A stretch of DNA of 64,000 nt from Jejuia pallidilutea. GTDB lineage: Bacteria > Bacteroidota > Bacteroidia > Flavobacteriales > Flavobacteriaceae. The position numbers were made by a program, and so were the translations under genes. Positions 1 to 64,000 of this stretch are shown one piece after another. The first letter of the stretch is position 1; each line of letters begins with the position of its first letter. The notes beneath the pieces were generated by a model. The model was not told where the DNA came from. It saw nothing but the letters and a program-made list of their open reading frames with translations, and ran no database searches. The stretch lies in assembly GCF_002973595.1 (NCBI RefSeq), contig NZ_PVEO01000001.1, positions 124,001-188,000 of the forward strand, read 5' to 3'.

Positions 1-894
1 AACTGGTTACTAGATAAATATTGGCATACCTTTACCATAACTATTGCGGCTCAGTTTGGAATTATTCCTATTAGCCTTTATTATTTCCATCAGTTTCCAG
101 GGCTTTTCTTTATTTCAAATTTAGTAATTATTCCATTTTTAGGAGTTGTTCTTGCTTTTGGTGTTCTAATAATGCTGTTAGCGGTACTTAATGTACTGCC
201 AAAAATAATAGCGTCTCTGTTTGGTTCGGTAATAAGTTGGATGAATAATTTTATAGGTTGGGTTGCCCACCAAGAGGGATTTTTGTTTCAAGATATTCCT
301 TTCAATATTTTATATGTATTAGGTTTCTATGGGCTTACCATTGCTTTTTTTAAATGGTTCTTCAAAAAGAATTATACCAACTTAAAATTATTGTTAATTG
401 CAATTATTCTATTACAGTGTATTTTTATTTATACTGAATATTCTAAACCCGAAAAACAATTTATAGTGTTTCATAAAAGTAGATATTCATTAATTGGAGA
501 CACACATAACAACAAAATTACTTTTGCACATGATTTTGACAGTATTATTACATTAAATACTAATGTAATTAGAGATTACGCCGTTAAACATCATTTAAAA
601 ACTGAAGAACAACAAAACATAGCTCCTATTTATAATTTGAATAACAAAATACTTTTAGTTGTTGATAGTTTGGGCGTATACAATGTTACCCGTTTTAAAC
701 CCGATTATGTGCTATTAAGACAGTCGCCAAAAATAAACCTAAACCGACTTATAGATTCCCTAAAACCTAAACAGATAATTGCAGATGGTAGCAATTATAA
801 ATCTTACATAGAGCATTGGGAGGTAATTTGTAAAAAAAGAAAACTCCCTTTTCACCAAACCAGCAAAAAAGGAGCTTTTGTTTTAAATTATTAA
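1..894 (+). CDS. comEC: ComEC/Rec2-family competence protein, C-terminal part (5' truncated by window)
   Basis: Reading frame 1 is open from the first base to TAA at 892-894, giving about 297 visible residues; the true start lies before the window. The visible part begins with several hydrophobic segments (internal positions roughly 12-75 and 95-140), as expected for the competence-domain membrane channel that brings single-stranded DNA into the cytoplasm. It ends with a soluble domain of about 150 residues. That tail resembles the reduced metallo-beta-lactamase-like end of Bacteroidetes ComEC proteins, but no HxHxDH metal motif is visible, so nuclease activity is doubtful. The assignment rests on overall pattern and is moderately secure. 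An apparent ATG at 172 is internal and is not the start. Confidence 0.72.
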   Translation, partial: NWLLDKYWHTFTITIAAQFGIIPISLYYFHQFPGLFFISNLVIIPFLGVVLAFGVLIMLLAVLNVLPKIIASLFGSVISWMNNFIGWVAHQEGFLFQDIPFNILYVLGFYGLTIAFFKWFFKKNYTNLKLLLIAIILLQCIFIYTEYSKPEKQFIVFHKSRYSLIGDTHNNKITFAHDFDSIITLNTNVIRDYAVKHHLKTEEQQNIAPIYNLNNKILLVVDSLGVYNVTRFKPDYVLLRQSPKINLNRLIDSLKPKQIIADGSNYKSYIEHWEVICKKRKLPFHQTSKKGAFVLNY

Positions 895-897
895 ATC

Positions 898-1446
898 TTA
901 CTCTTTAAATTCAGATTTGAATGTTTTATAATATTCATTAAAATCCTCTTGGGTTTTAATGTCCTTATGATCATCGTTTTTAAACAACTTTAAGTACAGT
1001 TCTAACTGAGTTGGTTTTTGATAACCCCTTATAGGCGCAATAACATCAGCATTTTCATCAAAAAACACAATTGTTGGGTATGCGCTTATTTGTAAATACC
1101 TTGCGAGTTCGTGCGCACTATTTCGGGTTTTGGCTCTTGCTTCATTGTAACCAGGATTAGCATACGAATTGTCCTTATACGAAACCACATCGTTACCTTC
1201 ACCATTAAACTTAACGGCATAATAATTTTTGTTCACATAGTCTATAACATCTGGGTTGCTAAATGTATTTTTATCTAACATTTTACAAGGGCCACACCAC
1301 ACGGTATAAACATCCATCATAATTTTTTTTGGTGTTTGTTTTTGAAGGGCAATAGCCTCTTCTAAAGACACCCAATTTATCTCCTGAGCTATCCCAGAAA
1401 CCGAGGTTACCAAGGCTAGCATTACTATAATTACTGTTTTTTTCAT
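898..1446 (-). CDS. Secreted thioredoxin-fold protein (WCGPC active site)
   Basis: The protein has 182 residues with a Sec signal peptide over about residues 1-21 (positive MKK start, hydrophobic core, cleavage near IAQ). The redox motif W-C-G-P-C-K is at residues 50-55. A cis-proline-like AYPT lies further on. This is a thioredoxin_7/DUF255-like fold acting in the periplasm, where such proteins reduce or isomerise disulfides of client proteins. The family is known, but the client is not. It converges on comEC with only three bases between the stop codons, and is followed on its own strand by nothing closely coupled. Confidence 0.85.
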   Translation of the reverse strand: MKKTVIIVMLALVTSVSGIAQEINWVSLEEAIALQKQTPKKIMMDVYTVWCGPCKMLDKNTFSNPDVIDYVNKNYYAVKFNGEGNDVVSYKDNSYANPGYNEARAKTRNSAHELARYLQISAYPTIVFFDENADVIAPIRGYQKPTQLELYLKLFKNDDHKDIKTQEDFNEYYKTFKSEFKE

Positions 1447-1533
1447 GTTTAGTTTGTTGCAAATGATATGCCGAACTTACAAAAAAAGGGCATAAAGAGG
1501 TGCTTTTTGAATAATTTTTAACGCTTTTTTCGA

Positions 1534-3309
1534 TTAACGCACCCCGTGCATTAGTTTTTTTAATAAAGGATGAAGCAATAAAGAAACAAGCCCTAACCCT
1601 ATTGGTATAAATGTGAATATTAAAAAGAAAAACGAAAGACCATGCTCGCTGGTAATTTTTTCAATATCGCCTCCTACATAATGTGCTAACTTGTTACCAA
1701 TTGCAATTGCCAAATAATAAACACCAAACATAAAAGCTACCATACGCCCAGGAACTAGTTTGCTTAAATAAGATAATCCCATTGGGCTTAAACACATTTC
1801 GCCTAAAGTGTGAAACAAATAAGCAAACACTAACCAAGCCATACTTAAGCTAGCAGTTTTAGCCCCTAGAGGTACGTCTTTGGCACCAAATGCTAAAAAA
1901 CCAAAACCCACACCTAAAAGAGCTAGTCCTAAAAAATACTTTACTGATGCAGGTGGATTATATTTACTATCCCACCACTTAGTGAACAAGGGAGCAAATA
2001 TTATGATAAAAAGTGAATTTAATATTGCAAACCAAGTAATTGGAACTTCAGTCTCAGTAGATTGAAATTCTATAAATAATTTATATAATACTATTGCCCA
2101 AACGATAACAAAACTAATACCAAGTATAACATTAGATAATCCTATTCTTTTAAAAGTTTTTCTAAATAAGCTTATAAGCACATAAGTAATAACGCAGAGA
2201 GGTACTACTGTTACAATTAAATCGATAATTTTAAACGTTGTTGCAGCTCCACCTTCTAAAATTCTATTAGTATAATCTCTTGTGTAAATTGGCAAAGAAC
2301 CAGCCGCCTGCTCGAAAGCTGCCCAGAAAAAGATGGTAAACAAACAAAAAATAGAAAAAGCTATCATTCTATCCCTTTCAATTTTAACATATCTAGGTAT
2401 TCTAACTATTAAAAGTACAATAAATGTTATTGCAGCTAGCAAAGCAAAAAATAAAGAATTTGGCATTCCAGCAACAGTAAAACTAAAGGTATATATGTTG
2501 CCTATTTTACTTAATGGATCATTGATAATAAATATGAGTGCTGATACAACAAAAACCAGTATAAGAATATAATCAACTACTAAAAATTTATTAAGCTTAA
2601 CACCTTTACTTGAAACCACATCGGAATCGTTTACTAAACCATCTATTAAATCAACTTTTTCATTTTTTGGTTTGGCTCCAATATCTCCAAAAAGTGATTG
2701 AGCATATTGAAATTGTAACATTCCCAATAACATAAAAATTCCAGCAAGCCCAAAACCATAACTCCAACCAATTTTTTCACCTACCCATCCACAAAGCATA
2801 ATACCAATAAATGCTCCGGCATTAACACCCATGTAAAAAATATTGTAAGCTCCATCTTTTTTTTCATCATGCCCTTCGTACATTTTAGAGATTATAGAGG
2901 TCATGTTAGGTTTAAAAAAGCCATTACCTACAATTAAGAATGCAATCCCTATGTATAAAAATGTAGGTGTTTCTATAGCCATGGAGGCGTGCCCTAAGGT
3001 CATTAACAAAGCCCCAATTACCACAGCCATTCTGTATCCTATTTTATTATCGGCTAACCAACCTCCAACTAGAGGTGTTAAGTACACCAACATTGCGTAA
3101 GTACCTAAAAGTGATAATGCCGCTTCAGATGTCCAAGCCCAACCAGGATTATCACCAATAAGTGCCCCGGTTAAAAATATTACTAAAATAGCGCGCATTC
3201 CATAATAGGAAAAGCGCTCCCACATCTCGGTAAAAAACAGAACAAACAATCCTGACGGATGCCCTAATACTTTATCTTCAAAAAAATGATCGGTTGAGTT
3301 TTGTGCCAT
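1534..3309 (-). CDS. POT/PTR-family proton-dependent oligopeptide transporter (long paralogue)
   Basis: 591 residues and about 12-14 hydrophobic segments. The N-terminal ExWERFSYYG segment (near residue 28) is the proton-coupling ExxER motif of POT carriers. GGWLAD and FYMGVNAGAF are the family signatures of transmembrane segments 2-3 and 5. It imports di- or tripeptides across the inner membrane using the proton gradient. Compared with the neighbouring paralogue it carries an extra loop of about 60-90 residues and extra hydrophobic segments around residues 215-300. It lies 34 bases downstream of the second POT gene, which follows a DPP-IV peptidase, so the three probably form one peptide-utilisation operon. 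Confidence 0.92.
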   Translation of the reverse strand: MAQNSTDHFFEDKVLGHPSGLFVLFFTEMWERFSYYGMRAILVIFLTGALIGDNPGWAWTSEAALSLLGTYAMLVYLTPLVGGWLADNKIGYRMAVVIGALLMTLGHASMAIETPTFLYIGIAFLIVGNGFFKPNMTSIISKMYEGHDEKKDGAYNIFYMGVNAGAFIGIMLCGWVGEKIGWSYGFGLAGIFMLLGMLQFQYAQSLFGDIGAKPKNEKVDLIDGLVNDSDVVSSKGVKLNKFLVVDYILILVFVVSALIFIINDPLSKIGNIYTFSFTVAGMPNSLFFALLAAITFIVLLIVRIPRYVKIERDRMIAFSIFCLFTIFFWAAFEQAAGSLPIYTRDYTNRILEGGAATTFKIIDLIVTVVPLCVITYVLISLFRKTFKRIGLSNVILGISFVIVWAIVLYKLFIEFQSTETEVPITWFAILNSLFIIIFAPLFTKWWDSKYNPPASVKYFLGLALLGVGFGFLAFGAKDVPLGAKTASLSMAWLVFAYLFHTLGEMCLSPMGLSYLSKLVPGRMVAFMFGVYYLAIAIGNKLAHYVGGDIEKITSEHGLSFFFLIFTFIPIGLGLVSLLLHPLLKKLMHGVR

Positions 3310-3343
3310 AGCTATATTAATTAAAAAACTTTAAATTTAAAGG

Positions 3344-4738
3344 CTAGTTGTTTATTGCTGGATCAGCAAGTTCATATGCTTCCTGTTCCAACATTTCCCT
3401 TTCGTTATCTTCTGCACCGTGAGTTAAACTTTCTAGTTTTTTTCTAAAGAGCAGAACTAGAATTCCAAAAATCACACAAAAAACGGCGATACCAGTAAAG
3501 ACAGTAAATTCACCTAAGCCTTCAGCAGATTCTCCTAATAATCCTGCAAGTTTATTGCCAAATCCTGTCATTGCAAAATATACACCCATCATAATTGACG
3601 CATACTTCACAGGCGCCAATTTAGTTATGTATGACAATGCCACGGGTGAAATGCATAATTCCCCAACCGTATGAAATAAGTACGCCAAAACCAACCAATA
3701 CATAGCTGACGCTCCTGTGCTCTCAAATTGAGCTGATGCAGCAGACATAAAAAAGAATCCAGTGCCCATTATTATCAATCCAATTATCATTTTAAAGAGT
3801 GACGTTGCTACCTTACCTTTTAGTTTTCTTTTAGCCCAATATAATGCAACTGAAGTTCCCAGAAATATTATGAACATAGCATTAAGCGATTGAAACCAAG
3901 ACGCAGGAACTTCCCAACCAAACAACATTCTATTGGTATTTTCCATTGCATAAATATTCATGAGCCCACCTGCTTGCTCAAAAGCTCCCCAAAACACTAT
4001 TACTAGTAAGAACGAAATAAACAATACAATTACCCTGTCCTTTTCAACTTTAGTTAAAGGCCTATTCATGGCTTCTTTCTCTTCTTTATTCTCAGATTTA
4101 CCTAAAAAATTCCCAACATGTTTTAAATATTTTTGACCAAGAACATATTGAATTAAACCTAAAGTCATACCAATTCCTGCAAGCCCAAATCCGTAATGCC
4201 AACCATGTACCTCTCCAACATAACCAACTATTAAACTTGACAAAAAAGCACCTATGTTTATTCCTATATAAAATATAGTGAAACCCTTATCCCTTCTAAT
4301 GTCACCTTGCTTGTACAACCCACCAACCATAGTAGATATATTCGGCTTCAACATTCCAACTCCAGCAATTATTAAGCCCAAACCTGTGTAAAATGCCCAC
4401 ATTTGCTCCACGGCTAATATACTATGTCCTGCAACTAAAATTATACCTCCGTATAGCACAGACTTTTTTTGGCCTAATAATTTATCTGCAATCCAACCAC
4501 CAGGAATAGAAGCTACGTAAACCAACATTGTATACCACCCATAAAGAGCTAAAGCATCACCATTAGACCAACCTAAACCTGGATTATCACCAGTAGTAAC
4601 ATGAACAAGATATAATACCAAAATTGCCCTCATACCGTAATATGAAAAGCGTTCCCACATCTCGGTAAAAAACAGAACGTACAAGCCTAGTGGATGTCCA
4701 AATAATTCTTTTTGTTTTATTGTATTAGAATTTGCCAT
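3344..4738 (-). CDS. POT/PTR-family proton-dependent oligopeptide transporter (short paralogue)
   Basis: 464 residues with the same ExWERFSYYG proton-coupling motif, a GGWIAD motif and FYIGINIGAF, so a second POT peptide symporter in tandem with the one at 1534-3309. It lacks the extra central helices of that paralogue and ends in a charged cytoplasmic tail. The tandem arrangement points to an ancient duplication, perhaps with divided substrate range. It sits 23 bases downstream of the DPP-IV-type peptidase that would supply dipeptides in the periplasm. Transport of short peptides is secure from the family; the substrate preference of each copy is not visible. Confidence 0.92.
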   Translation of the reverse strand: MANSNTIKQKELFGHPLGLYVLFFTEMWERFSYYGMRAILVLYLVHVTTGDNPGLGWSNGDALALYGWYTMLVYVASIPGGWIADKLLGQKKSVLYGGIILVAGHSILAVEQMWAFYTGLGLIIAGVGMLKPNISTMVGGLYKQGDIRRDKGFTIFYIGINIGAFLSSLIVGYVGEVHGWHYGFGLAGIGMTLGLIQYVLGQKYLKHVGNFLGKSENKEEKEAMNRPLTKVEKDRVIVLFISFLLVIVFWGAFEQAGGLMNIYAMENTNRMLFGWEVPASWFQSLNAMFIIFLGTSVALYWAKRKLKGKVATSLFKMIIGLIIMGTGFFFMSAASAQFESTGASAMYWLVLAYLFHTVGELCISPVALSYITKLAPVKYASIMMGVYFAMTGFGNKLAGLLGESAEGLGEFTVFTGIAVFCVIFGILVLLFRKKLESLTHGAEDNEREMLEQEAYELADPAINN

Positions 4739-4761
4739 AAATATGTTTGATTAGTTAGTAC

Positions 4762-6993
4762 TTATCCTTTTAATTGAGATTCAACCTCTTGCTTTTCTTT
4801 AGGTTCTTTAATTTTATCGCCTAATGTTTCGTTGATAAAGCTAGTCATTTTTTTGTAGAGATGTAACCTTGTGTTTCCGCCGTAAATACTATGATTTTTG
4901 TCGGGGTACATTGCCCATTTAAATTGTTTATTGGCTTGCACCAAAGCTTCTACCAAACGCATTGAGTTTTGTACATGAACGTTATCGTCTGCGGTACCAT
5001 GAATTAGTAAAAAATCGCCTTTTAATTTATCTACATGGTTTATAGGGGAGTTTTCATCATAACCACTGGGGTTATTTTGTGGTGTCCCCAAATAACGCTC
5101 TGTATAAATAGTATCATAAAAACGCCAGCTTGTTACAGGCGCTACAGCAATGGCCATTTTAAATACATCATTTCCTTTAAACAGGGCATTGCTACTCATA
5201 AAACCACCATAGCTCCATCCCCAAATGCCAATTCTGGTTGCATCAATATAGGGTAATTCGGCCAATTGTTTTGCAGCCTCAATTTGGTCTTCTACTTCGT
5301 ATTTCCCTAAATCGTTTTGTGTTATTTTCTTAAACTCGGCTCCTTTAAATCCTGTACCCCTACCATCAACACAAACTACAATGTAGCCTTGTTGCGCTAG
5401 CATTTGGTACCAGTAATCGTTGGTGCTATGCCAACTGTTAGCAACCGATTGCGAACCCGGGCCAGAGTACTGCGCCATAAAAAGTGGATATTGTTTGGTA
5501 GCATCAAAATTTGATGGTTTTATCATCCACATGTTCAAATCGTTACCATTAACACTTAAGGTACTGAATTCCTTTTTTGATGTTTTAAAACTTGAAAGCT
5601 TTTGAGCTAATTTATCGTTATCCTTTATAGACGTTATAAGCTTACCAGACGATGTACTATGTAATGTATATTTTGGTGGCGTTGTAGCACTAGAAAAGGT
5701 ATTAATAAAATACGAAAAATCTGCGCTAAAAGCGGCACTATTTGTTCCTATAGTTGCTGTTAAACGCTGCTTATTTCTACCATTTAATTTTATGCTGTAC
5801 ACATCTCGATTTATAGAGCCATTTTCGGTAGATTGGTAAAAAATGGTATTGCGCTCATCATCATAACCATAATAATTGGTAACTTCCCAATTACCCTTTG
5901 TTACTTGGTTTTTCAAATCTCCATTTTTTGAATAGTGGTAAATATGGTTATAGCCATCCTTCTCGCTCGTCCATATAAAACTATTATCTTTTAAAAATGT
6001 TAAGTTATCGGTAACATCAATATAGGCTTTATCCTTTTCAGCTAGCACCAATTTAGATGTATTATCTTCAGCATTAATAAACCATAAATCTAGTTCGTTT
6101 TGATTTCGGTTCATATACTGTGCACTTAAAACATTGGCATTATTAGTCCACTTAATTCTTGGAATATAATAGTCTTTATATGTTTTTCCAACATTTATAT
6201 TAGCAATTTTATCTGTATCTAAATCATAAATATGTAATGATATCTCTGAGTTATTTTCGCCTGCTTTAGGATATTTAAATACTTGTTGTGTTTGGTATAG
6301 AGCTTTACCGTAAATATCCATAGAGAATTCAGGCACATTAGTTTCATCAAATCTTATAAATGCAATTTTGTTGCTTGCTTTGTTCCAATCGAAAGCGCGT
6401 ACAATTGAAAACTCCTCTTCGTAAACCCAATCGGCAATACCATTTATAATTTTATTTTTTTCGCCATCAAAAGTAATTTGCTTGATGGTGCTAGATGCTA
6501 AATCTTTTACATATAAATTATTCTGAAAAGCAAAAGCTATTTTTGAGCCATCGGGAGAAAATGTTGGTTCTTGTATTTTATTTTCAAAAACCCTATTTAT
6601 GGTTTTGGTATTTATGTTATAAACATAATAATATGCCAAAGAGGAGCGCCTGTAAATAGATTGTTCTTCTGTAGCTAAAAGTACTTTTTGCTCATCGTTA
6701 CTAAAGGTATAATCTGTAAAGTAATCTAGCTCTGGGATATTGGAAGCAGATACTAAAGTCTCTACTTTTTTTTGGGTTTTATAATCGTAAATATCTATAG
6801 CTGTTGAGCGTGTTGCCCTATCAAAATTTAAAACCGAATATTGTTGCCCATTTTTCATAGAATGTAAGGCATCCATTCTTTCAGTTCTAAAAGCACCGCT
6901 CCAAATGTCTTCTAAGGTAATTGCTTTGGTTTGCGCGTAAAGAGAAATAGAAATGAATAGGTAAACACAAAGGGAGAATTTTAAGTATTTCAC
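4762..6993 (-). CDS. S9-family dipeptidyl peptidase IV, exported
   Basis: 743 residues. A signal peptide occupies about 1-20. The first two thirds is the DPP-IV beta-propeller, with the substrate N-terminus-binding segment DWVYEEEF. The C-terminal third is an alpha/beta hydrolase with the nucleophile in G-W-S-Y-G-G, the aspartate in the HGTADDNVH segment and the histidine in DKNHS, in the usual order. The enzyme removes X-Pro or X-Ala dipeptides from peptide N-termini in the periplasm. The two POT transporters directly downstream would import the dipeptides released. Translation starts at the ATG at 6993, leaving a 376-base upstream region. Confidence 0.93.
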   Translation of the reverse strand: MKYLKFSLCVYLFISISLYAQTKAITLEDIWSGAFRTERMDALHSMKNGQQYSVLNFDRATRSTAIDIYDYKTQKKVETLVSASNIPELDYFTDYTFSNDEQKVLLATEEQSIYRRSSLAYYYVYNINTKTINRVFENKIQEPTFSPDGSKIAFAFQNNLYVKDLASSTIKQITFDGEKNKIINGIADWVYEEEFSIVRAFDWNKASNKIAFIRFDETNVPEFSMDIYGKALYQTQQVFKYPKAGENNSEISLHIYDLDTDKIANINVGKTYKDYYIPRIKWTNNANVLSAQYMNRNQNELDLWFINAEDNTSKLVLAEKDKAYIDVTDNLTFLKDNSFIWTSEKDGYNHIYHYSKNGDLKNQVTKGNWEVTNYYGYDDERNTIFYQSTENGSINRDVYSIKLNGRNKQRLTATIGTNSAAFSADFSYFINTFSSATTPPKYTLHSTSSGKLITSIKDNDKLAQKLSSFKTSKKEFSTLSVNGNDLNMWMIKPSNFDATKQYPLFMAQYSGPGSQSVANSWHSTNDYWYQMLAQQGYIVVCVDGRGTGFKGAEFKKITQNDLGKYEVEDQIEAAKQLAELPYIDATRIGIWGWSYGGFMSSNALFKGNDVFKMAIAVAPVTSWRFYDTIYTERYLGTPQNNPSGYDENSPINHVDKLKGDFLLIHGTADDNVHVQNSMRLVEALVQANKQFKWAMYPDKNHSIYGGNTRLHLYKKMTSFINETLGDKIKEPKEKQEVESQLKG

Positions 6994-7369
6994 ACATTTA
7001 AATTTTAGTAATTATTCAACTTTATATTCATATAAAATTGAGAACGTGTACAACACAACGTTCTCAAAATAAATTTTTAAGTATCTTGTTCTGCAAAGAA
7101 ATATTTAAAATTTACTAATATTCGTTTACTAGGTGTATGTCTGTTTTGCTTACAACCATTCAACTTCCAATTCCATCTATTTCAATACAATAAAATAGCA
7201 AATCTGATATGATTTGCCAGAAAAAACATTTAATTTATAAACCGTTTTCAAGTTTACTAAAAATTATGTAATTAACCGAAATTATTAACAGTTAAATAAC
7301 GCCGTTTATTAAGTTAGCTAATTTTAGTATCAAGAGTAGTATCTTTGCATTTTAAAAAAATATGCCACT
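6994..7369. other. Divergent intergenic region between DPP IV and HMG-CoA reductase
   Basis: 376 bases with no gene. It holds a 10-bp-arm inverted repeat (7038-7067, listed separately) and a Bacteroidetes-type -7 box TATCTTTG at 7340-7347, about 22 bases before the HMG-CoA reductase ATG. A promoter for the leftward peptidase operon must also lie here, but I could not single out a convincing one. The rest is AT-rich sequence without recognisable structure. Confidence 0.5.
7038..7067. repeat. Inverted repeat with 10-bp perfect arms
   Basis: TTGAGAACGT (7038-7047) and ACGTTCTCAA (7058-7067) are perfect reverse complements separated by 10 bases. It lies 45 bases upstream of the DPP-IV start codon. 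It could be an operator for the peptide operon, or a terminator-like hairpin left from a lost gene. No gene ends next to it, so the first reading is slightly preferred. Confidence 0.6.
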
Positions 7370-8686
7370 ATGAGCAAAACAATTTCTGGGTTTTCTAAAC
7401 TTTCTAAATCCGAAAAAATTGATTGGATAGTTAACACTTATATTTTCAACAACGAAAATGCAAAAGATATTTTAAAACAGTATTGGAACTCCAATAAACA
7501 ACTACAACAACTCCACGACGAGTTTATAGAAAACACCATTACCAACTATTATTTGCCTTTTGGAGTTGCACCCAATTTTTTAATTAATGGCAAAACCTAC
7601 ACCATACCAATGGCTATAGAAGAAAGCTCGGTAGTGGCCGCAGCAAGTAAAGCTGCAAAATTTTGGCTAGACCGCGGTGGCTTTAAAGCCGAAGTTATTT
7701 CTACTAAAAAAATAGGACAAGTACACTTTAAATACAACGGAAATCCAGAACTTTTAAAAACATATTTCTCTTACATAAAACCAAAGTTAATTAAAGATGC
7801 ACAACCCATTACCGTAAATATGGAAAAGCGCGGTGGTGGTATTTTAGATATTGAGCTACGAGATAAAACTACAGATATTGAAAACTATTACCAACTGCAT
7901 GTGTCTTTTGAGACTTTAGATGCTATGGGTGCAAATTTTATTAATTCCTGTTTAGAACAATTTGCCAAAACCTTTAAAAGTGAAGCTTTGAATTTTGAAG
8001 CTTTTTCTACTGAAGAAAAACATATAGAAATTATAATGAGCATTCTATCTAATTACGTTCCAGAATGCTTGGTTAGAGCCGAAGTAAGTTGCGCTGTAAA
8101 AGACTTAACCGAAAACAACAACGTTTCTGGCGAGGCTTTTGCCCAAAAATTTATACAAGCCGTTAATATAGCAGAAGTAGAACCTTACCGGGCCGTTACC
8201 CACAACAAAGGCATAATGAATGGTATTGATGCCGTTGTTTTGGCAACTGGTAACGATTTTAGGGCTATTGAAGCTGGTGTGCATGCTTATGCAGCTCGTA
8301 ACGGAAAATACAGCAGCTTATCTCATGCCGAAATTAAAGATGGTATTTTTACATTTTGGATAGAAATTCCTCTAGCACTTGGTACGGTTGGCGGTTTAAC
8401 TGGTTTGCACCCATTAGTAAAGTTAGCTTTAGAAATGTTAGGTAAACCTTCTGCCAAAGCATTAATGCAAATTGTAGCGGTTGCTGGTTTAGCCCAAAAT
8501 TTTGCGGCATTACGTTCGCTAACCACCACTGGTATTCAACAAGGACACATGAAAATGCATTTAATGAATATTTTAAACCAATTTGGAGCAAGCCCTTCAG
8601 AAAAAGAAAATCTAGTAAAACACTTTAAAACAGAAACTGTAACACATAGTGCTGTAGTTGAGGCTTTAGAAAAATTAAGGCGTTAA
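7370..8686 (+). CDS. mvaA: Hydroxymethylglutaryl-CoA reductase, class II
   Basis: 438 residues, the usual length of class II HMG-CoA reductases. Motifs seen are DAMGANF (substrate-binding region), H-N-K-G-I-M-N-G with the catalytic lysine, ATGNDFRAIEAG (nucleotide binding), and a C-terminal QQGHMKMH containing the catalytic histidine. The enzyme interconverts HMG-CoA and mevalonate, the committing step of the mevalonate route to isoprenoids, which Flavobacteriia use instead of the MEP route. It carries no membrane anchor, so it is cytosolic. The next gene, a GHMP kinase, starts one base after its stop and is evidently co-transcribed. Confidence 0.93.
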   Translation: MSKTISGFSKLSKSEKIDWIVNTYIFNNENAKDILKQYWNSNKQLQQLHDEFIENTITNYYLPFGVAPNFLINGKTYTIPMAIEESSVVAAASKAAKFWLDRGGFKAEVISTKKIGQVHFKYNGNPELLKTYFSYIKPKLIKDAQPITVNMEKRGGGILDIELRDKTTDIENYYQLHVSFETLDAMGANFINSCLEQFAKTFKSEALNFEAFSTEEKHIEIIMSILSNYVPECLVRAEVSCAVKDLTENNNVSGEAFAQKFIQAVNIAEVEPYRAVTHNKGIMNGIDAVVLATGNDFRAIEAGVHAYAARNGKYSSLSHAEIKDGIFTFWIEIPLALGTVGGLTGLHPLVKLALEMLGKPSAKALMQIVAVAGLAQNFAALRSLTTTGIQQGHMKMHLMNILNQFGASPSEKENLVKHFKTETVTHSAVVEALEKLRR

Positions 8687-8687
8687 A

Positions 8688-9599
8688 TTGGAAACATACA
8701 GAAGCAACGGAAAATTATTATTAACTGGTGAATATGTAGTGCTTGATGGCGCTGTATCGCTTGCCGTACCAACCCAATACGGACAATCACTTGTTATAAA
8801 ACCTATTGAAGCGCAACATTTGTATTGGAAAAGCTTTGACGATACTGGAACATTATGGTTTGAGGGAGCATTTAGTTTCAAGAACTTTGAGATTATAAAT
8901 CAACATCAGAATGAGAGTATCGCGCAACGGCTAAAAGACATACTAAGAGCAGCCAGAATACTAAACCCCGATTTTTTAAACACACCAAATGGATATGAGG
9001 TTGAAACACAATTAGATTTTCCAAAAAATTGGGGACTGGGCACATCTTCAACTTTAATTAATAATGTGGCAAAATGGGCAAATGTTAATGCTTTTAAATT
9101 ACTAGAACTCACCTTTGGAGGTAGCGGATATGATATAGCATGTGCACAACATAACACTGCAATAACCTATCAAATTTTTAATAAGGAACCACGTATCAAT
9201 CCTGTGGCTTTCAATCCAATATTTAAAAAACATCTGTATTTTGTATATCTCAACAAAAAGCAAAACAGTCGTGATGGCATTGCGCACTACAAAGCTTTAG
9301 AACAAGACTTAAAACCCATTATTTCTAAAATTAACACTATTACAGAACAAATGCTTGTATGTAGTGATGTTAATACATTTGAAACATTAATTGAAACTCA
9401 CGAACAACTAATTTCTAAAGCTATACAACAGCCAACTGTTAAATCATTATATTTTAATGATTTTAAAGGCGCTATAAAAAGCTTAGGTGCTTGGGGTGGT
9501 GATTTTATTTTGGCAGCTTCTAAAACAAACCCCAGCCTTTATTTTAAAAACAAAGGCTTTAACACTGTTATTGCTTACAATGATATGATTTTGAAATAA
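8688..9599 (+). CDS. GYDIA-family GHMP kinase
   Basis: 303 residues. The start is TTG at 8688, immediately after the stop of the HMG-CoA reductase; the encoded N-terminus (NGKLLLTGEYVVLDGA) is the conserved GHMP kinase start, so the TTG is credible. The nucleotide-binding motif has the form G-L-G-T-S-S-T (around residue 110), and the family-naming G-Y-D-I-A follows at about residue 147. Such kinases are found in Bacteroidetes beside mevalonate genes and are thought to phosphorylate mevalonate or phosphomevalonate; the exact substrate is not established from sequence. Coupling to the reductase supports an isoprenoid role. Confidence 0.88.
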   Translation: METYRSNGKLLLTGEYVVLDGAVSLAVPTQYGQSLVIKPIEAQHLYWKSFDDTGTLWFEGAFSFKNFEIINQHQNESIAQRLKDILRAARILNPDFLNTPNGYEVETQLDFPKNWGLGTSSTLINNVAKWANVNAFKLLELTFGGSGYDIACAQHNTAITYQIFNKEPRINPVAFNPIFKKHLYFVYLNKKQNSRDGIAHYKALEQDLKPIISKINTITEQMLVCSDVNTFETLIETHEQLISKAIQQPTVKSLYFNDFKGAIKSLGAWGGDFILAASKTNPSLYFKNKGFNTVIAYNDMILK

Positions 9600-9632
9600 A
9601 AAAAAGCCTCAGTAAAACTGAAGCTTTTTTTG
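9600..9632. terminator. Bidirectional intrinsic terminator
   Basis: A hairpin pairing AAAAAAGCcTCAGT with ACTGAaGCTTTTTT around an AAA loop, flanked by A and T runs. It lies between the convergent GYDIA kinase and the periplasmic foldase and can stop transcription from either side. Confidence 0.85.
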
Positions 9633-9650
9633 AGTTAGTTTTTATTTAGT

Positions 9651-11780
9651 TTATTGAATTTGGAGTTTAGCTCTGTTATCTTCAATCTCAGCTGCATCTT
9701 TTAAGGCATTGTAAAGTTTAGAATTTACAACGCTAGATTTTTGAGTTTCTACCCTATTTGCAAAAGATTGGTAATTCTCTAATTCTACAGCAGGCGTTTT
9801 CTTAGTTACCTGAACCATATAAACACCTCTTTCGCCAGCAATTAATTCTGATGTTTCGCCTTCTTCTAACGCAAAGGCAGCACCTACAACTAATGGTTCT
9901 CTACCAGCTCCAGAAATGGTTGGGTTTTTCATATTTACTGCTAACGCAGTTCTAACCGATGTATTTTCGGCAGTAGCTACGTCGTCTATATTAGATGCAG
10001 TTACACGTTCTTTAATTAGTTCAGCTTTTCGCTCTTTTCTAATTTTTGGTAACACGGTTGCCGAAGCGTCTTCTACATCCATTAAGCCTTCCTCATGTTT
10101 GGCTACCAATTGTGCAATAGCGTAACCGCCAGAAATAGTAAAACGTTTTATATCACCTACCTCAGTTTCTTCCTCAAATGTCCAACGTACTATTGGTCTT
10201 TGGTTGCCAATACCTGGTATGTTTTCATCTAATGCCTTTATGCCATTAACAGGACGCACGTTATAGTTGTTTTCTTTTGCAACAGCTTCAAAATCGCCTT
10301 TTCCAGCTTCAATTTCAAAATTAGATGCCTTTCTAAACACTTCGTTTATGGTAGCCTCAGATGGTTCTATACGTCTTGCTATAGTTCCAACTTTAACAGC
10401 TTTCTTTTTGTCTTTTAACCCTTCTATTTCTACAATATGGTAACCAAAAATAGTTTTTACAATATCCATATCGCCTACTTTACCGTTAAATTCAAAGTCA
10501 TTAAACTCTTCAACCATAGTGCCGTAAGGATGCCAATCGTAACGTCCTTCGTTTTCTATACTTCCTCTATCTGAAGAAAACTCTTTAACAAACTCTGGAA
10601 ATTTAGATTTGTTTCGTTTTAAAACAGTCAACAAGCTATCAGCTGTAGCTTTGGCCTCTTCCTCTGTTTGGGTTGCAGTGCCCCCAGAACTTTGAGAGCC
10701 TATATAAGGAATTAATATGTGTCTTACTTTAGCAGAATCTGGGATTTGTTTTGTTTCAATTAGTTTGGTTAACTTAAAGAAATCCCCATCTCTATATGGG
10801 CCATAAACTTGACCTTCATTTAAATTATAAATGCTATCGGCAACCTGAGCAGGCAAACTACTTTTAAATACGAAGCGATCATCGAATTTTAAATCAGACT
10901 CCGCAATTAAATTAATGTATTCGTCGTGGTCTTTTATAGTTGAAAATGGAGCAATAGAATCTTTTCTTCCTCTATCATCTACAGATCTACCGTTTTTAAA
11001 TGCTTTTAATGTAGCTTTTATAGCGTTTTCGTCTTCAACCGTTGCAGCGTCTTTAAACTCTACATATTTTATATCTCTAGAAGCCTCAACTTCAAACTCA
11101 TTTTTATGTGCTTTGATGTAAGCAGCAATATCTGATTTAGATACTGAAATTGTGCTATCTGCAATTTTAGTATAAGGTATTTGTACAAACTTAATATCTA
11201 CTTTATTACCTTCTAATTGGTGCTCTAGTTCACCTTCAGATAAGGTACCAACAAGACCTGCTTTTACCAGGTTAAAGTAATTTTGCTGTAATGCATTTGC
11301 AGCAATACTCTTCTCGTAATTTACCCAACCTTGGTATTGTTCTTCCGAGGTGTTTTTTAGGTTAGCTATGTATTCGTTAAGTTTACCTTCATCAAACAAT
11401 CCTGCTTCGTTTAGAAACTCTGGACTTCCAGACAAGGCTGTCTTTAACAAATCGCGCATTTGGTCTTTCTCTACAGAAATTCCTAATTTTTCATATTGTG
11501 TAGATAATACCGCCTCTCTAACCTCTAGGTTCCAAACACGATTCATTACCTGTGTGCTTGTAGCATTTGGTCCCATTTGGCGCTGCATATTTTCTACTTT
11601 TTGCAAAAACTCATCACGGTTTATATCCTTACCGTTTATTGTTGCTACTGTACTTTGCGATCTTGCTGTAAGCGCGTCGCTATTTCTAAATAAATCTGCT
11701 AGTACAAAAGAAAATAATGCTAATGCTATGATTAGTATTAAAAATAATGAGCGTTGTCTAATTTTATTTAAAACTGCCAT
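9651..11780 (-). CDS. Membrane-anchored periplasmic peptidyl-prolyl isomerase / foldase (PpiD/SurA type)
   Basis: 709 residues. A single N-terminal membrane helix (about 12-32) anchors it in the inner membrane. A SurA_N-like chaperone domain follows (about 45-180). A parvulin-type rotamase domain is at about 345-455, starting AKVRHILIPY and ending GYHIVEIEG. A long second half may hold another degenerate parvulin module. Its role would be folding of outer-membrane and secreted proteins in the periplasm. It is the last gene of a leftward cluster with lptC and a CNNM/CBS protein, separated from the latter by about 200 bases, and ends at a bidirectional terminator. Confidence 0.88.
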   Translation of the reverse strand: MAVLNKIRQRSLFLILIIALALFSFVLADLFRNSDALTARSQSTVATINGKDINRDEFLQKVENMQRQMGPNATSTQVMNRVWNLEVREAVLSTQYEKLGISVEKDQMRDLLKTALSGSPEFLNEAGLFDEGKLNEYIANLKNTSEEQYQGWVNYEKSIAANALQQNYFNLVKAGLVGTLSEGELEHQLEGNKVDIKFVQIPYTKIADSTISVSKSDIAAYIKAHKNEFEVEASRDIKYVEFKDAATVEDENAIKATLKAFKNGRSVDDRGRKDSIAPFSTIKDHDEYINLIAESDLKFDDRFVFKSSLPAQVADSIYNLNEGQVYGPYRDGDFFKLTKLIETKQIPDSAKVRHILIPYIGSQSSGGTATQTEEEAKATADSLLTVLKRNKSKFPEFVKEFSSDRGSIENEGRYDWHPYGTMVEEFNDFEFNGKVGDMDIVKTIFGYHIVEIEGLKDKKKAVKVGTIARRIEPSEATINEVFRKASNFEIEAGKGDFEAVAKENNYNVRPVNGIKALDENIPGIGNQRPIVRWTFEEETEVGDIKRFTISGGYAIAQLVAKHEEGLMDVEDASATVLPKIRKERKAELIKERVTASNIDDVATAENTSVRTALAVNMKNPTISGAGREPLVVGAAFALEEGETSELIAGERGVYMVQVTKKTPAVELENYQSFANRVETQKSSVVNSKLYNALKDAAEIEDNRAKLQIQ

Positions 11781-11977
11781 GTGTATTTATAAATTTATAA
11801 GCCGTTAAGTTGATTGTTTGTTCTATTCTTGACTAGAATTTGAGTATCAAAGCACTACAAGAGCACTTAACATCATAATTTTACAAAAATAGCGTGCGCG
11901 AAAATACCATTTTCTATTTAATAATAAAAGCAGAAATAGGCATTAATTATTACTTAAAGTATAGAACTACAAAACTC

Positions 11978-13267
11978 TTAATCTTCCTCTATGCGTTTTA
12001 CTTCTACCAAATCTATTTTAGTGTTTGATACTTCTAAAATTGTAAATTGAAATGTATCCATTACAATTACCTCATCCTTTTGTGGAATTTCTTCGGTATG
12101 GTTTACTATTAAACCTCCCAGAGTTTCGTAGTTTTCATCTTCTGGCAGATTAATTTTATAGGTTTCGTTTATATAATCTACCTCCATTCTCGCAGAAAAA
12201 CGATACGTATCTTCATCAATTTGTTGCTCTTTTAGCACCACTGTATCGTGTTCGTCCTCAATTTCACCAAACAATTCCTCTACAATATCTTCAACCGTCA
12301 TAATTCCAGAAGTTCCGCCGTATTCGTCTAAAACCACAGCAATACTTTTACGTTTTTTAATTAAAATATTTAGTACATCACTAATTAAAACTGTTCCTGG
12401 TACAAACTCTACGGGTAATAAAATAGACTTTATGGTTTTTGGTTTTTTAAACAGTTCGAAAGAATGTACATAGCCTAAAATATCATCAATAGAATCTTTA
12501 TACACCAATATTTTAGAACAACCTGTTTCTGTAAACAAGCCATTTAAGGACTTTACCGTATCGTTAATATCTACGGCAATAATTTCGGTTCTGGGCACCA
12601 TAACCTCGCGTGCTTTTACTTGTGAAAACTCTAAAGCATTTTGAAAGATTTGAATTTCTGAATCTACCTCATCGTGCGCTTCTACAGACTCCATTTGTTC
12701 GCTAATATAATTACCCAATTCCACCTTAGTAAATGCCATTTGTATATTATCGCCTTCGGTGTTAAAAACGTACTTTAGTACTAAATCTGAAATCCAGATT
12801 ACAAAATCTGAAATCCAAGTAAAAAGCACATAAAAAATATAGGCTGGAACTGCTAAAAACTTTAAAAGTGTATTGGCATAAATTTGAAAAAACACTTTAG
12901 GCAAAAACTCTGCAGTTATTAAAATGATGAAGGTAGAAATTATGGTTTGTGATAATAAGCTTAAATCGGTTAAAAAGTAGTTAATTGCCTCGTAATTGGA
13001 TGGCAACACCGATTGAAACCACTTTACCAATACATCTCCCATAAAAAACCCATAAATTACCAATGCAATATTATTGCCAATGAGCATTGTGGTAATAAAT
13101 TTTGATGGTTTTGCCGTTAACCTTCTTAGTACGGTTGCGAGAATACCTTCCTGCTTTTTCTCAATTTCTATATGAATCTTATTGGACGATACATATGCAA
13201 TTTCCATTCCTGAAAAAAAAGCAGAAAGCAATAGAGACACTACAATAATAACAACATAAAGTGTCAT
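11978..13267 (-). CDS. CNNM/CorC-type membrane protein with CBS pair (hemolysin family)
   Basis: 429 residues. The N-terminal DUF21/CNNM domain has about three to four membrane segments (about 1-190). A CBS-domain pair follows (about 205-325; AREVMVPRTEI at its start). A C-terminal CorC_HlyC domain spans about 340-425. Family members handle divalent cations such as magnesium or cobalt, and the flavobacterial paralogue GldE belongs to the same fold; despite the family name, toxin activity is not implied. Its ATG directly follows the stop of the 62-residue membrane protein with no gap, so the two are translationally coupled. Whether this copy is GldE itself cannot be decided here. Confidence 0.87.
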   Translation of the reverse strand: MTLYVVIIVVSLLLSAFFSGMEIAYVSSNKIHIEIEKKQEGILATVLRRLTAKPSKFITTMLIGNNIALVIYGFFMGDVLVKWFQSVLPSNYEAINYFLTDLSLLSQTIISTFIILITAEFLPKVFFQIYANTLLKFLAVPAYIFYVLFTWISDFVIWISDLVLKYVFNTEGDNIQMAFTKVELGNYISEQMESVEAHDEVDSEIQIFQNALEFSQVKAREVMVPRTEIIAVDINDTVKSLNGLFTETGCSKILVYKDSIDDILGYVHSFELFKKPKTIKSILLPVEFVPGTVLISDVLNILIKKRKSIAVVLDEYGGTSGIMTVEDIVEELFGEIEDEHDTVVLKEQQIDEDTYRFSARMEVDYINETYKINLPEDENYETLGGLIVNHTEEIPQKDEVIVMDTFQFTILEVSNTKIDLVEVKRIEED

Positions 13268-13456
13268 TTATTGGTCTTTATTATCAAATTTTTTCATGAA
13301 CTTTCTCCTAAAAAAGAACATAAAAATAGCCACTACACCCAATAGTATGGATGGGTAAGCAATTTCGCCGTTAGTAGTATATTTTGAAATGGCATCGTAA
13401 ATAAACAATGCACCAAAAACTAAGTAAACAAATTGAAAAAACTTAGCGTACCTCAT
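13268..13456 (-). CDS. Small two-helix membrane protein, unknown function
   Basis: 62 residues with two hydrophobic segments (about 7-25 and 33-50) joined by a short polar loop, and a basic C-terminus containing an RRKFMKK patch. I do not recognise a family. It is transcribed with lptC (70 bases upstream) and the CNNM/CBS protein (no gap), so a role in the inner membrane next to that transporter is plausible but inferred only from position. Confidence 0.7.
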   Translation of the reverse strand: MRYAKFFQFVYLVFGALFIYDAISKYTTNGEIAYPSILLGVVAIFMFFFRRKFMKKFDNKDQ

Positions 13457-13526
13457 AGTAAAATAAAATTATTGGGCAAAGATACTTAAAACTGAAGTTT
13501 TATTAAGGTGGTTGGTAAATGAAATA

Positions 13527-14075
13527 TTACTCGTTTACAGTAATTAGCCCTGTAATTTCTAAAACCTCGGCGTTTGTAAATTTAGAATTAGAGTCGAAAC
13601 CATTGCCATTTATCAAATCGCTTCCAGTTCTAAATGTAACTGGTTTATTGGTAAACAGCCATTCTTTTTCTTGGTCGTAGTAGAGTTGTTCTGCAAAAAG
13701 CGTATCGTTACTATGGGTGGTAATTTTTACATTGCCTTGTAAATCTATAATATTAGTTTTGTTGTAAATAATGGCATAGTCTGATACTACCACGCTTTTT
13801 TTACCATCTTCAAAAAGCTCTAGGTTAACACCATCGGTAAATTCGTTATAAGCAAATTTTCTATTGCTATAATCAAACATTTTAGGGCTTTTTAAAATAG
13901 CCTTTACTTTGCCAGAATCTGTATACTTTAAATTAATATTTTCGGCAACACCTATGGGCTCATTTTCAGAAATTCCTATTTTTTGTACCTCTTTAAAATT
14001 ATCTTTACAAGAAATAAGTATGATAAAAAACATACCCAGCATTAATATTTGTCTATAAGCAGTATGTACAGCCAT
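13527..14075 (-). CDS. lptC: LPS export protein LptC
   Basis: 182 residues with a lipoprotein-like N-terminus: hydrophobic stretch at about 11-22 followed by ISC, a plausible lipobox. The rest is a beta-rich LptC/OstA fold (segments such as GVNLELFEDGKKSVVVSDYA and LQGNVKITTHSNDTL). LptC receives lipopolysaccharide from the LptB2FG transporter and passes it along the periplasmic bridge to LptA. In Bacteroidetes it is commonly a lipoprotein rather than a bitopic membrane protein, as here. It opens a leftward operon with the small membrane protein and the CNNM/CBS protein. Confidence 0.85.
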   Translation of the reverse strand: MAVHTAYRQILMLGMFFIILISCKDNFKEVQKIGISENEPIGVAENINLKYTDSGKVKAILKSPKMFDYSNRKFAYNEFTDGVNLELFEDGKKSVVVSDYAIIYNKTNIIDLQGNVKITTHSNDTLFAEQLYYDQEKEWLFTNKPVTFRTGSDLINGNGFDSNSKFTNAEVLEITGLITVNE

Positions 14076-14105
14076 TTATAAGAACATTAAAATTACCATA
14101 TAAAA

Positions 14106-14139
14106 AAACATAGCCATAACTAACGTTATGACTATGTTT
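14106..14139 (-). terminator. Intrinsic terminator of the coaX-OMP-TPR operon
   Basis: Read on the minus strand, AAACATAG-T-CATAAC pairs with GTTATG-G-CTATGTTT around a four-base loop and is followed by a run of seven T. It lies directly after the TPR gene and separates it from lptC. Confidence 0.8.
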
Positions 14140-14170
14140 ACTGTTTTATATTTTAATATGTTGTTTTGCA

Positions 14171-15562
14171 TTAAATTTTTGGCACTGTTACAGAACCTCC
14201 AATCCAACAACCAATAGTAATTACCGTACCGCCATTTCCTTCTTGGAAAATTTCTGCTTTTTGTGGTGCTTTAGCTTCGTAATTAGCAGCACTTTGTGCA
14301 GCGGCTTTAGTTAAAGTAGGGTCTACACGAGACGCTTTTCTTGCCTCTTGGGCTGCATACCAATACACAGCTCTTTTGTTAAAATTAGTATCGCCACAAT
14401 CTTTAGCACTTGCAGCATACATAGCAGCTATTGACAAGTGTGGGCGACCGTTAGACGGATTTAACTTTAAGGCATCTCTAAAATAGCCTCTAGCTTGCCC
14501 GTAACGTCCTTTTTTCTTTAATATCAAACCAATTCTGTTAGCTAATTTTGCTTTTTTAAACGTATCGGTTTCTAGGTCGTAAGATTGCTTAAGGTAACTT
14601 TCTGCTTCAGAAGTTTTTCCATTTTTAAGTAAAATTGTTGCTACGAAATATTTGGTGTCAGCTGATGGCGCAGTAGCATCATAAGCTTTTACTAATTTCT
14701 CATATAATGGATCTTCGGTACACTCCTTACTGTACATACGGCTTACAGCACGTTTTAACCATACGGCATCGTTTGCATTTGAATCGAAGTCTTTCTTGTA
14801 TAGTGGTATTAAGTTATCGCAATTTGCACGATCACCCAATTGCGAATCTACACTTCCAGAAATTTGGTCGTAAGCAGTCATTACCTGACCATAATATTTT
14901 TGATATCTTTTATCTTTTGAAGTTAAAGGTGTTCCTGCCTCTTCTTTTTCAGCCAATTTATTTAACTTTTCAGAAGCAAATTGAATTTCGTCTTCAATCT
15001 TTTCAACTACATCATCGTATTTGTTAAATAAATCTTTAGCTGGTTTTTTACCTGCATCATACAGCTTTACCATTAAGTAAAAGTAAGTGTATAAACTTTT
15101 TGGGTTTTTAAATGTTTCCTTATCAAGATTGTAGGCTGCATCAAAGCAATTGTATAACTCTTCATCACTTTTTCCTAAAATCGATTTGTTATCGAACATT
15201 AACTGGCAAGCTTTAGAAGCATATTCGCCTTTAGGTGTTTTAGAAGCAAAATGGGTTGCTCTGTCTTCCCAAAGTTTAATTAAATCGTTTATAAACGCTT
15301 TTTTGTCTTCACCTGATGAGTTTTCAATTTTATCATCTAATATTTTTTCACCGTAAACATAAATAGCACGGTTAAATTTGGGGTTACTTGCCCAAAGTTC
15401 CTTAAAAGGTTTGTAAGCTGCTTCGTAATTTTTTGCCTTGGCGTATTCTGTCATGATAGACAATTTAGCCATATCCTCTTCTTGCGACTGCGCATTTACG
15501 GCACTTACGCCTACTAATAAGAAAGTGAATAAAAAAGTTAGTAATGTAAATCTTGTTTTCAT
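14171..15562 (-). CDS. Secreted tetratricopeptide-repeat protein
   Basis: 463 residues with a Sec signal peptide (about 1-24). Helical repeats run through the length. The clearest TPR units are near 300-375, with A-E-S-Y-L and G-R-Y-G-Q-A-R-G-Y-F-R-D-A-L-K-L-N-P segments. It is probably periplasmic or outer-membrane associated, a scaffold for protein-protein contacts. It follows an outer-membrane beta-barrel gene by 18 bases and shares its operon with coaX. I infer that it acts with that barrel; no enzymatic motif is visible. The C-terminus (TVITIGCWIGGSVTVPKI) is unusually hydrophobic. Confidence 0.8.
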   Translation of the reverse strand: MKTRFTLLTFLFTFLLVGVSAVNAQSQEEDMAKLSIMTEYAKAKNYEAAYKPFKELWASNPKFNRAIYVYGEKILDDKIENSSGEDKKAFINDLIKLWEDRATHFASKTPKGEYASKACQLMFDNKSILGKSDEELYNCFDAAYNLDKETFKNPKSLYTYFYLMVKLYDAGKKPAKDLFNKYDDVVEKIEDEIQFASEKLNKLAEKEEAGTPLTSKDKRYQKYYGQVMTAYDQISGSVDSQLGDRANCDNLIPLYKKDFDSNANDAVWLKRAVSRMYSKECTEDPLYEKLVKAYDATAPSADTKYFVATILLKNGKTSEAESYLKQSYDLETDTFKKAKLANRIGLILKKKGRYGQARGYFRDALKLNPSNGRPHLSIAAMYAASAKDCGDTNFNKRAVYWYAAQEARKASRVDPTLTKAAAQSAANYEAKAPQKAEIFQEGNGGTVITIGCWIGGSVTVPKI

Positions 15563-15580
15563 GATAATCGTGTTATGCTG

Positions 15581-16885
15581 TTAATCATATTTTCGTTTTT
15601 GAAACCATCTATCGTTCAAAGATAAACTAATCTGAAAATTTATAAAGTTCTCTTGTATTAAATTGCTATTAGTTGTACCACGTCTTCCAATCTCTAACCC
15701 TAAATTAGCGTTAGAGCCAAAGTCTCCAACTGGTATACCTACACCAAAAGATATGCCAAACTCGTTTATCGATTCGTTTTCGATATTTAATCCCGTTTTC
15801 TCTACCCTTAACCCTGCTCTGTAAACTAAGCGTTTAAAGTAGCTATTGAACGAATTATATTCTGGGATAAAAAAGCCTCCTAAAGAAAATCTAGAACCAT
15901 CTTCGTAGTTGGTTGCAGAAGTTTGGTACAATATATTCTCGAAAGTGCTGGTATTTTGGCTTTCGTACTCTGCGCCAACAAACCATTTTCTTGGTTGCCC
16001 TAAACCTGCACCAAACGAAAAGCTTGACGGTAATACTAAATCGGTTTCCAATAAACCTTGTGCTTCTAAATCTACCTCAATTGTATTGGTTACAGATTCT
16101 TGACCGGAATTTCCGACGTTAACTGTAGAGAAAGATCGTTGGTTTTGCGATGTAATATTAGCTTTGGGCGTAAATGTTAATGCTGTTGTTAGTTTTAATG
16201 AGTTATTAAGTTTTGATATGTAGTACACCCCAAAATCGAAATTTAAACCACTTAAGTCTGAACGGTTATTTTCTTTAGATTGAGCAAACAAGCGATTTCC
16301 ATCATTATCAAAACGAAACTCAATAGCGCTATTTTGTATATTTCCAAAGTTGTATTGAGCATTTACCCCAACGCTAAGGTTATCGGTAATGCTATACGCT
16401 ACTCCTAAAAAAGCTTTGTTTAATCCGCCTTCGCCATTAAACCTGTTTGTAGTAAATCCTTCATCATTTTCGGTTTCTAGCTTATAACCCACGGCAGTGT
16501 AAGGCATAAGCCCTAGAGCCACACCAAACTTCCCAACTGGAAAATTAAGTGCTAAATAATCAAATGTTGTTGAAGATACGTTTGCAGTGCCAGAATCGCT
16601 TTTTAAATTTGTGCTGGAATAACTTCCACCTACGGTGTATTTAACCGGCCTACTTTCATTGTTAAACATTAAAAGATTGGGACCAGTAAAAGATGCTGGA
16701 TTTCGTAGATTCATATGAATACTATCTCTGTAAATGCTTAAGCCACCCATACTTCTATTTTCAACAGTACCTTTAAATTTAAGGCTTCCTATGCCATAGA
16801 AAGAATATGGGGATGCTGTACCCTCTTGTGCATAAGATGTTAAAGTAAAAATTGCAACAAAAACTACTATAAGTTTTTTTATCAT
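15581..16885 (-). CDS. Outer-membrane beta-barrel protein (FadL/PorV-like)
   Basis: 434 residues, signal peptide at about 1-20, then alternating amphipathic strands typical of an outer-membrane barrel. The early motif RSMGGLSIYRDSIHMNLRNPAS matches the pattern seen in FadL/OmpP1-like barrels of Bacteroidetes, where N-P-A-S follows a small plug segment. Function is unknown: transport of hydrophobic compounds or a secretion-linked scaffold are both possible. Its ATG overlaps the coaX stop by one base (TAATG), showing translational coupling. Confidence 0.75.
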   Translation of the reverse strand: MIKKLIVVFVAIFTLTSYAQEGTASPYSFYGIGSLKFKGTVENRSMGGLSIYRDSIHMNLRNPASFTGPNLLMFNNESRPVKYTVGGSYSSTNLKSDSGTANVSSTTFDYLALNFPVGKFGVALGLMPYTAVGYKLETENDEGFTTNRFNGEGGLNKAFLGVAYSITDNLSVGVNAQYNFGNIQNSAIEFRFDNDGNRLFAQSKENNRSDLSGLNFDFGVYYISKLNNSLKLTTALTFTPKANITSQNQRSFSTVNVGNSGQESVTNTIEVDLEAQGLLETDLVLPSSFSFGAGLGQPRKWFVGAEYESQNTSTFENILYQTSATNYEDGSRFSLGGFFIPEYNSFNSYFKRLVYRAGLRVEKTGLNIENESINEFGISFGVGIPVGDFGSNANLGLEIGRRGTTNSNLIQENFINFQISLSLNDRWFQKRKYD

Positions 16886-17613
16886 TAGTTTGAATTAAAT
16901 TTCAAAATATAGTTTAAGCCTTCCAAAAGAAAATTAGAGTTGGCAAATATGCTACTTTTTAATTGTTCTGACAAGAAATTAGCATCGCCACCTGTTAAAA
17001 TAACTGTTAAATCTAAAAAATTTTCCCTGTAGCTTTTAATAAAGCCATCTATTTCATTTATAACTCCATTAACCACACCAGAATGTATGGCGTCGTTTGT
17101 TGATGTTCCTATATTGTGTTTTGGCACTTCAGTATCTAACAACGGTAAATTGGCGGTTAAATTATGAAGCGATTTGTATCGCATTCGTATCCCCGGAGAA
17201 ATGGCGCCCCCTAAATATTCGTTTGTATCTGTAATAAAATCGTAAGTAATGCAAGTACCTGCATCTACAATAAGCACATTGTTTTTAGGATAATGGTATA
17301 CCGAAGCACTTACTAGTGCAATTCTATCAATACCTAGCGTTTTGGGAGTAGCATATTTGTTTTTAAACGGTATTTTTGTTTTGTGGGTAAGGACTACAAC
17401 ATCTAATACGTCTTGTACCAACGCTATTTGTTGTTTTTGTAACTTCCCTACAGATGAAACTATTGCTTGTTTAAGCTTAGGGAAATCTTTTTTTAGCTGC
17501 TTTATTTCATCTACGGTATTTGCTAATTCAACCGATGTTTTAAAAACAATCCTATCGGTTTTAAAGACAGCAAGCTTTACAAATGTGTTACCAACATCTA
17601 TTATTAAATTCAT
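16885..17613 (-). CDS. coaX: Type III pantothenate kinase
   Basis: 242 residues, normal for CoaX. The ASKHA-fold motifs are in order: I-I-D-V-G-N-T (phosphate 1, residues 4-10), D-A-G-T-C-I-T-Y (phosphate 2), G-G-A-I-S-P-G-I (substrate loop) and T-G-G-D-A near the end. The enzyme phosphorylates pantothenate, the first step of coenzyme A synthesis, and usually needs a monovalent cation. It is the first gene of the leftward operon with the barrel and TPR proteins. Confidence 0.93.
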   Translation of the reverse strand: MNLIIDVGNTFVKLAVFKTDRIVFKTSVELANTVDEIKQLKKDFPKLKQAIVSSVGKLQKQQIALVQDVLDVVVLTHKTKIPFKNKYATPKTLGIDRIALVSASVYHYPKNNVLIVDAGTCITYDFITDTNEYLGGAISPGIRMRYKSLHNLTANLPLLDTEVPKHNIGTSTNDAIHSGVVNGVINEIDGFIKSYRENFLDLTVILTGGDANFLSEQLKSSIFANSNFLLEGLNYILKFNSN

Positions 17614-17716
17614 TCCAAATTGTAAAAATGTAAAACTACAAAACCAAGTGAATTAATATGTTAAGTATTTTATAATTATTGAATTAGAAATTAAGCTATC
17701 TTTTTTGTAATTTTAT

Positions 17717-17748
17717 TTTGGCAAATAATAAAAATGAATATATATTTG
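17717..17748 (+). promoter_or_regulatory. Bacteroidetes-type promoter of tRNA-Phe
   Basis: TTTG at 17717-17720 and TATATTTG at 17741-17748, 20 bases apart, match the Bacteroidetes -33/-7 consensus. The tRNA starts 15 bases further on. Confidence 0.75.
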
Positions 17749-17763
17749 CATCCGCTTTGGCGA

Positions 17764-17836
17764 GGTACCTTAGCTCAGTTGGTAGAGCAAAGGACTGAAA
17801 ATCCTTGTGTCCCTGGTTCGATTCCTGGAGGTACCA
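17764..17836 (+). tRNA. tRNA-Phe (GAA)
   Basis: A 73-nt cloverleaf: acceptor GGTACCT/AGGTACC, D-stem GCTC/GAGC, anticodon stem AAGGA/TCCTT with loop CTGAAAA giving anticodon GAA, T-loop TTCGATT, discriminator A. The terminal CCA is not encoded. The T-stem arms (CCTGG and CCTGG) leave a central T-T mismatch. The 3' end is the attachment site of the island that follows, and the gene remains complete. Confidence 0.95.
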
Positions 17837-17837
17837 C
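17825..17837 (+). repeat. attL: 13-bp core within tRNA-Phe 3' end
   Basis: CTGGAGGTACCAC, identical to 37508-37520. It covers the 3' T-arm and acceptor strand of the tRNA and the following base, so insertion preserves the gene. Confidence 0.88.
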
Positions 17838-17843
17838 TTAATT

Positions 17844-17886
17844 TAACCCTTATTTGTTTGTTTTTCAAACTTTTAAGGGTTTTTTA
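17844..17886 (+). terminator. Island-borne terminator just after tRNA-Phe
   Basis: AACCCTTA (17845-17852) pairs with TAAGGGTT (17874-17881), with an inner GTTTG/CAAAC stem, followed by T6. It lies 8 bases inside the island and replaces the native tRNA terminator displaced to 37522-37558. Confidence 0.8.
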
Positions 17887-17895
17887 ATTTTTGAG

Positions 17896-17919
17896 AGGGA
17901 CAACATTAGGGACAACATT
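17896..17919 (+). repeat. Left arm-type repeat pair (GGGACAACATT x2)
   Basis: GGGACAACATT at 17897-17907 and 17909-17919, joined by one A. The same 24-bp block occurs at 37372-37395 in the same orientation. Its position near both ends suggests integrase or excisionase arm-binding sites; this is inference. Confidence 0.75.
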
Positions 17920-18238
17920 GAGTGATTTGCTTCAAAATTAACCCATCTAAACCTATACAGATTCAAACTGCTCTTATTTCATATTAATTCACTTTCCTAC
18001 TATTTCACTGTTCAAATATCTACTTAAAAATCTCAAAACTCTAGCCTATCACTAAAAAATAGTTTGTGGTTTTTGAAGTTGATTTTTTTGACATGGGCGT
18101 ATCATAAAAAATGAAAAAACTGATGGGGGTCAATTAGAAGGTAGTCTGTTTCTTTCTCAAATATTGTCGTTTCAAAAAAAAATTTTGTTTTTTTTATGTT
18201 TAGCCTCGACAATTAAATCCCAGTAAGCTTACTTTTCC

Positions 18239-18246
18239 TATATTTG
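18239..18246 (+). promoter_or_regulatory. -7 box of the hsd operon promoter
   Basis: TATATTTG matches TAnnTTTG and lies 34 bases before the TTG start of hsdR. No clear -33 partner was picked out. Confidence 0.5.
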
Positions 18247-18280
18247 ATTTTCCCTTTGAACTGCTAACTACAAAATCAAG

Positions 18281-20668
18281 TTGAATAAGAAAGCTCTATC
18301 AGAAACCGATATATGTGCCAAGTTTATTACCCCTGCAATAAAGCAAGCAGGATGGGATGAGAATACTCAATTAAGAAGGGAAGTTTCTTTCACGGATGGG
18401 CGTATCATTGTTCAAGGTAAATTATACACTAGGGGCAAACGCAAAAGAGCAGACTATATACTTTACCATAAGCCCAGTCAGCCGATTGCTATTATTGAGG
18501 CTAAGGAAAACAATCAGCCTGTAGGGCATGGAATGCAGCAAGCGTTAGAATATGCCCAAATATTAGATATACCTTTTGTATTTACTTCTAATGGAGACAG
18601 TTTTGTTTTTCATGACAAAACGATAACCGAAGGTAAAATTGAAACAGAACTTTCATTGGATAATTTTCCTTCTCCAGAAAAATTATGGGATAAATATTTA
18701 GATTTTAAGGGATTAAAAGAGCCTAAAATTAGAACACTTGTAGAGCAAGATTATCATATTGACGAAAGAGGCATGTCTCCCAGATACTACCAACAAAATG
18801 CTATTAATAGAACTGTTGAAGCCATTGCAAAAGGGCAAACTAGATTATTATTAGTTATGGCTACAGGAACAGGCAAAACGTACACTGCTTTTAATATTAT
18901 ATGGAGGCTATGGAAGTCTCAACGCTTTCAACGTATTTTATTTCTGGCAGACCGAAATGCTTTATTGACCCAGACCAAGAATGGTGATTTTAAACCTTTT
19001 GGGAATGAAATCATGCATATCATAAAAAATCGTAAGATTGATAAATCTTATCAAATATATTTTGCACTCTACCAAGGGTTAACTGGAAATGAAGAAGTAA
19101 AGAATGTATATAAAGAATTCTCCAGAGATTTTTTCGATTTAGTATGTATAGATGAGTGCCACAGGGGAAGTGCTTCGGAAGCTTCGGCATGGCGAGAAGT
19201 GCTTGATTATTTTAGTAGTGCAACTCAAATTGGTTTAACTGCAACTCCAAAGGAAACGAAGGACGTCTCAAATATGGAATATTTTGGAGAGCCAGTTTAT
19301 ACATACTCACTAAAGCAAGGTATTGAAGATGGGTTTTTAGCTCCTTATAAGGTTGTACGCATTTCTACAACGGTTGATGAAGGTTGGAGACCAACTAGGG
19401 GTTTAGTTGATAAATATGGTAATGAGATAGAAGACCGTATCTATAACTTAAAAGATTATGACCGTACTCTTGCTATTGATGAGCGTACAGAATTGGTAGC
19501 AAAGAAAATAACCGAATATCTAAAAGGAACAGACCGATTCGCAAAAACCATAGTTTTTTGCACCGATATAGACCATGCCAATCGAATGCGTATTGCATTA
19601 ATAAATGAGAATGCTGATTTAGTCGCTAAACATCCATTATATGTTGTGAAAATTACTGGAGACGATGAAGTTGGTAAACAGGAACTTGACAACTTCACGG
19701 ATGTTGAGGAACGGTTTCCAGTTATTGCAACCACTTCAAAAATGCTCACTACAGGTATCGATACCAAAATGGTTAAATGTATTGTTTTGGAATCTAATAT
19801 AAATTCGATGACCGAGTTTAAACAAATAGTTGGTCGTGGTACACGGATTAGAGAAGATGACGGTAAAGTGTATTTTACAATCATGGACTTTAGAAAAGCA
19901 ACCAATCACTTTGCTGACCCAGATTTTGATGGAGACCCAGTCCAAATATATGAGCCAGAACCAGATGGAGATGTAATACCTCCTGATAACGAAGAAGATG
20001 ATATAGTTATTGATGGAGACGAATGGCTGCCAACTGATGATGCACCAGATTATCCAGAGGGGGATATACCAGACATTGGTATTGATAATACGGATACAGA
20101 ACCTAGAAAATATTACGTTAATAACATTAAAGTTGAAGTAGCAAATGAACGTGTTCAGTATTATGGTAAGGATGGTAAATTGATAACAGAATCATTGAAG
20201 GATTACACTAGAGACAATATAATGGCAAACTATGCTTCTTTAGATGACTTTATTATGAAATGGCGAACCTCTCCTAAGAAATCTGAATTATTAAAGGAAC
20301 TAGCCGAACAGGGTGTTTTATATGAAGCGTTAAAGGAGGAAGTTGGAAGTGATATGGATGTTTTTGACCTTATATGTCATATAGCTTTTGACCAACCGCC
20401 ATTAACCAGAAAGGAACGTGCTAATAATGTCCGTAAGCGAAACTATTTCGGTAAATATGGAGAACAAGCTAGACAGGTGATTGAAAAGCTTCTGGAGAAA
20501 TATGAGAATGAAGGGGTAATAGCCATAGAGGATAATGGAGTATTACGAGTTAAACCACTTATTGATATGGGGTCTCCAGTTGAATTAGTCCGTGCCTTTG
20601 GTAAGAAAAAAGATTTTGATAAGGCAATAGAAGAATTAGAACAAGAAATATATAACACAGGAGCTTAA
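18281..20668 (+). CDS. hsdR: Type I restriction endonuclease subunit R
   Basis: 795 residues from a TTG start. The N-terminal PD-(D/E)xK nuclease domain is visible as A-D-Y-I-L-Y (D58) with E73-A-K75. The superfamily 2 translocase follows: Walker A in ATGTGKT (about 194-200), DECHRG (motif II), GLTATP (motif III) and VGRGTR (motif VI). The C-terminal part (about 640-795) is the EcoEI-R-like region that docks on the methylase. The enzyme translocates unmethylated DNA and cuts at a distance. There is an acidic linker at about 555-610. It heads an operon with a small gene, hsdM and hsdS. Confidence 0.94.
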   Translation: MNKKALSETDICAKFITPAIKQAGWDENTQLRREVSFTDGRIIVQGKLYTRGKRKRADYILYHKPSQPIAIIEAKENNQPVGHGMQQALEYAQILDIPFVFTSNGDSFVFHDKTITEGKIETELSLDNFPSPEKLWDKYLDFKGLKEPKIRTLVEQDYHIDERGMSPRYYQQNAINRTVEAIAKGQTRLLLVMATGTGKTYTAFNIIWRLWKSQRFQRILFLADRNALLTQTKNGDFKPFGNEIMHIIKNRKIDKSYQIYFALYQGLTGNEEVKNVYKEFSRDFFDLVCIDECHRGSASEASAWREVLDYFSSATQIGLTATPKETKDVSNMEYFGEPVYTYSLKQGIEDGFLAPYKVVRISTTVDEGWRPTRGLVDKYGNEIEDRIYNLKDYDRTLAIDERTELVAKKITEYLKGTDRFAKTIVFCTDIDHANRMRIALINENADLVAKHPLYVVKITGDDEVGKQELDNFTDVEERFPVIATTSKMLTTGIDTKMVKCIVLESNINSMTEFKQIVGRGTRIREDDGKVYFTIMDFRKATNHFADPDFDGDPVQIYEPEPDGDVIPPDNEEDDIVIDGDEWLPTDDAPDYPEGDIPDIGIDNTDTEPRKYYVNNIKVEVANERVQYYGKDGKLITESLKDYTRDNIMANYASLDDFIMKWRTSPKKSELLKELAEQGVLYEALKEEVGSDMDVFDLICHIAFDQPPLTRKERANNVRKRNYFGKYGEQARQVIEKLLEKYENEGVIAIEDNGVLRVKPLIDMGSPVELVRAFGKKKDFDKAIEELEQEIYNTGA

Positions 20669-20670
20669 TT

Positions 20671-21063
20671 ATGTTTGGTGTAATATCAATTTTATTTGGA
20701 GCTGGTTTTTTTGCAGTTAACTGGAATCGAGTAACACAAAAAGAAAAGAAGGAAATTGTTGATGCTTTAGATAGAGCTTTAACCAGAACTCAATACCATA
20801 TTGACAACACAAGAACAGCAGATGGAGAAAATGTTGCTTCAACTGAATTATATGATTTATGGAATGAAGTAGCTAACAGAATAAGACCATATGACAGGCA
20901 TAATGCATATACTTTTAAAGCAAAAAGCAAATATTGGCTAACACCAAATTCATGGTATCAAGAATTAGATAATAAAGATTCTGAGCAAAGATTAAAAATC
21001 TCTTTATCAGAAGTAACAAAACAATATTGGAAGTTAAGAACAATTTGGAAGATAGATAATTAA
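20671..21063 (+). CDS. Small membrane-anchored protein inside the hsd operon, unknown function
   Basis: 130 residues, two bases after hsdR and overlapping hsdM by one base (TAATG). Residues 1-18 form a hydrophobic segment, probably one membrane anchor; the remaining 110 residues are polar, charged and likely helical, with several tryptophans. I do not recognise a family. Tight coupling on both sides argues that it is expressed with the restriction enzyme. Possible roles are an accessory or anti-toxicity factor or membrane tethering of the complex; none is shown by the sequence. Confidence 0.75.
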   Translation: MFGVISILFGAGFFAVNWNRVTQKEKKEIVDALDRALTRTQYHIDNTRTADGENVASTELYDLWNEVANRIRPYDRHNAYTFKAKSKYWLTPNSWYQELDNKDSEQRLKISLSEVTKQYWKLRTIWKIDN

Positions 21064-22478
21064 TGACACAAATAACAACAAACATAAAATCCATAAGAGA
21101 CATCATGCGTAAAGATGCAGGTGTAGATGGTGATGCCCAACGTATATCTCAAATGGTATGGATGCTTTTCTTAAAGATTTTTGCCGATAAAGAGGAAGAA
21201 TGGGGGCTTACTGTTGAAGACTACCAAAGCCCTATTCCAGAGCGTTTAAAATGGGATTCATGGGCAAGTGATGATGAAGGGTTAACAGGAGATTCCTTAA
21301 TGGAATTTATTAATAATGACCTGTTCCCAACTCTTAAGGATTTGAATGTTCAAAGTCCACAAGCTACCATCATTAGGTCTGTATTTGAGGACACCTACAA
21401 CTATATGAAAAACGGAACATTGTTCCGTCAGGTTATAAATATAATTAATAAAATAGACTTCAATAATAGTAATGACAGGCATGTTTTTAACGATTTATAT
21501 GAAACTATTTTAAAGGAACTTCAAAGTGCAGGGTCTTCTGGAGAATATTACACCCCAAGAGCTGTAACACAATTTATGGTCGATATGGTGAACCCTCAAT
21601 TGGGTGAGACTATTTTGGATATGGCAAGTGGCACAGGGGGCTTTCTTACTTGTAGTATTGAACATGTTCGTAAGCAGGTAAACACTCCGCAAGAACGAGA
21701 AGTTTTGCAAAAGTCTATTAGAGGTATTGAAAAGAAACCTTTGCCACATTTGCTATGCACTACTAATTTAATGCTCCATGGGTTTGATTTACCTGCTGTT
21801 AAAAGGGATAACCTTTTGACAATGCCATATAGTGATTGGGGTAAAAAAGACCGTGTAGATGTTATCCTAATGAATCCACCATTTGGGGGTACAGAGGAAG
21901 ATGGAACAGAAAATAACTTTCCCCAAAAGTTTAGAACGAAGGAAACGGCAGACTTGTTTTTAGCATTAATTATAAAGTTGCTGAAAGATGGTGGACGTTG
22001 TGCAGTTGTATTGCCAGATGGTACTTTGTTTGGTGAAGGGGTTAAAACCAGATTAAAAGAAGAACTATTAACCAAATGTAACCTGCATACAATTGTTAGA
22101 CTTCCTAATGGAGTATTCAATCCATATACTGGTATAAAAACTAATTTACTTTTCTTTGAAAAAGGAACACCTACTAAAGAAGTCTGGTATTTTGAACACC
22201 CTTATCCAGAAGGAAAAAATAGTTATACTAAAACCAACCCAGTAGATATTAAAGAATTTGATTTAGAAAAAAGCTGGTGGTATAATAGAGTTGAAAATGA
22301 ATACGCTTGGAAGATTTCAATTGATGATATTAGAAAAAATGGCTTTAACCTTGATTATAAGAACCCTGAAACTGGAATTGAAAATAAAAAGCTCGACACA
22401 AAAGCAATCCTTGAAAAATTAGATAATAGCATAAAGAAAGGTGGTGAAATAATGAATCTATTAAAACAAGGCTTCTAA
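21063..22478 (+). CDS. hsdM: Type I DNA methyltransferase subunit M (N6-adenine)
   Basis: 471 residues. An N-terminal helical HsdM_N domain (about 5-140) precedes the N6-MTase domain. Motif I is D-M-A-S-G-T-G-G-F (186-194, AdoMet binding) and motif IV is N-P-P-F (271-274, target adenine). The segment ELQSAGSSGEYYTPRAV before motif I is typical of HsdM. Together with HsdS it forms the modification enzyme protecting the host. It overlaps the preceding gene and hsdS by one base each (TAATG), so the operon is translationally coupled. Confidence 0.95.
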   Translation: MTQITTNIKSIRDIMRKDAGVDGDAQRISQMVWMLFLKIFADKEEEWGLTVEDYQSPIPERLKWDSWASDDEGLTGDSLMEFINNDLFPTLKDLNVQSPQATIIRSVFEDTYNYMKNGTLFRQVINIINKIDFNNSNDRHVFNDLYETILKELQSAGSSGEYYTPRAVTQFMVDMVNPQLGETILDMASGTGGFLTCSIEHVRKQVNTPQEREVLQKSIRGIEKKPLPHLLCTTNLMLHGFDLPAVKRDNLLTMPYSDWGKKDRVDVILMNPPFGGTEEDGTENNFPQKFRTKETADLFLALIIKLLKDGGRCAVVLPDGTLFGEGVKTRLKEELLTKCNLHTIVRLPNGVFNPYTGIKTNLLFFEKGTPTKEVWYFEHPYPEGKNSYTKTNPVDIKEFDLEKSWWYNRVENEYAWKISIDDIRKNGFNLDYKNPETGIENKKLDTKAILEKLDNSIKKGGEIMNLLKQGF

Positions 22479-24451
22479 TGAATTTATCATTTGCTACTAG
22501 AAAATTAAAAGGCTCTATCAAAAGAGTCAATCAGAAAGTATCTAAATTAGATGTTAATCCAGAAGACTATAATGTCTTCGGTGTCTCCAAAGCGGATGGT
22601 GTTTCGATAACAGGAAAGGATATTGGCAAAAATCTTAATACCTACTACTACTTTAAAGGTAAGAAATTTGCTTACAACCCATACCGTGTAAATATTGGTT
22701 CAATTGGACTTTCTGACGAATCCTTTGAAGGGTTAATGAGTTCTGCTTATGTAATTTTTGAAACAACTGATGAAATTAATGATGAGTTTTTGTTATTATA
22801 CCTTAAAAGTCCTTTAGGTTTAAACCTTATTAAATGGTATGGAGACAGAGGAGGAGTTCGTTCAGCTTTAAGGTTTAAGGATTTAGAAAAAATTGATTTC
22901 CCTAATTTGACTTATCAAGAACAGTCTAAAGCACTGGAGATAATCAAAAGCAAACAATCAATAGTTGATAAATTAAATATTGAATTAGAACATCAAAATG
23001 AGTTAATTATTAAACTCCGTCAAAGTATTCTGCAAGATGCAGTCCAAGGAAACTTAACGGCAAACTGGAGAGAAAAGAATCTCAATATAGAACCTGCCTC
23101 TGAATTGCTAAATCGAATAAAAAAGGAAAAAGAGCAACTTATTGCAGATAAAAAAATAAAGAAGGAAAAGCCTTTACCTCCAATTAACAAAGATGAGATT
23201 CCTTCTGAATTACCTAATGGTTGGGAGTGGTGTAAACTTGGAGATACTTTTGAAATTGTTCGAGGTTCATCTCCTCGTCCTAAAGGAGATTCTCGCTACT
23301 GGTCTAAACACAGAACACCTTTCCATTGGATAACAATAGCAGACTTCACTCCTTTTTCTAAAATGGGTTTTTTGGTTGACACAAAGGAGTTTTTGACTGA
23401 AGAGGGTAAAAATTATAGTCGAGAAGTTGGTACTCTCGATTTGCTGATTGCTTGTAGTGGTGTGGGAAGTGTTGGAAGGTCTGTGAAATTAGATATACAC
23501 GGTTTTATTTATGATGGTATAATTGCAATTCGTCAAATAAATTCAGAAATAATTAGAGATTATATTGGCTATTTTATCAAATTAAAAGAATCTGAAATTT
23601 ATTCTATTACGACTGGAGGAAGTTGGTTGAATATAAATACAGATTTGGTCAAAAATTATTTTGTTGGTTTTCCTCCATTGGAAGAACAAAAAGCTATAGT
23701 TAAAAAAGTAAATAAGCTAATGGCTCATTGCGACCAATTAGATAACCAAGTTGAGGAAAGCAGGTTTCAAGCAGAACAATTGATGCAAGCAGTCTTACAA
23801 GATGTGTTTAATCCAAAGCAGAAAGAAAATAGTGATGATTTAATAGAAGCTTTATTCCCTGAATTAGAAACTATTGCAGAAGTAGCAAACCTACAACAAG
23901 CTATGATTATTCAAAAAACAGAATTAGGATTAGGTTCTGGGCGTGGTAAAGTTTATGCTCAAAAAACATCGGCTAACCTTAAGAATATATTTGATGTAGA
24001 TATTCCGTACACCTTTGAGAAATCCCACCATGGCGAGTTTTCTTATCAACTTTCAGAGGATTTAGATAAGAACCCTTATTTAAGAAAAGTCAAAACAGAA
24101 GTCGGAGAAATTTATGAGGTAAAAAACAATAAGCAACAAGAGGTTTTAAATGCTTTAAATAAGCCTGAAAACGCATCGTTTATACAATCTGTAGACGAAC
24201 TGCTGAAAGTGTACCAAAACGACTTAATAAAGGGTTCTACAGACCGTATAGAGCTATTAAATACCGTTTGGAGAGCTATAAAAGATACCAAGTCTTTAAT
24301 AGGCAATACTGTTTACAAATATTTAGAGGAATGGGAGATTCAACAAGGTGCATATAAAACCAAGGCTGATAAGTTTACTAAGTCTGAAACTTTTGCTATG
24401 ATTACTCTAATTAAAGATTTGGGGTGGGATAAGAAAATAATTCACAGTTAA
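22478..24451 (+). CDS. hsdS: Type I specificity subunit S with an extra C-terminal domain
   Basis: 657 residues, against 400-470 for ordinary HsdS. Two target-recognition domains are seen: the first over about 1-160 and the second over about 245-420, entered by the typical SELPNGWEWCKLGD segment. Conserved helical spacers sit at about 150-215 (QSILQDAVQGNLT) and 400-450 (EEQKAIVKKVNKLMAHCDQL, LMQAVLQDVF). Residues about 465-657 form an additional basic, helix-rich domain with no motif I can name. HsdS sets the recognition sequence of both restriction and modification. Its stop overlaps the convergent DUF2971 stop by three to four bases. Confidence 0.93.
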   Translation: MNLSFATRKLKGSIKRVNQKVSKLDVNPEDYNVFGVSKADGVSITGKDIGKNLNTYYYFKGKKFAYNPYRVNIGSIGLSDESFEGLMSSAYVIFETTDEINDEFLLLYLKSPLGLNLIKWYGDRGGVRSALRFKDLEKIDFPNLTYQEQSKALEIIKSKQSIVDKLNIELEHQNELIIKLRQSILQDAVQGNLTANWREKNLNIEPASELLNRIKKEKEQLIADKKIKKEKPLPPINKDEIPSELPNGWEWCKLGDTFEIVRGSSPRPKGDSRYWSKHRTPFHWITIADFTPFSKMGFLVDTKEFLTEEGKNYSREVGTLDLLIACSGVGSVGRSVKLDIHGFIYDGIIAIRQINSEIIRDYIGYFIKLKESEIYSITTGGSWLNINTDLVKNYFVGFPPLEEQKAIVKKVNKLMAHCDQLDNQVEESRFQAEQLMQAVLQDVFNPKQKENSDDLIEALFPELETIAEVANLQQAMIIQKTELGLGSGRGKVYAQKTSANLKNIFDVDIPYTFEKSHHGEFSYQLSEDLDKNPYLRKVKTEVGEIYEVKNNKQQEVLNALNKPENASFIQSVDELLKVYQNDLIKGSTDRIELLNTVWRAIKDTKSLIGNTVYKYLEEWEIQQGAYKTKADKFTKSETFAMITLIKDLGWDKKIIHS

Positions 24452-25251
24452 ACTGAACAAACACTTTCATAGTCAACGATAGGAATTTCACCAATGTTAT
24501 CTTTCACGGCATTTGTAATTTCAATCCTGTGTTTTTCGGCTATATTCTTACCAAGAATAATTTTATTAAAAGCTTCTTTTGGGAGGGTTATCTGTCTTTC
24601 TGAAATGGATGCAGGGTTTTCCCAAAAACTAATAGTCCGATATTCTCTTTCAAATTCCCATTTTCTTTCTTTGCAAAATATTTGATAGTGGCTTTTTTGA
24701 TAATAGTTCATAAATGGTTTGGGAAGTATTATTGGTAGTTCATCATAGTAATTGACCTTTGCTCCGCCACCTAGAAATTTGAACATAATTTTGGAGTTAT
24801 ATCCAATGCAAAAGCCTTTACCATAATTGGAGTATTTGTTCCACATTTCTAACAGACATGGTTCAGCAGTTAAGCTCAGAACACCTTGTCTTAAATCATG
24901 CTCTTTATTATAATAGTTTCGATATTCTTCAAGTTTTTCACTATCCTTAAATAGTCTTTTATTTGCCCAAATTCTTGCTTCTTTCCTGTGTTGCTGCCTA
25001 GACCTATCAGGGTATTCTCTTCTTGAAATATGTTCATAAAACTGTATAGTTTGTTTTTCAGTCAATAAATCATACCTAATAGGATTTCGGCAATCTTTTT
25101 CATCTTCAAATGAATTTGGTGATGCCATAAAAACTTCACGCTCTTTTATAAATCTATCATGATAAGGATACTCCCAATCCCTATACTTATATACAACTTC
25201 TGGAAAATCAATATCTTCTAATGAACCTCTATAAACTTCAGACCAACTCAT
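24448..25251 (-). CDS. DUF2971 domain protein
   Basis: 267 residues, cytoplasmic. The DUF2971 pattern is clear: an N-terminal V-Y-K-Y-R and a later F-x-A-S-P-x-S-F-E-D, a central CLLEMWNKYSNYGKGFCIGY segment, and KERKWEFEREYR near the C-terminus. The family is common in mobile and defence regions, but its biochemical activity is not established. It converges on hsdS with overlapping stop codons and lies downstream of a small XRE regulator 55 bases away on the same strand. Co-transfer with the restriction system is suggested by position only. Confidence 0.8.
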   Translation of the reverse strand: MSWSEVYRGSLEDIDFPEVVYKYRDWEYPYHDRFIKEREVFMASPNSFEDEKDCRNPIRYDLLTEKQTIQFYEHISRREYPDRSRQQHRKEARIWANKRLFKDSEKLEEYRNYYNKEHDLRQGVLSLTAEPCLLEMWNKYSNYGKGFCIGYNSKIMFKFLGGGAKVNYYDELPIILPKPFMNYYQKSHYQIFCKERKWEFEREYRTISFWENPASISERQITLPKEAFNKIILGKNIAEKHRIEITNAVKDNIGEIPIVDYESVCSV

Positions 25252-25306
25252 GCATTATATTTTGGTCTAAAATAATTCTTTAAAAGAAATTAATTGATAT
25301 TCTGAC

Positions 25307-25537
25307 TTATTTTGAAGACAGTATTTCAGAAATATCTACCTGCAAGGCTTTAGCAATTTTGTATAGAGTTGTTATCTTGACATTTCGCTCTCCACGTTCA
25401 AGTCTCCCTATTTGGTTCTTGGATATTTCTGCATCGACATGTAACTGAAATTGACTTAAACCTCTCTCAGTTCTTAAGGTTCTAATATTTTTGCCAATGG
25501 CATTTAATATCTTTTGTTCTTCTTTTTTCGACAACAT
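25307..25537 (-). CDS. XRE-family HTH regulator (controller-protein size)
   Basis: 76 residues, almost entirely one Cro/CI-type helix-turn-helix: I-R-T-L-R-x-E-R-G-L-S-Q-x-x-L, then K-N-Q-I-G-R-L-E-R-G-E-R-N and a terminal dimerisation helix. Size and make-up match controller (C) proteins of restriction-modification systems, though many other small XRE proteins look alike. A 6-bp inverted repeat spans its start codon (25532-25549), suggesting autoregulation. It precedes the DUF2971 gene on the same strand, and the hsd operon converges on that gene from the other side. Confidence 0.85.
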   Translation of the reverse strand: MLSKKEEQKILNAIGKNIRTLRTERGLSQFQLHVDAEISKNQIGRLERGERNVKITTLYKIAKALQVDISEILSSK

Positions 25538-25549
25538 GCCGAAATGTTG
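25532..25549. promoter_or_regulatory. Inverted repeat over the XRE start codon (candidate operator)
   Basis: CAACAT (25532-25537) and ATGTTG (25544-25549) are perfect complements six bases apart. The left arm contains the start codon of the XRE gene, a usual place for autoregulation. Confidence 0.5.
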
Positions 25550-25569
25550 CCCCTTTTGAGAAATTCATC

Positions 25570-25587
25570 GACCCCCTACAGGGGTTA
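25570..25587. repeat. Short GC-rich hairpin
   Basis: ACCCC and GGGGT arms around CTACA in otherwise AT-rich sequence, between the divergent XRE gene and the 144-residue membrane protein gene. It could be a second regulator site; no T-run follows, so it is not a standard terminator. Confidence 0.35.
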
Positions 25588-25635
25588 ATTGAATTTATTT
25601 TTGTAATATTCGGTTTATAAAAACAAATAATTAGC

Positions 25636-26070
25636 TTGAAGAAGGAAATCAAAATAAGTAAGAAGTTATTAGGAGGAGTTCTAGTTGCGTTTATTCTGTC
25701 TTTTATTGGCTTATTCATCCTGCAAAACTTTGGTTCTTTCAGTTATAATTCTGACACATCTAAATACCCTAAAACCAATAGTCAGGGCAAAATACTAATG
25801 AACATTTATGTTGAGCCTACAGACAGGGTTACAGCAATATATTATGAATCTATATTAGGGACGAAAATTAGCAACTATGGCTTAAGAAAATCAAGAATTG
25901 ATTACCAAATTAAGGATTTAAGGACAGGAGGTAAATTCCATAATTATAGCAATAAGTTTCCTTATTACATTGAAGCTACGCTTAAGGATTTTAAATATGC
26001 GTTAATTTCTTGGGGCATGATTTCAATGATTCTATTATTAGTAACTAAAGTAAAAGTGAAGTTAGAATGA
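25636..26070 (+). CDS. Membrane protein of unknown function
   Basis: 144 residues from TTG at 25636, which encodes a basic MKKEIKISKK start before a membrane helix (about 12-30). A second hydrophobic segment is at about 120-138, so the central 85 residues probably face one side of the membrane as a loop. A TATTTTTG -7 box at 25596-25603 precedes it. I do not recognise the family. The next gene, a lipoprotein, overlaps its end by four bases, so the two are coupled and may act together at the envelope. Confidence 0.65.
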   Translation: MKKEIKISKKLLGGVLVAFILSFIGLFILQNFGSFSYNSDTSKYPKTNSQGKILMNIYVEPTDRVTAIYYESILGTKISNYGLRKSRIDYQIKDLRTGGKFHNYSNKFPYYIEATLKDFKYALISWGMISMILLLVTKVKVKLE

Positions 26071-26609
26071 AAATATTGAAATACAACTCAATAATATTAC
26101 TGGTAATAACAATACTTTCATGCAAAAATGAAGTTAAAAGAATTGATAGTAACAATGAATTAAATTCAAGCACTCAATCTAATGAAAGTGTAGCTATTAA
26201 AAATAAGAAGTTTGCTTATGTAGTATTTATACTAGAATCGCCAAGATTGGAACATTCTGAACCAACTTATATGGACGTTCCAACTCCATCAGGAGGAAGC
26301 AATTATAAGAAGATTGATGGTTATGATATTGTTGTATGGGATAAAAAGGCATTTACCACTGGTATTGTTGAAATAGAGGATTATAATGAAGATGAAAAGT
26401 TTAAACTATTGGATAAAGCAGAATATGAATATAAGCAAATCCACTATCCTTTAATTGATGCCACTTATGAATCTAATGTCTTAAGTAAGGTTAGAGATTT
26501 TCAAATTAAAGAGGAATTTAGAAAGCATAGAACTAAAATAATATCACGAGATGTTTATGCTTATGATTCTTATGCCGAAGCGAGTAAAAGTAAAAACAAA
26601 TACCAATAA
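26067..26609 (+). CDS. Lipoprotein of unknown function
   Basis: 180 residues. The N-terminus has a lipoprotein signal: basic start, hydrophobic stretch of about 8-18, lipobox L-S-C with the cysteine at about 19. The mature part is polar, with a run of Ser/Asn linker (about 25-45) and then a mixed alpha/beta domain with aromatic and charged residues. No family is recognised. It overlaps the preceding membrane-protein gene by four bases (ATGA). Anchoring in either the inner or outer membrane is possible. Confidence 0.7.
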   Translation: MKILKYNSIILLVITILSCKNEVKRIDSNNELNSSTQSNESVAIKNKKFAYVVFILESPRLEHSEPTYMDVPTPSGGSNYKKIDGYDIVVWDKKAFTTGIVEIEDYNEDEKFKLLDKAEYEYKQIHYPLIDATYESNVLSKVRDFQIKEEFRKHRTKIISRDVYAYDSYAEASKSKNKYQ

Positions 26610-26677
26610 ATATAGACATCAATTATCAACAACAACTTCGAGAGGTTTTTAATGCTTTAAAAGAAAAAAGTAGAGCA

Positions 26678-26989
26678 TTGGCATCTAAACAACACCAACT
26701 TGGTTATCAGCAACGGAATGAACTTATAACTCATGTACTTTCAGGATATAAGAATGATGAAAAACTTCTAATTAAGAAAAAGGAATGGGAAGATATTGTT
26801 ATGGAACAAAGAGTAGTTCAATGGTTATATGATATGATGAGGGATAGGCTTGATGTGTATGGTTATTTTGAAAATCCAGAAGAAATAGAAACAATCCTAA
26901 AAATGTTGATTAAAAAGGCAGAGAGGATGGAAATGTTTGAAAAAGCTAATATTCTTAATCATTGGCGTTTAAAGTTGATTAAAGCATAA
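26678..26989 (+). CDS. Small helical charged protein, unknown; start uncertain
   Basis: 103 residues if started at TTG 26678. The frame stays open upstream to 26594 and would add a helical segment (INYQQQLREVFNALKEKSRA) that continues the amphipathic pattern, yet it offers no ATG, GTG or TTG, so a longer product would need a rare start such as ATA or ATT. The body is basic and acidic in alternation and probably all-helical. No family is recognised. It lies among small unknown genes and could be cytoplasmic. Confidence 0.55.
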   Translation: MASKQHQLGYQQRNELITHVLSGYKNDEKLLIKKKEWEDIVMEQRVVQWLYDMMRDRLDVYGYFENPEEIETILKMLIKKAERMEMFEKANILNHWRLKLIKA

Positions 26990-27027
26990 AATATCAGTTA
27001 ATCCATTAACTAAAATTTAATGATGAT

Positions 27028-27429
27028 TTGAAAAGGGGCATTTTATACCTGATTTTGTTTATCCTCCCATTTGTTATAGTGGTTATAGTAAATGAATCTG
27101 TTAGACCAACTATAGAAAAGGAGGGGTTTGAATTTAGAGGTGTTCAAACTATTAATCCTAAAAGTACTTCTTTGTATAAATGTTCTTGGAACTGCTACTT
27201 TGAAACTACAAAACATTGCAAAGCGTATCACACAACATTTCTAAAACCATATTTTAAACACATTGACCCAATATACTTTGGAATTATAAAGTCAATGCAT
27301 TCAGGTAATAGTTATCAGTTAATGAATGTAATATTTCTAGTGGTTCTAATACCGTTAATCATTTTCTTCCTTTTATTTCGTTCCATAGAAATGAGCTATA
27401 AGATTAAAGCTTTAAAAAAGAATGTATAA
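27028..27429 (+). CDS. Two-helix membrane protein, unknown function
   Basis: 133 residues from TTG 27028 (no in-frame ATG nearby). A membrane helix at about 5-22 and a second at about 100-120 flank a loop of about 75 residues that contains three to four cysteines (segment SLYKCSWNCYFETTKHC). The topology is like that of the protein at 25636-26070. Its stop overlaps the ATG of the next small membrane protein by one base. No family is recognised. Confidence 0.6.
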   Translation: MKRGILYLILFILPFVIVVIVNESVRPTIEKEGFEFRGVQTINPKSTSLYKCSWNCYFETTKHCKAYHTTFLKPYFKHIDPIYFGIIKSMHSGNSYQLMNVIFLVVLIPLIIFFLLFRSIEMSYKIKALKKNV

Positions 27430-27611
27430 TGGATATGGTTAATGAAATATTTGTGTACTGTACGGACTTTGTAATCAACTTAGCAAACCTATTAGGTATG
27501 TCTTACTATGAAGTAAATACTATAATATTCTGCCTCCTATACCCTTTAACCTTGTTAATTTGTCTAGTGCTTTTTTTAAGAAACTGGTATATTCTCCGAA
27601 GACTGGATTAG
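27429..27611 (+). CDS. Small membrane protein, unknown function
   Basis: 60 residues with two hydrophobic segments (about 6-22 and 28-52). Its ATG overlaps the stop of the preceding gene (TAATG), which supports real translation. No family is recognised; a partner subunit to the preceding two-helix protein is plausible. Confidence 0.5.
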   Translation: MDMVNEIFVYCTDFVINLANLLGMSYYEVNTIIFCLLYPLTLLICLVLFLRNWYILRRLD

Positions 27612-27642
27612 ACGGATAATGTAATACACGCACGTAGGGCTG

Positions 27643-27660
27643 TATTTTGAATTCAAAATA
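27643..27660. repeat. 18-bp perfect palindrome between convergent genes
   Basis: TATTTTGAATTCAAAATA reads the same on both strands. It lies between the 3' ends of the small membrane-protein gene and the SRAP gene. It may help end transcription, but no U-tract follows directly. Confidence 0.5.
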
Positions 27661-27739
27661 ATTTATCAAAAAAGGGTTAAAATTGGGGTTTGAAGGGTAG
27701 GTTGACTTTTGTGCGTAAACGAAATTATATTTTTAATTA

Positions 27740-28453
27740 TTAAAATAAGGTATTTAATTCAGGGTATTCTACTTTAGAAACTATATCAGGTCTATTACTT
27801 TCCTTATGTGAATTTATCACATCATGGCTAACAGAGTAATATTCAAAGCCTCTGGTCTTATGAGCTTGTATTTCATTTTTAAAATCTTCCTCACTATTTA
27901 ATTTAAAGAAATACTCAACATCTTGTGGTTCAAAAGCAAAGGTCATACGCTTATGAAATTGTCCGATAAAGTCATCACTGTCTGTTGTTAGCATCGAGGC
28001 TGTTAAAATACCACCTTGTTCCGTATAATATCCTAAAACACCAAATAATTCATCATTTGGTCTTCTCACCAACATTGGTATTTTATTTTTATTAGATGCT
28101 GTATAAACCTTAAACATCCCATCAATAATAAACACACATTTATTTCCCAGAATAGCATCTTTTTTCCAGTAAGGTGTTTTTGATTCAAATAGGGACTCTA
28201 TTCTGGTATTGATACAGCCACCTCCAGTTTTCTTCCAATACCCAACCATATCCTCTGAATTTGGAGGTGCAATACTCCAAGTGGCTAACTGTATTTTTTC
28301 TGGTTCTTGTTCTGTAATAACCATCATTTGAGGACGTTGAAATCCATTTACATGATAATATGTCGGTATAAAATCTGAATCAATTTTATTTACTCCAAAA
28401 TCGTTTTTTATGGTTTCCCTATTCTGTTTCTTTTGAGATGTATGATAGCACAT
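27740..28453 (-). CDS. SOS response-associated peptidase (SRAP/HMCES/YedK family)
   Basis: 237 residues. The nucleophile is Cys2 directly after the initiator methionine (M-C-Y-H). Other family features are W-S-I-A-P, the N-T-R-I-E segment, a P-x-L-V-R-R segment, and the Q-F-H-K-R-M near the C-terminal third, where the histidine is catalytic. Family members cross-link covalently to abasic sites in single-stranded DNA and so shield them from error-prone repair or breakage. It follows the LexA-like repressor by 28 bases on the same strand and is probably induced with it and with the divergent polymerases. Confidence 0.93.
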   Translation of the reverse strand: MCYHTSQKKQNRETIKNDFGVNKIDSDFIPTYYHVNGFQRPQMMVITEQEPEKIQLATWSIAPPNSEDMVGYWKKTGGGCINTRIESLFESKTPYWKKDAILGNKCVFIIDGMFKVYTASNKNKIPMLVRRPNDELFGVLGYYTEQGGILTASMLTTDSDDFIGQFHKRMTFAFEPQDVEYFFKLNSEEDFKNEIQAHKTRGFEYYSVSHDVINSHKESNRPDIVSKVEYPELNTLF

Positions 28454-28481
28454 GATTAATTGACTTTAATTAATCTTAAAT

Positions 28482-29261
28482 TTAAGCATTTTTGACCATT
28501 TTATCTAATGATTCTAATTGAACACCCAATGATTGAAACATTTGGGTAATACTGCTTAGTTTGAGTTCAGTCTCGTCATACTCTTGGGTGTTGATACAAC
28601 ATGTAAATTCCCAAAGCTCCAAAATATCACTTTTATGAACTTGATAGGCAGGATAATGCTTGTTATCTGATTGTAAAATGATATGTTCATGATCATCTTT
28701 ATCAATTTTAATTCTCTTATAAACGATTCCTTCGTCATTGGTTAGTACTATGTAGGTCTTACCGCTTTTAACATCACTAATATCTTCGACAAACCTTCCA
28801 ACAATGTATGAACCATCTTTTACAGGCAGCATAGAATCCCCTTTTATTGGGAAAGTTCGATGTTTCCCTGTTGGTAAAAAGGGGAGTTTGATTCTATCCA
28901 ATTGTTCTATGTATTCTGGGTCATCATATCCTGATAAATACCCTGCGGTAGCTTTTATGGGAACAACTTCAATAGTATCTTCATTATTATCATCAACCAT
29001 GATAGGGAATAAAACCCTATTATTAGCGATTTCAATAAAGGATACATCTTTAGTTTTTCTTAAATCAACCTTTACCAATGTGTCTATAGGAATTTTGATA
29101 TAGTTTGAAAGTTCAACCAGTTTTTCGATAGATGGTTCTGTTCTTCCAGATTCAAATGACATCACCATAGACCTAGACCATTTAAGCTCCTCAGCCATAT
29201 ATTCCTGAGTATAACCTTTTCTTTCCCTTATGTAACGTGTATTTGATGCTATAAAATTCAT
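28482..29261 (-). CDS. LexA/CI-like repressor (XRE HTH + S24 self-cleaving peptidase)
   Basis: 259 residues. A Cro/CI-type HTH is at about 6-62. The S24 peptidase is at about 100-215: cleavage bond A106-G107 in ATAGYL, catalytic S143 in K-G-D-S-M-L, and catalytic K182 in V-Y-K-R-I. A helical tail of about 35 residues follows. The protein should bind DNA as a dimer and inactivate itself when RecA filaments form on damaged DNA. A 37-bp palindrome between it and the divergent polymerase gene is the obvious operator. It resembles a phage repressor in build, but no phage genes are present. Confidence 0.92.
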   Translation of the reverse strand: MNFIASNTRYIRERKGYTQEYMAEELKWSRSMVMSFESGRTEPSIEKLVELSNYIKIPIDTLVKVDLRKTKDVSFIEIANNRVLFPIMVDDNNEDTIEVVPIKATAGYLSGYDDPEYIEQLDRIKLPFLPTGKHRTFPIKGDSMLPVKDGSYIVGRFVEDISDVKSGKTYIVLTNDEGIVYKRIKIDKDDHEHIILQSDNKHYPAYQVHKSDILELWEFTCCINTQEYDETELKLSSITQMFQSLGVQLESLDKMVKNA

Positions 29262-29264
29262 AAT

Positions 29265-29301
29265 GTTTCAAAATTAAACAATAATTGTTTAAAAATGAAA
29301 C
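29265..29301. promoter_or_regulatory. Shared palindromic operator of the repressor/SRAP and polymerase operons
   Basis: Two nested perfect arms have the same centre at 29283: GTTTCA (29265-29270) with TGAAAC (29296-29301), and AAACAAT (29276-29282) with ATTGTTT (29284-29290). It fills most of the 52-base gap between divergent start codons and overlaps or abuts both -7 boxes, so a bound repressor would silence both directions. Confidence 0.82.
29269..29276 (-). promoter_or_regulatory. -7 box of the repressor-SRAP operon
   Basis: Read on the minus strand it is TAATTTTG. It lies seven bases before the repressor ATG, so the mRNA leader must be very short or absent. It overlaps the left operator arm. 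Confidence 0.6.
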
Positions 29302-29309
29302 TAATTTTG
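29302..29309 (+). promoter_or_regulatory. -7 box of the dnaE-dinB operon
   Basis: TAATTTTG, immediately after the right operator arm and four bases before the ATG at 29314. Transcription would begin at or next to the start codon, implying a leaderless message. Confidence 0.6.
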
Positions 29310-29313
29310 TGAT

Positions 29314-32289
29314 ATGATTTTGAACTCTCACTCATATTACAGTTTAAGGTACGGAACAATAAAGCCTATAGAGCTGCTTTTTCTAGCAAATAAAGGAGGC
29401 TATAGCACTTTTGCACTAACTGATATTAATAACACATCGGCTTGCCTAGAGTTCATGAGATTAGCTCCTAAACATAGTATCAGACCATTGGTTGGTGTGG
29501 ATTTTAGAAATCGAGCTAAGCAGGAATTTGTAATGATAGCCAAAAGTAATATAGGGTTTCAGAATATCAACACCTATCTATCAAGTTTTATGCATCGAAA
29601 AAATTATGAGATACCAAATAAGGCTAATGATTTAGAGGATGTTTTTACCATTTATCCTTTTGAAAAATATTACGGCAATACTTTAAGAAAAAATGAATAT
29701 TGGGGAGTAAAGGTAAGTGATTTAAACACTATTAAGTTTTTGCGATTCCAAGGAAATAAAAGCAAGCTAGTTATTTTAAATACAGTTTCATTTATTGATA
29801 AAAAAGGATTTAACACTCATCGTCTTTTAAGGGCTATTGACAACAATACTTTACTAAGTAAACTACCTGTAAATGAAACAGGTTCAGAAGACCATAAATT
29901 CATTTCTAAGGTACAGCTCTTAAAGATTTATCAAGACTATCCTTACCTAATTGAAAACACTCAAGGGCTATTAGACTCTTGTAATATTGTTTTTGATTTT
30001 AGTGGACTGAAACCTAATAACCAAAGTTCTTATACTAATTCTCAGGCACTGGATTATAAGCTTTTAAAGAAACTAACTTATGAAGGATTAAAATATAGAT
30101 ATGAAATTGTAAATGATAAAATACTTGACCGTATAGATAAAGAGCTTAAAATCATTAAAGAGAAAGCATTTGTTTCCTACTTTTTGATTAACTGGAAAAT
30201 CCTAAAGTATGCTAGAAGCAAAGGATATTTTTATGTTGGACGAGGAAGTGGAGCAAATAGTATAGTTGCATATCTATTGCGAATTACTGATGTTGACCCA
30301 ATTGAGCTGGATTTATATTTTGAAAGGTTTATTAATCTTTATAGAACTAACCCACCAGATTTTGATTTAGATTTCAGCCATAGGGACAGGGACGATATTA
30401 CAGAATTTATATTCAAGAACTTTAAGAATACTGCCTTGATAACAGTGTACAATACATTCAAATATAAGGCATCGGTTAGGGAGTTGGGTAAGGTATTTGG
30501 GTTGCCAAAATCCGAAATAGATGTGCTTAGTTCTGGGTATTACAATTATGATAATCTTGACAAGCTTTCACAGTTGGTCATTAAATACAGTAAGTACATT
30601 GAAGGGTTTCCCAACTATTTAGGGATACATGCAGGTGGCATCATAATTTCAGAAAAACCAATTCATTATTATACAGCAACCTTTATGCCTCCAAAAGGAT
30701 TTCCTACTACTCAATTTGATATGGTAGTAGCGGAGGATATTGGACTCTATAAGTTTGATATACTGAGCCAAAGAGGACTTGGTAAAATAAAGGAAGCTGT
30801 TGAGATTGTTAGATATAACCACCCCAACAAAACGCCCATAGATATTCATGATATTAAACGGTTTAAGCAAGACACCAGAATACAATACTTATTAAAAAAT
30901 GCTAAAGCAATTGGATGTTTTTATGTGGAATCCCCTGCCATGCGTATGCTTTTAAAAAAACTTCAAGTTGATAATTATTTAGGATTGGTAGCTGCCAGTT
31001 CGGTAATAAGACCAGGGGTTTCAAAGTCTGGAATGATGCGAGAGTATATTTTAAGATATAGATACCCAAACAGAAGGAAAGAAGCCCATCCAGTTTTATT
31101 GAATATCATGCCAGATACTTATGGAGTCATGGTCTATCAGGAAGACGTGATTAAAGTAGCTCATTTCTTTGGGGGCTTGAACCTTGGAGAGGCTGACATG
31201 TTAAGACGAGGTATGTCTGGTAAGTTTAGGTCTAGGGAAGAGTTTTTAAAGGTTAAAGAGCAGTTCTTTCTGAATTGTAAAACAAGTGGTAAGGACGAAG
31301 CTCTTACAAAAGAAATCTGGAGACAAATAGAAAGCTTTGCAGGTTATGCCTTTGCCAAAGGGCATTCTGCTAGTTATGCTGTTGAAAGCTATCAAAGCCT
31401 GTTTTTAAAAGCATATTACCCTTTGGAATATATGGTCGCCACACTTAACAATGGTGGAGGGTTTTACAATAAGGAACTTTATGTTCATGAGGCAAGGATG
31501 CACGGAGCAAAGATTCAAGCTCCCTGTGTTAATAAAAGTTTTGGTCAGGCAGTCATATACAAGAAGGATATATACATAGGGTTTTTATTTTTGCAATCTT
31601 TTGAATCCAAGAACTCAAAAAGGATTGTTAAAGAACGGCTTAAAAATGGAGAGTTTCAGTCCCTTGACGACTTTATAGATAGAGTGGCTATTTCAATAGA
31701 GCAAGTTGCAATACTAATAAAAATCAATGCATTTAGGTTTACAGGAATTAATAAGCGAGAACTCTTGTGGGAAGCCTATATGAAAATCAATAATATCACA
31801 TTCGAGGAACATAAAATTACTTTGTTTAAAACAGAAAGAATCAACTATGAAACACCAGAGCTTCCTTCAACGAAATTAGAGGATGCATTTGATGAAATAG
31901 AGCTTTTGGGTTTTCCATTATGCAATCCTTTCAAACTGCTCTTAGAACCTCTTAAAATGCTTTTGAGAGCCAATAAATTACCTCTCTTTGTGAATCATAT
32001 AGTTGAAGTCATAGGATATTTGGTTACAACTAAAAGAACCAGTACTTCAAATGGTAAATTCATGTATTTTGGAACGTTTCTTGACTACTATGGAGACTTT
32101 CTGGATACCGTGCATTTTCCACCTGTAGCTTCAAAGTTTCCATTTAGGGGCAAAGGTATTTACAAGATTAAGGGAAAGGTTATGGAAGAGTTTGATTGCA
32201 TAAATATTGAAGTCATAGAAATGCATAGAATGGCTATTATAGAAGACCCCAGATATTCAGATGTTGAACCCAAAGAGAAAGCATCATGA
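29314..32289 (+). CDS. Short DNA polymerase III alpha subunit (DnaE2/ImuC-like)
   Basis: 991 residues, shorter than replicative DnaE (about 1150-1450) and near the length of error-prone DnaE2/ImuC. A PHP domain is at about 3-200. It keeps the early histidine but has T-D-I-N where active PHP domains have T-D-H-G/N, so proofreading is unlikely. The polymerase palm has D349-F-D351-L-D353 and a third acid D482 in K-F-D-I-L. Helix-hairpin-helix and an OB-like domain (about 880-965) follow; the tau-binding end is missing. It overlaps dinB by four bases. A role in damage-tolerant synthesis is inferred from length, partner genes and repressor. Confidence 0.9.
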   Translation: MILNSHSYYSLRYGTIKPIELLFLANKGGYSTFALTDINNTSACLEFMRLAPKHSIRPLVGVDFRNRAKQEFVMIAKSNIGFQNINTYLSSFMHRKNYEIPNKANDLEDVFTIYPFEKYYGNTLRKNEYWGVKVSDLNTIKFLRFQGNKSKLVILNTVSFIDKKGFNTHRLLRAIDNNTLLSKLPVNETGSEDHKFISKVQLLKIYQDYPYLIENTQGLLDSCNIVFDFSGLKPNNQSSYTNSQALDYKLLKKLTYEGLKYRYEIVNDKILDRIDKELKIIKEKAFVSYFLINWKILKYARSKGYFYVGRGSGANSIVAYLLRITDVDPIELDLYFERFINLYRTNPPDFDLDFSHRDRDDITEFIFKNFKNTALITVYNTFKYKASVRELGKVFGLPKSEIDVLSSGYYNYDNLDKLSQLVIKYSKYIEGFPNYLGIHAGGIIISEKPIHYYTATFMPPKGFPTTQFDMVVAEDIGLYKFDILSQRGLGKIKEAVEIVRYNHPNKTPIDIHDIKRFKQDTRIQYLLKNAKAIGCFYVESPAMRMLLKKLQVDNYLGLVAASSVIRPGVSKSGMMREYILRYRYPNRRKEAHPVLLNIMPDTYGVMVYQEDVIKVAHFFGGLNLGEADMLRRGMSGKFRSREEFLKVKEQFFLNCKTSGKDEALTKEIWRQIESFAGYAFAKGHSASYAVESYQSLFLKAYYPLEYMVATLNNGGGFYNKELYVHEARMHGAKIQAPCVNKSFGQAVIYKKDIYIGFLFLQSFESKNSKRIVKERLKNGEFQSLDDFIDRVAISIEQVAILIKINAFRFTGINKRELLWEAYMKINNITFEEHKITLFKTERINYETPELPSTKLEDAFDEIELLGFPLCNPFKLLLEPLKMLLRANKLPLFVNHIVEVIGYLVTTKRTSTSNGKFMYFGTFLDYYGDFLDTVHFPPVASKFPFRGKGIYKIKGKVMEEFDCINIEVIEMHRMAIIEDPRYSDVEPKEKAS

Positions 32290-33503
32290 ACCAAAACCGT
32301 GCTATAGTTCACATGGATTTGGACACATTTTTTGTTTCCTGTGAAAGGCTATTGGATAGTAAGCTAATTGGAAAACCTGTACTCATTGGAGGCACATCGG
32401 ACAGAGGGGTTGTTGCATCCTGTAGCTATGAATCAAGACGTTTTGGAATTCATTCGGCAATGCCCATGCGAATGGCGAAACAGCTTTGTCCAGAAGCTAT
32501 AGTATTAAGGGGTAATTCAGGGATATATACTAAGTTTTCTAATATGGTAACTGAGGTTATAAAAGAAAGTGTTCCTTTATATGAAAAGGCATCTGTCGAT
32601 GAGTTTTATATCGACTTGACAGGCATGGATAAATTCTTTGGTTGCCATAAATTGGCATGTGAAATTAGGCAACGAATCATAAAGGAAACTGGATTACCCA
32701 TTTCATTTGGATTGTCTATCAATAAAACCGTTTCCAAGATTGCTACAGGCGAAGCTAAACCAAACAACCAGATACAAATACTTAAAGGAACGGAAAAGCC
32801 TTTTTTATCTCCCTTATCGGTTAGAAAAATACCCATGGTTGGAGAAGTAACCTATAAATCGCTTTGTGATTTAGGGATAAAAAGGATAAAGACCATTCAG
32901 GAGATGCCCATGGAAATGATGCATAGGGTCTTGGGTAAAAATGGGCTTAGTATTTGGAAAAAAGCTAATGGCATTGACAATGCTCCAGTTGTGCAATATC
33001 ATGAAAGGAAATCCATTTCTACTGAAAGAACTTTTGATAAGGATACAACTGATGTTAGGAAACTAGAAAGCATTATTACTGCTATGGCTGAAAATTTGGT
33101 CTATCATTTAAGAAAAGGTAATAAGCTTACTTCATGTGTTACTTTTAAAATCCGTTATTCAGATTTTCAGACCTATACCATGCAAAAAAAGATTCCTTTT
33201 AGTTCCGCAGACCATAAGATTATTCCTGTCGTGATGGAGCTTTACAAGAGGCTGTATCAAAGGCGGTTGTTGGTACGTTTAATTGGTGTTAAGTTTAGTC
33301 ATCTAGTTGAAGGAGGTTATCAAATAGACGTCTTTGATGATGATGAAAAGATTATCAACCTTTACCAAGCCATGGATAAAATGAGAGAACGGTATGGAGA
33401 TAGGGCAGTCATTAGAGCTAAAGCTATGGAAGCTAGAAGTATTGGAAGGTGGAATGCGTTTAATGGAGAACCACCTCCTTTATTGGCTAATAGGAGACAA
33501 TGA
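32286..33503 (+). CDS. dinB: Y-family DNA polymerase IV (DinB-like)
   Basis: 405 residues. Catalytic residues are intact: D11 in H-M-D-L-D-T-F-F, and D105-E106 in A-S-V-D-E-F-Y-I-D. The order palm, fingers, thumb (helix-hairpin-helix near 175-240) and little finger (about 240-370) is normal. It should therefore be an active translesion polymerase, unlike ImuB proteins, which have lost the acids. I see no QLxLF-type clamp-binding motif at the C-terminus, which ends in a short proline-rich tail. The ATG overlaps the dnaE stop (ATGA), so the two polymerases are made together from one message. Confidence 0.93.
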   Translation: MNQNRAIVHMDLDTFFVSCERLLDSKLIGKPVLIGGTSDRGVVASCSYESRRFGIHSAMPMRMAKQLCPEAIVLRGNSGIYTKFSNMVTEVIKESVPLYEKASVDEFYIDLTGMDKFFGCHKLACEIRQRIIKETGLPISFGLSINKTVSKIATGEAKPNNQIQILKGTEKPFLSPLSVRKIPMVGEVTYKSLCDLGIKRIKTIQEMPMEMMHRVLGKNGLSIWKKANGIDNAPVVQYHERKSISTERTFDKDTTDVRKLESIITAMAENLVYHLRKGNKLTSCVTFKIRYSDFQTYTMQKKIPFSSADHKIIPVVMELYKRLYQRRLLVRLIGVKFSHLVEGGYQIDVFDDDEKIINLYQAMDKMRERYGDRAVIRAKAMEARSIGRWNAFNGEPPPLLANRRQ

Positions 33504-33696
33504 TTTCCTAGTTTCAAATTAGAGAGAAAAACTAAGCATTTTATCCACCTATAATGCTTGGAACAGTATAATAAAGGGCAAGAAAGGCAACTCAAATATT
33601 AAAGTTTAGTATGGTAAATAGCTTTGCTTTCCTTTATTAAAAATATAGTTATTTACTAATTCAAGTTACCCTTCTTACCTCTCTCAAATTGATTAT

Positions 33697-33915
33697 TTAG
33701 TACATAAAAGACATTTCCTCAAGCTCCTTATACCATTCTTCAAGCTCCTCAAAAGTGGCTTCATTTAAATCGTCAGTACTAAACCAAATTTCACCGATAG
33801 AATTTAGTTGGCTTTTAGAATAGATTTCTTTGGCTTTTTCTTCATTATTTTCAACAAAGTCAATAACATTATTAAGTGTTGCTGTTAATTCAAAAATTAA
33901 TTCATCTTTTGTCAT
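33697..33915 (-). CDS. Small acidic protein, unknown function
   Basis: 72 residues, strongly acidic (many Glu and Asp, ending in EELEEWYKELEEMSFMY), likely two or three helices. No family is recognised. Acidic proteins of this size on mobile elements are sometimes DNA mimics or anti-restriction factors, but nothing specific supports that here. It lies alone between the polymerase operon and the primase-like gene. Confidence 0.55.
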   Translation of the reverse strand: MTKDELIFELTATLNNVIDFVENNEEKAKEIYSKSQLNSIGEIWFSTDDLNEATFEELEEWYKELEEMSFMY

Positions 33916-33996
33916 TTTAAAATATTTAAAGGTTTATAATTCTTTTATATTTCAAAACACCAAGAATCTATATGTTTGGATTAGTCTAATATTTTT

Positions 33997-34083
33997 GACG
34001 ACTGTCCGCATACTAAGCCACCGTGGATTGACCCTTACTCGGTTGGCACACATTGAAGCGTTCCTGATGCTTTGAAGTTTTTT
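33997..34083 (+). ncRNA. Candidate structured RNA or replication site near the primase-like gene
   Basis: About 81 bases with roughly 52% GC, in surroundings of near 30%. A hairpin pairs GCCACCG (34017-34023) with CGGTTGGC (34040-34047, one bulged T). A second pairs AAGC (34056-34059) with GCTT (34069-34072) and is followed by T6 (34078-34083), terminator-like on the plus strand. No open frame explains it. It could be a small RNA or an origin for the neighbouring replication-type protein. Confidence 0.35.
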
Positions 34084-35284
34084 ATTGGCTCTTACTAAGA
34101 GCTTTGTAAGCAGTTTTTAAGCTTTTGGTTTTTTCATCAAATAGATGATAATATTTATTAATCGTGTTTTTACTCATATTGAGTTTCTTTGCTAATCTCA
34201 ATTGAGATATTTTACCGTCAACTTTTGAATCCCAGTCATTAATTCCTTTCTCTATTTTCTTAATGGAATTCTTGCTTTTAATCTTACCAACTACAGAACC
34301 TATCACTTTGTGCTTAGCTTTTTTTGATAGTTTAATTTCTGGATTAAAAACAATCCTTCGTTCTTTGTTCAGAATTGGCTGAATATCCTTATGATTCAAA
34401 GTTCTCTGAATGATGATTTCTACTTCTTTGTCTGGAAGTGGTATATCGCATCTACTTCTATTAATTCTATAAATAAAACCTCTAAATCTTTCTTCTGTTT
34501 GTAAAGGATTTAAAGCATAGCTCTGATAAGCAAGTAATGAAATAATATTATTCCGAGAACCCTTATAAATTCTACTTGGAATATAAAAAGATGCATATGG
34601 TAGTTTTTCATTCTCAAAAACCAAGAATGGCTGATTGTTAAATTCAATATCCCCCAAATTGTCATATCTTAAATTTACACCCAATTCGTTCACATCCTTC
34701 TCTTTCTCTATTTTGTATGAATACGTAATGGGGGTGTTTTTACCAATACCATCATTAGTCGTATTGGTATCCCATATTATAGAATTTTCATTATAGTATA
34801 GATTTGGGTCATAGCTTTGTGCATTAAATTGAGATGCTTTACCTGCATCAGTATCGGAGTAAATGTTTAATGCATTGGATATAGCCATATAAGTCGATTT
34901 AAAGTTATTTAAGCTTAGTTCATTCACTTTTACCAATATACCCATCCCAGTATTAGATAATGACCTCCATGAGGCACATATTAGCTTATTAGTTAAATTA
35001 ATTTTGGTATTATCATCTATGTCAATATAAATGTAACCAGACGGTTCTTTTATGTTTGAGTCCTTCTTGTACTTATTGTAACAAAAGTTAAGAGTGTAGC
35101 ATGGTAATTCAGTAGTTTTAATAATGTTATACTGTTCTTTACCTTTATACTGGTATATTTCTCTTGCTCTAAGGATTGCGTCCAAAACTTTCGAGTTAGG
35201 GTTGACAATACTCTCCAAAAACTCTTCTATTTCTATCACTCCCAAAACATGTGGACTTTTTACGTTTTTAAAGTGATTAAACAT
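34082..35284 (-). CDS. BT4734/BF3469-type primase-like replication protein of mobile elements
   Basis: About 400 residues from the ATG at 35284; an upstream ATG at 35308 would overlap the preceding gene by 32 bases instead of 8. The N-terminal half has the BT4734/VirE-N pattern: L-P-C-Y-T-L-N-F, then Y-I-D-I-D-D (acidic pair) and S-N-T-G-M-G-I-L-V-K. A PriCT-like helical segment follows (about 245-300: R-N-N-I-I-S-L-L-A-Y, then L-P-D-K-E-V-E-I-I-I). The C-terminus holds a likely HTH (QLRLAKKLNMSKNTINKYY). Such proteins sit beside integrases in Bacteroidetes islands and probably act in element replication; activity is not proven. Confidence 0.75.
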   Translation of the reverse strand: MFNHFKNVKSPHVLGVIEIEEFLESIVNPNSKVLDAILRAREIYQYKGKEQYNIIKTTELPCYTLNFCYNKYKKDSNIKEPSGYIYIDIDDNTKINLTNKLICASWRSLSNTGMGILVKVNELSLNNFKSTYMAISNALNIYSDTDAGKASQFNAQSYDPNLYYNENSIIWDTNTTNDGIGKNTPITYSYKIEKEKDVNELGVNLRYDNLGDIEFNNQPFLVFENEKLPYASFYIPSRIYKGSRNNIISLLAYQSYALNPLQTEERFRGFIYRINRSRCDIPLPDKEVEIIIQRTLNHKDIQPILNKERRIVFNPEIKLSKKAKHKVIGSVVGKIKSKNSIKKIEKGINDWDSKVDGKISQLRLAKKLNMSKNTINKYYHLFDEKTKSLKTAYKALSKSQ

Positions 35285-35567
35285 AACAACCTCCTTCCAT
35301 TGCATCATCTATATCCTTTCTTTTGTAATACACTCTGCTACCTATTTTTGTAGCTCGTAAAACACCGTCTTTGTTATACTTCCATAATGTGGCATAAGAA
35401 ATTTTAAGAAGGTCTTTAGCCTCTTCTCTAGTGTAATAGTCCTTACCATCTTTTACTTTGTTTTGGACAATAGATTCCTTCATCTCTATAATAGATAAAA
35501 TCTCTTTTCTAAATACTTCAAAAAACTCCTCTGTAGTCATTTGAAAAATATGTTTCTTATTACTCAT
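35277..35567 (-). CDS. Excisionase-type HTH protein
   Basis: 96 residues. The C-terminal half is a MerR/excisionase-like helix-turn-helix (HTH_17): Y-T-R-E-E-A-K-D-L-L-x-I-S-x-A-T-L-W-K-Y, then G-V-L-R-A-T-K-I-G-S-R-V-Y-Y-K-R-x-D-I. The N-terminal half is helical and charged. Such proteins bind arm sites and direct integrases toward excision, or act as regulators. It is coupled to the downstream primase-like gene and lies next to the repeat-rich region and the integrase. Confidence 0.85.
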   Translation of the reverse strand: MSNKKHIFQMTTEEFFEVFRKEILSIIEMKESIVQNKVKDGKDYYTREEAKDLLKISYATLWKYNKDGVLRATKIGSRVYYKRKDIDDAMEGGCYV

Positions 35568-36000
35568 AAGATTTAATTTTTAAAAGTTGAACAAATAGCT
35601 CAGATTTTCTGAACCGAAATAGAATTTATAATGCGCATCAAATTCAGTACTTCGATTTAGCACTTTTTGCATTTTTATACAATTTTACTATCAACTTTAA
35701 CATATTGACTATCAACAACTTAAATTAGTTAATTCAAATGATATAAAATTATGTAACAACTTGTTTTTCAGAAGTTTAAATCCTAAATTAAATTAACTAA
35801 TATGGTTTTTAGATTAACTAATCTAACCTTTTTAACATTTGGGCAATGAATTAGTTAATTCAATAAAAATAACGAAGGTTTTTACGTGTTAAATTTTGTT
35901 AATTCTTCTAGTTAGCATGTCTGCCTCAGAAAAAGTGATAAAAAAAGGACTAATGTTTAGCCCTCCCTTGGTTATTAAAGTTTATAATTTTTTGAAGTTT
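35568..36000. other. Intergenic region with repeated TTAGTTAA motifs
   Basis: 433 bases of very AT-rich sequence between the excisionase-like gene and the integrase. It contains four copies of an 11-bp motif (two in each orientation, listed separately) and no open frame of note. The repeats and position suggest an origin or a regulator-binding cluster. Confidence 0.6.
35723..35863. repeat. Four copies of ATTAGTTAAT(T/C), two per orientation
   Basis: AATTAGTTAATTCAA occurs identically at 35723-35737 and 35849-35863. The reverse form AATTAACTAAT is at 35791-35801 and GATTAACTAAT at 35812-35822. A related perfect palindrome lies before the integrase at 37413-37428, so one protein may bind all of them. 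Confidence 0.7.
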
Positions 36001-37341
36001 TTATACAGGAATAGATGAAACCTGAAAAGCATCTGTTGACGTTATTTGCGAAACACGTTCTACTTTAGGGTTACGAATATATTTCATGAACTCCTTCAGT
36101 GTAGAATGCCCAGACAGCTCTAGAATTGAATGTACTGGTACACCAGCTTTATATTTCAATGTACAGAAGGTTCGGCGTGCCGAATGCCCTTGTATTAATT
36201 GATATTTAGGTATATGGTTAACTTTACGCTTCCCTCCTCTAGTAATTTCAACCTTAATCTGTGAATTAATTTCAGCTTTTTCACCAACTATCTTGATATA
36301 ATCATTGAGCTTTTGTTCTGTGATTTTTGGAGGCAAATTACCTCCATACCTTTGATTCATAATAGCCTCAATTACAGGTGTAATTTTACACAGCACTTCT
36401 TTTTTGGTTTTTTCTTGCTTAATCTTAATGTACCTCTCATTTTCATGAGGTACAATTTCATGTGCTTGCAGATTATGATAATCACTGATACGTTGACCAA
36501 TCTCGCACCCAATAAGAAATATATCTCTAGCTAACTCTAAATGAGGTGTAGCTCTCAAATCTAATTCATACATACTTTTTAACTCCACTATTTCTAAATA
36601 AATAGCGGTTGTTATTTCTGTCTTTACCTTAAATCTTTTATATTTTAAGTTGGAATGGTAATCTTCCACCAAAGCTGCTCCCATAAAAACTTTCAGATTC
36701 TTGATTTGTTTCCCAATAGTGTTGAGCGAATAATGCTTTACCTCCTTTTTATTAAACTGATAGGTCTTAGCATTCATATACTCAGTAAAGTCAGAATAGA
36801 ACTCATTATCTAAATCAAAATCCAAAATACATTTATTCTCTCTCTCATAACCTCTCAAATGCTCTAAAGTCTGCTCATAGGACTTTATTGTATTATTCTT
36901 ATATCCGTTAGATGCCTTTGGCAGTTCTTTCTCCTTTTGAATAATATAATTTTTCACAAAGGCAATCAATGTTGTTATTTCTTTCTCTTCATTATCTAAA
37001 ACAGCCTCATTTTCATTTCTAAAATCATCCAAACAAGCTTTTATTATGGGATTTGTTAGAGGAATTTGGTTAGAATCACAATCTTCAACAAACTCTTTAA
37101 GTTTTCGAGTTAAATCATCAATTCTATCATTTATCATTTTTGCATTAGTAACAGCACGTACATTTTTAACCTTACCTTTATCTCCAATCCAATAATCTGG
37201 ATTGACTGAATAACCGATAGAATACTTAAAACGCTTCTTTCTCCCATATGAATAATCAAGGAATATTGGTTTCTCTGGTTTGGTGGATGCTTTAAGTCTA
37301 AATACTGGTGCAGCTCCTTTTGTTCGTCTGGATTGAATCAT
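36001..37341 (-). CDS. int: Tyrosine-family site-specific integrase
   Basis: 446 residues. The N-terminus is an arm-binding-like domain (about 15-60), followed by a SAM-like core-binding domain (about 120-230). The catalytic domain shows R284 (I-G-Q-R-I-S-D), H386-x-x-R389 (G-H-S-A-R-R), H412 (L-S-G-H-S-T) and the nucleophile Y421 (F-M-K-Y-I). All residues needed for strand exchange are present, so it should be active. It lies 167 bases inside the right attachment site and is transcribed inward, as expected for a tRNA-targeting island. Confidence 0.95.
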   Translation of the reverse strand: MIQSRRTKGAAPVFRLKASTKPEKPIFLDYSYGRKKRFKYSIGYSVNPDYWIGDKGKVKNVRAVTNAKMINDRIDDLTRKLKEFVEDCDSNQIPLTNPIIKACLDDFRNENEAVLDNEEKEITTLIAFVKNYIIQKEKELPKASNGYKNNTIKSYEQTLEHLRGYERENKCILDFDLDNEFYSDFTEYMNAKTYQFNKKEVKHYSLNTIGKQIKNLKVFMGAALVEDYHSNLKYKRFKVKTEITTAIYLEIVELKSMYELDLRATPHLELARDIFLIGCEIGQRISDYHNLQAHEIVPHENERYIKIKQEKTKKEVLCKITPVIEAIMNQRYGGNLPPKITEQKLNDYIKIVGEKAEINSQIKVEITRGGKRKVNHIPKYQLIQGHSARRTFCTLKYKAGVPVHSILELSGHSTLKEFMKYIRNPKVERVSQITSTDAFQVSSIPV

Positions 37342-37371
37342 AGATGAAATCTTTCTACAAAGATAATTAAA

Positions 37372-37395
37372 AGGGACAACATTAGGGACAACATT
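37372..37395 (+). repeat. Right arm-type repeat pair (GGGACAACATT x2)
   Basis: GGGACAACATT at 37373-37383 and 37385-37395; the 24-bp block is identical to 17896-17919 and in the same orientation. It lies 30 bases upstream of the integrase start. Confidence 0.75.
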
Positions 37396-37412
37396 TTTAA
37401 ATTTAAATAGGT

Positions 37413-37428
37413 TAACTAAATTTAGTTA
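37413..37428. promoter_or_regulatory. 16-bp palindrome upstream of the integrase
   Basis: TAACTAAATTTAGTTA is a perfect palindrome 71 bases before the integrase start. It contains the TAACTAA/TTAGTTA core found four times at 35723-35863. A candidate binding site for the excisionase-like or another regulator. Confidence 0.55.
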
Positions 37429-37500
37429 CGTTCAAAAACCTTATATTAACTGATATTAAAGATGTTGTAGAAATTTATCAAATCTCACTGAATAATATAT

Positions 37501-37521
37501 TGTGGTACTGGAGGTACCACA
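37501..37521. repeat. attR: 13-bp core inside a hairpin
   Basis: CTGGAGGTACCAC at 37508-37520 duplicates the tRNA-Phe 3' end. On the element side it completes an 8-bp-arm inverted repeat, TGTGGTAC (37501-37508) with GTACCACA (37514-37521), around TGGAG. Right of it the chromosome resumes with the tRNA's own terminator. Confidence 0.88.
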
Positions 37522-37558
37522 AAAAAATCCCGAAACAGTAATGTTTACGGGATTTTTT
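37522..37558 (+). terminator. Displaced native terminator of tRNA-Phe
   Basis: AAATCCCG-AAAC pairs with GTTT-A-CGGGATT, followed by T-rich sequence. Before insertion it would have followed the tRNA by one or two bases. A near-copy lies at 42201-42240. Confidence 0.8.
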
Positions 37559-37566
37559 GTTTTTAC

Positions 37567-37588
37567 AGGAACAACATAAAGGACATGC
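37567..37588 (+). repeat. Degenerate arm-type repeat outside attR
   Basis: The block beginning AGGAACAACAT and continuing AAAGGACA matches the island's 24-bp arm block at about 17 of its first 21 positions, but lies outside attR. It may be a relic of an earlier insertion at the same tRNA. Confidence 0.35.
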
Positions 37589-37824
37589 AATATCTCTTTT
37601 TTCTCTTTCTTTTTACATAAGCTATACTTTTCTGACAATGCCTTTTGTAATATATCAGTTGAAATATGTTTATCCATTTTCACTTTTTGCTTATCTTTCT
37701 TCAAGATTAACAGTAACTTCTAATACGTGATTTATTTCACTTAAATATTTTCTACAGAAGCCTTACAGCTATTTCAGTTCATTCAGTATATGCGATATGT
37801 GTGTTTCATTGTTTATTCTTTAAA

Positions 37825-40140
37825 TTAAAATCTTATTAAAAGTCCGCCACCCCAACCATATCGGTTGTTGTAGTTACCTTGAATTGAAAAATTTCGTGAT
37901 AAGATATAGGAAGCTCCGACTAACCATTGGGTTTCACCTTCATATGAATTGTTATTTTCTAAATCATTGACCCATCCAAAATCTGCTCTGTATTCATATT
38001 CGCCTTCTATAAAAAGTCTTGGAAAAAGCAAAAACTCTCTGTCTAAACGGATTCTTGGGCGCAATTGATGATCCATACTCACATCTACATTAAATCTATA
38101 AGGTGTGAAGTATTTAACACCAACTAATCCTACGGTATTAAACGTATCATAAGAATTTGGCCTTGATGTTTCTGTGTTTACGCCTGCATACACGCACACC
38201 CAATCATTTAAGTATCGGTTATAATTTACTTCTACTTCAGCATTTTGGTTATAGTCAAATTCGGCACGCAAGCCAAATTCATTTCTAATATTACTGGAAA
38301 TAAGGTTTAATTCTGTGAAATTTGATCCTGCACGAACTCTTCCCCAAGAATAATAATGATTCGTTTCATCAATGAGTTTTTGAACTGGATAGGGCTCCAT
38401 TCTTTCATCTCGTGGTGTATCATAACTAAACACTCTTGCCATACCACCCATCATATGATATAATACATGACAATGAAAAAACCAATCGCCATATTCTTCG
38501 TTATAAAATTCAATAATCACTTTTTGCATTGGTGGCACATTAACGGTATGTTTTAATGGCGAACGCTCTCCATTTTCATTAATAACCCTAAAATAATGAC
38601 CGTGAAGATGCATTGGATGGTGCATCATTGTTAAGTTATTTAAGGTTATTCTGGTAACCTCTCCACCTTTAATTTTAATCTTATCGGTTTCTGATAATGG
38701 TACACCATTAATACTCCACACATAGCGTTGCATATTACCTGTTAGATTAAGCAATAGTTTGTTTACAGAAACGTCTTTTTTAAACGCTGTACTTTCTTTT
38801 GCCTTCAAAAAATCATAGTTGAAATAGGTTCTACGCGTATTATAACCAAACGATGTACTGTCTTTTGGCATCATAGACATATTATGTTTCATATGGTCAT
38901 CCATTTTCATCTTCATACTCGCTTGGTTATCCATCTTACCACCATTCATTGACATCTTATTATTCATATCCATATTCATCTTGCCATCTTTCATATCCAT
39001 CTGCATTCCATACCTTTTCATTAAAGCTTTAGGCGTATTTTTCTTTTGACTTCCAGCTATTGCAGGTGCTCCCATTTTCATATCCATTTTAGCCATTTGC
39101 TTCATCATGGCCACTTTGTCTGGTCTGTCTATTACAGTTGCAGGAAAAAGTTTGCCACTCCCTAAACGAATTGATGTACTGCCAGAGCCATCTTGCGCTG
39201 TTGCTATAACTTCCAATGTACCGTTAGGAATAGTCACTATTACGTCATAGGTTTCTGCTATTCCAAAGAGAAACCTGCTTTTATTAACTGGTGTGACATC
39301 GACACCATCGCTCGATACGATTGTTGGATTACCTGCTCCAAAATCCAACCAATAATAAGATGAAGCAGATGCATTGATAAAACGCAGCCTTATTTTTTCT
39401 CCAGGTTTAAACTCTGGATATTCCGCCATTTTTTTACCATTAGACAGAAAGGCAGGATAATAAATATCCGCAATATCTGCGCCTTCCATTCTATCGCGCC
39501 AAAATTTAAATTGCGCCCCTAATGCACCTTCTTTTATAACTCTGCTTAATGGTACGGCTGTCCCTTTTTTAACCTGATACCATTCGTTTCCACGTTTAAG
39601 GTTTCGTAGTACATTCATTGGCTTTTCATTTGTCCAATCAGAAAGCACTACAACTAAATCGGTATCATATTCCAAGGTTTTTTCTTTAGGGTGAATAACA
39701 ATTGAGCCATAAACTCCTTTTTGCTCTTGCAACATTGTATGGGAATGATACCAATACGTACCCGATTGATTGATAGGAATTCGATATTGGAAAGTTGTAT
39801 CAGGTTTAATTGGTGGCGTTGTTAAATAGGGCACTCCATCATAAAAATTAGGAAGAATTAATCCGTGCCAATGCACAGAGGTTTCTTCATCCATTTTGTT
39901 TGTAACATTAATTATAGCTAGGTCTCCTTCATTAAATTCTAAAACTGGCCCAGGAATACTACCATTGATAGTCATACCTTTTGCGGTAACACCAGCAAGT
40001 GTCATTTCATGTTCTTCTATAGTGAGGTTATACTCTTTTATATTTCTTCCTTCTTCGTTCCTGTCCTCGCCATTTGTCCCTACTTGGGCAAATACGATTG
40101 ACGTTAGGAATAAAAGAAGTATCGTGTATAATGTTTTCAT
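37825..40140 (-). CDS. copA: Multicopper oxidase (CopA type) with Met-rich insert and C-terminal barrel-like domain
   Basis: 771 residues with a signal peptide (about 1-18). Copper ligands are complete: H-W-H-G, W-Y-H-S-H, H-P-M-H-L-H-G and H-C-H-V-L-Y-H. A methionine-rich stretch at about 343-425 (repeated M-x-M, MDMK and similar units) would bind Cu(I). The oxidase domain ends near residue 590. The last 170 residues look like amphipathic beta-strands resembling the outer-membrane protein CopB, so the protein appears to be a CopA-CopB fusion. It would oxidise Cu(I) to Cu(II) in the periplasm or at the outer membrane. It belongs to a metal-resistance cluster with a permease and a DUF302 protein. 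Confidence 0.88.
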   Translation of the reverse strand: MKTLYTILLLFLTSIVFAQVGTNGEDRNEEGRNIKEYNLTIEEHEMTLAGVTAKGMTINGSIPGPVLEFNEGDLAIINVTNKMDEETSVHWHGLILPNFYDGVPYLTTPPIKPDTTFQYRIPINQSGTYWYHSHTMLQEQKGVYGSIVIHPKEKTLEYDTDLVVVLSDWTNEKPMNVLRNLKRGNEWYQVKKGTAVPLSRVIKEGALGAQFKFWRDRMEGADIADIYYPAFLSNGKKMAEYPEFKPGEKIRLRFINASASSYYWLDFGAGNPTIVSSDGVDVTPVNKSRFLFGIAETYDVIVTIPNGTLEVIATAQDGSGSTSIRLGSGKLFPATVIDRPDKVAMMKQMAKMDMKMGAPAIAGSQKKNTPKALMKRYGMQMDMKDGKMNMDMNNKMSMNGGKMDNQASMKMKMDDHMKHNMSMMPKDSTSFGYNTRRTYFNYDFLKAKESTAFKKDVSVNKLLLNLTGNMQRYVWSINGVPLSETDKIKIKGGEVTRITLNNLTMMHHPMHLHGHYFRVINENGERSPLKHTVNVPPMQKVIIEFYNEEYGDWFFHCHVLYHMMGGMARVFSYDTPRDERMEPYPVQKLIDETNHYYSWGRVRAGSNFTELNLISSNIRNEFGLRAEFDYNQNAEVEVNYNRYLNDWVCVYAGVNTETSRPNSYDTFNTVGLVGVKYFTPYRFNVDVSMDHQLRPRIRLDREFLLFPRLFIEGEYEYRADFGWVNDLENNNSYEGETQWLVGASYILSRNFSIQGNYNNRYGWGGGLLIRF

Positions 40141-40242
40141 TGTTTACTGAATTAAATAATAAATTATGGTACTTTCCACATAGTAGGATTTTGTAAATGC
40201 CGTTAGTCAATCCCATTTATAAAATAGGTTTGTTTTATCGTT

Positions 40243-41466
40243 TTACATAAATAGCTTTAAAATTAACCCTCCCAATAACCAAGCATAACAGATAAAAGCC
40301 ACATATTTTAAAATAGATTCTAGCAACTTGCTTTTTGGCGCCATTTCGCTCATGTTATGTTCAACATCTTTTTTTTTGAAAAATCCCAAATACACCAAAT
40401 ACGCCGAAATAGCTAAAAAAACAAGGTTTAAAACAAACGTGTAATTAATTTTGAAGTAGTCGCTATCTTGAATTTTAACCTGTGACGGATCTGGCAAAAG
40501 GCTAAACAAATCAAAAGCATAATGCAATGCGAGCGAAGTACAAATTAAAGCGGTAAATAGCAAAAACAATATAAACAGAGACATTTTCCAACCATAATAT
40601 TTGGCATTGATACGCAACACAGGAAACACTACCAAATCGCTAAAAATAAATGCCATAACACCTGCAAAACTCACACCTTTACCAAACAATAAAGCTGCCA
40701 ACGGAATGTTGCCCATAGAGCCTATAAAGGTTAAAAATGCAGCCACTGGCCCCACAACGATGTGCTCTAAAACCTCTAAAAAAGTAAAATCGGTGTTACC
40801 ATTGCCACTATTTATAAATAAAGTTTGAAAAAATGAATCGGGAACAAAAGCGGCCACAACTCCTGCAATGGTAAAACCAACGGTAACATCTTTCCAAACC
40901 ATTTGCCATTCCATTTTGTATTTTTTAGCAACACGCGCCCAACTATTCTCATTTTGGATTTGCTGTTTCCAATCCTTTTTATCCATGGTATCATCTTCAT
41001 TTTCACTTTCAAGATTTGTACGCGCTTTTTTTATGAGCTTTTTAGGGTTTATTATGCGGATAAGAATCCAACAAATAGCAATAAGCAATAGGCCACCAAC
41101 ATATTCGCCAACTACAAATTGCCATCCTAGAAAAATGGAAATAATAATTCCTAGTTCTACAACCAAATTAGTAGATGCCAATAAAAAAGCTATTGAAGAC
41201 ACAAAGCTTGCGCCTTTTTTAAAAAGTGATTTTGCGCTTGCAAGGGCTGAGAAACTACATGAACTACTTATAAACCCAAAAAAAGTACCCAAAAGCACAC
41301 TTTTTCCTTCGTGAGTTCCCATGGTTTTTTGCATTCGTTTTTCGGTTACAAAAATTTGAATCATGCTGCTAATAATATAACCCAATATAAATGCCCAAAG
41401 TGCCATCCAGAAAAAACCAGCGCTAGTATATGCTGCTTCTGCCCATTGGTTTAAAAAATTGTCCAT
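40243..41466 (-). CDS. Predicted permease (ArsP/DUF318 family)
   Basis: 407 residues with about 10 hydrophobic segments in two halves. A cytoplasmic charged loop lies between them (about 148-190). The S-S-C-S-F-S-A segment near residue 60 and its counterpart SMGNIPLAALL in the second half are features of this permease family, some members of which export organoarsenicals or other metal compounds. Substrate is unknown; the context with a copper oxidase and DUF302 protein suggests metal handling. It follows the DUF302 gene by 33 bases. Confidence 0.82.
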   Translation of the reverse strand: MDNFLNQWAEAAYTSAGFFWMALWAFILGYIISSMIQIFVTEKRMQKTMGTHEGKSVLLGTFFGFISSSCSFSALASAKSLFKKGASFVSSIAFLLASTNLVVELGIIISIFLGWQFVVGEYVGGLLLIAICWILIRIINPKKLIKKARTNLESENEDDTMDKKDWKQQIQNENSWARVAKKYKMEWQMVWKDVTVGFTIAGVVAAFVPDSFFQTLFINSGNGNTDFTFLEVLEHIVVGPVAAFLTFIGSMGNIPLAALLFGKGVSFAGVMAFIFSDLVVFPVLRINAKYYGWKMSLFILFLLFTALICTSLALHYAFDLFSLLPDPSQVKIQDSDYFKINYTFVLNLVFLAISAYLVYLGFFKKKDVEHNMSEMAPKSKLLESILKYVAFICYAWLLGGLILKLFM

Positions 41467-41499
41467 AATTTGTTTCTTTTAAATTTATTTATCGCGAGT

Positions 41500-41886
41500 T
41501 TACAACCTATTTATAACCGCTTTTAGCTTATTGGTAATGTCCTCGGCAATTTCTTTTAAAGCTTCATTTTCTACTGCTTGCATAGAGGCCATTGGGTTTA
41601 CAGCCGAAACCTCTATATCGCCAGAATCTAACTCTTGTACAATAACATTACATGGCAACATGGTACCAATTTTATTTTCGGCCAGAAGCGCTTTGTGGGC
41701 ATAAGGCGGATTACAAGCCCCTAATATTTTATAGTTATTGAAATTAACATCTAACTTTTTCTTTAAAGTCGCCTTAATATCAATTTCGGTTAAAACGCCA
41801 AAACCTTCTGCCTTTAAGGCTTCTGTTACTTTATTAATGCCCGTGTTAAAATCATCTTTTAATGTGGTGTTAAAATAATAGTCCAT
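41500..41886 (-). CDS. DUF302 protein
   Basis: 128 residues, cytoplasmic by appearance. The DUF302 pattern is present: an early F-x-x-x-x-x-K-V-T-E-A-L-K-A-E-G-F-G-V-L-T-E-I-D, the central K-I-L-G-A-C-N-P-P-Y-A-H-K-A-L, and L-P-C-N-V-I-V-Q-E. The two cysteines in C-N-P and P-C-N are conserved in the family and may be a redox or metal site. Function is unestablished; family members often sit beside metal-resistance and sulfur genes. It opens the leftward operon with the permease. Confidence 0.88.
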   Translation of the reverse strand: MDYYFNTTLKDDFNTGINKVTEALKAEGFGVLTEIDIKATLKKKLDVNFNNYKILGACNPPYAHKALLAENKIGTMLPCNVIVQELDSGDIEVSAVNPMASMQAVENEALKEIAEDITNKLKAVINRL

Positions 41887-42015
41887 AGTATTTGTTTTTA
41901 TGCGTTGTGTATTTTGATGAAATTCGTCTCTTAGAGTGTGTTTTTTATTGAAAATGAAAAATTTGTATGGAGATGCAGGATTTTAATGTGTAAATAGTTC
42001 TCGATACAATTTTAC

Positions 42016-42033
42016 TCCCGAAAGCTTTCGGGA
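42016..42033. repeat. 18-bp perfect palindrome
   Basis: TCCCGAAAGCTTTCGGGA, self-complementary over its whole length. GC-rich palindromes of this kind recur between genes in flavobacterial genomes; function unknown. Confidence 0.6.
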
Positions 42034-42200
42034 TGAAAATCACTTTAACTGGCGACAGTTTTTATGTTTTAGTTCAAAATTCACAACGGATTTGTTTTAT
42101 ATATTGACTCTCAAGTTAATATTTATCTTATTTTTTATTAACCTGAACCAAATGAATATTAACGCATTAAATAATTTCTTTTTTCAGTTAAGGCATTCAC

Positions 42201-42240
42201 AAAAAAAATCCCGAAACTTAAAAGTTTACGGGATTTTTGT
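42201..42240. terminator. Intrinsic terminator, near-copy of that at 37522-37558
   Basis: AAAATCCCG-AAAC pairs with GTTT-A-CGGGATTTT. It serves the leftward UspA gene. Outside the loop it is almost identical to the terminator just beyond attR. Confidence 0.8.
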
Positions 42241-42259
42241 TTTAAAGTTTAAATACAGA

Positions 42260-43150
42260 CTAATACGCAAATATCACCTCATTAGTTGGTACAAACGCCT
42301 TTTTAGATTCTATACTACGTTTATTAAAAACTAGTAGCGGGATAGAAATCTCACTTTCTATTTCTTTTACTAAATCTTTATGAAATAAATTTGCCAGATT
42401 CCAATCGTGCTTACGCTCTAACATGGCCAACACATTGGCGTTTTCCCAATTTACAATACTTAAGAGTCCAGATTTTATGTTAGTAGATGCTATTGTTTTA
42501 AATGTTATTTCTGGATATGATGTTTTTTGCAATAACCGCTTTTTAAAAGCTTCCATTAAAACTTTTGCAGGACGCTCATCGGTTTTATAAACATGTATCA
42601 CCTCTATTAGTGCAGAAAAAGGGCTAGCAATTTCAGCAAGTTTTTGTAGCGATAAAATATCGTATTCTTCAAAATCTGTAGCATAAACTATTGTAGAAAT
42701 TGTATTATATATCATACCATTAGGAACAATTAGCAATGGCATTTCAATAGTATCTAACAATGCATTTGCAATATTACCAGAAAAAAATTCTCTGGTACTG
42801 TGGTGATCTTTCATCCCAATAATCACTAAATCTGGCATTAACACATTAGAAAGACGTTGAATACTCTCCGATACCGAGCCACTTTCAATTACGTGAGTGG
42901 TAACAGGTTTTTGTTGAAATTCGTGTTTTAAATTAACCTTGCAAAAGTTTTCTACCAGTTTAGTCTTTTCGATATGCATTCTTTTTTTAAGTAACCCTGG
43001 GGCATGTAGGGTTGCATTCGCAATTGGTGGAAATTCGTATACGTGTACAATATGTAAATCTGCTTTCATTATCGTACTAAAACGATAGGCATATTTTAAC
43101 GAAGCAATATCATTTACGGTACAATCTGTGGCATATAAAATAGTTTTCAT
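42260..43150 (-). CDS. Tandem-domain universal stress protein
   Basis: 296 residues made of two UspA domains (about 1-142 and 148-290). Both begin with the T/I-x-Y-A-T-D strand; the first keeps a G-M-K-D-H and S-G-N-I-A-N nucleotide-loop pattern, while the second is less conserved. Such proteins bind ATP or act as stress-survival factors in the cytoplasm; the partner is unknown. It stands alone and ends at the terminator at 42201-42240. Confidence 0.88.
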   Translation of the reverse strand: MKTILYATDCTVNDIASLKYAYRFSTIMKADLHIVHVYEFPPIANATLHAPGLLKKRMHIEKTKLVENFCKVNLKHEFQQKPVTTHVIESGSVSESIQRLSNVLMPDLVIIGMKDHHSTREFFSGNIANALLDTIEMPLLIVPNGMIYNTISTIVYATDFEEYDILSLQKLAEIASPFSALIEVIHVYKTDERPAKVLMEAFKKRLLQKTSYPEITFKTIASTNIKSGLLSIVNWENANVLAMLERKHDWNLANLFHKDLVKEIESEISIPLLVFNKRSIESKKAFVPTNEVIFAY

Positions 43151-43289
43151 AACACTAGTAATTTAACTAAACAAATCTAGTTTATACCTTCGTTTTTTGA
43201 AATGATATTTGTCAGTATTCTATCTTTTTTATACTTTAATATTTAGCTAAACACTTGTTTAACACAGAAGTTGTGTTTATACCTTTAAT

Positions 43290-44072
43290 CTAGCTCTTAA
43301 GGGAATGCTCTATTGCGATCAAATCACTTTTAGAAAGTGCTTCCTTAGTCGCATTATAACCAATGTTGAAAATTGTGTTTAGGTATTTTTTATCAAAGGT
43401 GCCAAACTTACTTAGCGCTTTAGGCAGTATCATTAAATCGCAACCTTTAAATTTTGAGTAATCATCTTTAAGAGCCCTTAACTTAAGAGCTCTTTCAACA
43501 ACATGATGTGAATGCTTTAGCTCTTTTATAGTAATGGCATCTACCCAATTGGCATAACTTCCAATAATAATATTGCAACCGGGTTTTAGAGATTCAATAG
43601 GAAAATTATTTAATGTACCTCCATCAACATAGTAAGAATTTTTAATTTTAACTGGAGCAAATACACCAGGAATTGCAGCAGAGGCTAGTATTGGCTTTAT
43701 TAATTCACCAGAACTAAAAGTTTTAAGGTTTCCGTTTAAAATATCAGTTGCTGTAATAGTTAATAATTTGTGTAGCGCATTAAAACTATCTTCTTTTAAA
43801 TAACTTTTAAACTCTGGATAAAACTTTTCAGCATCAATAAAACCAGGTTTTCCAAGTGCATACTTTTTTATATCAAATATTTGAATAGTTTCAAAAAATC
43901 TTAAAATCTCCTTGTAATTGTAACCGTAAGCGTATAATGCACCTACAATGGCACCGGCACTAGAACCCGTAATATGGGTAGGGATAATGTTGTGCTCTTC
44001 TAAAGCCTTTATAACCCCAACATGGGAAACACCTCTTACGCCTCCACCAGATAATACCAAACCAACTCTCAT
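43290..44072 (-). CDS. Patatin-like phospholipase
   Basis: 260 residues. Oxyanion-hole G-G-G-V-R-G is at 9-14, the nucleophile S38 is in G-S-S-A-G, and the dyad aspartate is in Y-V-D-G-G-T. This is the Ser-Asp dyad of the RssA/patatin family, which hydrolyses acyl chains of lipids. There is no signal peptide, so it is cytoplasmic or peripheral to the inner membrane. It is divergent from the Mla-type lipid transport operon 120 bases away, a suggestive but unproven link to membrane-lipid turnover. Confidence 0.9.
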   Translation of the reverse strand: MRVGLVLSGGGVRGVSHVGVIKALEEHNIIPTHITGSSAGAIVGALYAYGYNYKEILRFFETIQIFDIKKYALGKPGFIDAEKFYPEFKSYLKEDSFNALHKLLTITATDILNGNLKTFSSGELIKPILASAAIPGVFAPVKIKNSYYVDGGTLNNFPIESLKPGCNIIIGSYANWVDAITIKELKHSHHVVERALKLRALKDDYSKFKGCDLMILPKALSKFGTFDKKYLNTIFNIGYNATKEALSKSDLIAIEHSLKS

Positions 44073-44200
44073 AGCTTATAAAAATTAGTGCTTTCAAATT
44101 TAAATAGCTACTCCCATTTTTAAAATGATTTTCATCAGTCTCACTAAATGATTTTTATCATTTCTTAATTACCCATATTAATATATCTTGTTAGTTGATT

Positions 44201-44983
44201 ATGCTTGTAATTGGAAACATAAAAAGTAAACTCAACTCCTTTTTAATAGAAATTGGAGCGTTATCTTACTTCACTTCCCGTTTTTTTAAGAATGCATTTA
44301 AGCGTCCGTTTGAGTTCAAGGAATTTTTACGACAGTGTTACAATATGGGCAATCGTTCTCTTTTACTAGTTGGTATTACAGGCTTTATAATTGGGTTGGT
44401 ATTAACATTACAAACGCGTCCTACTTTAATGGAGTTTGGCGCGGTATCTTGGATGCCTTCTATGGTAAGTATCTCTATAGTTAGAGAAATTGGCCCTATT
44501 ATAACAGCGTTGGTTTGCGCAGGGAGAATAGGCTCTGGTATTGGAGCAGAGTTAGGCTCTATGCGTGTTACAGAACAAATTGATGCTATGGAAGTTTCTG
44601 GAACAAATCCTTTTAAATATTTAGTTGTTACACGTGTTTTGGCAGCTACACTTATGTTACCTTTATTGGTAATTGTTGCAGATGCCGTGGCCTTATTTGG
44701 ATCTTATCTTGTTGAAAATACCAAAGGAAATGTATCCTTTATGTTATATTTTAATCAGGTTTTTAACTCTTTAGAGTATAGCGATATGCTTCCCGCAACT
44801 ATTAAAACCTTCTTTTTTGGATTAGCTATTGGGCTAGTAGGATGTTTTAAAGGGTATTACTGTAAAAAAGGTACTGCTGGTGTTGGTAAAGCGGCAAATT
44901 CTGCTGTGGTTTTCACATCCTTACTATTATTTATAATAGATTTTATTGCTGTATTAATTGCTGATATTTTTTATGAATTATAA
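44201..44983 (+). CDS. mlaE: MlaE-type lipid ABC transporter permease
   Basis: About 260 residues from the ATG at 44201; a TTG two codons upstream is less likely. Five or six hydrophobic segments and the MlaE signature A-G-R-I-G-S-G-I-G-A-E-L-G-S-M-R-V-T-E-Q-I-D-A (about 100-125). It is the inner-membrane permease of an MCE system that moves phospholipids or other lipids between membranes. It overlaps the ATPase gene by 11 bases, and the MCE-domain protein follows, so this is a complete three-gene core. Confidence 0.93.
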   Translation: MLVIGNIKSKLNSFLIEIGALSYFTSRFFKNAFKRPFEFKEFLRQCYNMGNRSLLLVGITGFIIGLVLTLQTRPTLMEFGAVSWMPSMVSISIVREIGPIITALVCAGRIGSGIGAELGSMRVTEQIDAMEVSGTNPFKYLVVTRVLAATLMLPLLVIVADAVALFGSYLVENTKGNVSFMLYFNQVFNSLEYSDMLPATIKTFFFGLAIGLVGCFKGYYCKKGTAGVGKAANSAVVFTSLLLFIIDFIAVLIADIFYEL

Positions 44984-45737
44984 CAATACTAACATAGCAA
45001 ACACAAAAGTGGTTCTAGAAATAAAAGACCTACATAAAAGTTTTGGTGACAACCATGTGCTTAACGGATTTAACATGCTACTACACCAAGGTGAAAACCT
45101 TGTAATTATGGGAAAATCTGGCTCCGGAAAGTCGGTGATGATAAAATGCTTAGTAGGTTTAATGGAGGCCGATAGTGGCACTATTTCTGTAATGCAAAAC
45201 GACATTACGAAATTAAATCAAGAAGCATTGGATATTTTGAGAGCCGATATTGGATTTTTGTTTCAAGGTAGCGCTTTGTACGATTCTATGACCGTAAGAG
45301 AAAATTTAGAGTTTCCTTTAAGACGCCACATTAAAAAATTTAACAAAACTGTTGATACCGAAAAACTAGTAATTGAAGCTTTAGAAAATGTTGGTCTTGT
45401 AAGCGCCATTAACCTAATGCCCGACGAATTATCTGGCGGCATGAAACGTCGTGTAGCACTGGCAAGAACACTTATCTTGCAACCAAAAATAATATTGTAC
45501 GACGAACCAACTAGCGGGTTAGACCCCATAACTGCAAAAGAAATTATTATACTAATGCAGGAAGTACAGAAAAAATACAATACCTCATCATTAATAATTA
45601 CTCACGATGTTGATTGTGCCCGAGTTATTTCAGACAGAATGATATTACTTATTGATGGGATAGATTACGCTGTTGGCACATTTAAAGAACTTTCTACCTC
45701 ACAAGACCCTAAGGTAAAGGCGTTTTTTAAACAATAA
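44973..45737 (+). CDS. mlaF: MlaF-type lipid ABC transporter ATPase
   Basis: About 254 residues from ATG 44973. Walker A is G-K-S-G-S-G-K-S, the ABC signature L-S-G-G-M-K-R-R and Walker B I-L-Y-D-E-P-T-S-G-L-D-P, with an H-loop in I-T-H-D. It powers the MlaE permease from the cytoplasmic face. Overlap with mlaE by 11 bases and 33 bases to the MCE protein indicate a single operon. Confidence 0.94.
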   Translation: MNYNNTNIANTKVVLEIKDLHKSFGDNHVLNGFNMLLHQGENLVIMGKSGSGKSVMIKCLVGLMEADSGTISVMQNDITKLNQEALDILRADIGFLFQGSALYDSMTVRENLEFPLRRHIKKFNKTVDTEKLVIEALENVGLVSAINLMPDELSGGMKRRVALARTLILQPKIILYDEPTSGLDPITAKEIIILMQEVQKKYNTSSLIITHDVDCARVISDRMILLIDGIDYAVGTFKELSTSQDPKVKAFFKQ

Positions 45738-45770
45738 AATTTTAAGCTACAAACTAAAAAAACAAATAAA

Positions 45771-46766
45771 ATGAAAAACTCAAACTCGCAGAAATTACAA
45801 TTAGGTACTTTTGTTATTTTGGCAACTATTTTGTTTGTAGTTGGTATTTATCTTATTGGGCAGCGTCAAGATATGTTTAAAAAGACCTTTACAATAAGTT
45901 CTTATTTTCAAAATGTAAATGGGCTACAAAGGGGAAATAATGTACGCTATTCTGGAATAGATATAGGTACCGTAAAGGATATTGTAATGCTAAATGATTC
46001 CACAATAAAAGTAACTATGAGCATTGATGAAAAAATAATTACTCACATAAAAAAAGATGCCATTGCCACTATTGGTTCCGATGGTTTAGTAGGTAATATG
46101 ATTGTAAATATTGTTCCTGGAAAACGTAGCGCTACACCCATTGCAAATGGAGATAGCATTGAATCTTATAGTAAAATTGGTGCAGACGATATACTAAGCA
46201 CACTAAGTGTAAGTTCTGAAAACGCAGCTATTTTAACTTCAGATTTACTTAAAATAACCAATGCAATAACAGAGGGCAAAGGAACTTTAGGGGTATTGCT
46301 AAACGATACCGTTATGGCAAAAGATTTAAAACACTCTGTAATAAATTTAAAAACAGCCAGTAAAGGCGCCTCTAAATCTATTGAAGCGTTAAATAATATG
46401 ATTACCCATTTAAAAACAAACGACAATACGGTTTTAGGCATGTTAATACACGATACAATCTCTGGCAACAAGGTAAAATCTATTATACAAAATCTAGAAT
46501 TATCAAGCGAAGAAATAACATATGCCTTAGCAAACATTAATACCGTAGTTGAAGGTTTTAATACAAGTGAAGGAGCATATAATTATATAGTAAATGATAC
46601 TAGTTTAGTTAATAATTTAAAGTCTACGTTAAAACATATAAATGAAGGCACAGAAAAGTTTAACGAAAATATGGAAGCCTTAAAGCACAACTTTTTAACT
46701 CGAGGTTATTTTAAAAAATTAGAGCGACAAGAACAAAAAGAAGCAAAAAAAATAGAAAACAATTAA
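45771..46766 (+). CDS. mlaD: MlaD-family MCE-domain lipid-binding protein
   Basis: 331 residues. One N-terminal membrane helix (about 10-30) anchors it. The MCE domain follows at about 38-115 (V-R-Y-S-G-I-D-I-G-T-V). A long helical and coiled tail (about 130-331) ends in lysine- and glutamate-rich sequence. MCE proteins form hexameric lipid channels in the periplasm. The long tail is usual in Bacteroidetes and may form a needle-like extension. It is the last gene of the operon, followed by a terminator-like hairpin. Confidence 0.92.
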   Translation: MKNSNSQKLQLGTFVILATILFVVGIYLIGQRQDMFKKTFTISSYFQNVNGLQRGNNVRYSGIDIGTVKDIVMLNDSTIKVTMSIDEKIITHIKKDAIATIGSDGLVGNMIVNIVPGKRSATPIANGDSIESYSKIGADDILSTLSVSSENAAILTSDLLKITNAITEGKGTLGVLLNDTVMAKDLKHSVINLKTASKGASKSIEALNNMITHLKTNDNTVLGMLIHDTISGNKVKSIIQNLELSSEEITYALANINTVVEGFNTSEGAYNYIVNDTSLVNNLKSTLKHINEGTEKFNENMEALKHNFLTRGYFKKLERQEQKEAKKIENN

Positions 46767-46889
46767 TTATTTATACCGCATACAATATTGGTCCTCGTTT
46801 TAAATATCGTAGTTATTTGATTTCAGAAGTTTTATTTAAAATTCACTAATACAATATGTACTTTACCTCGTACCCCACCAACTTCATAT

Positions 46890-46927
46890 AAAATTTCCGA
46901 ACATTTGATGTTGAGGGGATTTTTTGT
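46890..46927 (+). terminator. Probable terminator after the mla operon
   Basis: AACAT and ATGTT form a short stem around TTG, extended imperfectly by AAATTTCC with GGGGATTTT, followed by T-rich sequence. The stem is weaker than the other terminators in the window. Confidence 0.5.
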
Positions 46928-47005
46928 TTAAAACACGCTTGTAAAATTGAAATTATCTATTTTTACTTTTAATTACATTACCAATAATAAACACTCTAAG
47001 TATTA

Positions 47006-48028
47006 ATGCCAAAACGCATCACACTTAAACACATCGCAAACACCTTTGGTGTTTCTATTGCTACAGTATCTAAGGCATTGAGTGATAGTTACGAAATTAG
47101 CACAAGTACAAAAGAGAAGATTGTAGCCTACGCCAGAGCAAACAACTACAAATCTAAAAGTATAGACCTTAGTCTTCTACACAAAAAAACAAAAACCATT
47201 GGTGTAATTATACCCAATATTATGAACAGTTTTTTTGCAAAGGTTTTTGTAGGCATTGAGGCAAAAGCAAACGAGCACGGGTATCATTTAATCTCATGCA
47301 TCTCTAATGAATCTTACGAAAAAGAAGTAAAAACCATGGAGCTTTTAAAAAGCGATACCTTAGATGGTATTCTTATATCCCTTGCAGAAGAAACCCAAGT
47401 AAAACAAAAATACGCACATTTAAAAAACGCTATAAACGAAGGTGTACCCGTGGTAATGTTCGATAGGGTTTCAGAAGAAATAAATTGCGACAAGGTAGTT
47501 GTAAACGATTTAGAAGGCGCATACCACGCTACAAAACATCTTATACAAACAGGCTGTAAGCGCGTAGCTTTAATATCTGTAATAGATAACTTAAGCGTTG
47601 GAAAACTACGAGTACAAGGCTATAAAAAAGCATTACAAGAATTTAAAATACCTGTTGAAGAAAAACTTATTGTGCGCATAGGCAAGCATGAAGATTTCGA
47701 TACGGTATTAAAAATTACACTAGCCGATAAAACAATTGACGGATTGTTATGTTTAGAAGAAAGCTCTGCGGTTAATGCATTACAAATTATAAAACATATG
47801 CAATACAACATTCCAGAAGACATGTCTATTGCTTGTTTTACCAACGGAAAAATGCTACAGCACCTTACACCCTCTATTTCTGCAATTAGCCAACATGGAA
47901 AATATATTGGGGAAACCGCAGCAAAACTATTAATAGACCGCATTGAAAACGAAGACCAAAACAAACCCTTCGAGACCAAGGTGATAAAAACCAGTTTAAT
48001 TGAACGGCAGAGCACTAGAAAAATTTAA
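47006..48028 (+). CDS. LacI-family transcriptional regulator
   Basis: 340 residues. The N-terminal HTH is classical: T-L-K-H-I-A-N-T-F-G-V-S-I-A-T-V-S-K-A-L (about 5-24), with the hinge helix at about 45-60. The periplasmic-binding-protein-like effector domain fills the rest. Such regulators repress sugar-uptake or catabolic genes in response to a sugar or sugar phosphate. No sugar gene lies next to it; downstream is only a 39-residue lipoprotein remnant. The target may therefore have been lost or lie elsewhere. Confidence 0.92.
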   Translation: MPKRITLKHIANTFGVSIATVSKALSDSYEISTSTKEKIVAYARANNYKSKSIDLSLLHKKTKTIGVIIPNIMNSFFAKVFVGIEAKANEHGYHLISCISNESYEKEVKTMELLKSDTLDGILISLAEETQVKQKYAHLKNAINEGVPVVMFDRVSEEINCDKVVVNDLEGAYHATKHLIQTGCKRVALISVIDNLSVGKLRVQGYKKALQEFKIPVEEKLIVRIGKHEDFDTVLKITLADKTIDGLLCLEESSAVNALQIIKHMQYNIPEDMSIACFTNGKMLQHLTPSISAISQHGKYIGETAAKLLIDRIENEDQNKPFETKVIKTSLIERQSTRKI

Positions 48029-48105
48029 AAGAATAGTAATAATTTTAAATTTAAGAAATGTTGTTGCTCTTGTTTTGAAGTTAGTAGTAATTAAAGAAAA
48101 CGTTT

Positions 48106-48225
48106 ATGAATAGAAAATTGGGATATACAATAATATCATTTATCACAATTGGTTCATTTATTATAAGTTGTAAACAAGAAAAAGACAATTCCGAATTATC
48201 TAAAAATATTCCGACCGAAATGTAA
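48106..48225 (+). pseudogene. 39-residue lipoprotein fragment, probably truncated
   Basis: ATG at 48106, TAA at 48223-48225. The product has a complete lipoprotein signal (basic start, hydrophobic stretch, I-I-S-C lipobox) and then only about 17 mature residues ending in PTEM. Such a signal without a mature domain looks like the start of a larger lipoprotein cut short. It lies 77 bases after the LacI regulator, where a sugar-related lipoprotein or enzyme could have stood. Confidence 0.45.
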
Positions 48226-48280
48226 GCTTCCATTAATTAGAACTGCTTAGTTTTGCTAAATTACATTAATTATTTTGTTT

Positions 48281-48314
48281 TTAATTCCACTAGGGCTAGC
48301 CCCATAGGAATTAA
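48281..48314. repeat. 34-bp nested inverted repeat
   Basis: Outer arms TTAATTCC (48281-48288) and GGAATTAA (48307-48314) share a centre with the inner palindrome GGGCTAGCCC (48293-48302). Fourteen of 17 positions pair. No T-run follows. It may be a protein-binding site or an insertion scar. Confidence 0.6.
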
Positions 48315-48453
48315 GCCTTGCGTATTTTAGTTGGTGTACTTGGATTTAAACTTGGTAAACTTATAATTTAAAATACATAGTGAAAAAAAAATTAATAGAT
48401 TTCAATGTGCAAGCAAAGGGAATACTTTTTAACTAAAAACCGTTTTGTCTAAA

Positions 48454-48481
48454 ATAAAAAAAGCCCCCGTTTGGGAGCTTA
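48454..48481 (-). terminator. Intrinsic terminator of the sigma operon
   Basis: On the minus strand AAGCtCCC pairs with GGGgGCTT around AAACG, then seven T. It lies directly after the outer-membrane protein gene. Confidence 0.85.
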
Positions 48482-48503
48482 TAGTTACTAACTCAAATTA
48501 CGA

Positions 48504-49586
48504 TTAATCCATATCAAAACGCACACCTATAGATATATTGTTTTGGTCCACTATTTGATCTTTAAAAATGGGAGATAAATCGTATTTAAGGTACAGCGCC
48601 GTATCACCAATAGCAACATAAGTACTAATACCGTAAACCAAATCGCTGGTATTTAAACCTCGCTTTTGCTTGTCCTTAATACGCTCGCCATCTAAATCGT
48701 ATTTTAATTTTTGTCGAGTGCCAATGTTAAAACCTGCGTATCCACCAACACCAATCTTAAACTGGTTTTTTGTAGAATATCTAAAATAGGTATCTCTGTC
48801 TATTTTTTTAGATGGTCCAAATTCAAAATGTACAGGAAATACTAAGTTAGACACCGATAGTTTAGATTTTCTTAAGTTTTCTGGAAACGTTTCTAATACC
48901 GTTTGGTCTCCATTTCTAACAAAATACTGGTTATCGTCTGGTTTTAATCCATTAATATGTAACGACACGCCATACTTTAATCTCATAAAGTTTGAGTTTT
49001 TAAACACGCGGTATTTCCATGCCCACCCCATTTCAAAAAAACGGGAACCCCCAATTTTATAGGGTGAATCGTCTAAACTTTCACCTTCAATAATGGCATT
49101 ATTTAAACCAAATGCTAGTACAAAATCGCTTTTAGTACGTCTATCAAACTTTCTATACTTTGGCTTATCGTCTTTCTTTTTACCTATAAAAATAAAGCTA
49201 TCGTCATCGTCATCGCCACCTATACGTATAATGCTTTCGTTGTCGTTATCTTCGGCATATCCTTTTTCATTACGTTCTAAAAGCGCAATTTTATTGGTTA
49301 AGATCGCGGTTCTGTTTTCTATGTTCAAAGCGCGTTTTTTTGCCATTTCCATTTTAAGGTCTTGTGCCTCTTCTTGGGTAATCTCACCGTTCTTTAACCT
49401 TAGGTCTATAGCTTCTACTTCAGCTTTTAAATACGCTTTTTCTTCGGCTTCTACTTTAGCAATAGCTTGTTTTAGCTTATTAATTTCGGTGGAATTTACT
49501 GCTTTAGGTATACTGTCTTGCGCGTTGATTAAGTGCGCATTTAAACTTAAAATTAATAGTACTAAATACTTTGTAATTGTTTGCAT
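48504..49586 (-). CDS. Outer-membrane beta-barrel protein with N-terminal coiled coil
   Basis: 360 residues, signal peptide about 1-22. A charged coiled-coil-like segment follows (about 30-110, many Glu and Lys). Next comes an acidic run of five aspartates in GGDDDDDSF (about 125-133). The last 200 residues are beta-strand rich and end in a phenylalanine-containing strand, typical of a barrel. Function is unknown. It is the third gene after an ECF sigma factor and a single-span membrane protein, so it is a likely output or sensor of that regulatory pair. Confidence 0.7.
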   Translation of the reverse strand: MQTITKYLVLLILSLNAHLINAQDSIPKAVNSTEINKLKQAIAKVEAEEKAYLKAEVEAIDLRLKNGEITQEEAQDLKMEMAKKRALNIENRTAILTNKIALLERNEKGYAEDNDNESIIRIGGDDDDDSFIFIGKKKDDKPKYRKFDRRTKSDFVLAFGLNNAIIEGESLDDSPYKIGGSRFFEMGWAWKYRVFKNSNFMRLKYGVSLHINGLKPDDNQYFVRNGDQTVLETFPENLRKSKLSVSNLVFPVHFEFGPSKKIDRDTYFRYSTKNQFKIGVGGYAGFNIGTRQKLKYDLDGERIKDKQKRGLNTSDLVYGISTYVAIGDTALYLKYDLSPIFKDQIVDQNNISIGVRFDMD

Positions 49587-49667
49587 AACTGTTCGTTTTT
49601 TTTGATTAATGATTTGATTTATAAATGATTGATGATTTTTTAAAAGATTACTATTTTTTAGATGTTA

Positions 49668-50438
49668 TTAATCGTTACGCTGCGCAATAGCTGTTTTAAC
49701 AGAACCATAACTGTCTTTTAATGCCTTAAATACTTTATCCCTAAAAGACTGATCTAACTCAAACTCAACTTCTTGAAGTAGTAAAGCTGCATCTACAAGC
49801 GTTTTATCTTCGTTCTTCATTCTGCTTAACAAAATATCTTTTTGTGCTGCTTTTAAAAGCGAATCGATAGATGCATTAGAAACACCCGATTCTGTTTCAC
49901 TAAGGGCATATATGGCATCTGCAACCTCTTGGGCTTTTTCGGTTTCAAACGACGTAATTTCAATACGCTTTGGTTGCACAACATCTTTTTCCTCCCTAAT
50001 TTTTTGTGTTGTTTGTTCTGTAGCCAGTTGTACAGATTTGCTAGTTGAATTTAAATTGGCTTTATCTATTACCAAATTACTTTCTCCAGTATTTTTTACA
50101 TCATTTTTATTTGTAGTTTCTTGCGCTACGGCCGTTACCGATTCTAAAGTACTACCCGCTTTTGAAGCTGAGTTCTTCTCTGGGTTTTCAATGGTATTTT
50201 TAGTATCTACAATTTGCCTATTATTAATGTCTTTACCACTATTTAACCATTGAGATACCACCAATAAAATTCCAACAACACTCGCCGCAATACCTAACCA
50301 CCACAACCCCTTATTACTTGAGGTGCGCTCTTCGGCACTTAGCCTGCTAGATAACTTATCCCAAGCACCTTTTGATGGTGCTATGGTGCGCTTTTCTAGC
50401 TTTTCCTTAAAATCATTTTCATATTTAATTGGTGCCAT
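49668..50438 (-). CDS. Single-span membrane protein, probable anti-sigma factor
   Basis: 256 residues. A cytoplasmic N-terminus of about 45 residues (with an A-P-S-K-G-A-W-D-K-L motif) is followed by one membrane helix at about 46-64. A periplasmic part rich in Ser, Thr, Asn and Glu follows. No zinc ZAS motif is visible, so it is not a classical anti-sigma factor. Its first codons overlap the end of the ECF sigma gene by 14 bases, the usual arrangement of sigma and anti-sigma in Bacteroidetes. That position is the main reason for the call. Confidence 0.65.
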   Translation of the reverse strand: MAPIKYENDFKEKLEKRTIAPSKGAWDKLSSRLSAEERTSSNKGLWWLGIAASVVGILLVVSQWLNSGKDINNRQIVDTKNTIENPEKNSASKAGSTLESVTAVAQETTNKNDVKNTGESNLVIDKANLNSTSKSVQLATEQTTQKIREEKDVVQPKRIEITSFETEKAQEVADAIYALSETESGVSNASIDSLLKAAQKDILLSRMKNEDKTLVDAALLLQEVEFELDQSFRDKVFKALKDSYGSVKTAIAQRND

Positions 50439-51000
50439 AGCTTGTTTTATTTAATGTCTTAATTTGTTCTTGCAGCATTTTTCTTGCTTTAAACAGTTGC
50501 GATTTTGAGGTTCCTGTGCTTATCTTTAAAAGTTCAGCAATTTCATCATGTTTATACCCTTCAATAGCATACATTACAAATACCATTCGGTAACCTTCGG
50601 GCAAGCTGTCTATAAGGCTTTGTATCTCGCTAATCTCTAAATTAGTTTGTATATTATTACTTTGGGCGCTAGTACTTACATCTTCATCGCATAAAATATC
50701 AATACTTTTTTTTTGCCTCAGATAAGAGATAGATTCCCTAATCATAATACGTCTTATCCAGCCTTCAAAACTCCCCTCATTTTTAAATGTTTTTAGATTT
50801 TTAAACACCTTAAAAAAACCGTTCAACATCGCTTCTTCAGCCTGTTGCATATCTTTAATGTAGTATCTACAAACACTTAACATTTTTGGCGCGTGCATTT
50901 CAAACAAAACATGTTGCGCTTCACGATTATTTTTAATCGCTTTTTTTATTAATACGCTTTCGTTTTTATGCAGTTGTATAACTTTCAAAAAAGATTTCAT
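50425..51000 (-). CDS. ECF-subfamily RNA polymerase sigma factor
   Basis: 191 residues. Region 2 is at about 25-90 (Q-Q-A-E-E-A-M-L-N-G-F-F-K-V-F-K-N-L, then W-I-R-R-I-M-I-R-E-S-I). Region 4 is at about 130-185 (L-P-E-G-Y-R-M-V-F-V-M-Y-A-I-E-G-Y-K-H-D-E-I-A-E-L-L, then S-Q-L-F-K-A-R). It directs RNA polymerase to a small set of promoters. It is followed, with overlap, by a single-span membrane protein and then a barrel, so an envelope signal is probable. Confidence 0.93.
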   Translation of the reverse strand: MKSFLKVIQLHKNESVLIKKAIKNNREAQHVLFEMHAPKMLSVCRYYIKDMQQAEEAMLNGFFKVFKNLKTFKNEGSFEGWIRRIMIRESISYLRQKKSIDILCDEDVSTSAQSNNIQTNLEISEIQSLIDSLPEGYRMVFVMYAIEGYKHDEIAELLKISTGTSKSQLFKARKMLQEQIKTLNKTSYGTN

Positions 51001-51253
51001 TTAGCTTTCTATTTATAAAGACGCAAACTTCACAAAAATGGTTGCCCCTAAACATAAATTTTTTTTAATTCTTTAAAAAGACTTCATTTTTAAATATCAC
51101 AAAATGAACAGAACACAATATAAGACAAGGTTTTTACATAATTCATGAAAAATATTCAACAAAAACAGAAAAGTTATAATTTATTGTTTTTAAATACCTA
51201 AATTGATTAAATATTATTCAATTTTATACCAAAATATATAGATAGAATTGCTT

Positions 51254-52696
51254 ATGACGAATAACCATTTGTTTTCGTCCTATACCCAACTAAAGAATAC
51301 TTGGGACGAGATGTACAACCAAAATATTGAGGTAAGAAAGCAATATGAAAAAATAACTGCTTTTTTAAAGAGAACTTCTTCTAATACACTTCTAAAAAAA
51401 GAAGAGCTTGCCAAACAATTATTTATGAGTCAAGGTGTAACCTTTACTGTTTATAGTGATAATGAAGGTATTGAAAAAATATTTCCTTTTGATATAATTC
51501 CAAGAATTCTTACAGCGACAGAATGGCGTAAAATAGATCTTGGTATTAAACAACGTATTACTGCCTTAAACCTTTTTATTAAAGATGTTTATAATGAACA
51601 GTTTATTATTAGAGACGGTATAGTACCAGCCGATTTAATTTACTCTTGTCCTAACTTTTTAAGAGAAATGAAAGGCGTTAAAGTACCGCATGATATTTAT
51701 GTACACATTGCAGGAGTAGATTTAATTAGAAATAATGATGGTGAGTTTTACGTATTAGAAGATAATTTAAGAACGCCATCTGGAGTTAGTTACATGCTTG
51801 AAAACAGAGAAATATCTAAACGCATATTTCCTGGTATTCTGCCAGAAAACAATATCAGAAGCGTATCCAACTACCCAAATGTTTTATACAAAAAGCTTCA
51901 AGAACTATCAGACCAAAATAACCCCAACGTTGTTCTTCTAACTCCCGGAATTTACAATTCTGCTTATTATGAGCACACTACCCTAGCAAGACTTATGGGA
52001 ATTGAATTGGTTGAAGGTAGAGACTTAGTTGTAAAAGACCATTTTGTGTATATGAAAACCACCAATGGGCTAAAACGTGTTGATGTTATATACAGGCGTG
52101 TTGATGACGAGTTTTTAGATCCTTTAGAGTTTAATGCCGCCAGTTCACTAGGTGTTGCTGGCATTATGGCGTCTTACAGAAAAGGTAATGTAGTTATTGT
52201 AAACGCGCCAGGTACGGGTATTGCTGACGATAAAGCCATTTATATTTTTGTACCCAATATGATAAAATACTATTTGAACGAAGAACCTATTTTAAAGAAC
52301 ATTGAAACCTACCAATTAGCAAAACCTGATGAATTTAAGCATGTTGTAGAAAATATTAAAGATATGGTTATTAAAAAAACTGATGGTAGTGGTGGTTATG
52401 GGATGTTAATGGGGCATGAAGCTTCAGAAAAAGAGATTAAGGACTACCTTAAAACTGTTAAAAAAAATCCTAGTAATTTTATAGCACAACCCATTTTAAG
52501 ACTCTCTACCGCACCATGTTGTATCGATGGAAAACTATCACCTCGTTGCATAGATTTAAGGCCATTTGCCTTATCTGGGCGCGATGGCATAGATATAACA
52601 CCCGGCGGCCTAACTAGAGTGGCGCTAAAAAAGGGTTCCTTAGTTGTAAATAGTTCGCAGGGTGGTGGCAGTAAAGATACGTGGGTGATACAATAA
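51254..52696 (+). CDS. Circularly permuted type 2 ATP-grasp protein
   Basis: About 480 residues from the ATG at 51254 (a TTG two codons earlier is possible). The permuted ATP-grasp features are present: V-L-E-D-N-L-R-T-P-S-G-V-S-Y near 175, D-V-I-Y-R-R-V-D-D-E in the middle, and K-K-T-D-G-S-G-G-Y-G-M and D-L-R-P-F-A-L near the C-terminus. Enzymes of this group join a carboxylate to an amine using ATP. It is the first of a conserved trio with alpha-E and transglutaminase-like proteins, whose product is not established. Confidence 0.9.
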   Translation: MTNNHLFSSYTQLKNTWDEMYNQNIEVRKQYEKITAFLKRTSSNTLLKKEELAKQLFMSQGVTFTVYSDNEGIEKIFPFDIIPRILTATEWRKIDLGIKQRITALNLFIKDVYNEQFIIRDGIVPADLIYSCPNFLREMKGVKVPHDIYVHIAGVDLIRNNDGEFYVLEDNLRTPSGVSYMLENREISKRIFPGILPENNIRSVSNYPNVLYKKLQELSDQNNPNVVLLTPGIYNSAYYEHTTLARLMGIELVEGRDLVVKDHFVYMKTTNGLKRVDVIYRRVDDEFLDPLEFNAASSLGVAGIMASYRKGNVVIVNAPGTGIADDKAIYIFVPNMIKYYLNEEPILKNIETYQLAKPDEFKHVVENIKDMVIKKTDGSGGYGMLMGHEASEKEIKDYLKTVKKNPSNFIAQPILRLSTAPCCIDGKLSPRCIDLRPFALSGRDGIDITPGGLTRVALKKGSLVVNSSQGGGSKDTWVIQ

Positions 52697-52709
52697 ATAA
52701 AATAAAGCT

Positions 52710-53636
52710 ATGTTAAGCAGAGTTGCCAATAACCTTATTTGGTTAGACAGATATATGGAACGCGGAAATGGTATTTTAAGTTTACTTAAGGTAAATTTTT
52801 ACGCAAACCAGGACGCGCCAGAGTTATTTTCTTGGTCTCCAATAATTAAAAATTATGCTGGTGATGACGATGAACATTGTACCGAAAATGCCCTAGAGTG
52901 TATTAACTTTATGGTCTTCAATACAAATAATTCCAATTCCATCTTAAACATCGTTACTAAAGCAAGAGAAAATGCACGTAGTGTGCAAGAGCATATTTCG
53001 AGAGAATTATGGCTTTGTGTAAATAACTATTACCTTTTTTTAACTAATAAAAACTTACCTAAAAAATTAAAAGAAGAAGATCCTATTGTTTTTTTAGATA
53101 ATCTTCAAGCATTTCATTTAAGGTATTACGGGCTTATGGATGTAACCCAAGAAAGGGGCGCATCTTACTACTTTATGAATGTGGGCAAATATCTAGAACG
53201 CGTTATTCAAATAACAGATTTTACAGCAATGAAACTTATGGAAATTGCAAAAACTAGCGACACCCTAGAACGAAGCATTTATTGGAAAAACCTGCTGTTA
53301 TCTATTGGTGGATACCAATTGTACTTAAAAAAATACAAATCTTCATTTGAAGAAAACCACGTAATTACAATGGTGTTTCAAGACACGTTATTTCCAAGGT
53401 CTATCTATTATTGTATAAATAAATTAAACCGCCATATTAGTTTACTTATTGAAACTAACGAACTTGAAAAAAATAACATCGATTTTTTACTTGGAAAACT
53501 AGAAAGTACAATTAAATACACTACTATTGAGAGTATAAACGAACAAGGTCTTGATGTTTTCATTAAAGAGATTAAAGAAGCTATTAAAAACATCTCTTTA
53601 AACATAAATACAGTGTACTTTTCAAACGTTAACTAA
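52710..53636 (+). CDS. Alpha-E domain protein
   Basis: 308 residues, all-helical. It starts with the family hallmark L-S-R-V-A-N-N-L-I-W-L-D-R-Y-M-E-R, and has A-R-E-N-A-R-S-V-Q-E-H-I-S-R-E-L-W and R-G-A-S-Y-Y-F-M-N-V-G-K-Y-L-E-R further on. No enzymatic activity is known for the family. It occurs almost always next to a permuted ATP-grasp and a transglutaminase-like protein, as here (13 and 9 bases between genes), and probably helps the ligase. Confidence 0.9.
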   Translation: MLSRVANNLIWLDRYMERGNGILSLLKVNFYANQDAPELFSWSPIIKNYAGDDDEHCTENALECINFMVFNTNNSNSILNIVTKARENARSVQEHISRELWLCVNNYYLFLTNKNLPKKLKEEDPIVFLDNLQAFHLRYYGLMDVTQERGASYYFMNVGKYLERVIQITDFTAMKLMEIAKTSDTLERSIYWKNLLLSIGGYQLYLKKYKSSFEENHVITMVFQDTLFPRSIYYCINKLNRHISLLIETNELEKNNIDFLLGKLESTIKYTTIESINEQGLDVFIKEIKEAIKNISLNINTVYFSNVN

Positions 53637-53645
53637 TAATAGATA

Positions 53646-54599
53646 ATGCCTACATTTTATATTAAACATCTTACTAAGTATAACTACACTAATATTGTAA
53701 TAGATAGTGCTAGCCAAATTATGCTATACCCAATAGCAGATGAGTTTTTAAAGGTTACATCTCAAAACATAAAAGTGAATAGTAACCCACAAATAGCAAC
53801 ACGCATAGATTTTTACAATAATACCGTGGGCTCGTTTATGCTTATTGAGCCTCACGATTACCTATCTATAGTTTCTGAAATAGAAGTTATTACCACTGAA
53901 AAGATGTACCCTAACGACTCAAAACCGGTTAAAGCCCAATGGGAATTCTTAAAAACAATAACACATAAACCAGAATTTATAGACTTTTTAAAATACAAAA
54001 CCTTTGATGGTACAAACGAAATTTTTGAGCTAATAAAGTCTAAAAACCTAGAGGTACTTTCACCCTACAGAATAGTATTAGAGTTTTGTGAATACATTTA
54101 CACAAATTTTAAATACATACAAGGTATTACAAGTGTAGACTCTAAACTAGATCATGTTTGGAAACTAAAGGCTGGGGTGTGTCAAGATTTTACCAATATC
54201 CTTTTACAAATGGTAAGAATGTTAGGTATTCCAGCACGATATGTAAGTGGCTATATTTGCCCCAATGATGCTGGTTCTCGTGGTGAAGGCGCAACCCATG
54301 CCTGGATTGAAGCTTATATTCCGTTTTATGGATGGCTAGGAATTGACCCAACAAATAATTCTATTGCTAACCAGTACCACGTAAAACTTGCAGTTGGTAG
54401 GCACTATAACGATTGTGCACCTGTTAAAGGCGTATATAAGGGTGCTGTAAAAGAAAAACTATTTGTTAAAGTAAAAGTAAGCAATCGCAAAAAAGAAAAC
54501 GATGACCTAGTGTTTCCTGCACATTTAAAATCTAAGACAGAAGGTAACAGCTATCGCCAAAACTTAGAACTTATCCAACAAATCCAACAGCAGCAATAA
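53646..54599 (+). CDS. Transglutaminase-like cysteine protease-fold protein
   Basis: 317 residues. An N-terminal beta-rich domain (about 1-130) precedes the transglutaminase core. The catalytic cysteine is in A-G-V-C-Q-D-F-T-N, the histidine in G-A-T-H-A-W-I-E and the aspartate in G-I-D-P-T-N-N. It may cut or transfer the peptide bonds made by the ATP-grasp partner. It is the third gene of the trio; no signal peptide is seen, so the system acts in the cytoplasm. Confidence 0.92.
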   Translation: MPTFYIKHLTKYNYTNIVIDSASQIMLYPIADEFLKVTSQNIKVNSNPQIATRIDFYNNTVGSFMLIEPHDYLSIVSEIEVITTEKMYPNDSKPVKAQWEFLKTITHKPEFIDFLKYKTFDGTNEIFELIKSKNLEVLSPYRIVLEFCEYIYTNFKYIQGITSVDSKLDHVWKLKAGVCQDFTNILLQMVRMLGIPARYVSGYICPNDAGSRGEGATHAWIEAYIPFYGWLGIDPTNNSIANQYHVKLAVGRHYNDCAPVKGVYKGAVKEKLFVKVKVSNRKKENDDLVFPAHLKSKTEGNSYRQNLELIQQIQQQQ

Positions 54600-54704
54600 T
54601 TTTTTCAATACATATTCTAAAAAAAACTGAAACATGTTTTTAAAATAAGCTAACTAATTTCTGCTTAAAACCCCAAAACAATATAATTATTTAAAAAAAA
54701 TTGA

Positions 54705-54761
54705 ACGATTAAATATTTTTAAGCAAATGTTATGAAATAAAAACTATTAATCGTAATATTG
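54705..54761 (+). promoter_or_regulatory. Candidate promoter and operator of the ars operon
   Basis: ACGATTAA (54705-54712) and TTAATCGT (54747-54754) are perfect complements; the right arm runs into a -7 box TAATATTG (54754-54761). The arsR ATG lies 23 bases on. ArsR binding here would block transcription. Confidence 0.35.
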
Positions 54762-54783
54762 CAATGAACAAATAAATAAAGAA

Positions 54784-55113
54784 ATGGGACTAACAAAAAC
54801 CGAAATGTTTACAGATGAACAAAACCAAATTGCACTGTTTGCAAAAGTATTTGGTCATCCTGCCAGAGTTTCTATTCTACAACATTTATTTAAAATAGAT
54901 GCTTGTGTTTGTGGCGATTTAGTAGAGGAAATAGGACTGGCACAACCTACCATTTCTCAACATTTAAAAGAACTAAAACATTTAGGCTTAATAAAGGGAA
55001 ATATTGAAGGCACTAGTGTTTGCTACTGTATTCATAAGGACAATTGGACAAAGATGAAAGATATAATGCTAAAGTTTTTAAACCAAGATCTTTCAAAACT
55101 AGATTGCTGTTAA
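54784..55113 (+). CDS. arsR: ArsR-family arsenic-responsive repressor
   Basis: 109 residues with the winged-helix core: H-P-A-R-V-S-I-L-Q-H-L, then I-G-L-A-Q-P-T-I-S-Q-H-L-K-E-L-K-H-L-G-L-I-K-G. The metal site C-V-C-G lies on helix 3, as in As(III)/Sb(III) sensors, and C-C ends the protein. Binding of arsenite releases the DNA. It opens a four-gene operon with DUF6428, an arsenate reductase and an ACR3 pump. Confidence 0.9.
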   Translation: MGLTKTEMFTDEQNQIALFAKVFGHPARVSILQHLFKIDACVCGDLVEEIGLAQPTISQHLKELKHLGLIKGNIEGTSVCYCIHKDNWTKMKDIMLKFLNQDLSKLDCC

Positions 55114-55157
55114 AAAAACAAAATTACCCATCGAATTATCGCAATAAATAGATAAAA

Positions 55158-55625
55158 ATGAAACTATCAGAAATAAAATTAATATTAAGAAAATTAGATG
55201 TTATTGGTTTTTTATTACCAAACAACACATTAGTACCCAAACATTTTCATATTACAGAAGTGGGTAAAACCACTAAACACTTTATTGATTGTGGGGGCAC
55301 TGTAAGAAAAGAAGAAGTCGTTAACTTTCAATTATGGAATGCCAATGATTACAACCACCGGTTACATCCAGAAAAACTCTTGGATATAATAGCGTTATCT
55401 GAAAAAGTTTTAGACTTAAAAGATCTAGAGATAGAAGTAGAATACCAAGGAGATACCATCCAAAAATTTGGGCTAGATTTTAACGGAGAATTATTTAAGC
55501 TCACCACTAAAGCCACAGACTGTTTGGCTAAAGATAAATGTGGTATCCCTGTAGAAAAACCAAAAGTAAAACTATCTGATTTAAATGACGAGCCTTGTTG
55601 TGCTCCAGATGGTAATTGTTGTTAA
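55158..55625 (+). CDS. DUF6428 protein of arsenic operons
   Basis: 155 residues, 44 bases after arsR. The family pattern includes V-P-K-H-F-H-I-T-E-V-G and F-Q-L-W-N-A-N-D-Y-N-H-R-L. The C-terminus carries a cluster of four cysteines (E-P-C-C-A-P-D-G-N-C-C) that looks like a metal or metalloid ligand. Function is unknown; it is found next to ars genes in Bacteroidetes. A chaperone-like role handing arsenite to the pump would fit, but is only a guess. Confidence 0.78.
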   Translation: MKLSEIKLILRKLDVIGFLLPNNTLVPKHFHITEVGKTTKHFIDCGGTVRKEEVVNFQLWNANDYNHRLHPEKLLDIIALSEKVLDLKDLEIEVEYQGDTIQKFGLDFNGELFKLTTKATDCLAKDKCGIPVEKPKVKLSDLNDEPCCAPDGNCC

Positions 55626-55645
55626 AATAAAAACTGTAAATAATA

Positions 55646-56272
55646 ATGAGTGAATCTAACCTGTTTTCAGAAATAGAAGTATTAATTAAAACTTTAAACC
55701 CTGAATCTATTAAAAGCGAACGCAAAACCATTTTAAAACCTTTAATAGATTTTATACAAAAAAAAGTATCTAACCATAAAGATATCCGTATCAATTTTAT
55801 TTGTACCCACAATTCACGAAGAAGCCATTTATCTCAAGTTTGGGCACAAACTATGGCGCACTATTTTAATATAAAAAATGTGTATTGTTATTCTGGAGGC
55901 ACCGAAGCCACGGCGCTTTTTCCTATGGCTGCAAAAACTTTGCAGAATTCGGGTTTTAAAACAAAAACAATTTCAGAAGGCAACAACCCAATTTACAGCA
56001 TAAAATATACCGATAATGCACATCCAATAATTGGGTTTTCAAAGACATTAGATGATGATTTTAATCCAAAAACTGAATTTGCTGCAATAATGACTTGTGA
56101 TTCTGCAAATGAAGCATGCCCCTTTGTTTCTGGAGCAGAACAACGCATTCCCATAACTTTTAAAGACCCTAAAGCATTTGACGACACGTCACAACAGGCT
56201 GAAAAATACAACGAAAGGAGCTTGCAAATTGCAACAGAATTATTTTATGTTTTCTCACAAATAAACGCTTAA
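55646..56272 (+). CDS. arsC: Low-molecular-weight phosphatase-type arsenate reductase
   Basis: 208 residues. The P-loop C-T-H-N-S-R-R-S (C53 to R59, Cx5R-S) is that of the LMW phosphatase / ArsC family. A later cysteine pair lies in T-C-D-S-A-N-E-A-C (about 152-160), fitting thioredoxin-linked ArsC, in which further cysteines relay electrons. It reduces arsenate to arsenite for export. It ends two bases before the ACR3 pump start. Confidence 0.88.
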
Positions 56273-56274
56273 AA

Positions 56275-57324
56275 ATGGCAGTAAAAAAATTAAGTTTTTT
56301 AGACAGAAATCTTACCTTATGGATATTTGTAGCAATGGCTATTGGCGTTGGCCTTGGGTACTTTATACCAAACTTTCCCAATATTATAAACACATTTAAT
56401 AGCGGCACAACCAACATACCTATTGCCATTGGTTTAATATTAATGATGTATCCACCTTTGGCGAAGGTTAACTATTCACTTTTACCAAAGGTTTTTAGAA
56501 ATACTAAAATTCTATCCATTTCCCTTATTTTAAATTGGATAATTGGCCCTATTTTAATGTTTGCATTGGCCATTATATTTTTACGCGAGTACCCTGAGTA
56601 TATGGTAGGGCTTATTTTAATAGGTTTGGCACGCTGTATTGCTATGGTTTTGGTTTGGAACGATTTAGCTGAGGGCAGCAGCGAATATGGCGCAGGCTTA
56701 GTGGCATTAAATAGTATTTTTCAGGTGTTTGCCTACAGTTTTTATGCTTGGATTTTTATCACAGTGCTTCCACCCTATTTTGGATTTGAAGGTGCTATTG
56801 TTGATATTTCTATTGCAACAATTGCTGAAAGTGTGGCTATTTATTTGGGAATTCCGTTTGTAATGGGGATTTTAAGTAGACTGGTTTTGGTAAAACTAAA
56901 AGGAGAAGTATGGTATAGCAACAAATTTATCCCTACAATTTCACCCTTAACCTTAATAGCGCTTTTGTTTACAATTATAGTTATGTTCTCTTTAAAAGGT
57001 GAGTTAATTGTTAAAATACCTATGGATGTATTAATTATTGCAGTTCCATTACTAATTTATTTTACCTTGATGTTTATTATTGGCTTTTTTGTTTCTAAAG
57101 CCACAGGAGCTACTTACGACAAAACAGCATCGGTAGCCTTTACTGCAGCAGGTAATAATTTTGAATTGGCCATTGCTGTTGCTATTGCTGTATTTGGTTT
57201 AAATTCCGGACAAGCATTTGCAGGCGTAATTGGGCCTTTAGTTGAAGTTCCTGCATTAATATTGCTAGTTAGGGTGTCCTTTTGGCTTCGAAAAAAATAT
57301 TATGGCAACACTTACGCACAATAA
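56275..57324 (+). CDS. arsB: ACR3-family arsenite efflux pump
   Basis: 349 residues with 10 hydrophobic segments. The conserved cysteine is in [14 protein letters not shown], and the segment [13 protein letters not shown] is the second family signature. It exports arsenite using the proton gradient. It is the last gene of the operon; its end converges on a polyprenyl diphosphate synthase gene 32 bases away without an evident terminator. Confidence 0.94.
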
Positions 57325-57356
57325 TTTATTGTATTGTGAGGGGAGTTAAAAAGGCT

Positions 57357-58334
57357 TTACTTTTTCCTATCAATTACATAATTTACCATTAATTCTAGTG
57401 CATTCTTATAATCTGAATTAGGATAGGTTTGTAAGAGCCGTAATGCTTCTTTTTGGAAAGCTTTCATTTTGGTAACGGCATAATCTAAACCACCGCTAGC
57501 TTTAACAAAAGCTATAACTTCCTTAACACGTTTTGTATCTTTATTATGATTTTTTATAGAGTTAATCAACCACCTTTTATCTTTTTTGCTAGCATTGTTA
57601 AGTGTATAAATTAAAGGTAGCGTCATTTTTTGCTCTTTAATATCTATGCCCGTTGGTTTGCCTATTTGGGTTTCACCGTAATCAAACAAATCGTCTTTTA
57701 TTTGAAACGCCATACCGATAAGTTCTCCAAATTTTCGCATGGTATCTACATGCTGCGATTCGGGTTTTACCGATGCCGCCCCCAAACTACAACATGCAGC
57801 AATTAAAGTTGCTGTTTTTTGGCGAATTATTTCGTAATATACTGCTTCTGTAATGTCTAATTTTCTTGCCTTTTCAATTTGAAGTAACTCGCCTTCGCTC
57901 ATTTCACGAACGGCAATGGAAATAATTTTCAAAAGGTCGAAGTCATTATTATCAATTGAAAGCAAAAGCCCTTTAGAGAGTAAATAATCGCCTATTAAAA
58001 CGGCAATCTTATTTTTCCAAAGTGCGTTAACAGAGAAGAATCCTCTGCGGCGGTTACTATCATCAACCACATCATCATGAACCAGTGTAGCAGTATGTAT
58101 AAGTTCTATTACCGAAGCGCCACGATAGGTGCGTTCGCTCACTTCGCCTTCAGACACCATTTTAGCCACTAAAAACACAAACATTGGTCGCATTTGTTTA
58201 CCCTTTCTATTTACAATATAATGGGTAATTCTATTAAGCAAAGCCACCTTACTAGACATGGAGAGTTGAAACTTTTGCTCAAAAAGTTCCATCTCGTAAG
58301 CTATAGGTTGTTTTATTTGCTCTACTATTTTCAT
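57357..58334 (-). CDS. Polyprenyl diphosphate synthase (trans-type)
   Basis: 325 residues. The first aspartate-rich motif is in V-H-D-D-V-V-D-D and the second in I-K-D-D-L-F-D-Y. The enzyme extends farnesyl or geranylgeranyl diphosphate with isopentenyl units, here probably for the menaquinone side chain. Length and the small residues before the first motif (A-T-L-V-H-D-D) fit a longer-chain enzyme, but chain length cannot be read safely. It lies 68 bases downstream of rlmN on the same strand and uses the mevalonate-pathway product made by the genes near 8 kb. Confidence 0.92.
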   Translation of the reverse strand: MKIVEQIKQPIAYEMELFEQKFQLSMSSKVALLNRITHYIVNRKGKQMRPMFVFLVAKMVSEGEVSERTYRGASVIELIHTATLVHDDVVDDSNRRRGFFSVNALWKNKIAVLIGDYLLSKGLLLSIDNNDFDLLKIISIAVREMSEGELLQIEKARKLDITEAVYYEIIRQKTATLIAACCSLGAASVKPESQHVDTMRKFGELIGMAFQIKDDLFDYGETQIGKPTGIDIKEQKMTLPLIYTLNNASKKDKRWLINSIKNHNKDTKRVKEVIAFVKASGGLDYAVTKMKAFQKEALRLLQTYPNSDYKNALELMVNYVIDRKK

Positions 58335-58402
58335 TTAATATGCTAAAATATACTATTTCTTAATTAGTGTATTCCTGCCATTACAGAATTACAAAGTTAC
58401 AT

Positions 58403-59443
58403 TTAGGATTTATTTGCCAATTGCCCACATGCAGCATCTATATCCTTGCCTCTACTTCGGCGAATGGTAACCGTAATATTGTTAGCCTCTAGTATGTTTT
58501 TATACATGTCTATAGCTTCAGAATTGGCTTGTTGAAATTCGCCATCATCAATGGGGTTGTATTCTATTAAATTTACTTTACTTGGTGCAAATTTGCAAAA
58601 TTGCACCAAAGCATCTACGTCTTTTCGCTTATCGTTAATATCTTTCCAAACTACATACTCGTAAGTAATTCTATTTTTAGTTTTCGTGTACCAATACTCT
58701 AAAGCCTCCCTTAAATCTGCTAATGGAAATGTTTCATTAAACGGCATTATAGTGGTTCTAACCTCATCGATAGCTGAATGTAATGACACTGCCAGTTTAA
58801 ACTTTACTTCATCATCGGCCATTTTTTTTATCATTTTAGGCACGCCAGATGTGGACACTACAATACGCTTGGGAGACATTCCTAAACCGTCATCGGAGGT
58901 TATTTTATCTATGGCTTTCAATACATTATTGTAATTCATAAGCGGTTCGCCCATACCCATAAACACAATGTTACTTAGTGGACGGTTATGGTAAAGCCTA
59001 CTTTCGTTATCTATTGCTACTACTTGATCGTAGATCTCATCAGGATTTAAGTTTCGCATGCGTTTTAAGCGTGCTGTGGCACAAAAACGACAATCTAAAC
59101 TGCAGCCTACCTGACTAGACACACAAGCCGTAGTTCTAGTTTTTGTAGGTATTAAAACAGATTCTACAATTAACCCATCGTGCAATTGTACTGCATTTTT
59201 AATGGTACCATCGGCACTACGTTGCATGGTATCTACCCGAATATGATTAATAACAAAGTTATCCTCTAGCATTTGGCGGGTTTCTTTAGAAATATTTGTC
59301 ATAGCCTCGAAACTATGTGCCGATTTTTGCCACAACCACTCATAAACTTGGTTGCCACGAAAGGCTTTATCGCCTTGGTCGACGAAAAAATCCCTAAGTT
59401 GCTCTTTTGTTAATGCCCGTATATCTTTTTTGGTAGTACTCAT
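58403..59443 (-). CDS. rlmN: 23S rRNA (adenine-2503-C2) methyltransferase
   Basis: 346 residues from the ATG at 59443. A TTG four codons upstream (59455) falls inside a -7 promoter box (TATTTTTG, minus strand 59460-59453), so it cannot be the start. The radical-SAM cluster is C-x3-C-x2-C (C114, C118, C121 in C-S-L-D-C-R-F-C). The methyl-carrying cysteine is C339 near the end (A-A-C-G-Q). The enzyme methylates A2503 of 23S rRNA, and in related bacteria A37 of some tRNAs, supporting translational fidelity. Confidence 0.95.
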   Translation of the reverse strand: MSTTKKDIRALTKEQLRDFFVDQGDKAFRGNQVYEWLWQKSAHSFEAMTNISKETRQMLEDNFVINHIRVDTMQRSADGTIKNAVQLHDGLIVESVLIPTKTRTTACVSSQVGCSLDCRFCATARLKRMRNLNPDEIYDQVVAIDNESRLYHNRPLSNIVFMGMGEPLMNYNNVLKAIDKITSDDGLGMSPKRIVVSTSGVPKMIKKMADDEVKFKLAVSLHSAIDEVRTTIMPFNETFPLADLREALEYWYTKTKNRITYEYVVWKDINDKRKDVDALVQFCKFAPSKVNLIEYNPIDDGEFQQANSEAIDMYKNILEANNITVTIRRSRGKDIDAACGQLANKS

Positions 59444-59452
59444 TTGCGTTTG

Positions 59453-59460
59453 CAAAAATA
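59453..59460 (-). promoter_or_regulatory. -7 box of rlmN
   Basis: TATTTTTG on the minus strand, nine bases before the ATG at 59443. It decides the start-codon choice. Confidence 0.55.
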
Positions 59461-59772
59461 GTGAAAGGAATTACGATATACGAATTACTACCAACGATTT
59501 ATGATTTACGATTAGCAAAATTTAATTTAAAAATTATGAATTGTTAATGTAAAGACACAACCCGCGTTAGGGATTGAACGGTTTGTATGAAATCCTTTTT
59601 AAAGTGAGTTGAAACTTTATGTAATTAGGAAATTAAATGTATGGATAGCCGCGTTAATAATCTCCTTGCAATGTCGCTTTAAAAAGATTGAGTAGTGAAA
59701 GCCCGACTGAAGTGACTCCTGCAAGGTTCCTAAAAAACCTTGTAGGTATGGAACGAAAGTAACGCCCAAAAA
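59456..59772. other. Intergenic region between obg and rlmN
   Basis: 317 bases. The first 100 are AT-rich and contain the rlmN promoter; the rest (from about 59565) is more GC-rich and is described separately as a repeat-like element. Confidence 0.6.
59565..59765. repeat. Intergenic repeat-like element, possibly structured RNA
   Basis: About 200 non-coding bases with composition unlike the flanks. It contains CCGCGTTAGGGATTGAACGG, a second GCCGCGTTAATA, AAAGCCCGACTGAAGTGACT, and a strong hairpin CCTGCAAGGTT (59718-59728) / AACCTTGTAGG (59736-59746), 11 bp with one G-U. I recall similar CGCGTTAGGGATTGAA blocks between genes of other flavobacteria, but this is memory, not a search. No T-run follows the hairpin. 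Confidence 0.45.
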
Positions 59773-60771
59773 CTAAGTGTTCAACATTTTCCAAAGTCTA
59801 TCCTTAAGCTCTGTAATACCTTGTTGCGCTACAGAAGAGATAAACATATATGGAATTGGTAGTTCGTTATCGAGTTGTTTTTTTAGTTCTGCCTGTAACT
59901 CACCATCTAGCATGTCGCATTTAGATATGGCAATTAAACGTTCCTTATCTAGCATTTCTGGGTTGTAGCGACGTAATTCGTCCAATAAAATCTCATACTG
60001 TTTTGTAATGTTATTTGCATCTGCTGGAATTAAAAATAACAATACTGAATTTCGTTCTATGTGTCGTAAAAAATAATGCCCTAGGCCTTTACCTTCGGCT
60101 GCACCTTCTATAATTCCAGGAATATCTGCCATTACAAACGTTTGAAAATCGCGATATTCTACAATACCCAAATTTGGCTTTAATGTAGTAAACTCGTAAT
60201 CTGCAATTTTTGGCTTCGCAGAAGTTATAACAGAAAGCAATGTAGATTTCCCTGCATTTGGGAATCCTACCAAGCCAACATCTGCCAACACTTTAAGTTC
60301 CATGGTTATGTACTGCTCCTGCATAGGTAAACCAGGTTGCGCATAGCGTGGTGTTTGGTTTGTAGAGGATTTAAAGTGCCAGTTGCCTAAACCTCCTTTG
60401 CCACCTTCTACAATTATTTTTTCTTCACCGTGTTCTGTAATTTCAAAGAGTATCTCGTTGGTCTCTGTGTCTCTTATTACGGTGCCTAGTGGTACATCGA
60501 TGTATGCGTCTTCTCCATCGGCACCAGTACTTCGGCTTTTACTACCGTTCCCACCGTGGCCAGCACGAACGTGTTTTTTAAACTTAAGATGAAAAAGTGT
60601 CCAGAGGTTTGAATTGCCACGAATAATAACATGACCTCCACGACCACCATCGCCACCATCTGGCCCGCCTTTGGTAATATATTTTTCGCGGTGTAAATGT
60701 GCAGATCCTTGTCCTCCCTTTCCAGAGGCCACATACATTTTTACATAATCAACAAAATTTCCTTCAGTCAT
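59773..60771 (-). CDS. obg: Obg-family GTPase
   Basis: 332 residues. The glycine-rich Obg domain is at about 1-155 (G-G-D-G-G-R-G-G-H and related loops). The G domain follows: G1 [10 protein letters not shown]3 D-I-P-G-I, G4 S-K-C-D (a variant of NKxD) and G5 S-S-V-A. The C-terminal OCT domain is absent, as in many Bacteroidetes. It binds the large ribosomal subunit and helps its assembly. It lies 57 bases downstream of hpt-adk on the same strand. Confidence 0.95.
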
Positions 60772-60828
60772 GATTTGAGTTTAAAGTTCTAAGTTTAAAG
60801 TATAAAGTTTTAAACTCGGTAGAAGAAT

Positions 60829-61938
60829 TTATAATGTATTGATAACTTTACTTAAACGCTCTGTTATGTCTTCAATACTACCAACACCGTCTACACCATA
60901 GTATTTGTCTTGTGCAGAATAATAGTCTTTTAAAATAGCGGTTTCGTTGTAGTATACTTTTATACGATTTCTAATTACAGATTCGTCGGCATCATCGGCT
61001 CTTCCGCTTGTTTCGCCACGTTTTAGCAAGCGTTTTACCAAAACTTCATCATCTACTTCTAGAGCAATCATCGCATTAATTTGAGAATCCTTCTCGTCCA
61101 TTAACTTGTCTAGAGCTTCAGCTTGCGCGTTGGTTCTAGGAAATCCATCAAAAATAAAGCCGTTGGCATCAGCATTCTTTTCTACCTCGGCATTTAGCAT
61201 ATCAATAGTAACTTGATCTGGCACTAAGGCTCCTTTATCTATATAAGATTTGGCAAGCATTCCTAAGGCGGTTTCGTTTTTAATGTTGTATCTAAAAACA
61301 TCGCCTGTAGAAATATGTACTAGGTTATACTTTTCTTTTAAAAAATTAGCTTGAGTGCCTTTACCTGCTCCTGGAGGGCCAAATAATACTAAGTTAGTCA
61401 TGTGTTGTGTTTCTTTTATTTGATATACTTCTGGTAAATCCCTTCCAAGATTATCATAGTCTAAACCGTAACCTACAATAAACTTATCTGGAATTCTTAT
61501 GCCAATGTAATGTAATTTAAAATCTTTCTTGTAAGCTTCTGGCTTGTAAAAAAGCGTAGCTATTTTTAATGTTTTTACCTTCTCGTTTTCAAAAATGCGG
61601 TGTACTTCGGCAAGGGTTTTGCCTGTATCTATAATATCTTCAAGAATAATAACGGTTCTTCCTGTTAAATCTTGGGTTAGCCCTATTAAACGCTGAATAT
61701 CCTCGCTAGATTTTACGCCTTCATAAGAGGCCAATTTTATAAAAGTAACCTCGCAAGGCTTTGGATATTTCTTAACAAAATCGCTAGTGAGCATAAACGA
61801 TCCGTTTAAAATACCAACAAAAACAGGAATTTCATCACCCAAATCGCTGGCAATTTCGGCAACTAGCCTATCAATTGCCGCCTCAATTTCTTCAGCAGAA
61901 ATAAATGGTTTAAAATATTTATCGTGAAGTTTTATCAC
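60829..61938 (-). CDS. hpt-adk: Fused hypoxanthine phosphoribosyltransferase / adenylate kinase
   Basis: 369 residues from a GTG at 61938. A TTG at 61962 lies inside the promoter box TATCTTTG (minus strand 61967-61960) and is rejected. Residues about 1-178 are a phosphoribosyltransferase (L-E-D-I-I-D-T-G-K-T-L binds PRPP). Residues about 181-369 are an adenylate kinase (P-loop G-P-P-G-A-G-K-G-T, D-G-F-P-R-T, R-x-D-D-A-D lid). One chain thus salvages hypoxanthine or guanine and balances AMP, ADP and ATP. An internal ATG at the adk start (MTNLVLFGPPG) could also give separate adenylate kinase. Confidence 0.93.
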   Translation of the reverse strand: MIKLHDKYFKPFISAEEIEAAIDRLVAEIASDLGDEIPVFVGILNGSFMLTSDFVKKYPKPCEVTFIKLASYEGVKSSEDIQRLIGLTQDLTGRTVIILEDIIDTGKTLAEVHRIFENEKVKTLKIATLFYKPEAYKKDFKLHYIGIRIPDKFIVGYGLDYDNLGRDLPEVYQIKETQHMTNLVLFGPPGAGKGTQANFLKEKYNLVHISTGDVFRYNIKNETALGMLAKSYIDKGALVPDQVTIDMLNAEVEKNADANGFIFDGFPRTNAQAEALDKLMDEKDSQINAMIALEVDDEVLVKRLLKRGETSGRADDADESVIRNRIKVYYNETAILKDYYSAQDKYYGVDGVGSIEDITERLSKVINTL

Positions 61939-61959
61939 TTTATTATGGTTTGAAAAATG

Positions 61960-61967
61960 CAAAGATA
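61960..61967 (-). promoter_or_regulatory. -7 box of the hpt-adk gene
   Basis: TATCTTTG on the minus strand, 21 bases before the GTG at 61938; it excludes the TTG at 61962 as start. Confidence 0.6.
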
Positions 61968-62035
61968 ATCAATAGATTAAGTATTTGCTGATTTTTTTTG
62001 ATTTAGGTTTTAGAATCAAATTATATATTTAAGTG

Positions 62036-62043
62036 TATTTTTG
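62036..62043 (+). promoter_or_regulatory. -7 box of purK
   Basis: TATTTTTG, 33 bases before the purK ATG; the -33 partner is not clear. Confidence 0.45.
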
Positions 62044-62076
62044 TGCATCTTTAACTTATACTCTTAATAATTACTA

Positions 62077-63231
62077 ATGAATTATTTTTCTTCAGATTTT
62101 AAATTAGGCATTCTAGGTGGTGGTCAGTTAGGTAAAATGTTGCTGTACAATACGCGTAAATTTGATATTTATACTTGTGTTTTAGAAGCTAGCAATACAG
62201 CCCCCTGCAAAATTGCCTGTGATGAATTTCATTTAGGAGATTTAATGGATTACAATGCGGTGTACAATTTTGGAAAACAAGTTGACGTACTAACTATTGA
62301 AATTGAAAATGTAAATGTTGATGCTTTAGAAACTCTAGAAAACGAAGGTGTAAAAGTATATCCTGCATCCAAAACGTTGCGCACAATACAAAACAAGGCA
62401 AAACAAAAATTATTTTACATAGACCATAACATACCAACCGCAGATTTTTCTAGGTTCGCCTACATATCTGAAATTGAAGATGCCGTTGCCAATGGCGGAC
62501 TGAAATTTCCATTTGTTTGGAAAGCAGCACAATTTGGTTACGATGGTAATGGTGTAAAAGTGGTAAGGCAATTATCAGACTTAGAAGGCTTACCTAAAGG
62601 TGAATGTATTGCCGAAAACTTGGTGCCTTTTAAAAATGAATTAGCGGTAATTGTGGCAAGAAATGCATCTGGAGACACCAAAACATTTCCTGTTGTAGAA
62701 ATGGAGTTTCACCCTGAAGCCAACCAAGTAGAGTATGTTATTTGTCCTGCAAGAATTCCCGATGATGTTGCTAAAAAAGCTATAGAAGTCGCCTTAAAGG
62801 TTTCAAAAGCTTTTAACCACGTAGGATTGTTAGCGGTTGAAATGTTTCAAACTAAAGATGATGCTATTCTAGTAAACGAGGTAGCACCAAGACCCCATAA
62901 TTCTGGACACCAAACCATTGAGGCAAGCTACACTTCGCAATTTGAGCAACATCTTCGCGCTATTTTAAATCTGCCTTTAGGAAGAACCGACAATAAAGTT
63001 GGTGGCGTTATGGTTAATTTGGTTGGTGCAGAAGGCTACACAGGTAATGTTGTTTACCAAAATATTGAGAATATAATGACCATGGATGGTGTAACCCCAC
63101 ATATTTACGGTAAGAAACAAACACGCCCTTTTAGAAAAATGGGACATGTTACCATTGTTAATGAAGATTTAAATGAAGCACGACGCATAGCAGAGGAAGT
63201 AAAAAAGTCTATTAAAGTAATTAGTGAATAA
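62077..63231 (+). CDS. purK: N5-carboxyaminoimidazole ribonucleotide synthase
   Basis: 384 residues. N-terminal G-I-L-G-G-G-Q-L-G-K-M-L is the PurK start; the ATP-grasp core includes F-P-F-V-W-K-A and N-E-V-A-P-R-P-H-N-S-G-H. The enzyme carboxylates aminoimidazole ribonucleotide with bicarbonate and ATP in purine synthesis. purE follows 78 bases on and carries out the next step. The gene is divergent from hpt-adk, so de novo synthesis and salvage of purines share one intergenic region. Confidence 0.95.
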   Translation: MNYFSSDFKLGILGGGQLGKMLLYNTRKFDIYTCVLEASNTAPCKIACDEFHLGDLMDYNAVYNFGKQVDVLTIEIENVNVDALETLENEGVKVYPASKTLRTIQNKAKQKLFYIDHNIPTADFSRFAYISEIEDAVANGGLKFPFVWKAAQFGYDGNGVKVVRQLSDLEGLPKGECIAENLVPFKNELAVIVARNASGDTKTFPVVEMEFHPEANQVEYVICPARIPDDVAKKAIEVALKVSKAFNHVGLLAVEMFQTKDDAILVNEVAPRPHNSGHQTIEASYTSQFEQHLRAILNLPLGRTDNKVGGVMVNLVGAEGYTGNVVYQNIENIMTMDGVTPHIYGKKQTRPFRKMGHVTIVNEDLNEARRIAEEVKKSIKVISE

Positions 63232-63309
63232 ATCACAATAACAAACACCAGATTCTAAAAACTTAATGATAATTTTTGGAGTTTGGAGTTTTTTAAAATT
63301 GAAATTTAT

Positions 63310-63792
63310 ATGAGTAAAGTAGGAGTAATAATGGGAAGTAAAAGCGATCTTCCTGTAATGCAAGATGCTATAGACATCTTAAAAGGTTTTGATATTGAAG
63401 TTGAAGTTGATATCGTTTCTGCACATCGTACCCCCGAAAAATTGTTCGATTATGGAAAAAACGCCCATACTAGAGGGTTTTCCGTAATTGTGGCCGGTGC
63501 TGGTGGTGCTGCACATTTACCTGGAATGATAGCATCGCTATCGCCCTTACCTGTTATTGGCGTTCCTGTAAAAAGCAGTAACTCTATAGATGGCTGGGAC
63601 TCTGTGCTTTCTATTTTACAAATGCCTGGCGGTGTTCCCGTAGCTACCGTTGCTTTAAATGGCGCTAAAAACGCCGGTATTCTTGCCGCACAAATTATTG
63701 GAGCGCACGATACTTGTGTTCTAGATAAAATAATAGCGTACAAAGAAGGCTTAAAGTTAAAAGTACACGAATCTGCCAAAGATTTAAAATAG
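63310..63792 (+). CDS. purE: N5-carboxyaminoimidazole ribonucleotide mutase
   Basis: 160 residues from the ATG at 63310; the longer frame to 63283 has no family match in its extra residues. Features are V-I-M-G-S-K-S-D (4-12), S-A-H-R-T-P (the catalytic histidine), and G-A-G-G-A-A-H-L-P-G. It moves the carboxyl group of N5-CAIR to C4. It pairs with purK upstream. Confidence 0.95.
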   Translation: MSKVGVIMGSKSDLPVMQDAIDILKGFDIEVEVDIVSAHRTPEKLFDYGKNAHTRGFSVIVAGAGGAAHLPGMIASLSPLPVIGVPVKSSNSIDGWDSVLSILQMPGGVPVATVALNGAKNAGILAAQIIGAHDTCVLDKIIAYKEGLKLKVHESAKDLK

Positions 63793-63793
63793 A

Positions 63794-63821
63794 GAAACCC
63801 CGACCAAAAGGCCGAGGTTTC
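63794..63821 (+). terminator. Hairpin after purE
   Basis: GAAACC.CG.CC pairs with GG.CG.GGTTTC around AAAA, two internal mismatches. No long T-run follows, so it may be a weak terminator. Confidence 0.5.
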
Positions 63822-63946
63822 ATTAGCTATTAACAATAATTCTTACGAGTTAAAAGTTTAACTCCTCTGAAAAATCTGCGCGAAAGTATAAATATTTTAC
63901 TGTGCATGCATAACATAATTAAATTTTAACACTTTTTTATTATATA

Positions 63947-64000
63947 ATGATAGACTACTCATCGACGAACGGTTTTAACACACCATACAATACAGCGCCA
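63947..64000 (+). CDS. Start of a probable M3-family (oligopeptidase/Dcp) metallopeptidase, truncated by window
   Basis: An open frame begins with ATG at 63947 and runs to the last base, giving 18 residues ending F-N-T-P-Y-N-T-A-P. A segment of the type F-x-T-P-x-x-x-x-P near the N-terminus is common in Bacteroidetes M3 dipeptidyl carboxypeptidases, and such a gene often follows purE. Only the very start is visible, so the call is tentative. Confidence 0.45.
   Translation, partial: MIDYSSTNGFNTPYNTAP

Follow-up and report, generated by a model that had tools for sequence, protein, structure and literature searches.

The closest described relatives of the locus studied here are the imuA-imuB-dnaE2 mutasome and the DnaE2B-PolY(-RecA) module of Bacteroidetes. 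The former is a transferable mutagenesis cassette that combines DnaE2 with a Y-family protein (PMC4151985, PMC6511836), and for imuABC transferred on symbiosis plasmids an effect after transfer has been demonstrated (PMC4151985). The latter has already been predicted (PMC6511836, PMC12926913; Cellulophaga algicola type), and related PolY/DnaE2/ImuB-C operons often include lexA (PMC6511836). In 2013, SRAP genes were described with DinB and LexA, and in some cases a DnaE paralog, as neighbours (PMC3765255); in the available parts of PMC6511836 and PMC12926913, SRAP is linked solely to UmuC-like polymerases, and module mobility is not discussed. With regard to regulation, the accessible text of PMC8565304 treats non-canonical LexA proteins (COG2932). 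Among them, the nearest experimental precedent is an Elizabethkingia anophelis relative of the repressor discussed below: it binds a palindromic site within its own promoter, and mitomycin C induces both this regulator and the error-prone polymerase gene divergent to it (PMC8565304).

Here, we analyse a four-gene locus within the window, i.e., the whole 64-kb stretch of DNA under study. We consider it quite probable that the locus is an island-carried, self-regulated translesion-synthesis (TLS) cassette of the Bacteroidetes DnaE2B-PolY(-RecA) kind. With the published module (PMC6511836, PMC12926913, as far as their available text goes) it shares adjacent genes for DnaE2 and an apparently active Y polymerase, the RecA-N-terminus-like motif and the lack of a detected ImuA. 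It differs in being located on a tRNA island and in having its own repressor and SRAP. The difference to the imuA-imuB-dnaE2 mutasome is that the Y polymerase is catalytically intact and neither imuA nor imuB is recognised. That is, the polymerase pair is already known, while the tRNA-island setting, the inter-genus block, the own operator class and the SRAP Lys in place of Glu are new. Among the titles and abstract openings listed from the open-access literature, we found no island-borne DnaE2-DinB-SRAP cassette in Bacteroidetes.

Gene content of the locus

Respective coordinates are listed in Table 1. All four ORFs are intact according to ORF reading and Pfam matches. The SRAP and repressor genes, both on the - strand, are separated by 28 bases, and the SRAP gene is probably co-transcribed with the repressor gene. 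On the + strand, the dnaE2 stop and the dinB start overlap by 4 bases, and 52 bases separate the starts of the divergent repressor and dnaE2 genes. The arrangement in two divergent operons, as proposed in the first-pass annotation, is thus confirmed by the ORFs, their Pfam domains and the shared 52-bp promoter region.

Table 1. Features of the four-gene locus and of the surrounding island (window positions).
Feature	Position	Strand	Basis or remark
tRNA-Phe, island insertion site	17764..17837	+	att core CTGGAGGTACCAC at 17825-17837
Type I restriction-modification operon (R, 130-aa ORF, M, S)	18281..24451	+	same island
SRAP-family protein, 237 aa	27740..28453	-	Pfam PF02586 5e-21; alignments
CI/LexA-like S24 repressor, 259 aa	28482..29261	-	HTH_3 1e-11 and Peptidase_S24 1.5e-8 (Pfam); relatives
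Divergent promoter/operator region, 52 bp	29262..29313		near-identity to G740 copy
Putative operator O1 GTTTCAAAATTAAAC	29265..29279		overlaps TAATTTTG (-7 like), - strand, 29269-29276
Putative operator O2 GTTTAAAAATGAAAC	29287..29301		abuts TAATTTTG (-7 like), + strand, 29302-29309
DnaE2B-type C-family polymerase, 991 aa	29314..32289	+	PHP, DNA_pol3_alpha, finger, HHH_6 (Pfam)
DinB/PolY-type Y polymerase, 405 aa	32286..33503	+	IMS 2e-44, IMS_C 2e-26 (Pfam)
Protein with weak BT4734-like N-terminal match	34082..35308	-	just below Pfam cut-off
Excisionase-like HTH_17 protein	35277..35567	-	excise model below its cut-off
Tyrosine integrase of island	36001..37341	-	Pfam
Second att core CTGGAGGTACCAC (13 bases)	37508..37520	+	beside integrase gene; core to core 19,683 bp

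The DnaE protein shows the domain order PHP, palm (PDFDLDF, KFD), fingers and HhH. It aligns with E. coli Pol III alpha along the stretches 3-98 and 152-791 and retains, aligned with this protein, PDFDLDF (from 348) and KFD (from 480). No Pfam match is found past HHH_6, i.e., no OB domain or tau-binding C-terminus is recognised. For DinB, the alignment bears out the first-pass claim of a Y polymerase that keeps its catalytic acids, since D11, D105 and E106 are all present. A DinB query identifies three Y polymerases in the host genome, i.e., two besides the island DinB, and a search with the Pfam RecA model yields one RecA-family gene. Since no second RecA-family gene is found by this model, there is no recognisable ImuA. 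Membership in the ImuA-ImuB-DnaE2 mutasome was therefore rejected, given the intact catalytic residues of the Y polymerase and the missing second RecA-family gene. The lack of a recognisable imuA beside an apparently active Y polymerase, to which the first-pass annotation had drawn attention, is not peculiar to this locus, as it is the state described for the Bacteroidetes module in the available part of PMC12926913. Likewise, the proposed alternative mutasome with two active polymerases turns out to be right in kind but not new, as it matches the prediction in the text at hand of PMC6511836 and PMC12926913.

DinB residues 356-381 resemble the N-terminus of the host RecA with a score of 24, which 67/2000 shuffles reach as well. 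This motif is weak for a single DinB; it gains its weight from its place, since the best RecA-N-terminus-like match is C-terminal in 127/132 DinBs of related loci.

The SRAP protein matches its Pfam model (PF02586) from 1 to 213 of 214 positions and has Cys2, Asn82 and His167. It thus shares the full-length SRAP match, Cys2 and the Asn with the YedK/HMCES proteins (PMC3765255, PMC9436759, in their accessible parts). It differs from them at two places: Lys115 occupies the position of the catalytic Glu105 (YedK numbering, PMC9436759), and the loop after the active-site His is shorter, namely by 3 residues compared to the nearest canonical homologues (half of 30 loci aligned). The other SRAP rows aligned at this position have Glu (31/32) or Asp (1/32). 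Among the best 30 SRAP loci from 397 genomes of the family, Glu is found in 28/30, and Lys only in the window's own copy and in G740, a genome of another genus. The first-pass annotation had seen in this protein an abasic-site-binding shield. Given the change from Glu to Lys and what the available part of PMC9436759 reports, this role appears doubtful and is not secured.

Among 395 genomes in the order, full-length DnaE relatives with 45-74% identity are frequent. We read 140 loci, which hold some genomes twice (e.g., L055/L161, L057/L168, L046/L147; kept in the counts). At a distance of up to 6 kb from DnaE2, 132 of these loci have DinB, 60 an S24 repressor, 29 SRAP and 21 the full set of four genes. 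The neighbourhood counts imply a linkage far above chance with the polymerase pair as core. Gene order varies among the relatives, with SRAP first, between the polymerases or last; the exact order of the window occurs in 0/140 loci and was found only in G740. The repressor neighbour in G398 was considered as a further SRAP and rejected, as it is an outer-membrane barrel protein. In the 4.11 Mb host genome (G000), no other DnaE2 and no second SRAP gene were found, and the single S24 protein besides the repressor resembles UmuD in size and domain.

A phage origin was rejected as well: tblastn of DnaE against a phage collection gave at most 29.2% identity among the 15 matches listed of 933 records. 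Scans of viral contigs with the repressor and with DinB found no relative.

Island ends, transfer and selection

The tRNA-Phe site is empty in 5/11 congener loci (L218, L221, L222, L224, L227), i.e., tRNA-Phe is directly followed by the sequence that is located 3' of the second core in the window. For G400 (L223), this downstream sequence is found about 1.3 kb further from tRNA-Phe, and it is not matched in the five remaining congener tRNA-Phe loci (of 11). In L219 and L225, this place is taken by other DNA with near-copies of the GGGACAACATT repeats, which are located at 17891-17919 and 37367-37395 in the window.

The same four genes are present in the same order in G740, where the proteins are 91-95% and the DNA is 85% identical. 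There, the block is flanked by direct repeats of 24 bp, one of which lies at the tRNA-Leu end. The integrases of the two islands are 26% identical and, outside of the block, only window positions 26979-27627 and the integrase were matched in 40 kb of G740. Shared block, different surroundings and different integrases together imply one block in two different islands of two genera. The mobility claimed at first is hence borne out by the tRNA-Phe island, the empty congener sites and the recurrence of the block in another genus within a different type of island. Unlinked genes in related islands would have contradicted the first-pass annotation; G740 is the only close relative of the island that was found, and its four genes are linked, which is in favour of the annotation.

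Copies are also observed on plasmids. Plasmid pEMTOL01 (Emticicia; conjugative according to PLSDB) carries genes for SRAP, repressor, DinB and DnaE, and plasmids of Adhaeribacter and Chryseobacterium 3/4 genes each. Within the genus, full-length DnaE relatives are present in 5/12 genomes (own included). The four congener copies show 59-72% identity to the window and none is located at tRNA-Phe. In the DnaE tree, window, G740 and G595 form a group with full support, and the congeners G397/G398 and G396/G400 are placed in two other positions. An integrase related to one of three known integrases was not found in 139/140 loci, given flanks of 8-10 kb where contigs allow. Mobility is thus a property of this lineage and of the plasmid copies rather than of the module in general.

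The island also carries the type I restriction-modification operon and a PDC-S31 candidate defence gene (PADLOC). One may thus ask whether the cassette is part of an anti-phage defence, i.e., an SOS-triggered repair or bypass that deals with DNA breaks caused by phages or by the type I restriction system nearby. In the G740 island, the cassette adjoins a gene for a Schlafen group 3 helicase-type protein, which would fit as well. However, the PADLOC models match neither SRAP nor the polymerases, and the repressor is matched only in its HTH part. Furthermore, the cassette is accompanied by different defence-like genes in the two islands, which is what unlinked cargo would show, and we give this explanation very little credence.

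All four genes are under strong purifying selection. Comparing window and G740, dN/dS (NG86) is 0.017 for SRAP, 0.05 for S24, 0.046 for DnaE and 0.024 for DinB, where the respective dS of 0.58-1.71 makes these values rough near saturation. The strong constraint with Lys in place renders the SRAP more likely changed than dead. These values also bear on the idea that an ordinary chromosomal SOS module was swept into the island by chance and is decaying, without any function tied to mobility. Such an origin would agree with a module that is common in the order and with an SRAP that lacks the catalytic Glu. Against it stand the selection on all four genes, the near-perfect operator conservation between the genera (see below) and Lys115, which is also conserved between window and G740; we regard it as highly improbable, least likely of the explanations weighed here.

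Repressor and operator pair

The repressor carries Ala106-Gly107, which we take to be the LexA-type cleavage position, as well as Ser143 (GDSM) and Lys182 (VYK), which we take to be the motifs of the Ser-Lys dyad. Read from the sequence, the LexA-like repressor of the first-pass annotation thus appears to have both its cleavage site and its dyad intact. The canonical LexA winged-helix DNA-binding domain is absent, and Pfam places HTH_3 instead. The recognition-helix region (residues 28-43) is WSRSMVMSFESGRTEP.

The 52-bp region contains two 15-bp GTTT-N7-AAAC palindromes with a spacing of 22 bp (O1 and O2), for which the combined palindromy and similarity score of the pair is reached by 0/100 shuffles. 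Both are next to TAATTTTG elements, which presumably correspond to the Bacteroidetes -7 element TAnnTTTG. Within the 64-kb window, O1 and O2 are the only exact matches of the pattern. When allowing for up to 2 mismatches, single sites of the pattern show no enrichment across the window (19 vs. 17.65 expected), such that the case for operators rests on the exact pairing and its conservation. With regard to the latter, 51/52 bases are identical between window and G740, while 267/567 fourfold sites of the four genes differ (47%). At this four-gene rate, the probability of 51/52 identity is about 2e-13; taking only the repressor gene with its lower rate (24/80 fourfold sites), it is about 2e-7.

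Repressors of this type correspond to the non-canonical LexA (COG2932), which likewise combines a CI-like HTH with S24 in a repressor over dinB-dnaE operons with spaced palindromic operator (PMC8565304, in its available part). The operators given there are GGA-N5-TCC or CTAA-N5-TTAG, in contrast to the GTTT-N7-AAAC pair spaced by 22 bp found here. Reading the 52-bp region by eye, neither of the two is present, while GTTT-N7-AAAC occurs twice. Further differences to the system in the accessible text of PMC8565304 are that the operator is here tied to recognition-helix residues, and that the repressor is island-borne.

Besides O1 and O2, the genome contains 2 exact matches: one lies within an open frame (L267), the other where an open frame ends, with about 0.2 kb left to the following one (L266). 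Within 300 bases upstream of host recA, umuD, the umuC-like gene and dinB, no GTTT-N7-AAAC-type site is found, and none of the 78 one-mismatch sites in the genome is upstream of the respective starts. On these grounds, a wider role of the island repressor in the control of host genes was rejected. The private regulation put forward in the first-pass annotation thus gains computational support: the cassette appears to have an operator class of its own that co-varies with the recognition helix and is absent upstream of host recA, umuD, umuC-like and dinB. By bringing its own operator class, the cassette would be independent of host regulators.

The same data bear on the alternative that the cassette serves the island, i.e., that the repressor is part of a phage-like switch, with damage as exit signal and polymerases that copy or repair the island DNA during excision and transfer. 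A CI-like S24 repressor, the integrase and excisionase-like gene on the island and the existence of plasmid copies agree with such a role, as does a 2-mismatch site (35571-35585) found 4 bases upstream of the excisionase-like gene start. This site, however, is without the outer G and C and is one of the 19 two-mismatch sites where 17.65 are expected, while within the window only O1 and O2 match the pattern exactly. Furthermore, nearly all relatives of the module are without related integrase nearby, and the block resides in two islands with largely different surroundings. We thus consider a service to the island unlikely.

For the preferred reading, i.e., a self-regulated TLS cassette, we propose the following mode of action. 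The S24 repressor would bind the two 15-bp operators, which overlap or abut both divergent promoters, and thereby repress its own gene, the SRAP gene and the dnaE2-dinB operon. Upon damage, RecA filaments would trigger self-cleavage of the repressor at Ala106-Gly107, such that the cassette is switched on. DinB may then dock to RecA via its C-terminal RecA-N-terminus-like motif, and DinB and DnaE2B could jointly copy past lesions, either as a mutasome or in turn, with a predicted effect on survival or mutation. The cassette itself would move horizontally on tRNA-targeting integrative islands. Error-prone polymerases set the pace of bacterial adaptation under stress. Such a self-switched travelling cassette would allow an island to alter how well each new host tolerates damage, or how fast it mutates, immediately and irrespective of the host's SOS wiring.

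Operators and recognition helix among relatives

Relatives show a site pair at the same spacing and align without gaps inside the pair, but their half-sites are GCTAC/GTAGC. For the following tallies, 85 upstream regions were kept, i.e., those with identical first 80 bases were left out, and operators are classed by the varying half-site base. The site pairs of the relatives are taken from the fixed layout. In the palindrome-pair score, all shuffles are exceeded only for the window and for a few of the 31 relatives tested, and 19 rows of at least 56% identity miss the threshold of the layout or lack the pair.

Of the repressors with an identity of 56% or more (n=53, duplicates removed), those with Ser at place 38 (window, G740, G595, G697, G730) come with a T-class operator in 5/5 cases. 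Repressors with Glu show C in 44/47 cases, T alone in 1 and no site in 2, and the single repressor with Gln has a G-class operator. When all non-duplicate Glu-type regions are considered (n=54), a C site is found in 45 (two also with A or T), T alone in 1 and none in 8. The more distant Asp types show A in 3/13, T in 1/13 (L094, with T in place of A) and no site in 9/13. A sixth Ser-type repressor, L089 (same order, family f5), is without a site of the operator pattern.

In the repressor tree (7 loci left out as duplicates), the Ser types form one group with support 77/98 and 75% of bootstrap trees. With this single group and its support, the co-variation may go back to one or two events. The polymerases of the Ser-type loci fall in two places of the DnaE tree, which suggests that repressor and operator are exchangeable against polymerases or that there were two origins. 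Since operator divergence has already been reported for Weeksellaceae, with diverged palindromes in the accessible text of PMC8565304, the co-variation between operator and helix extends a known trend.

A more far-reaching view would be that the mobile TLS cassettes of Flavobacteriaceae are insulated SOS circuits without cross-talk, in which helix and operator co-evolve by a simple code, such that one cell could harbour several damage switches side by side, and that in the lineage of the window the change from Glu to Lys gives SRAP another, possibly lysine-based, abasic-site chemistry. We put this forward as a tentative and rather doubtful conjecture. As the layout is fixed in close relatives while half-site letters and helix residues vary, the loci provide a natural series for the study of repressor-operator co-change, and the Glu-to-Lys SRAP could clearly show whether SRAP is retained in such operons for its covalent chemistry on abasic sites. 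The code as proposed relates the second base of the half-site G-x-T to the residue before the conserved Gly, i.e., Glu-C, Ser-T, Gln-G and, for Asp, mostly A.

LexA-type repressors beside the polymerase pair

In a congener (genome G396), the DinB-DnaE2 pair is adjoined by a protein with canonical LexA architecture, i.e., with the domains LexA_DNA_bind (1.7e-12) and Peptidase_S24 (1.6e-21). This differs from a passage of PMC8565304, according to which LexA homologues are absent from Bacteroidetes. Close relatives of this protein are encoded in Algibacter and Seonamhaeicola, in both cases at most 0.8 kb from the polymerases. Thus, at least two repressor types are found with the same DinB-DnaE2 pair.

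Divergent promoters of the cassette

The -7-like promoter elements TAATTTTG stop just 4 and 7 bases ahead of the two start codons, which suggests that both divergent transcripts may be leaderless.

Island site and neighbouring genes

Downstream of tRNA-Phe, two congeners (L219 in G398, L225 in G403) carry other DNA with near-copies of the window's GGGACAACATT repeats, such that a family of related islands probably integrates at this site. A gene adjoining the cassette is also present in the tRNA-Leu island of another genus (G740), where its counterpart (68% protein identity) is located about 8 kb away from the cassette. Furthermore, the island shows a strong match to PDC-S31, a PADLOC candidate defence family.

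Features of the window and of relatives' loci
Feature	Coordinates	Location	Evidence
PDC-S31 match	24448-25251	directly after the island's type I restriction operon	PADLOC 2e-95
Neighbour gene	27028-27429	within 26979-27627	
Region with the TAATTTTG elements	29259-29316		
LexA-type protein	L216:12975-13574	G396	
Relative	L171:8066-8665	Algibacter	
Relative	L174:8053-8652	Seonamhaeicola
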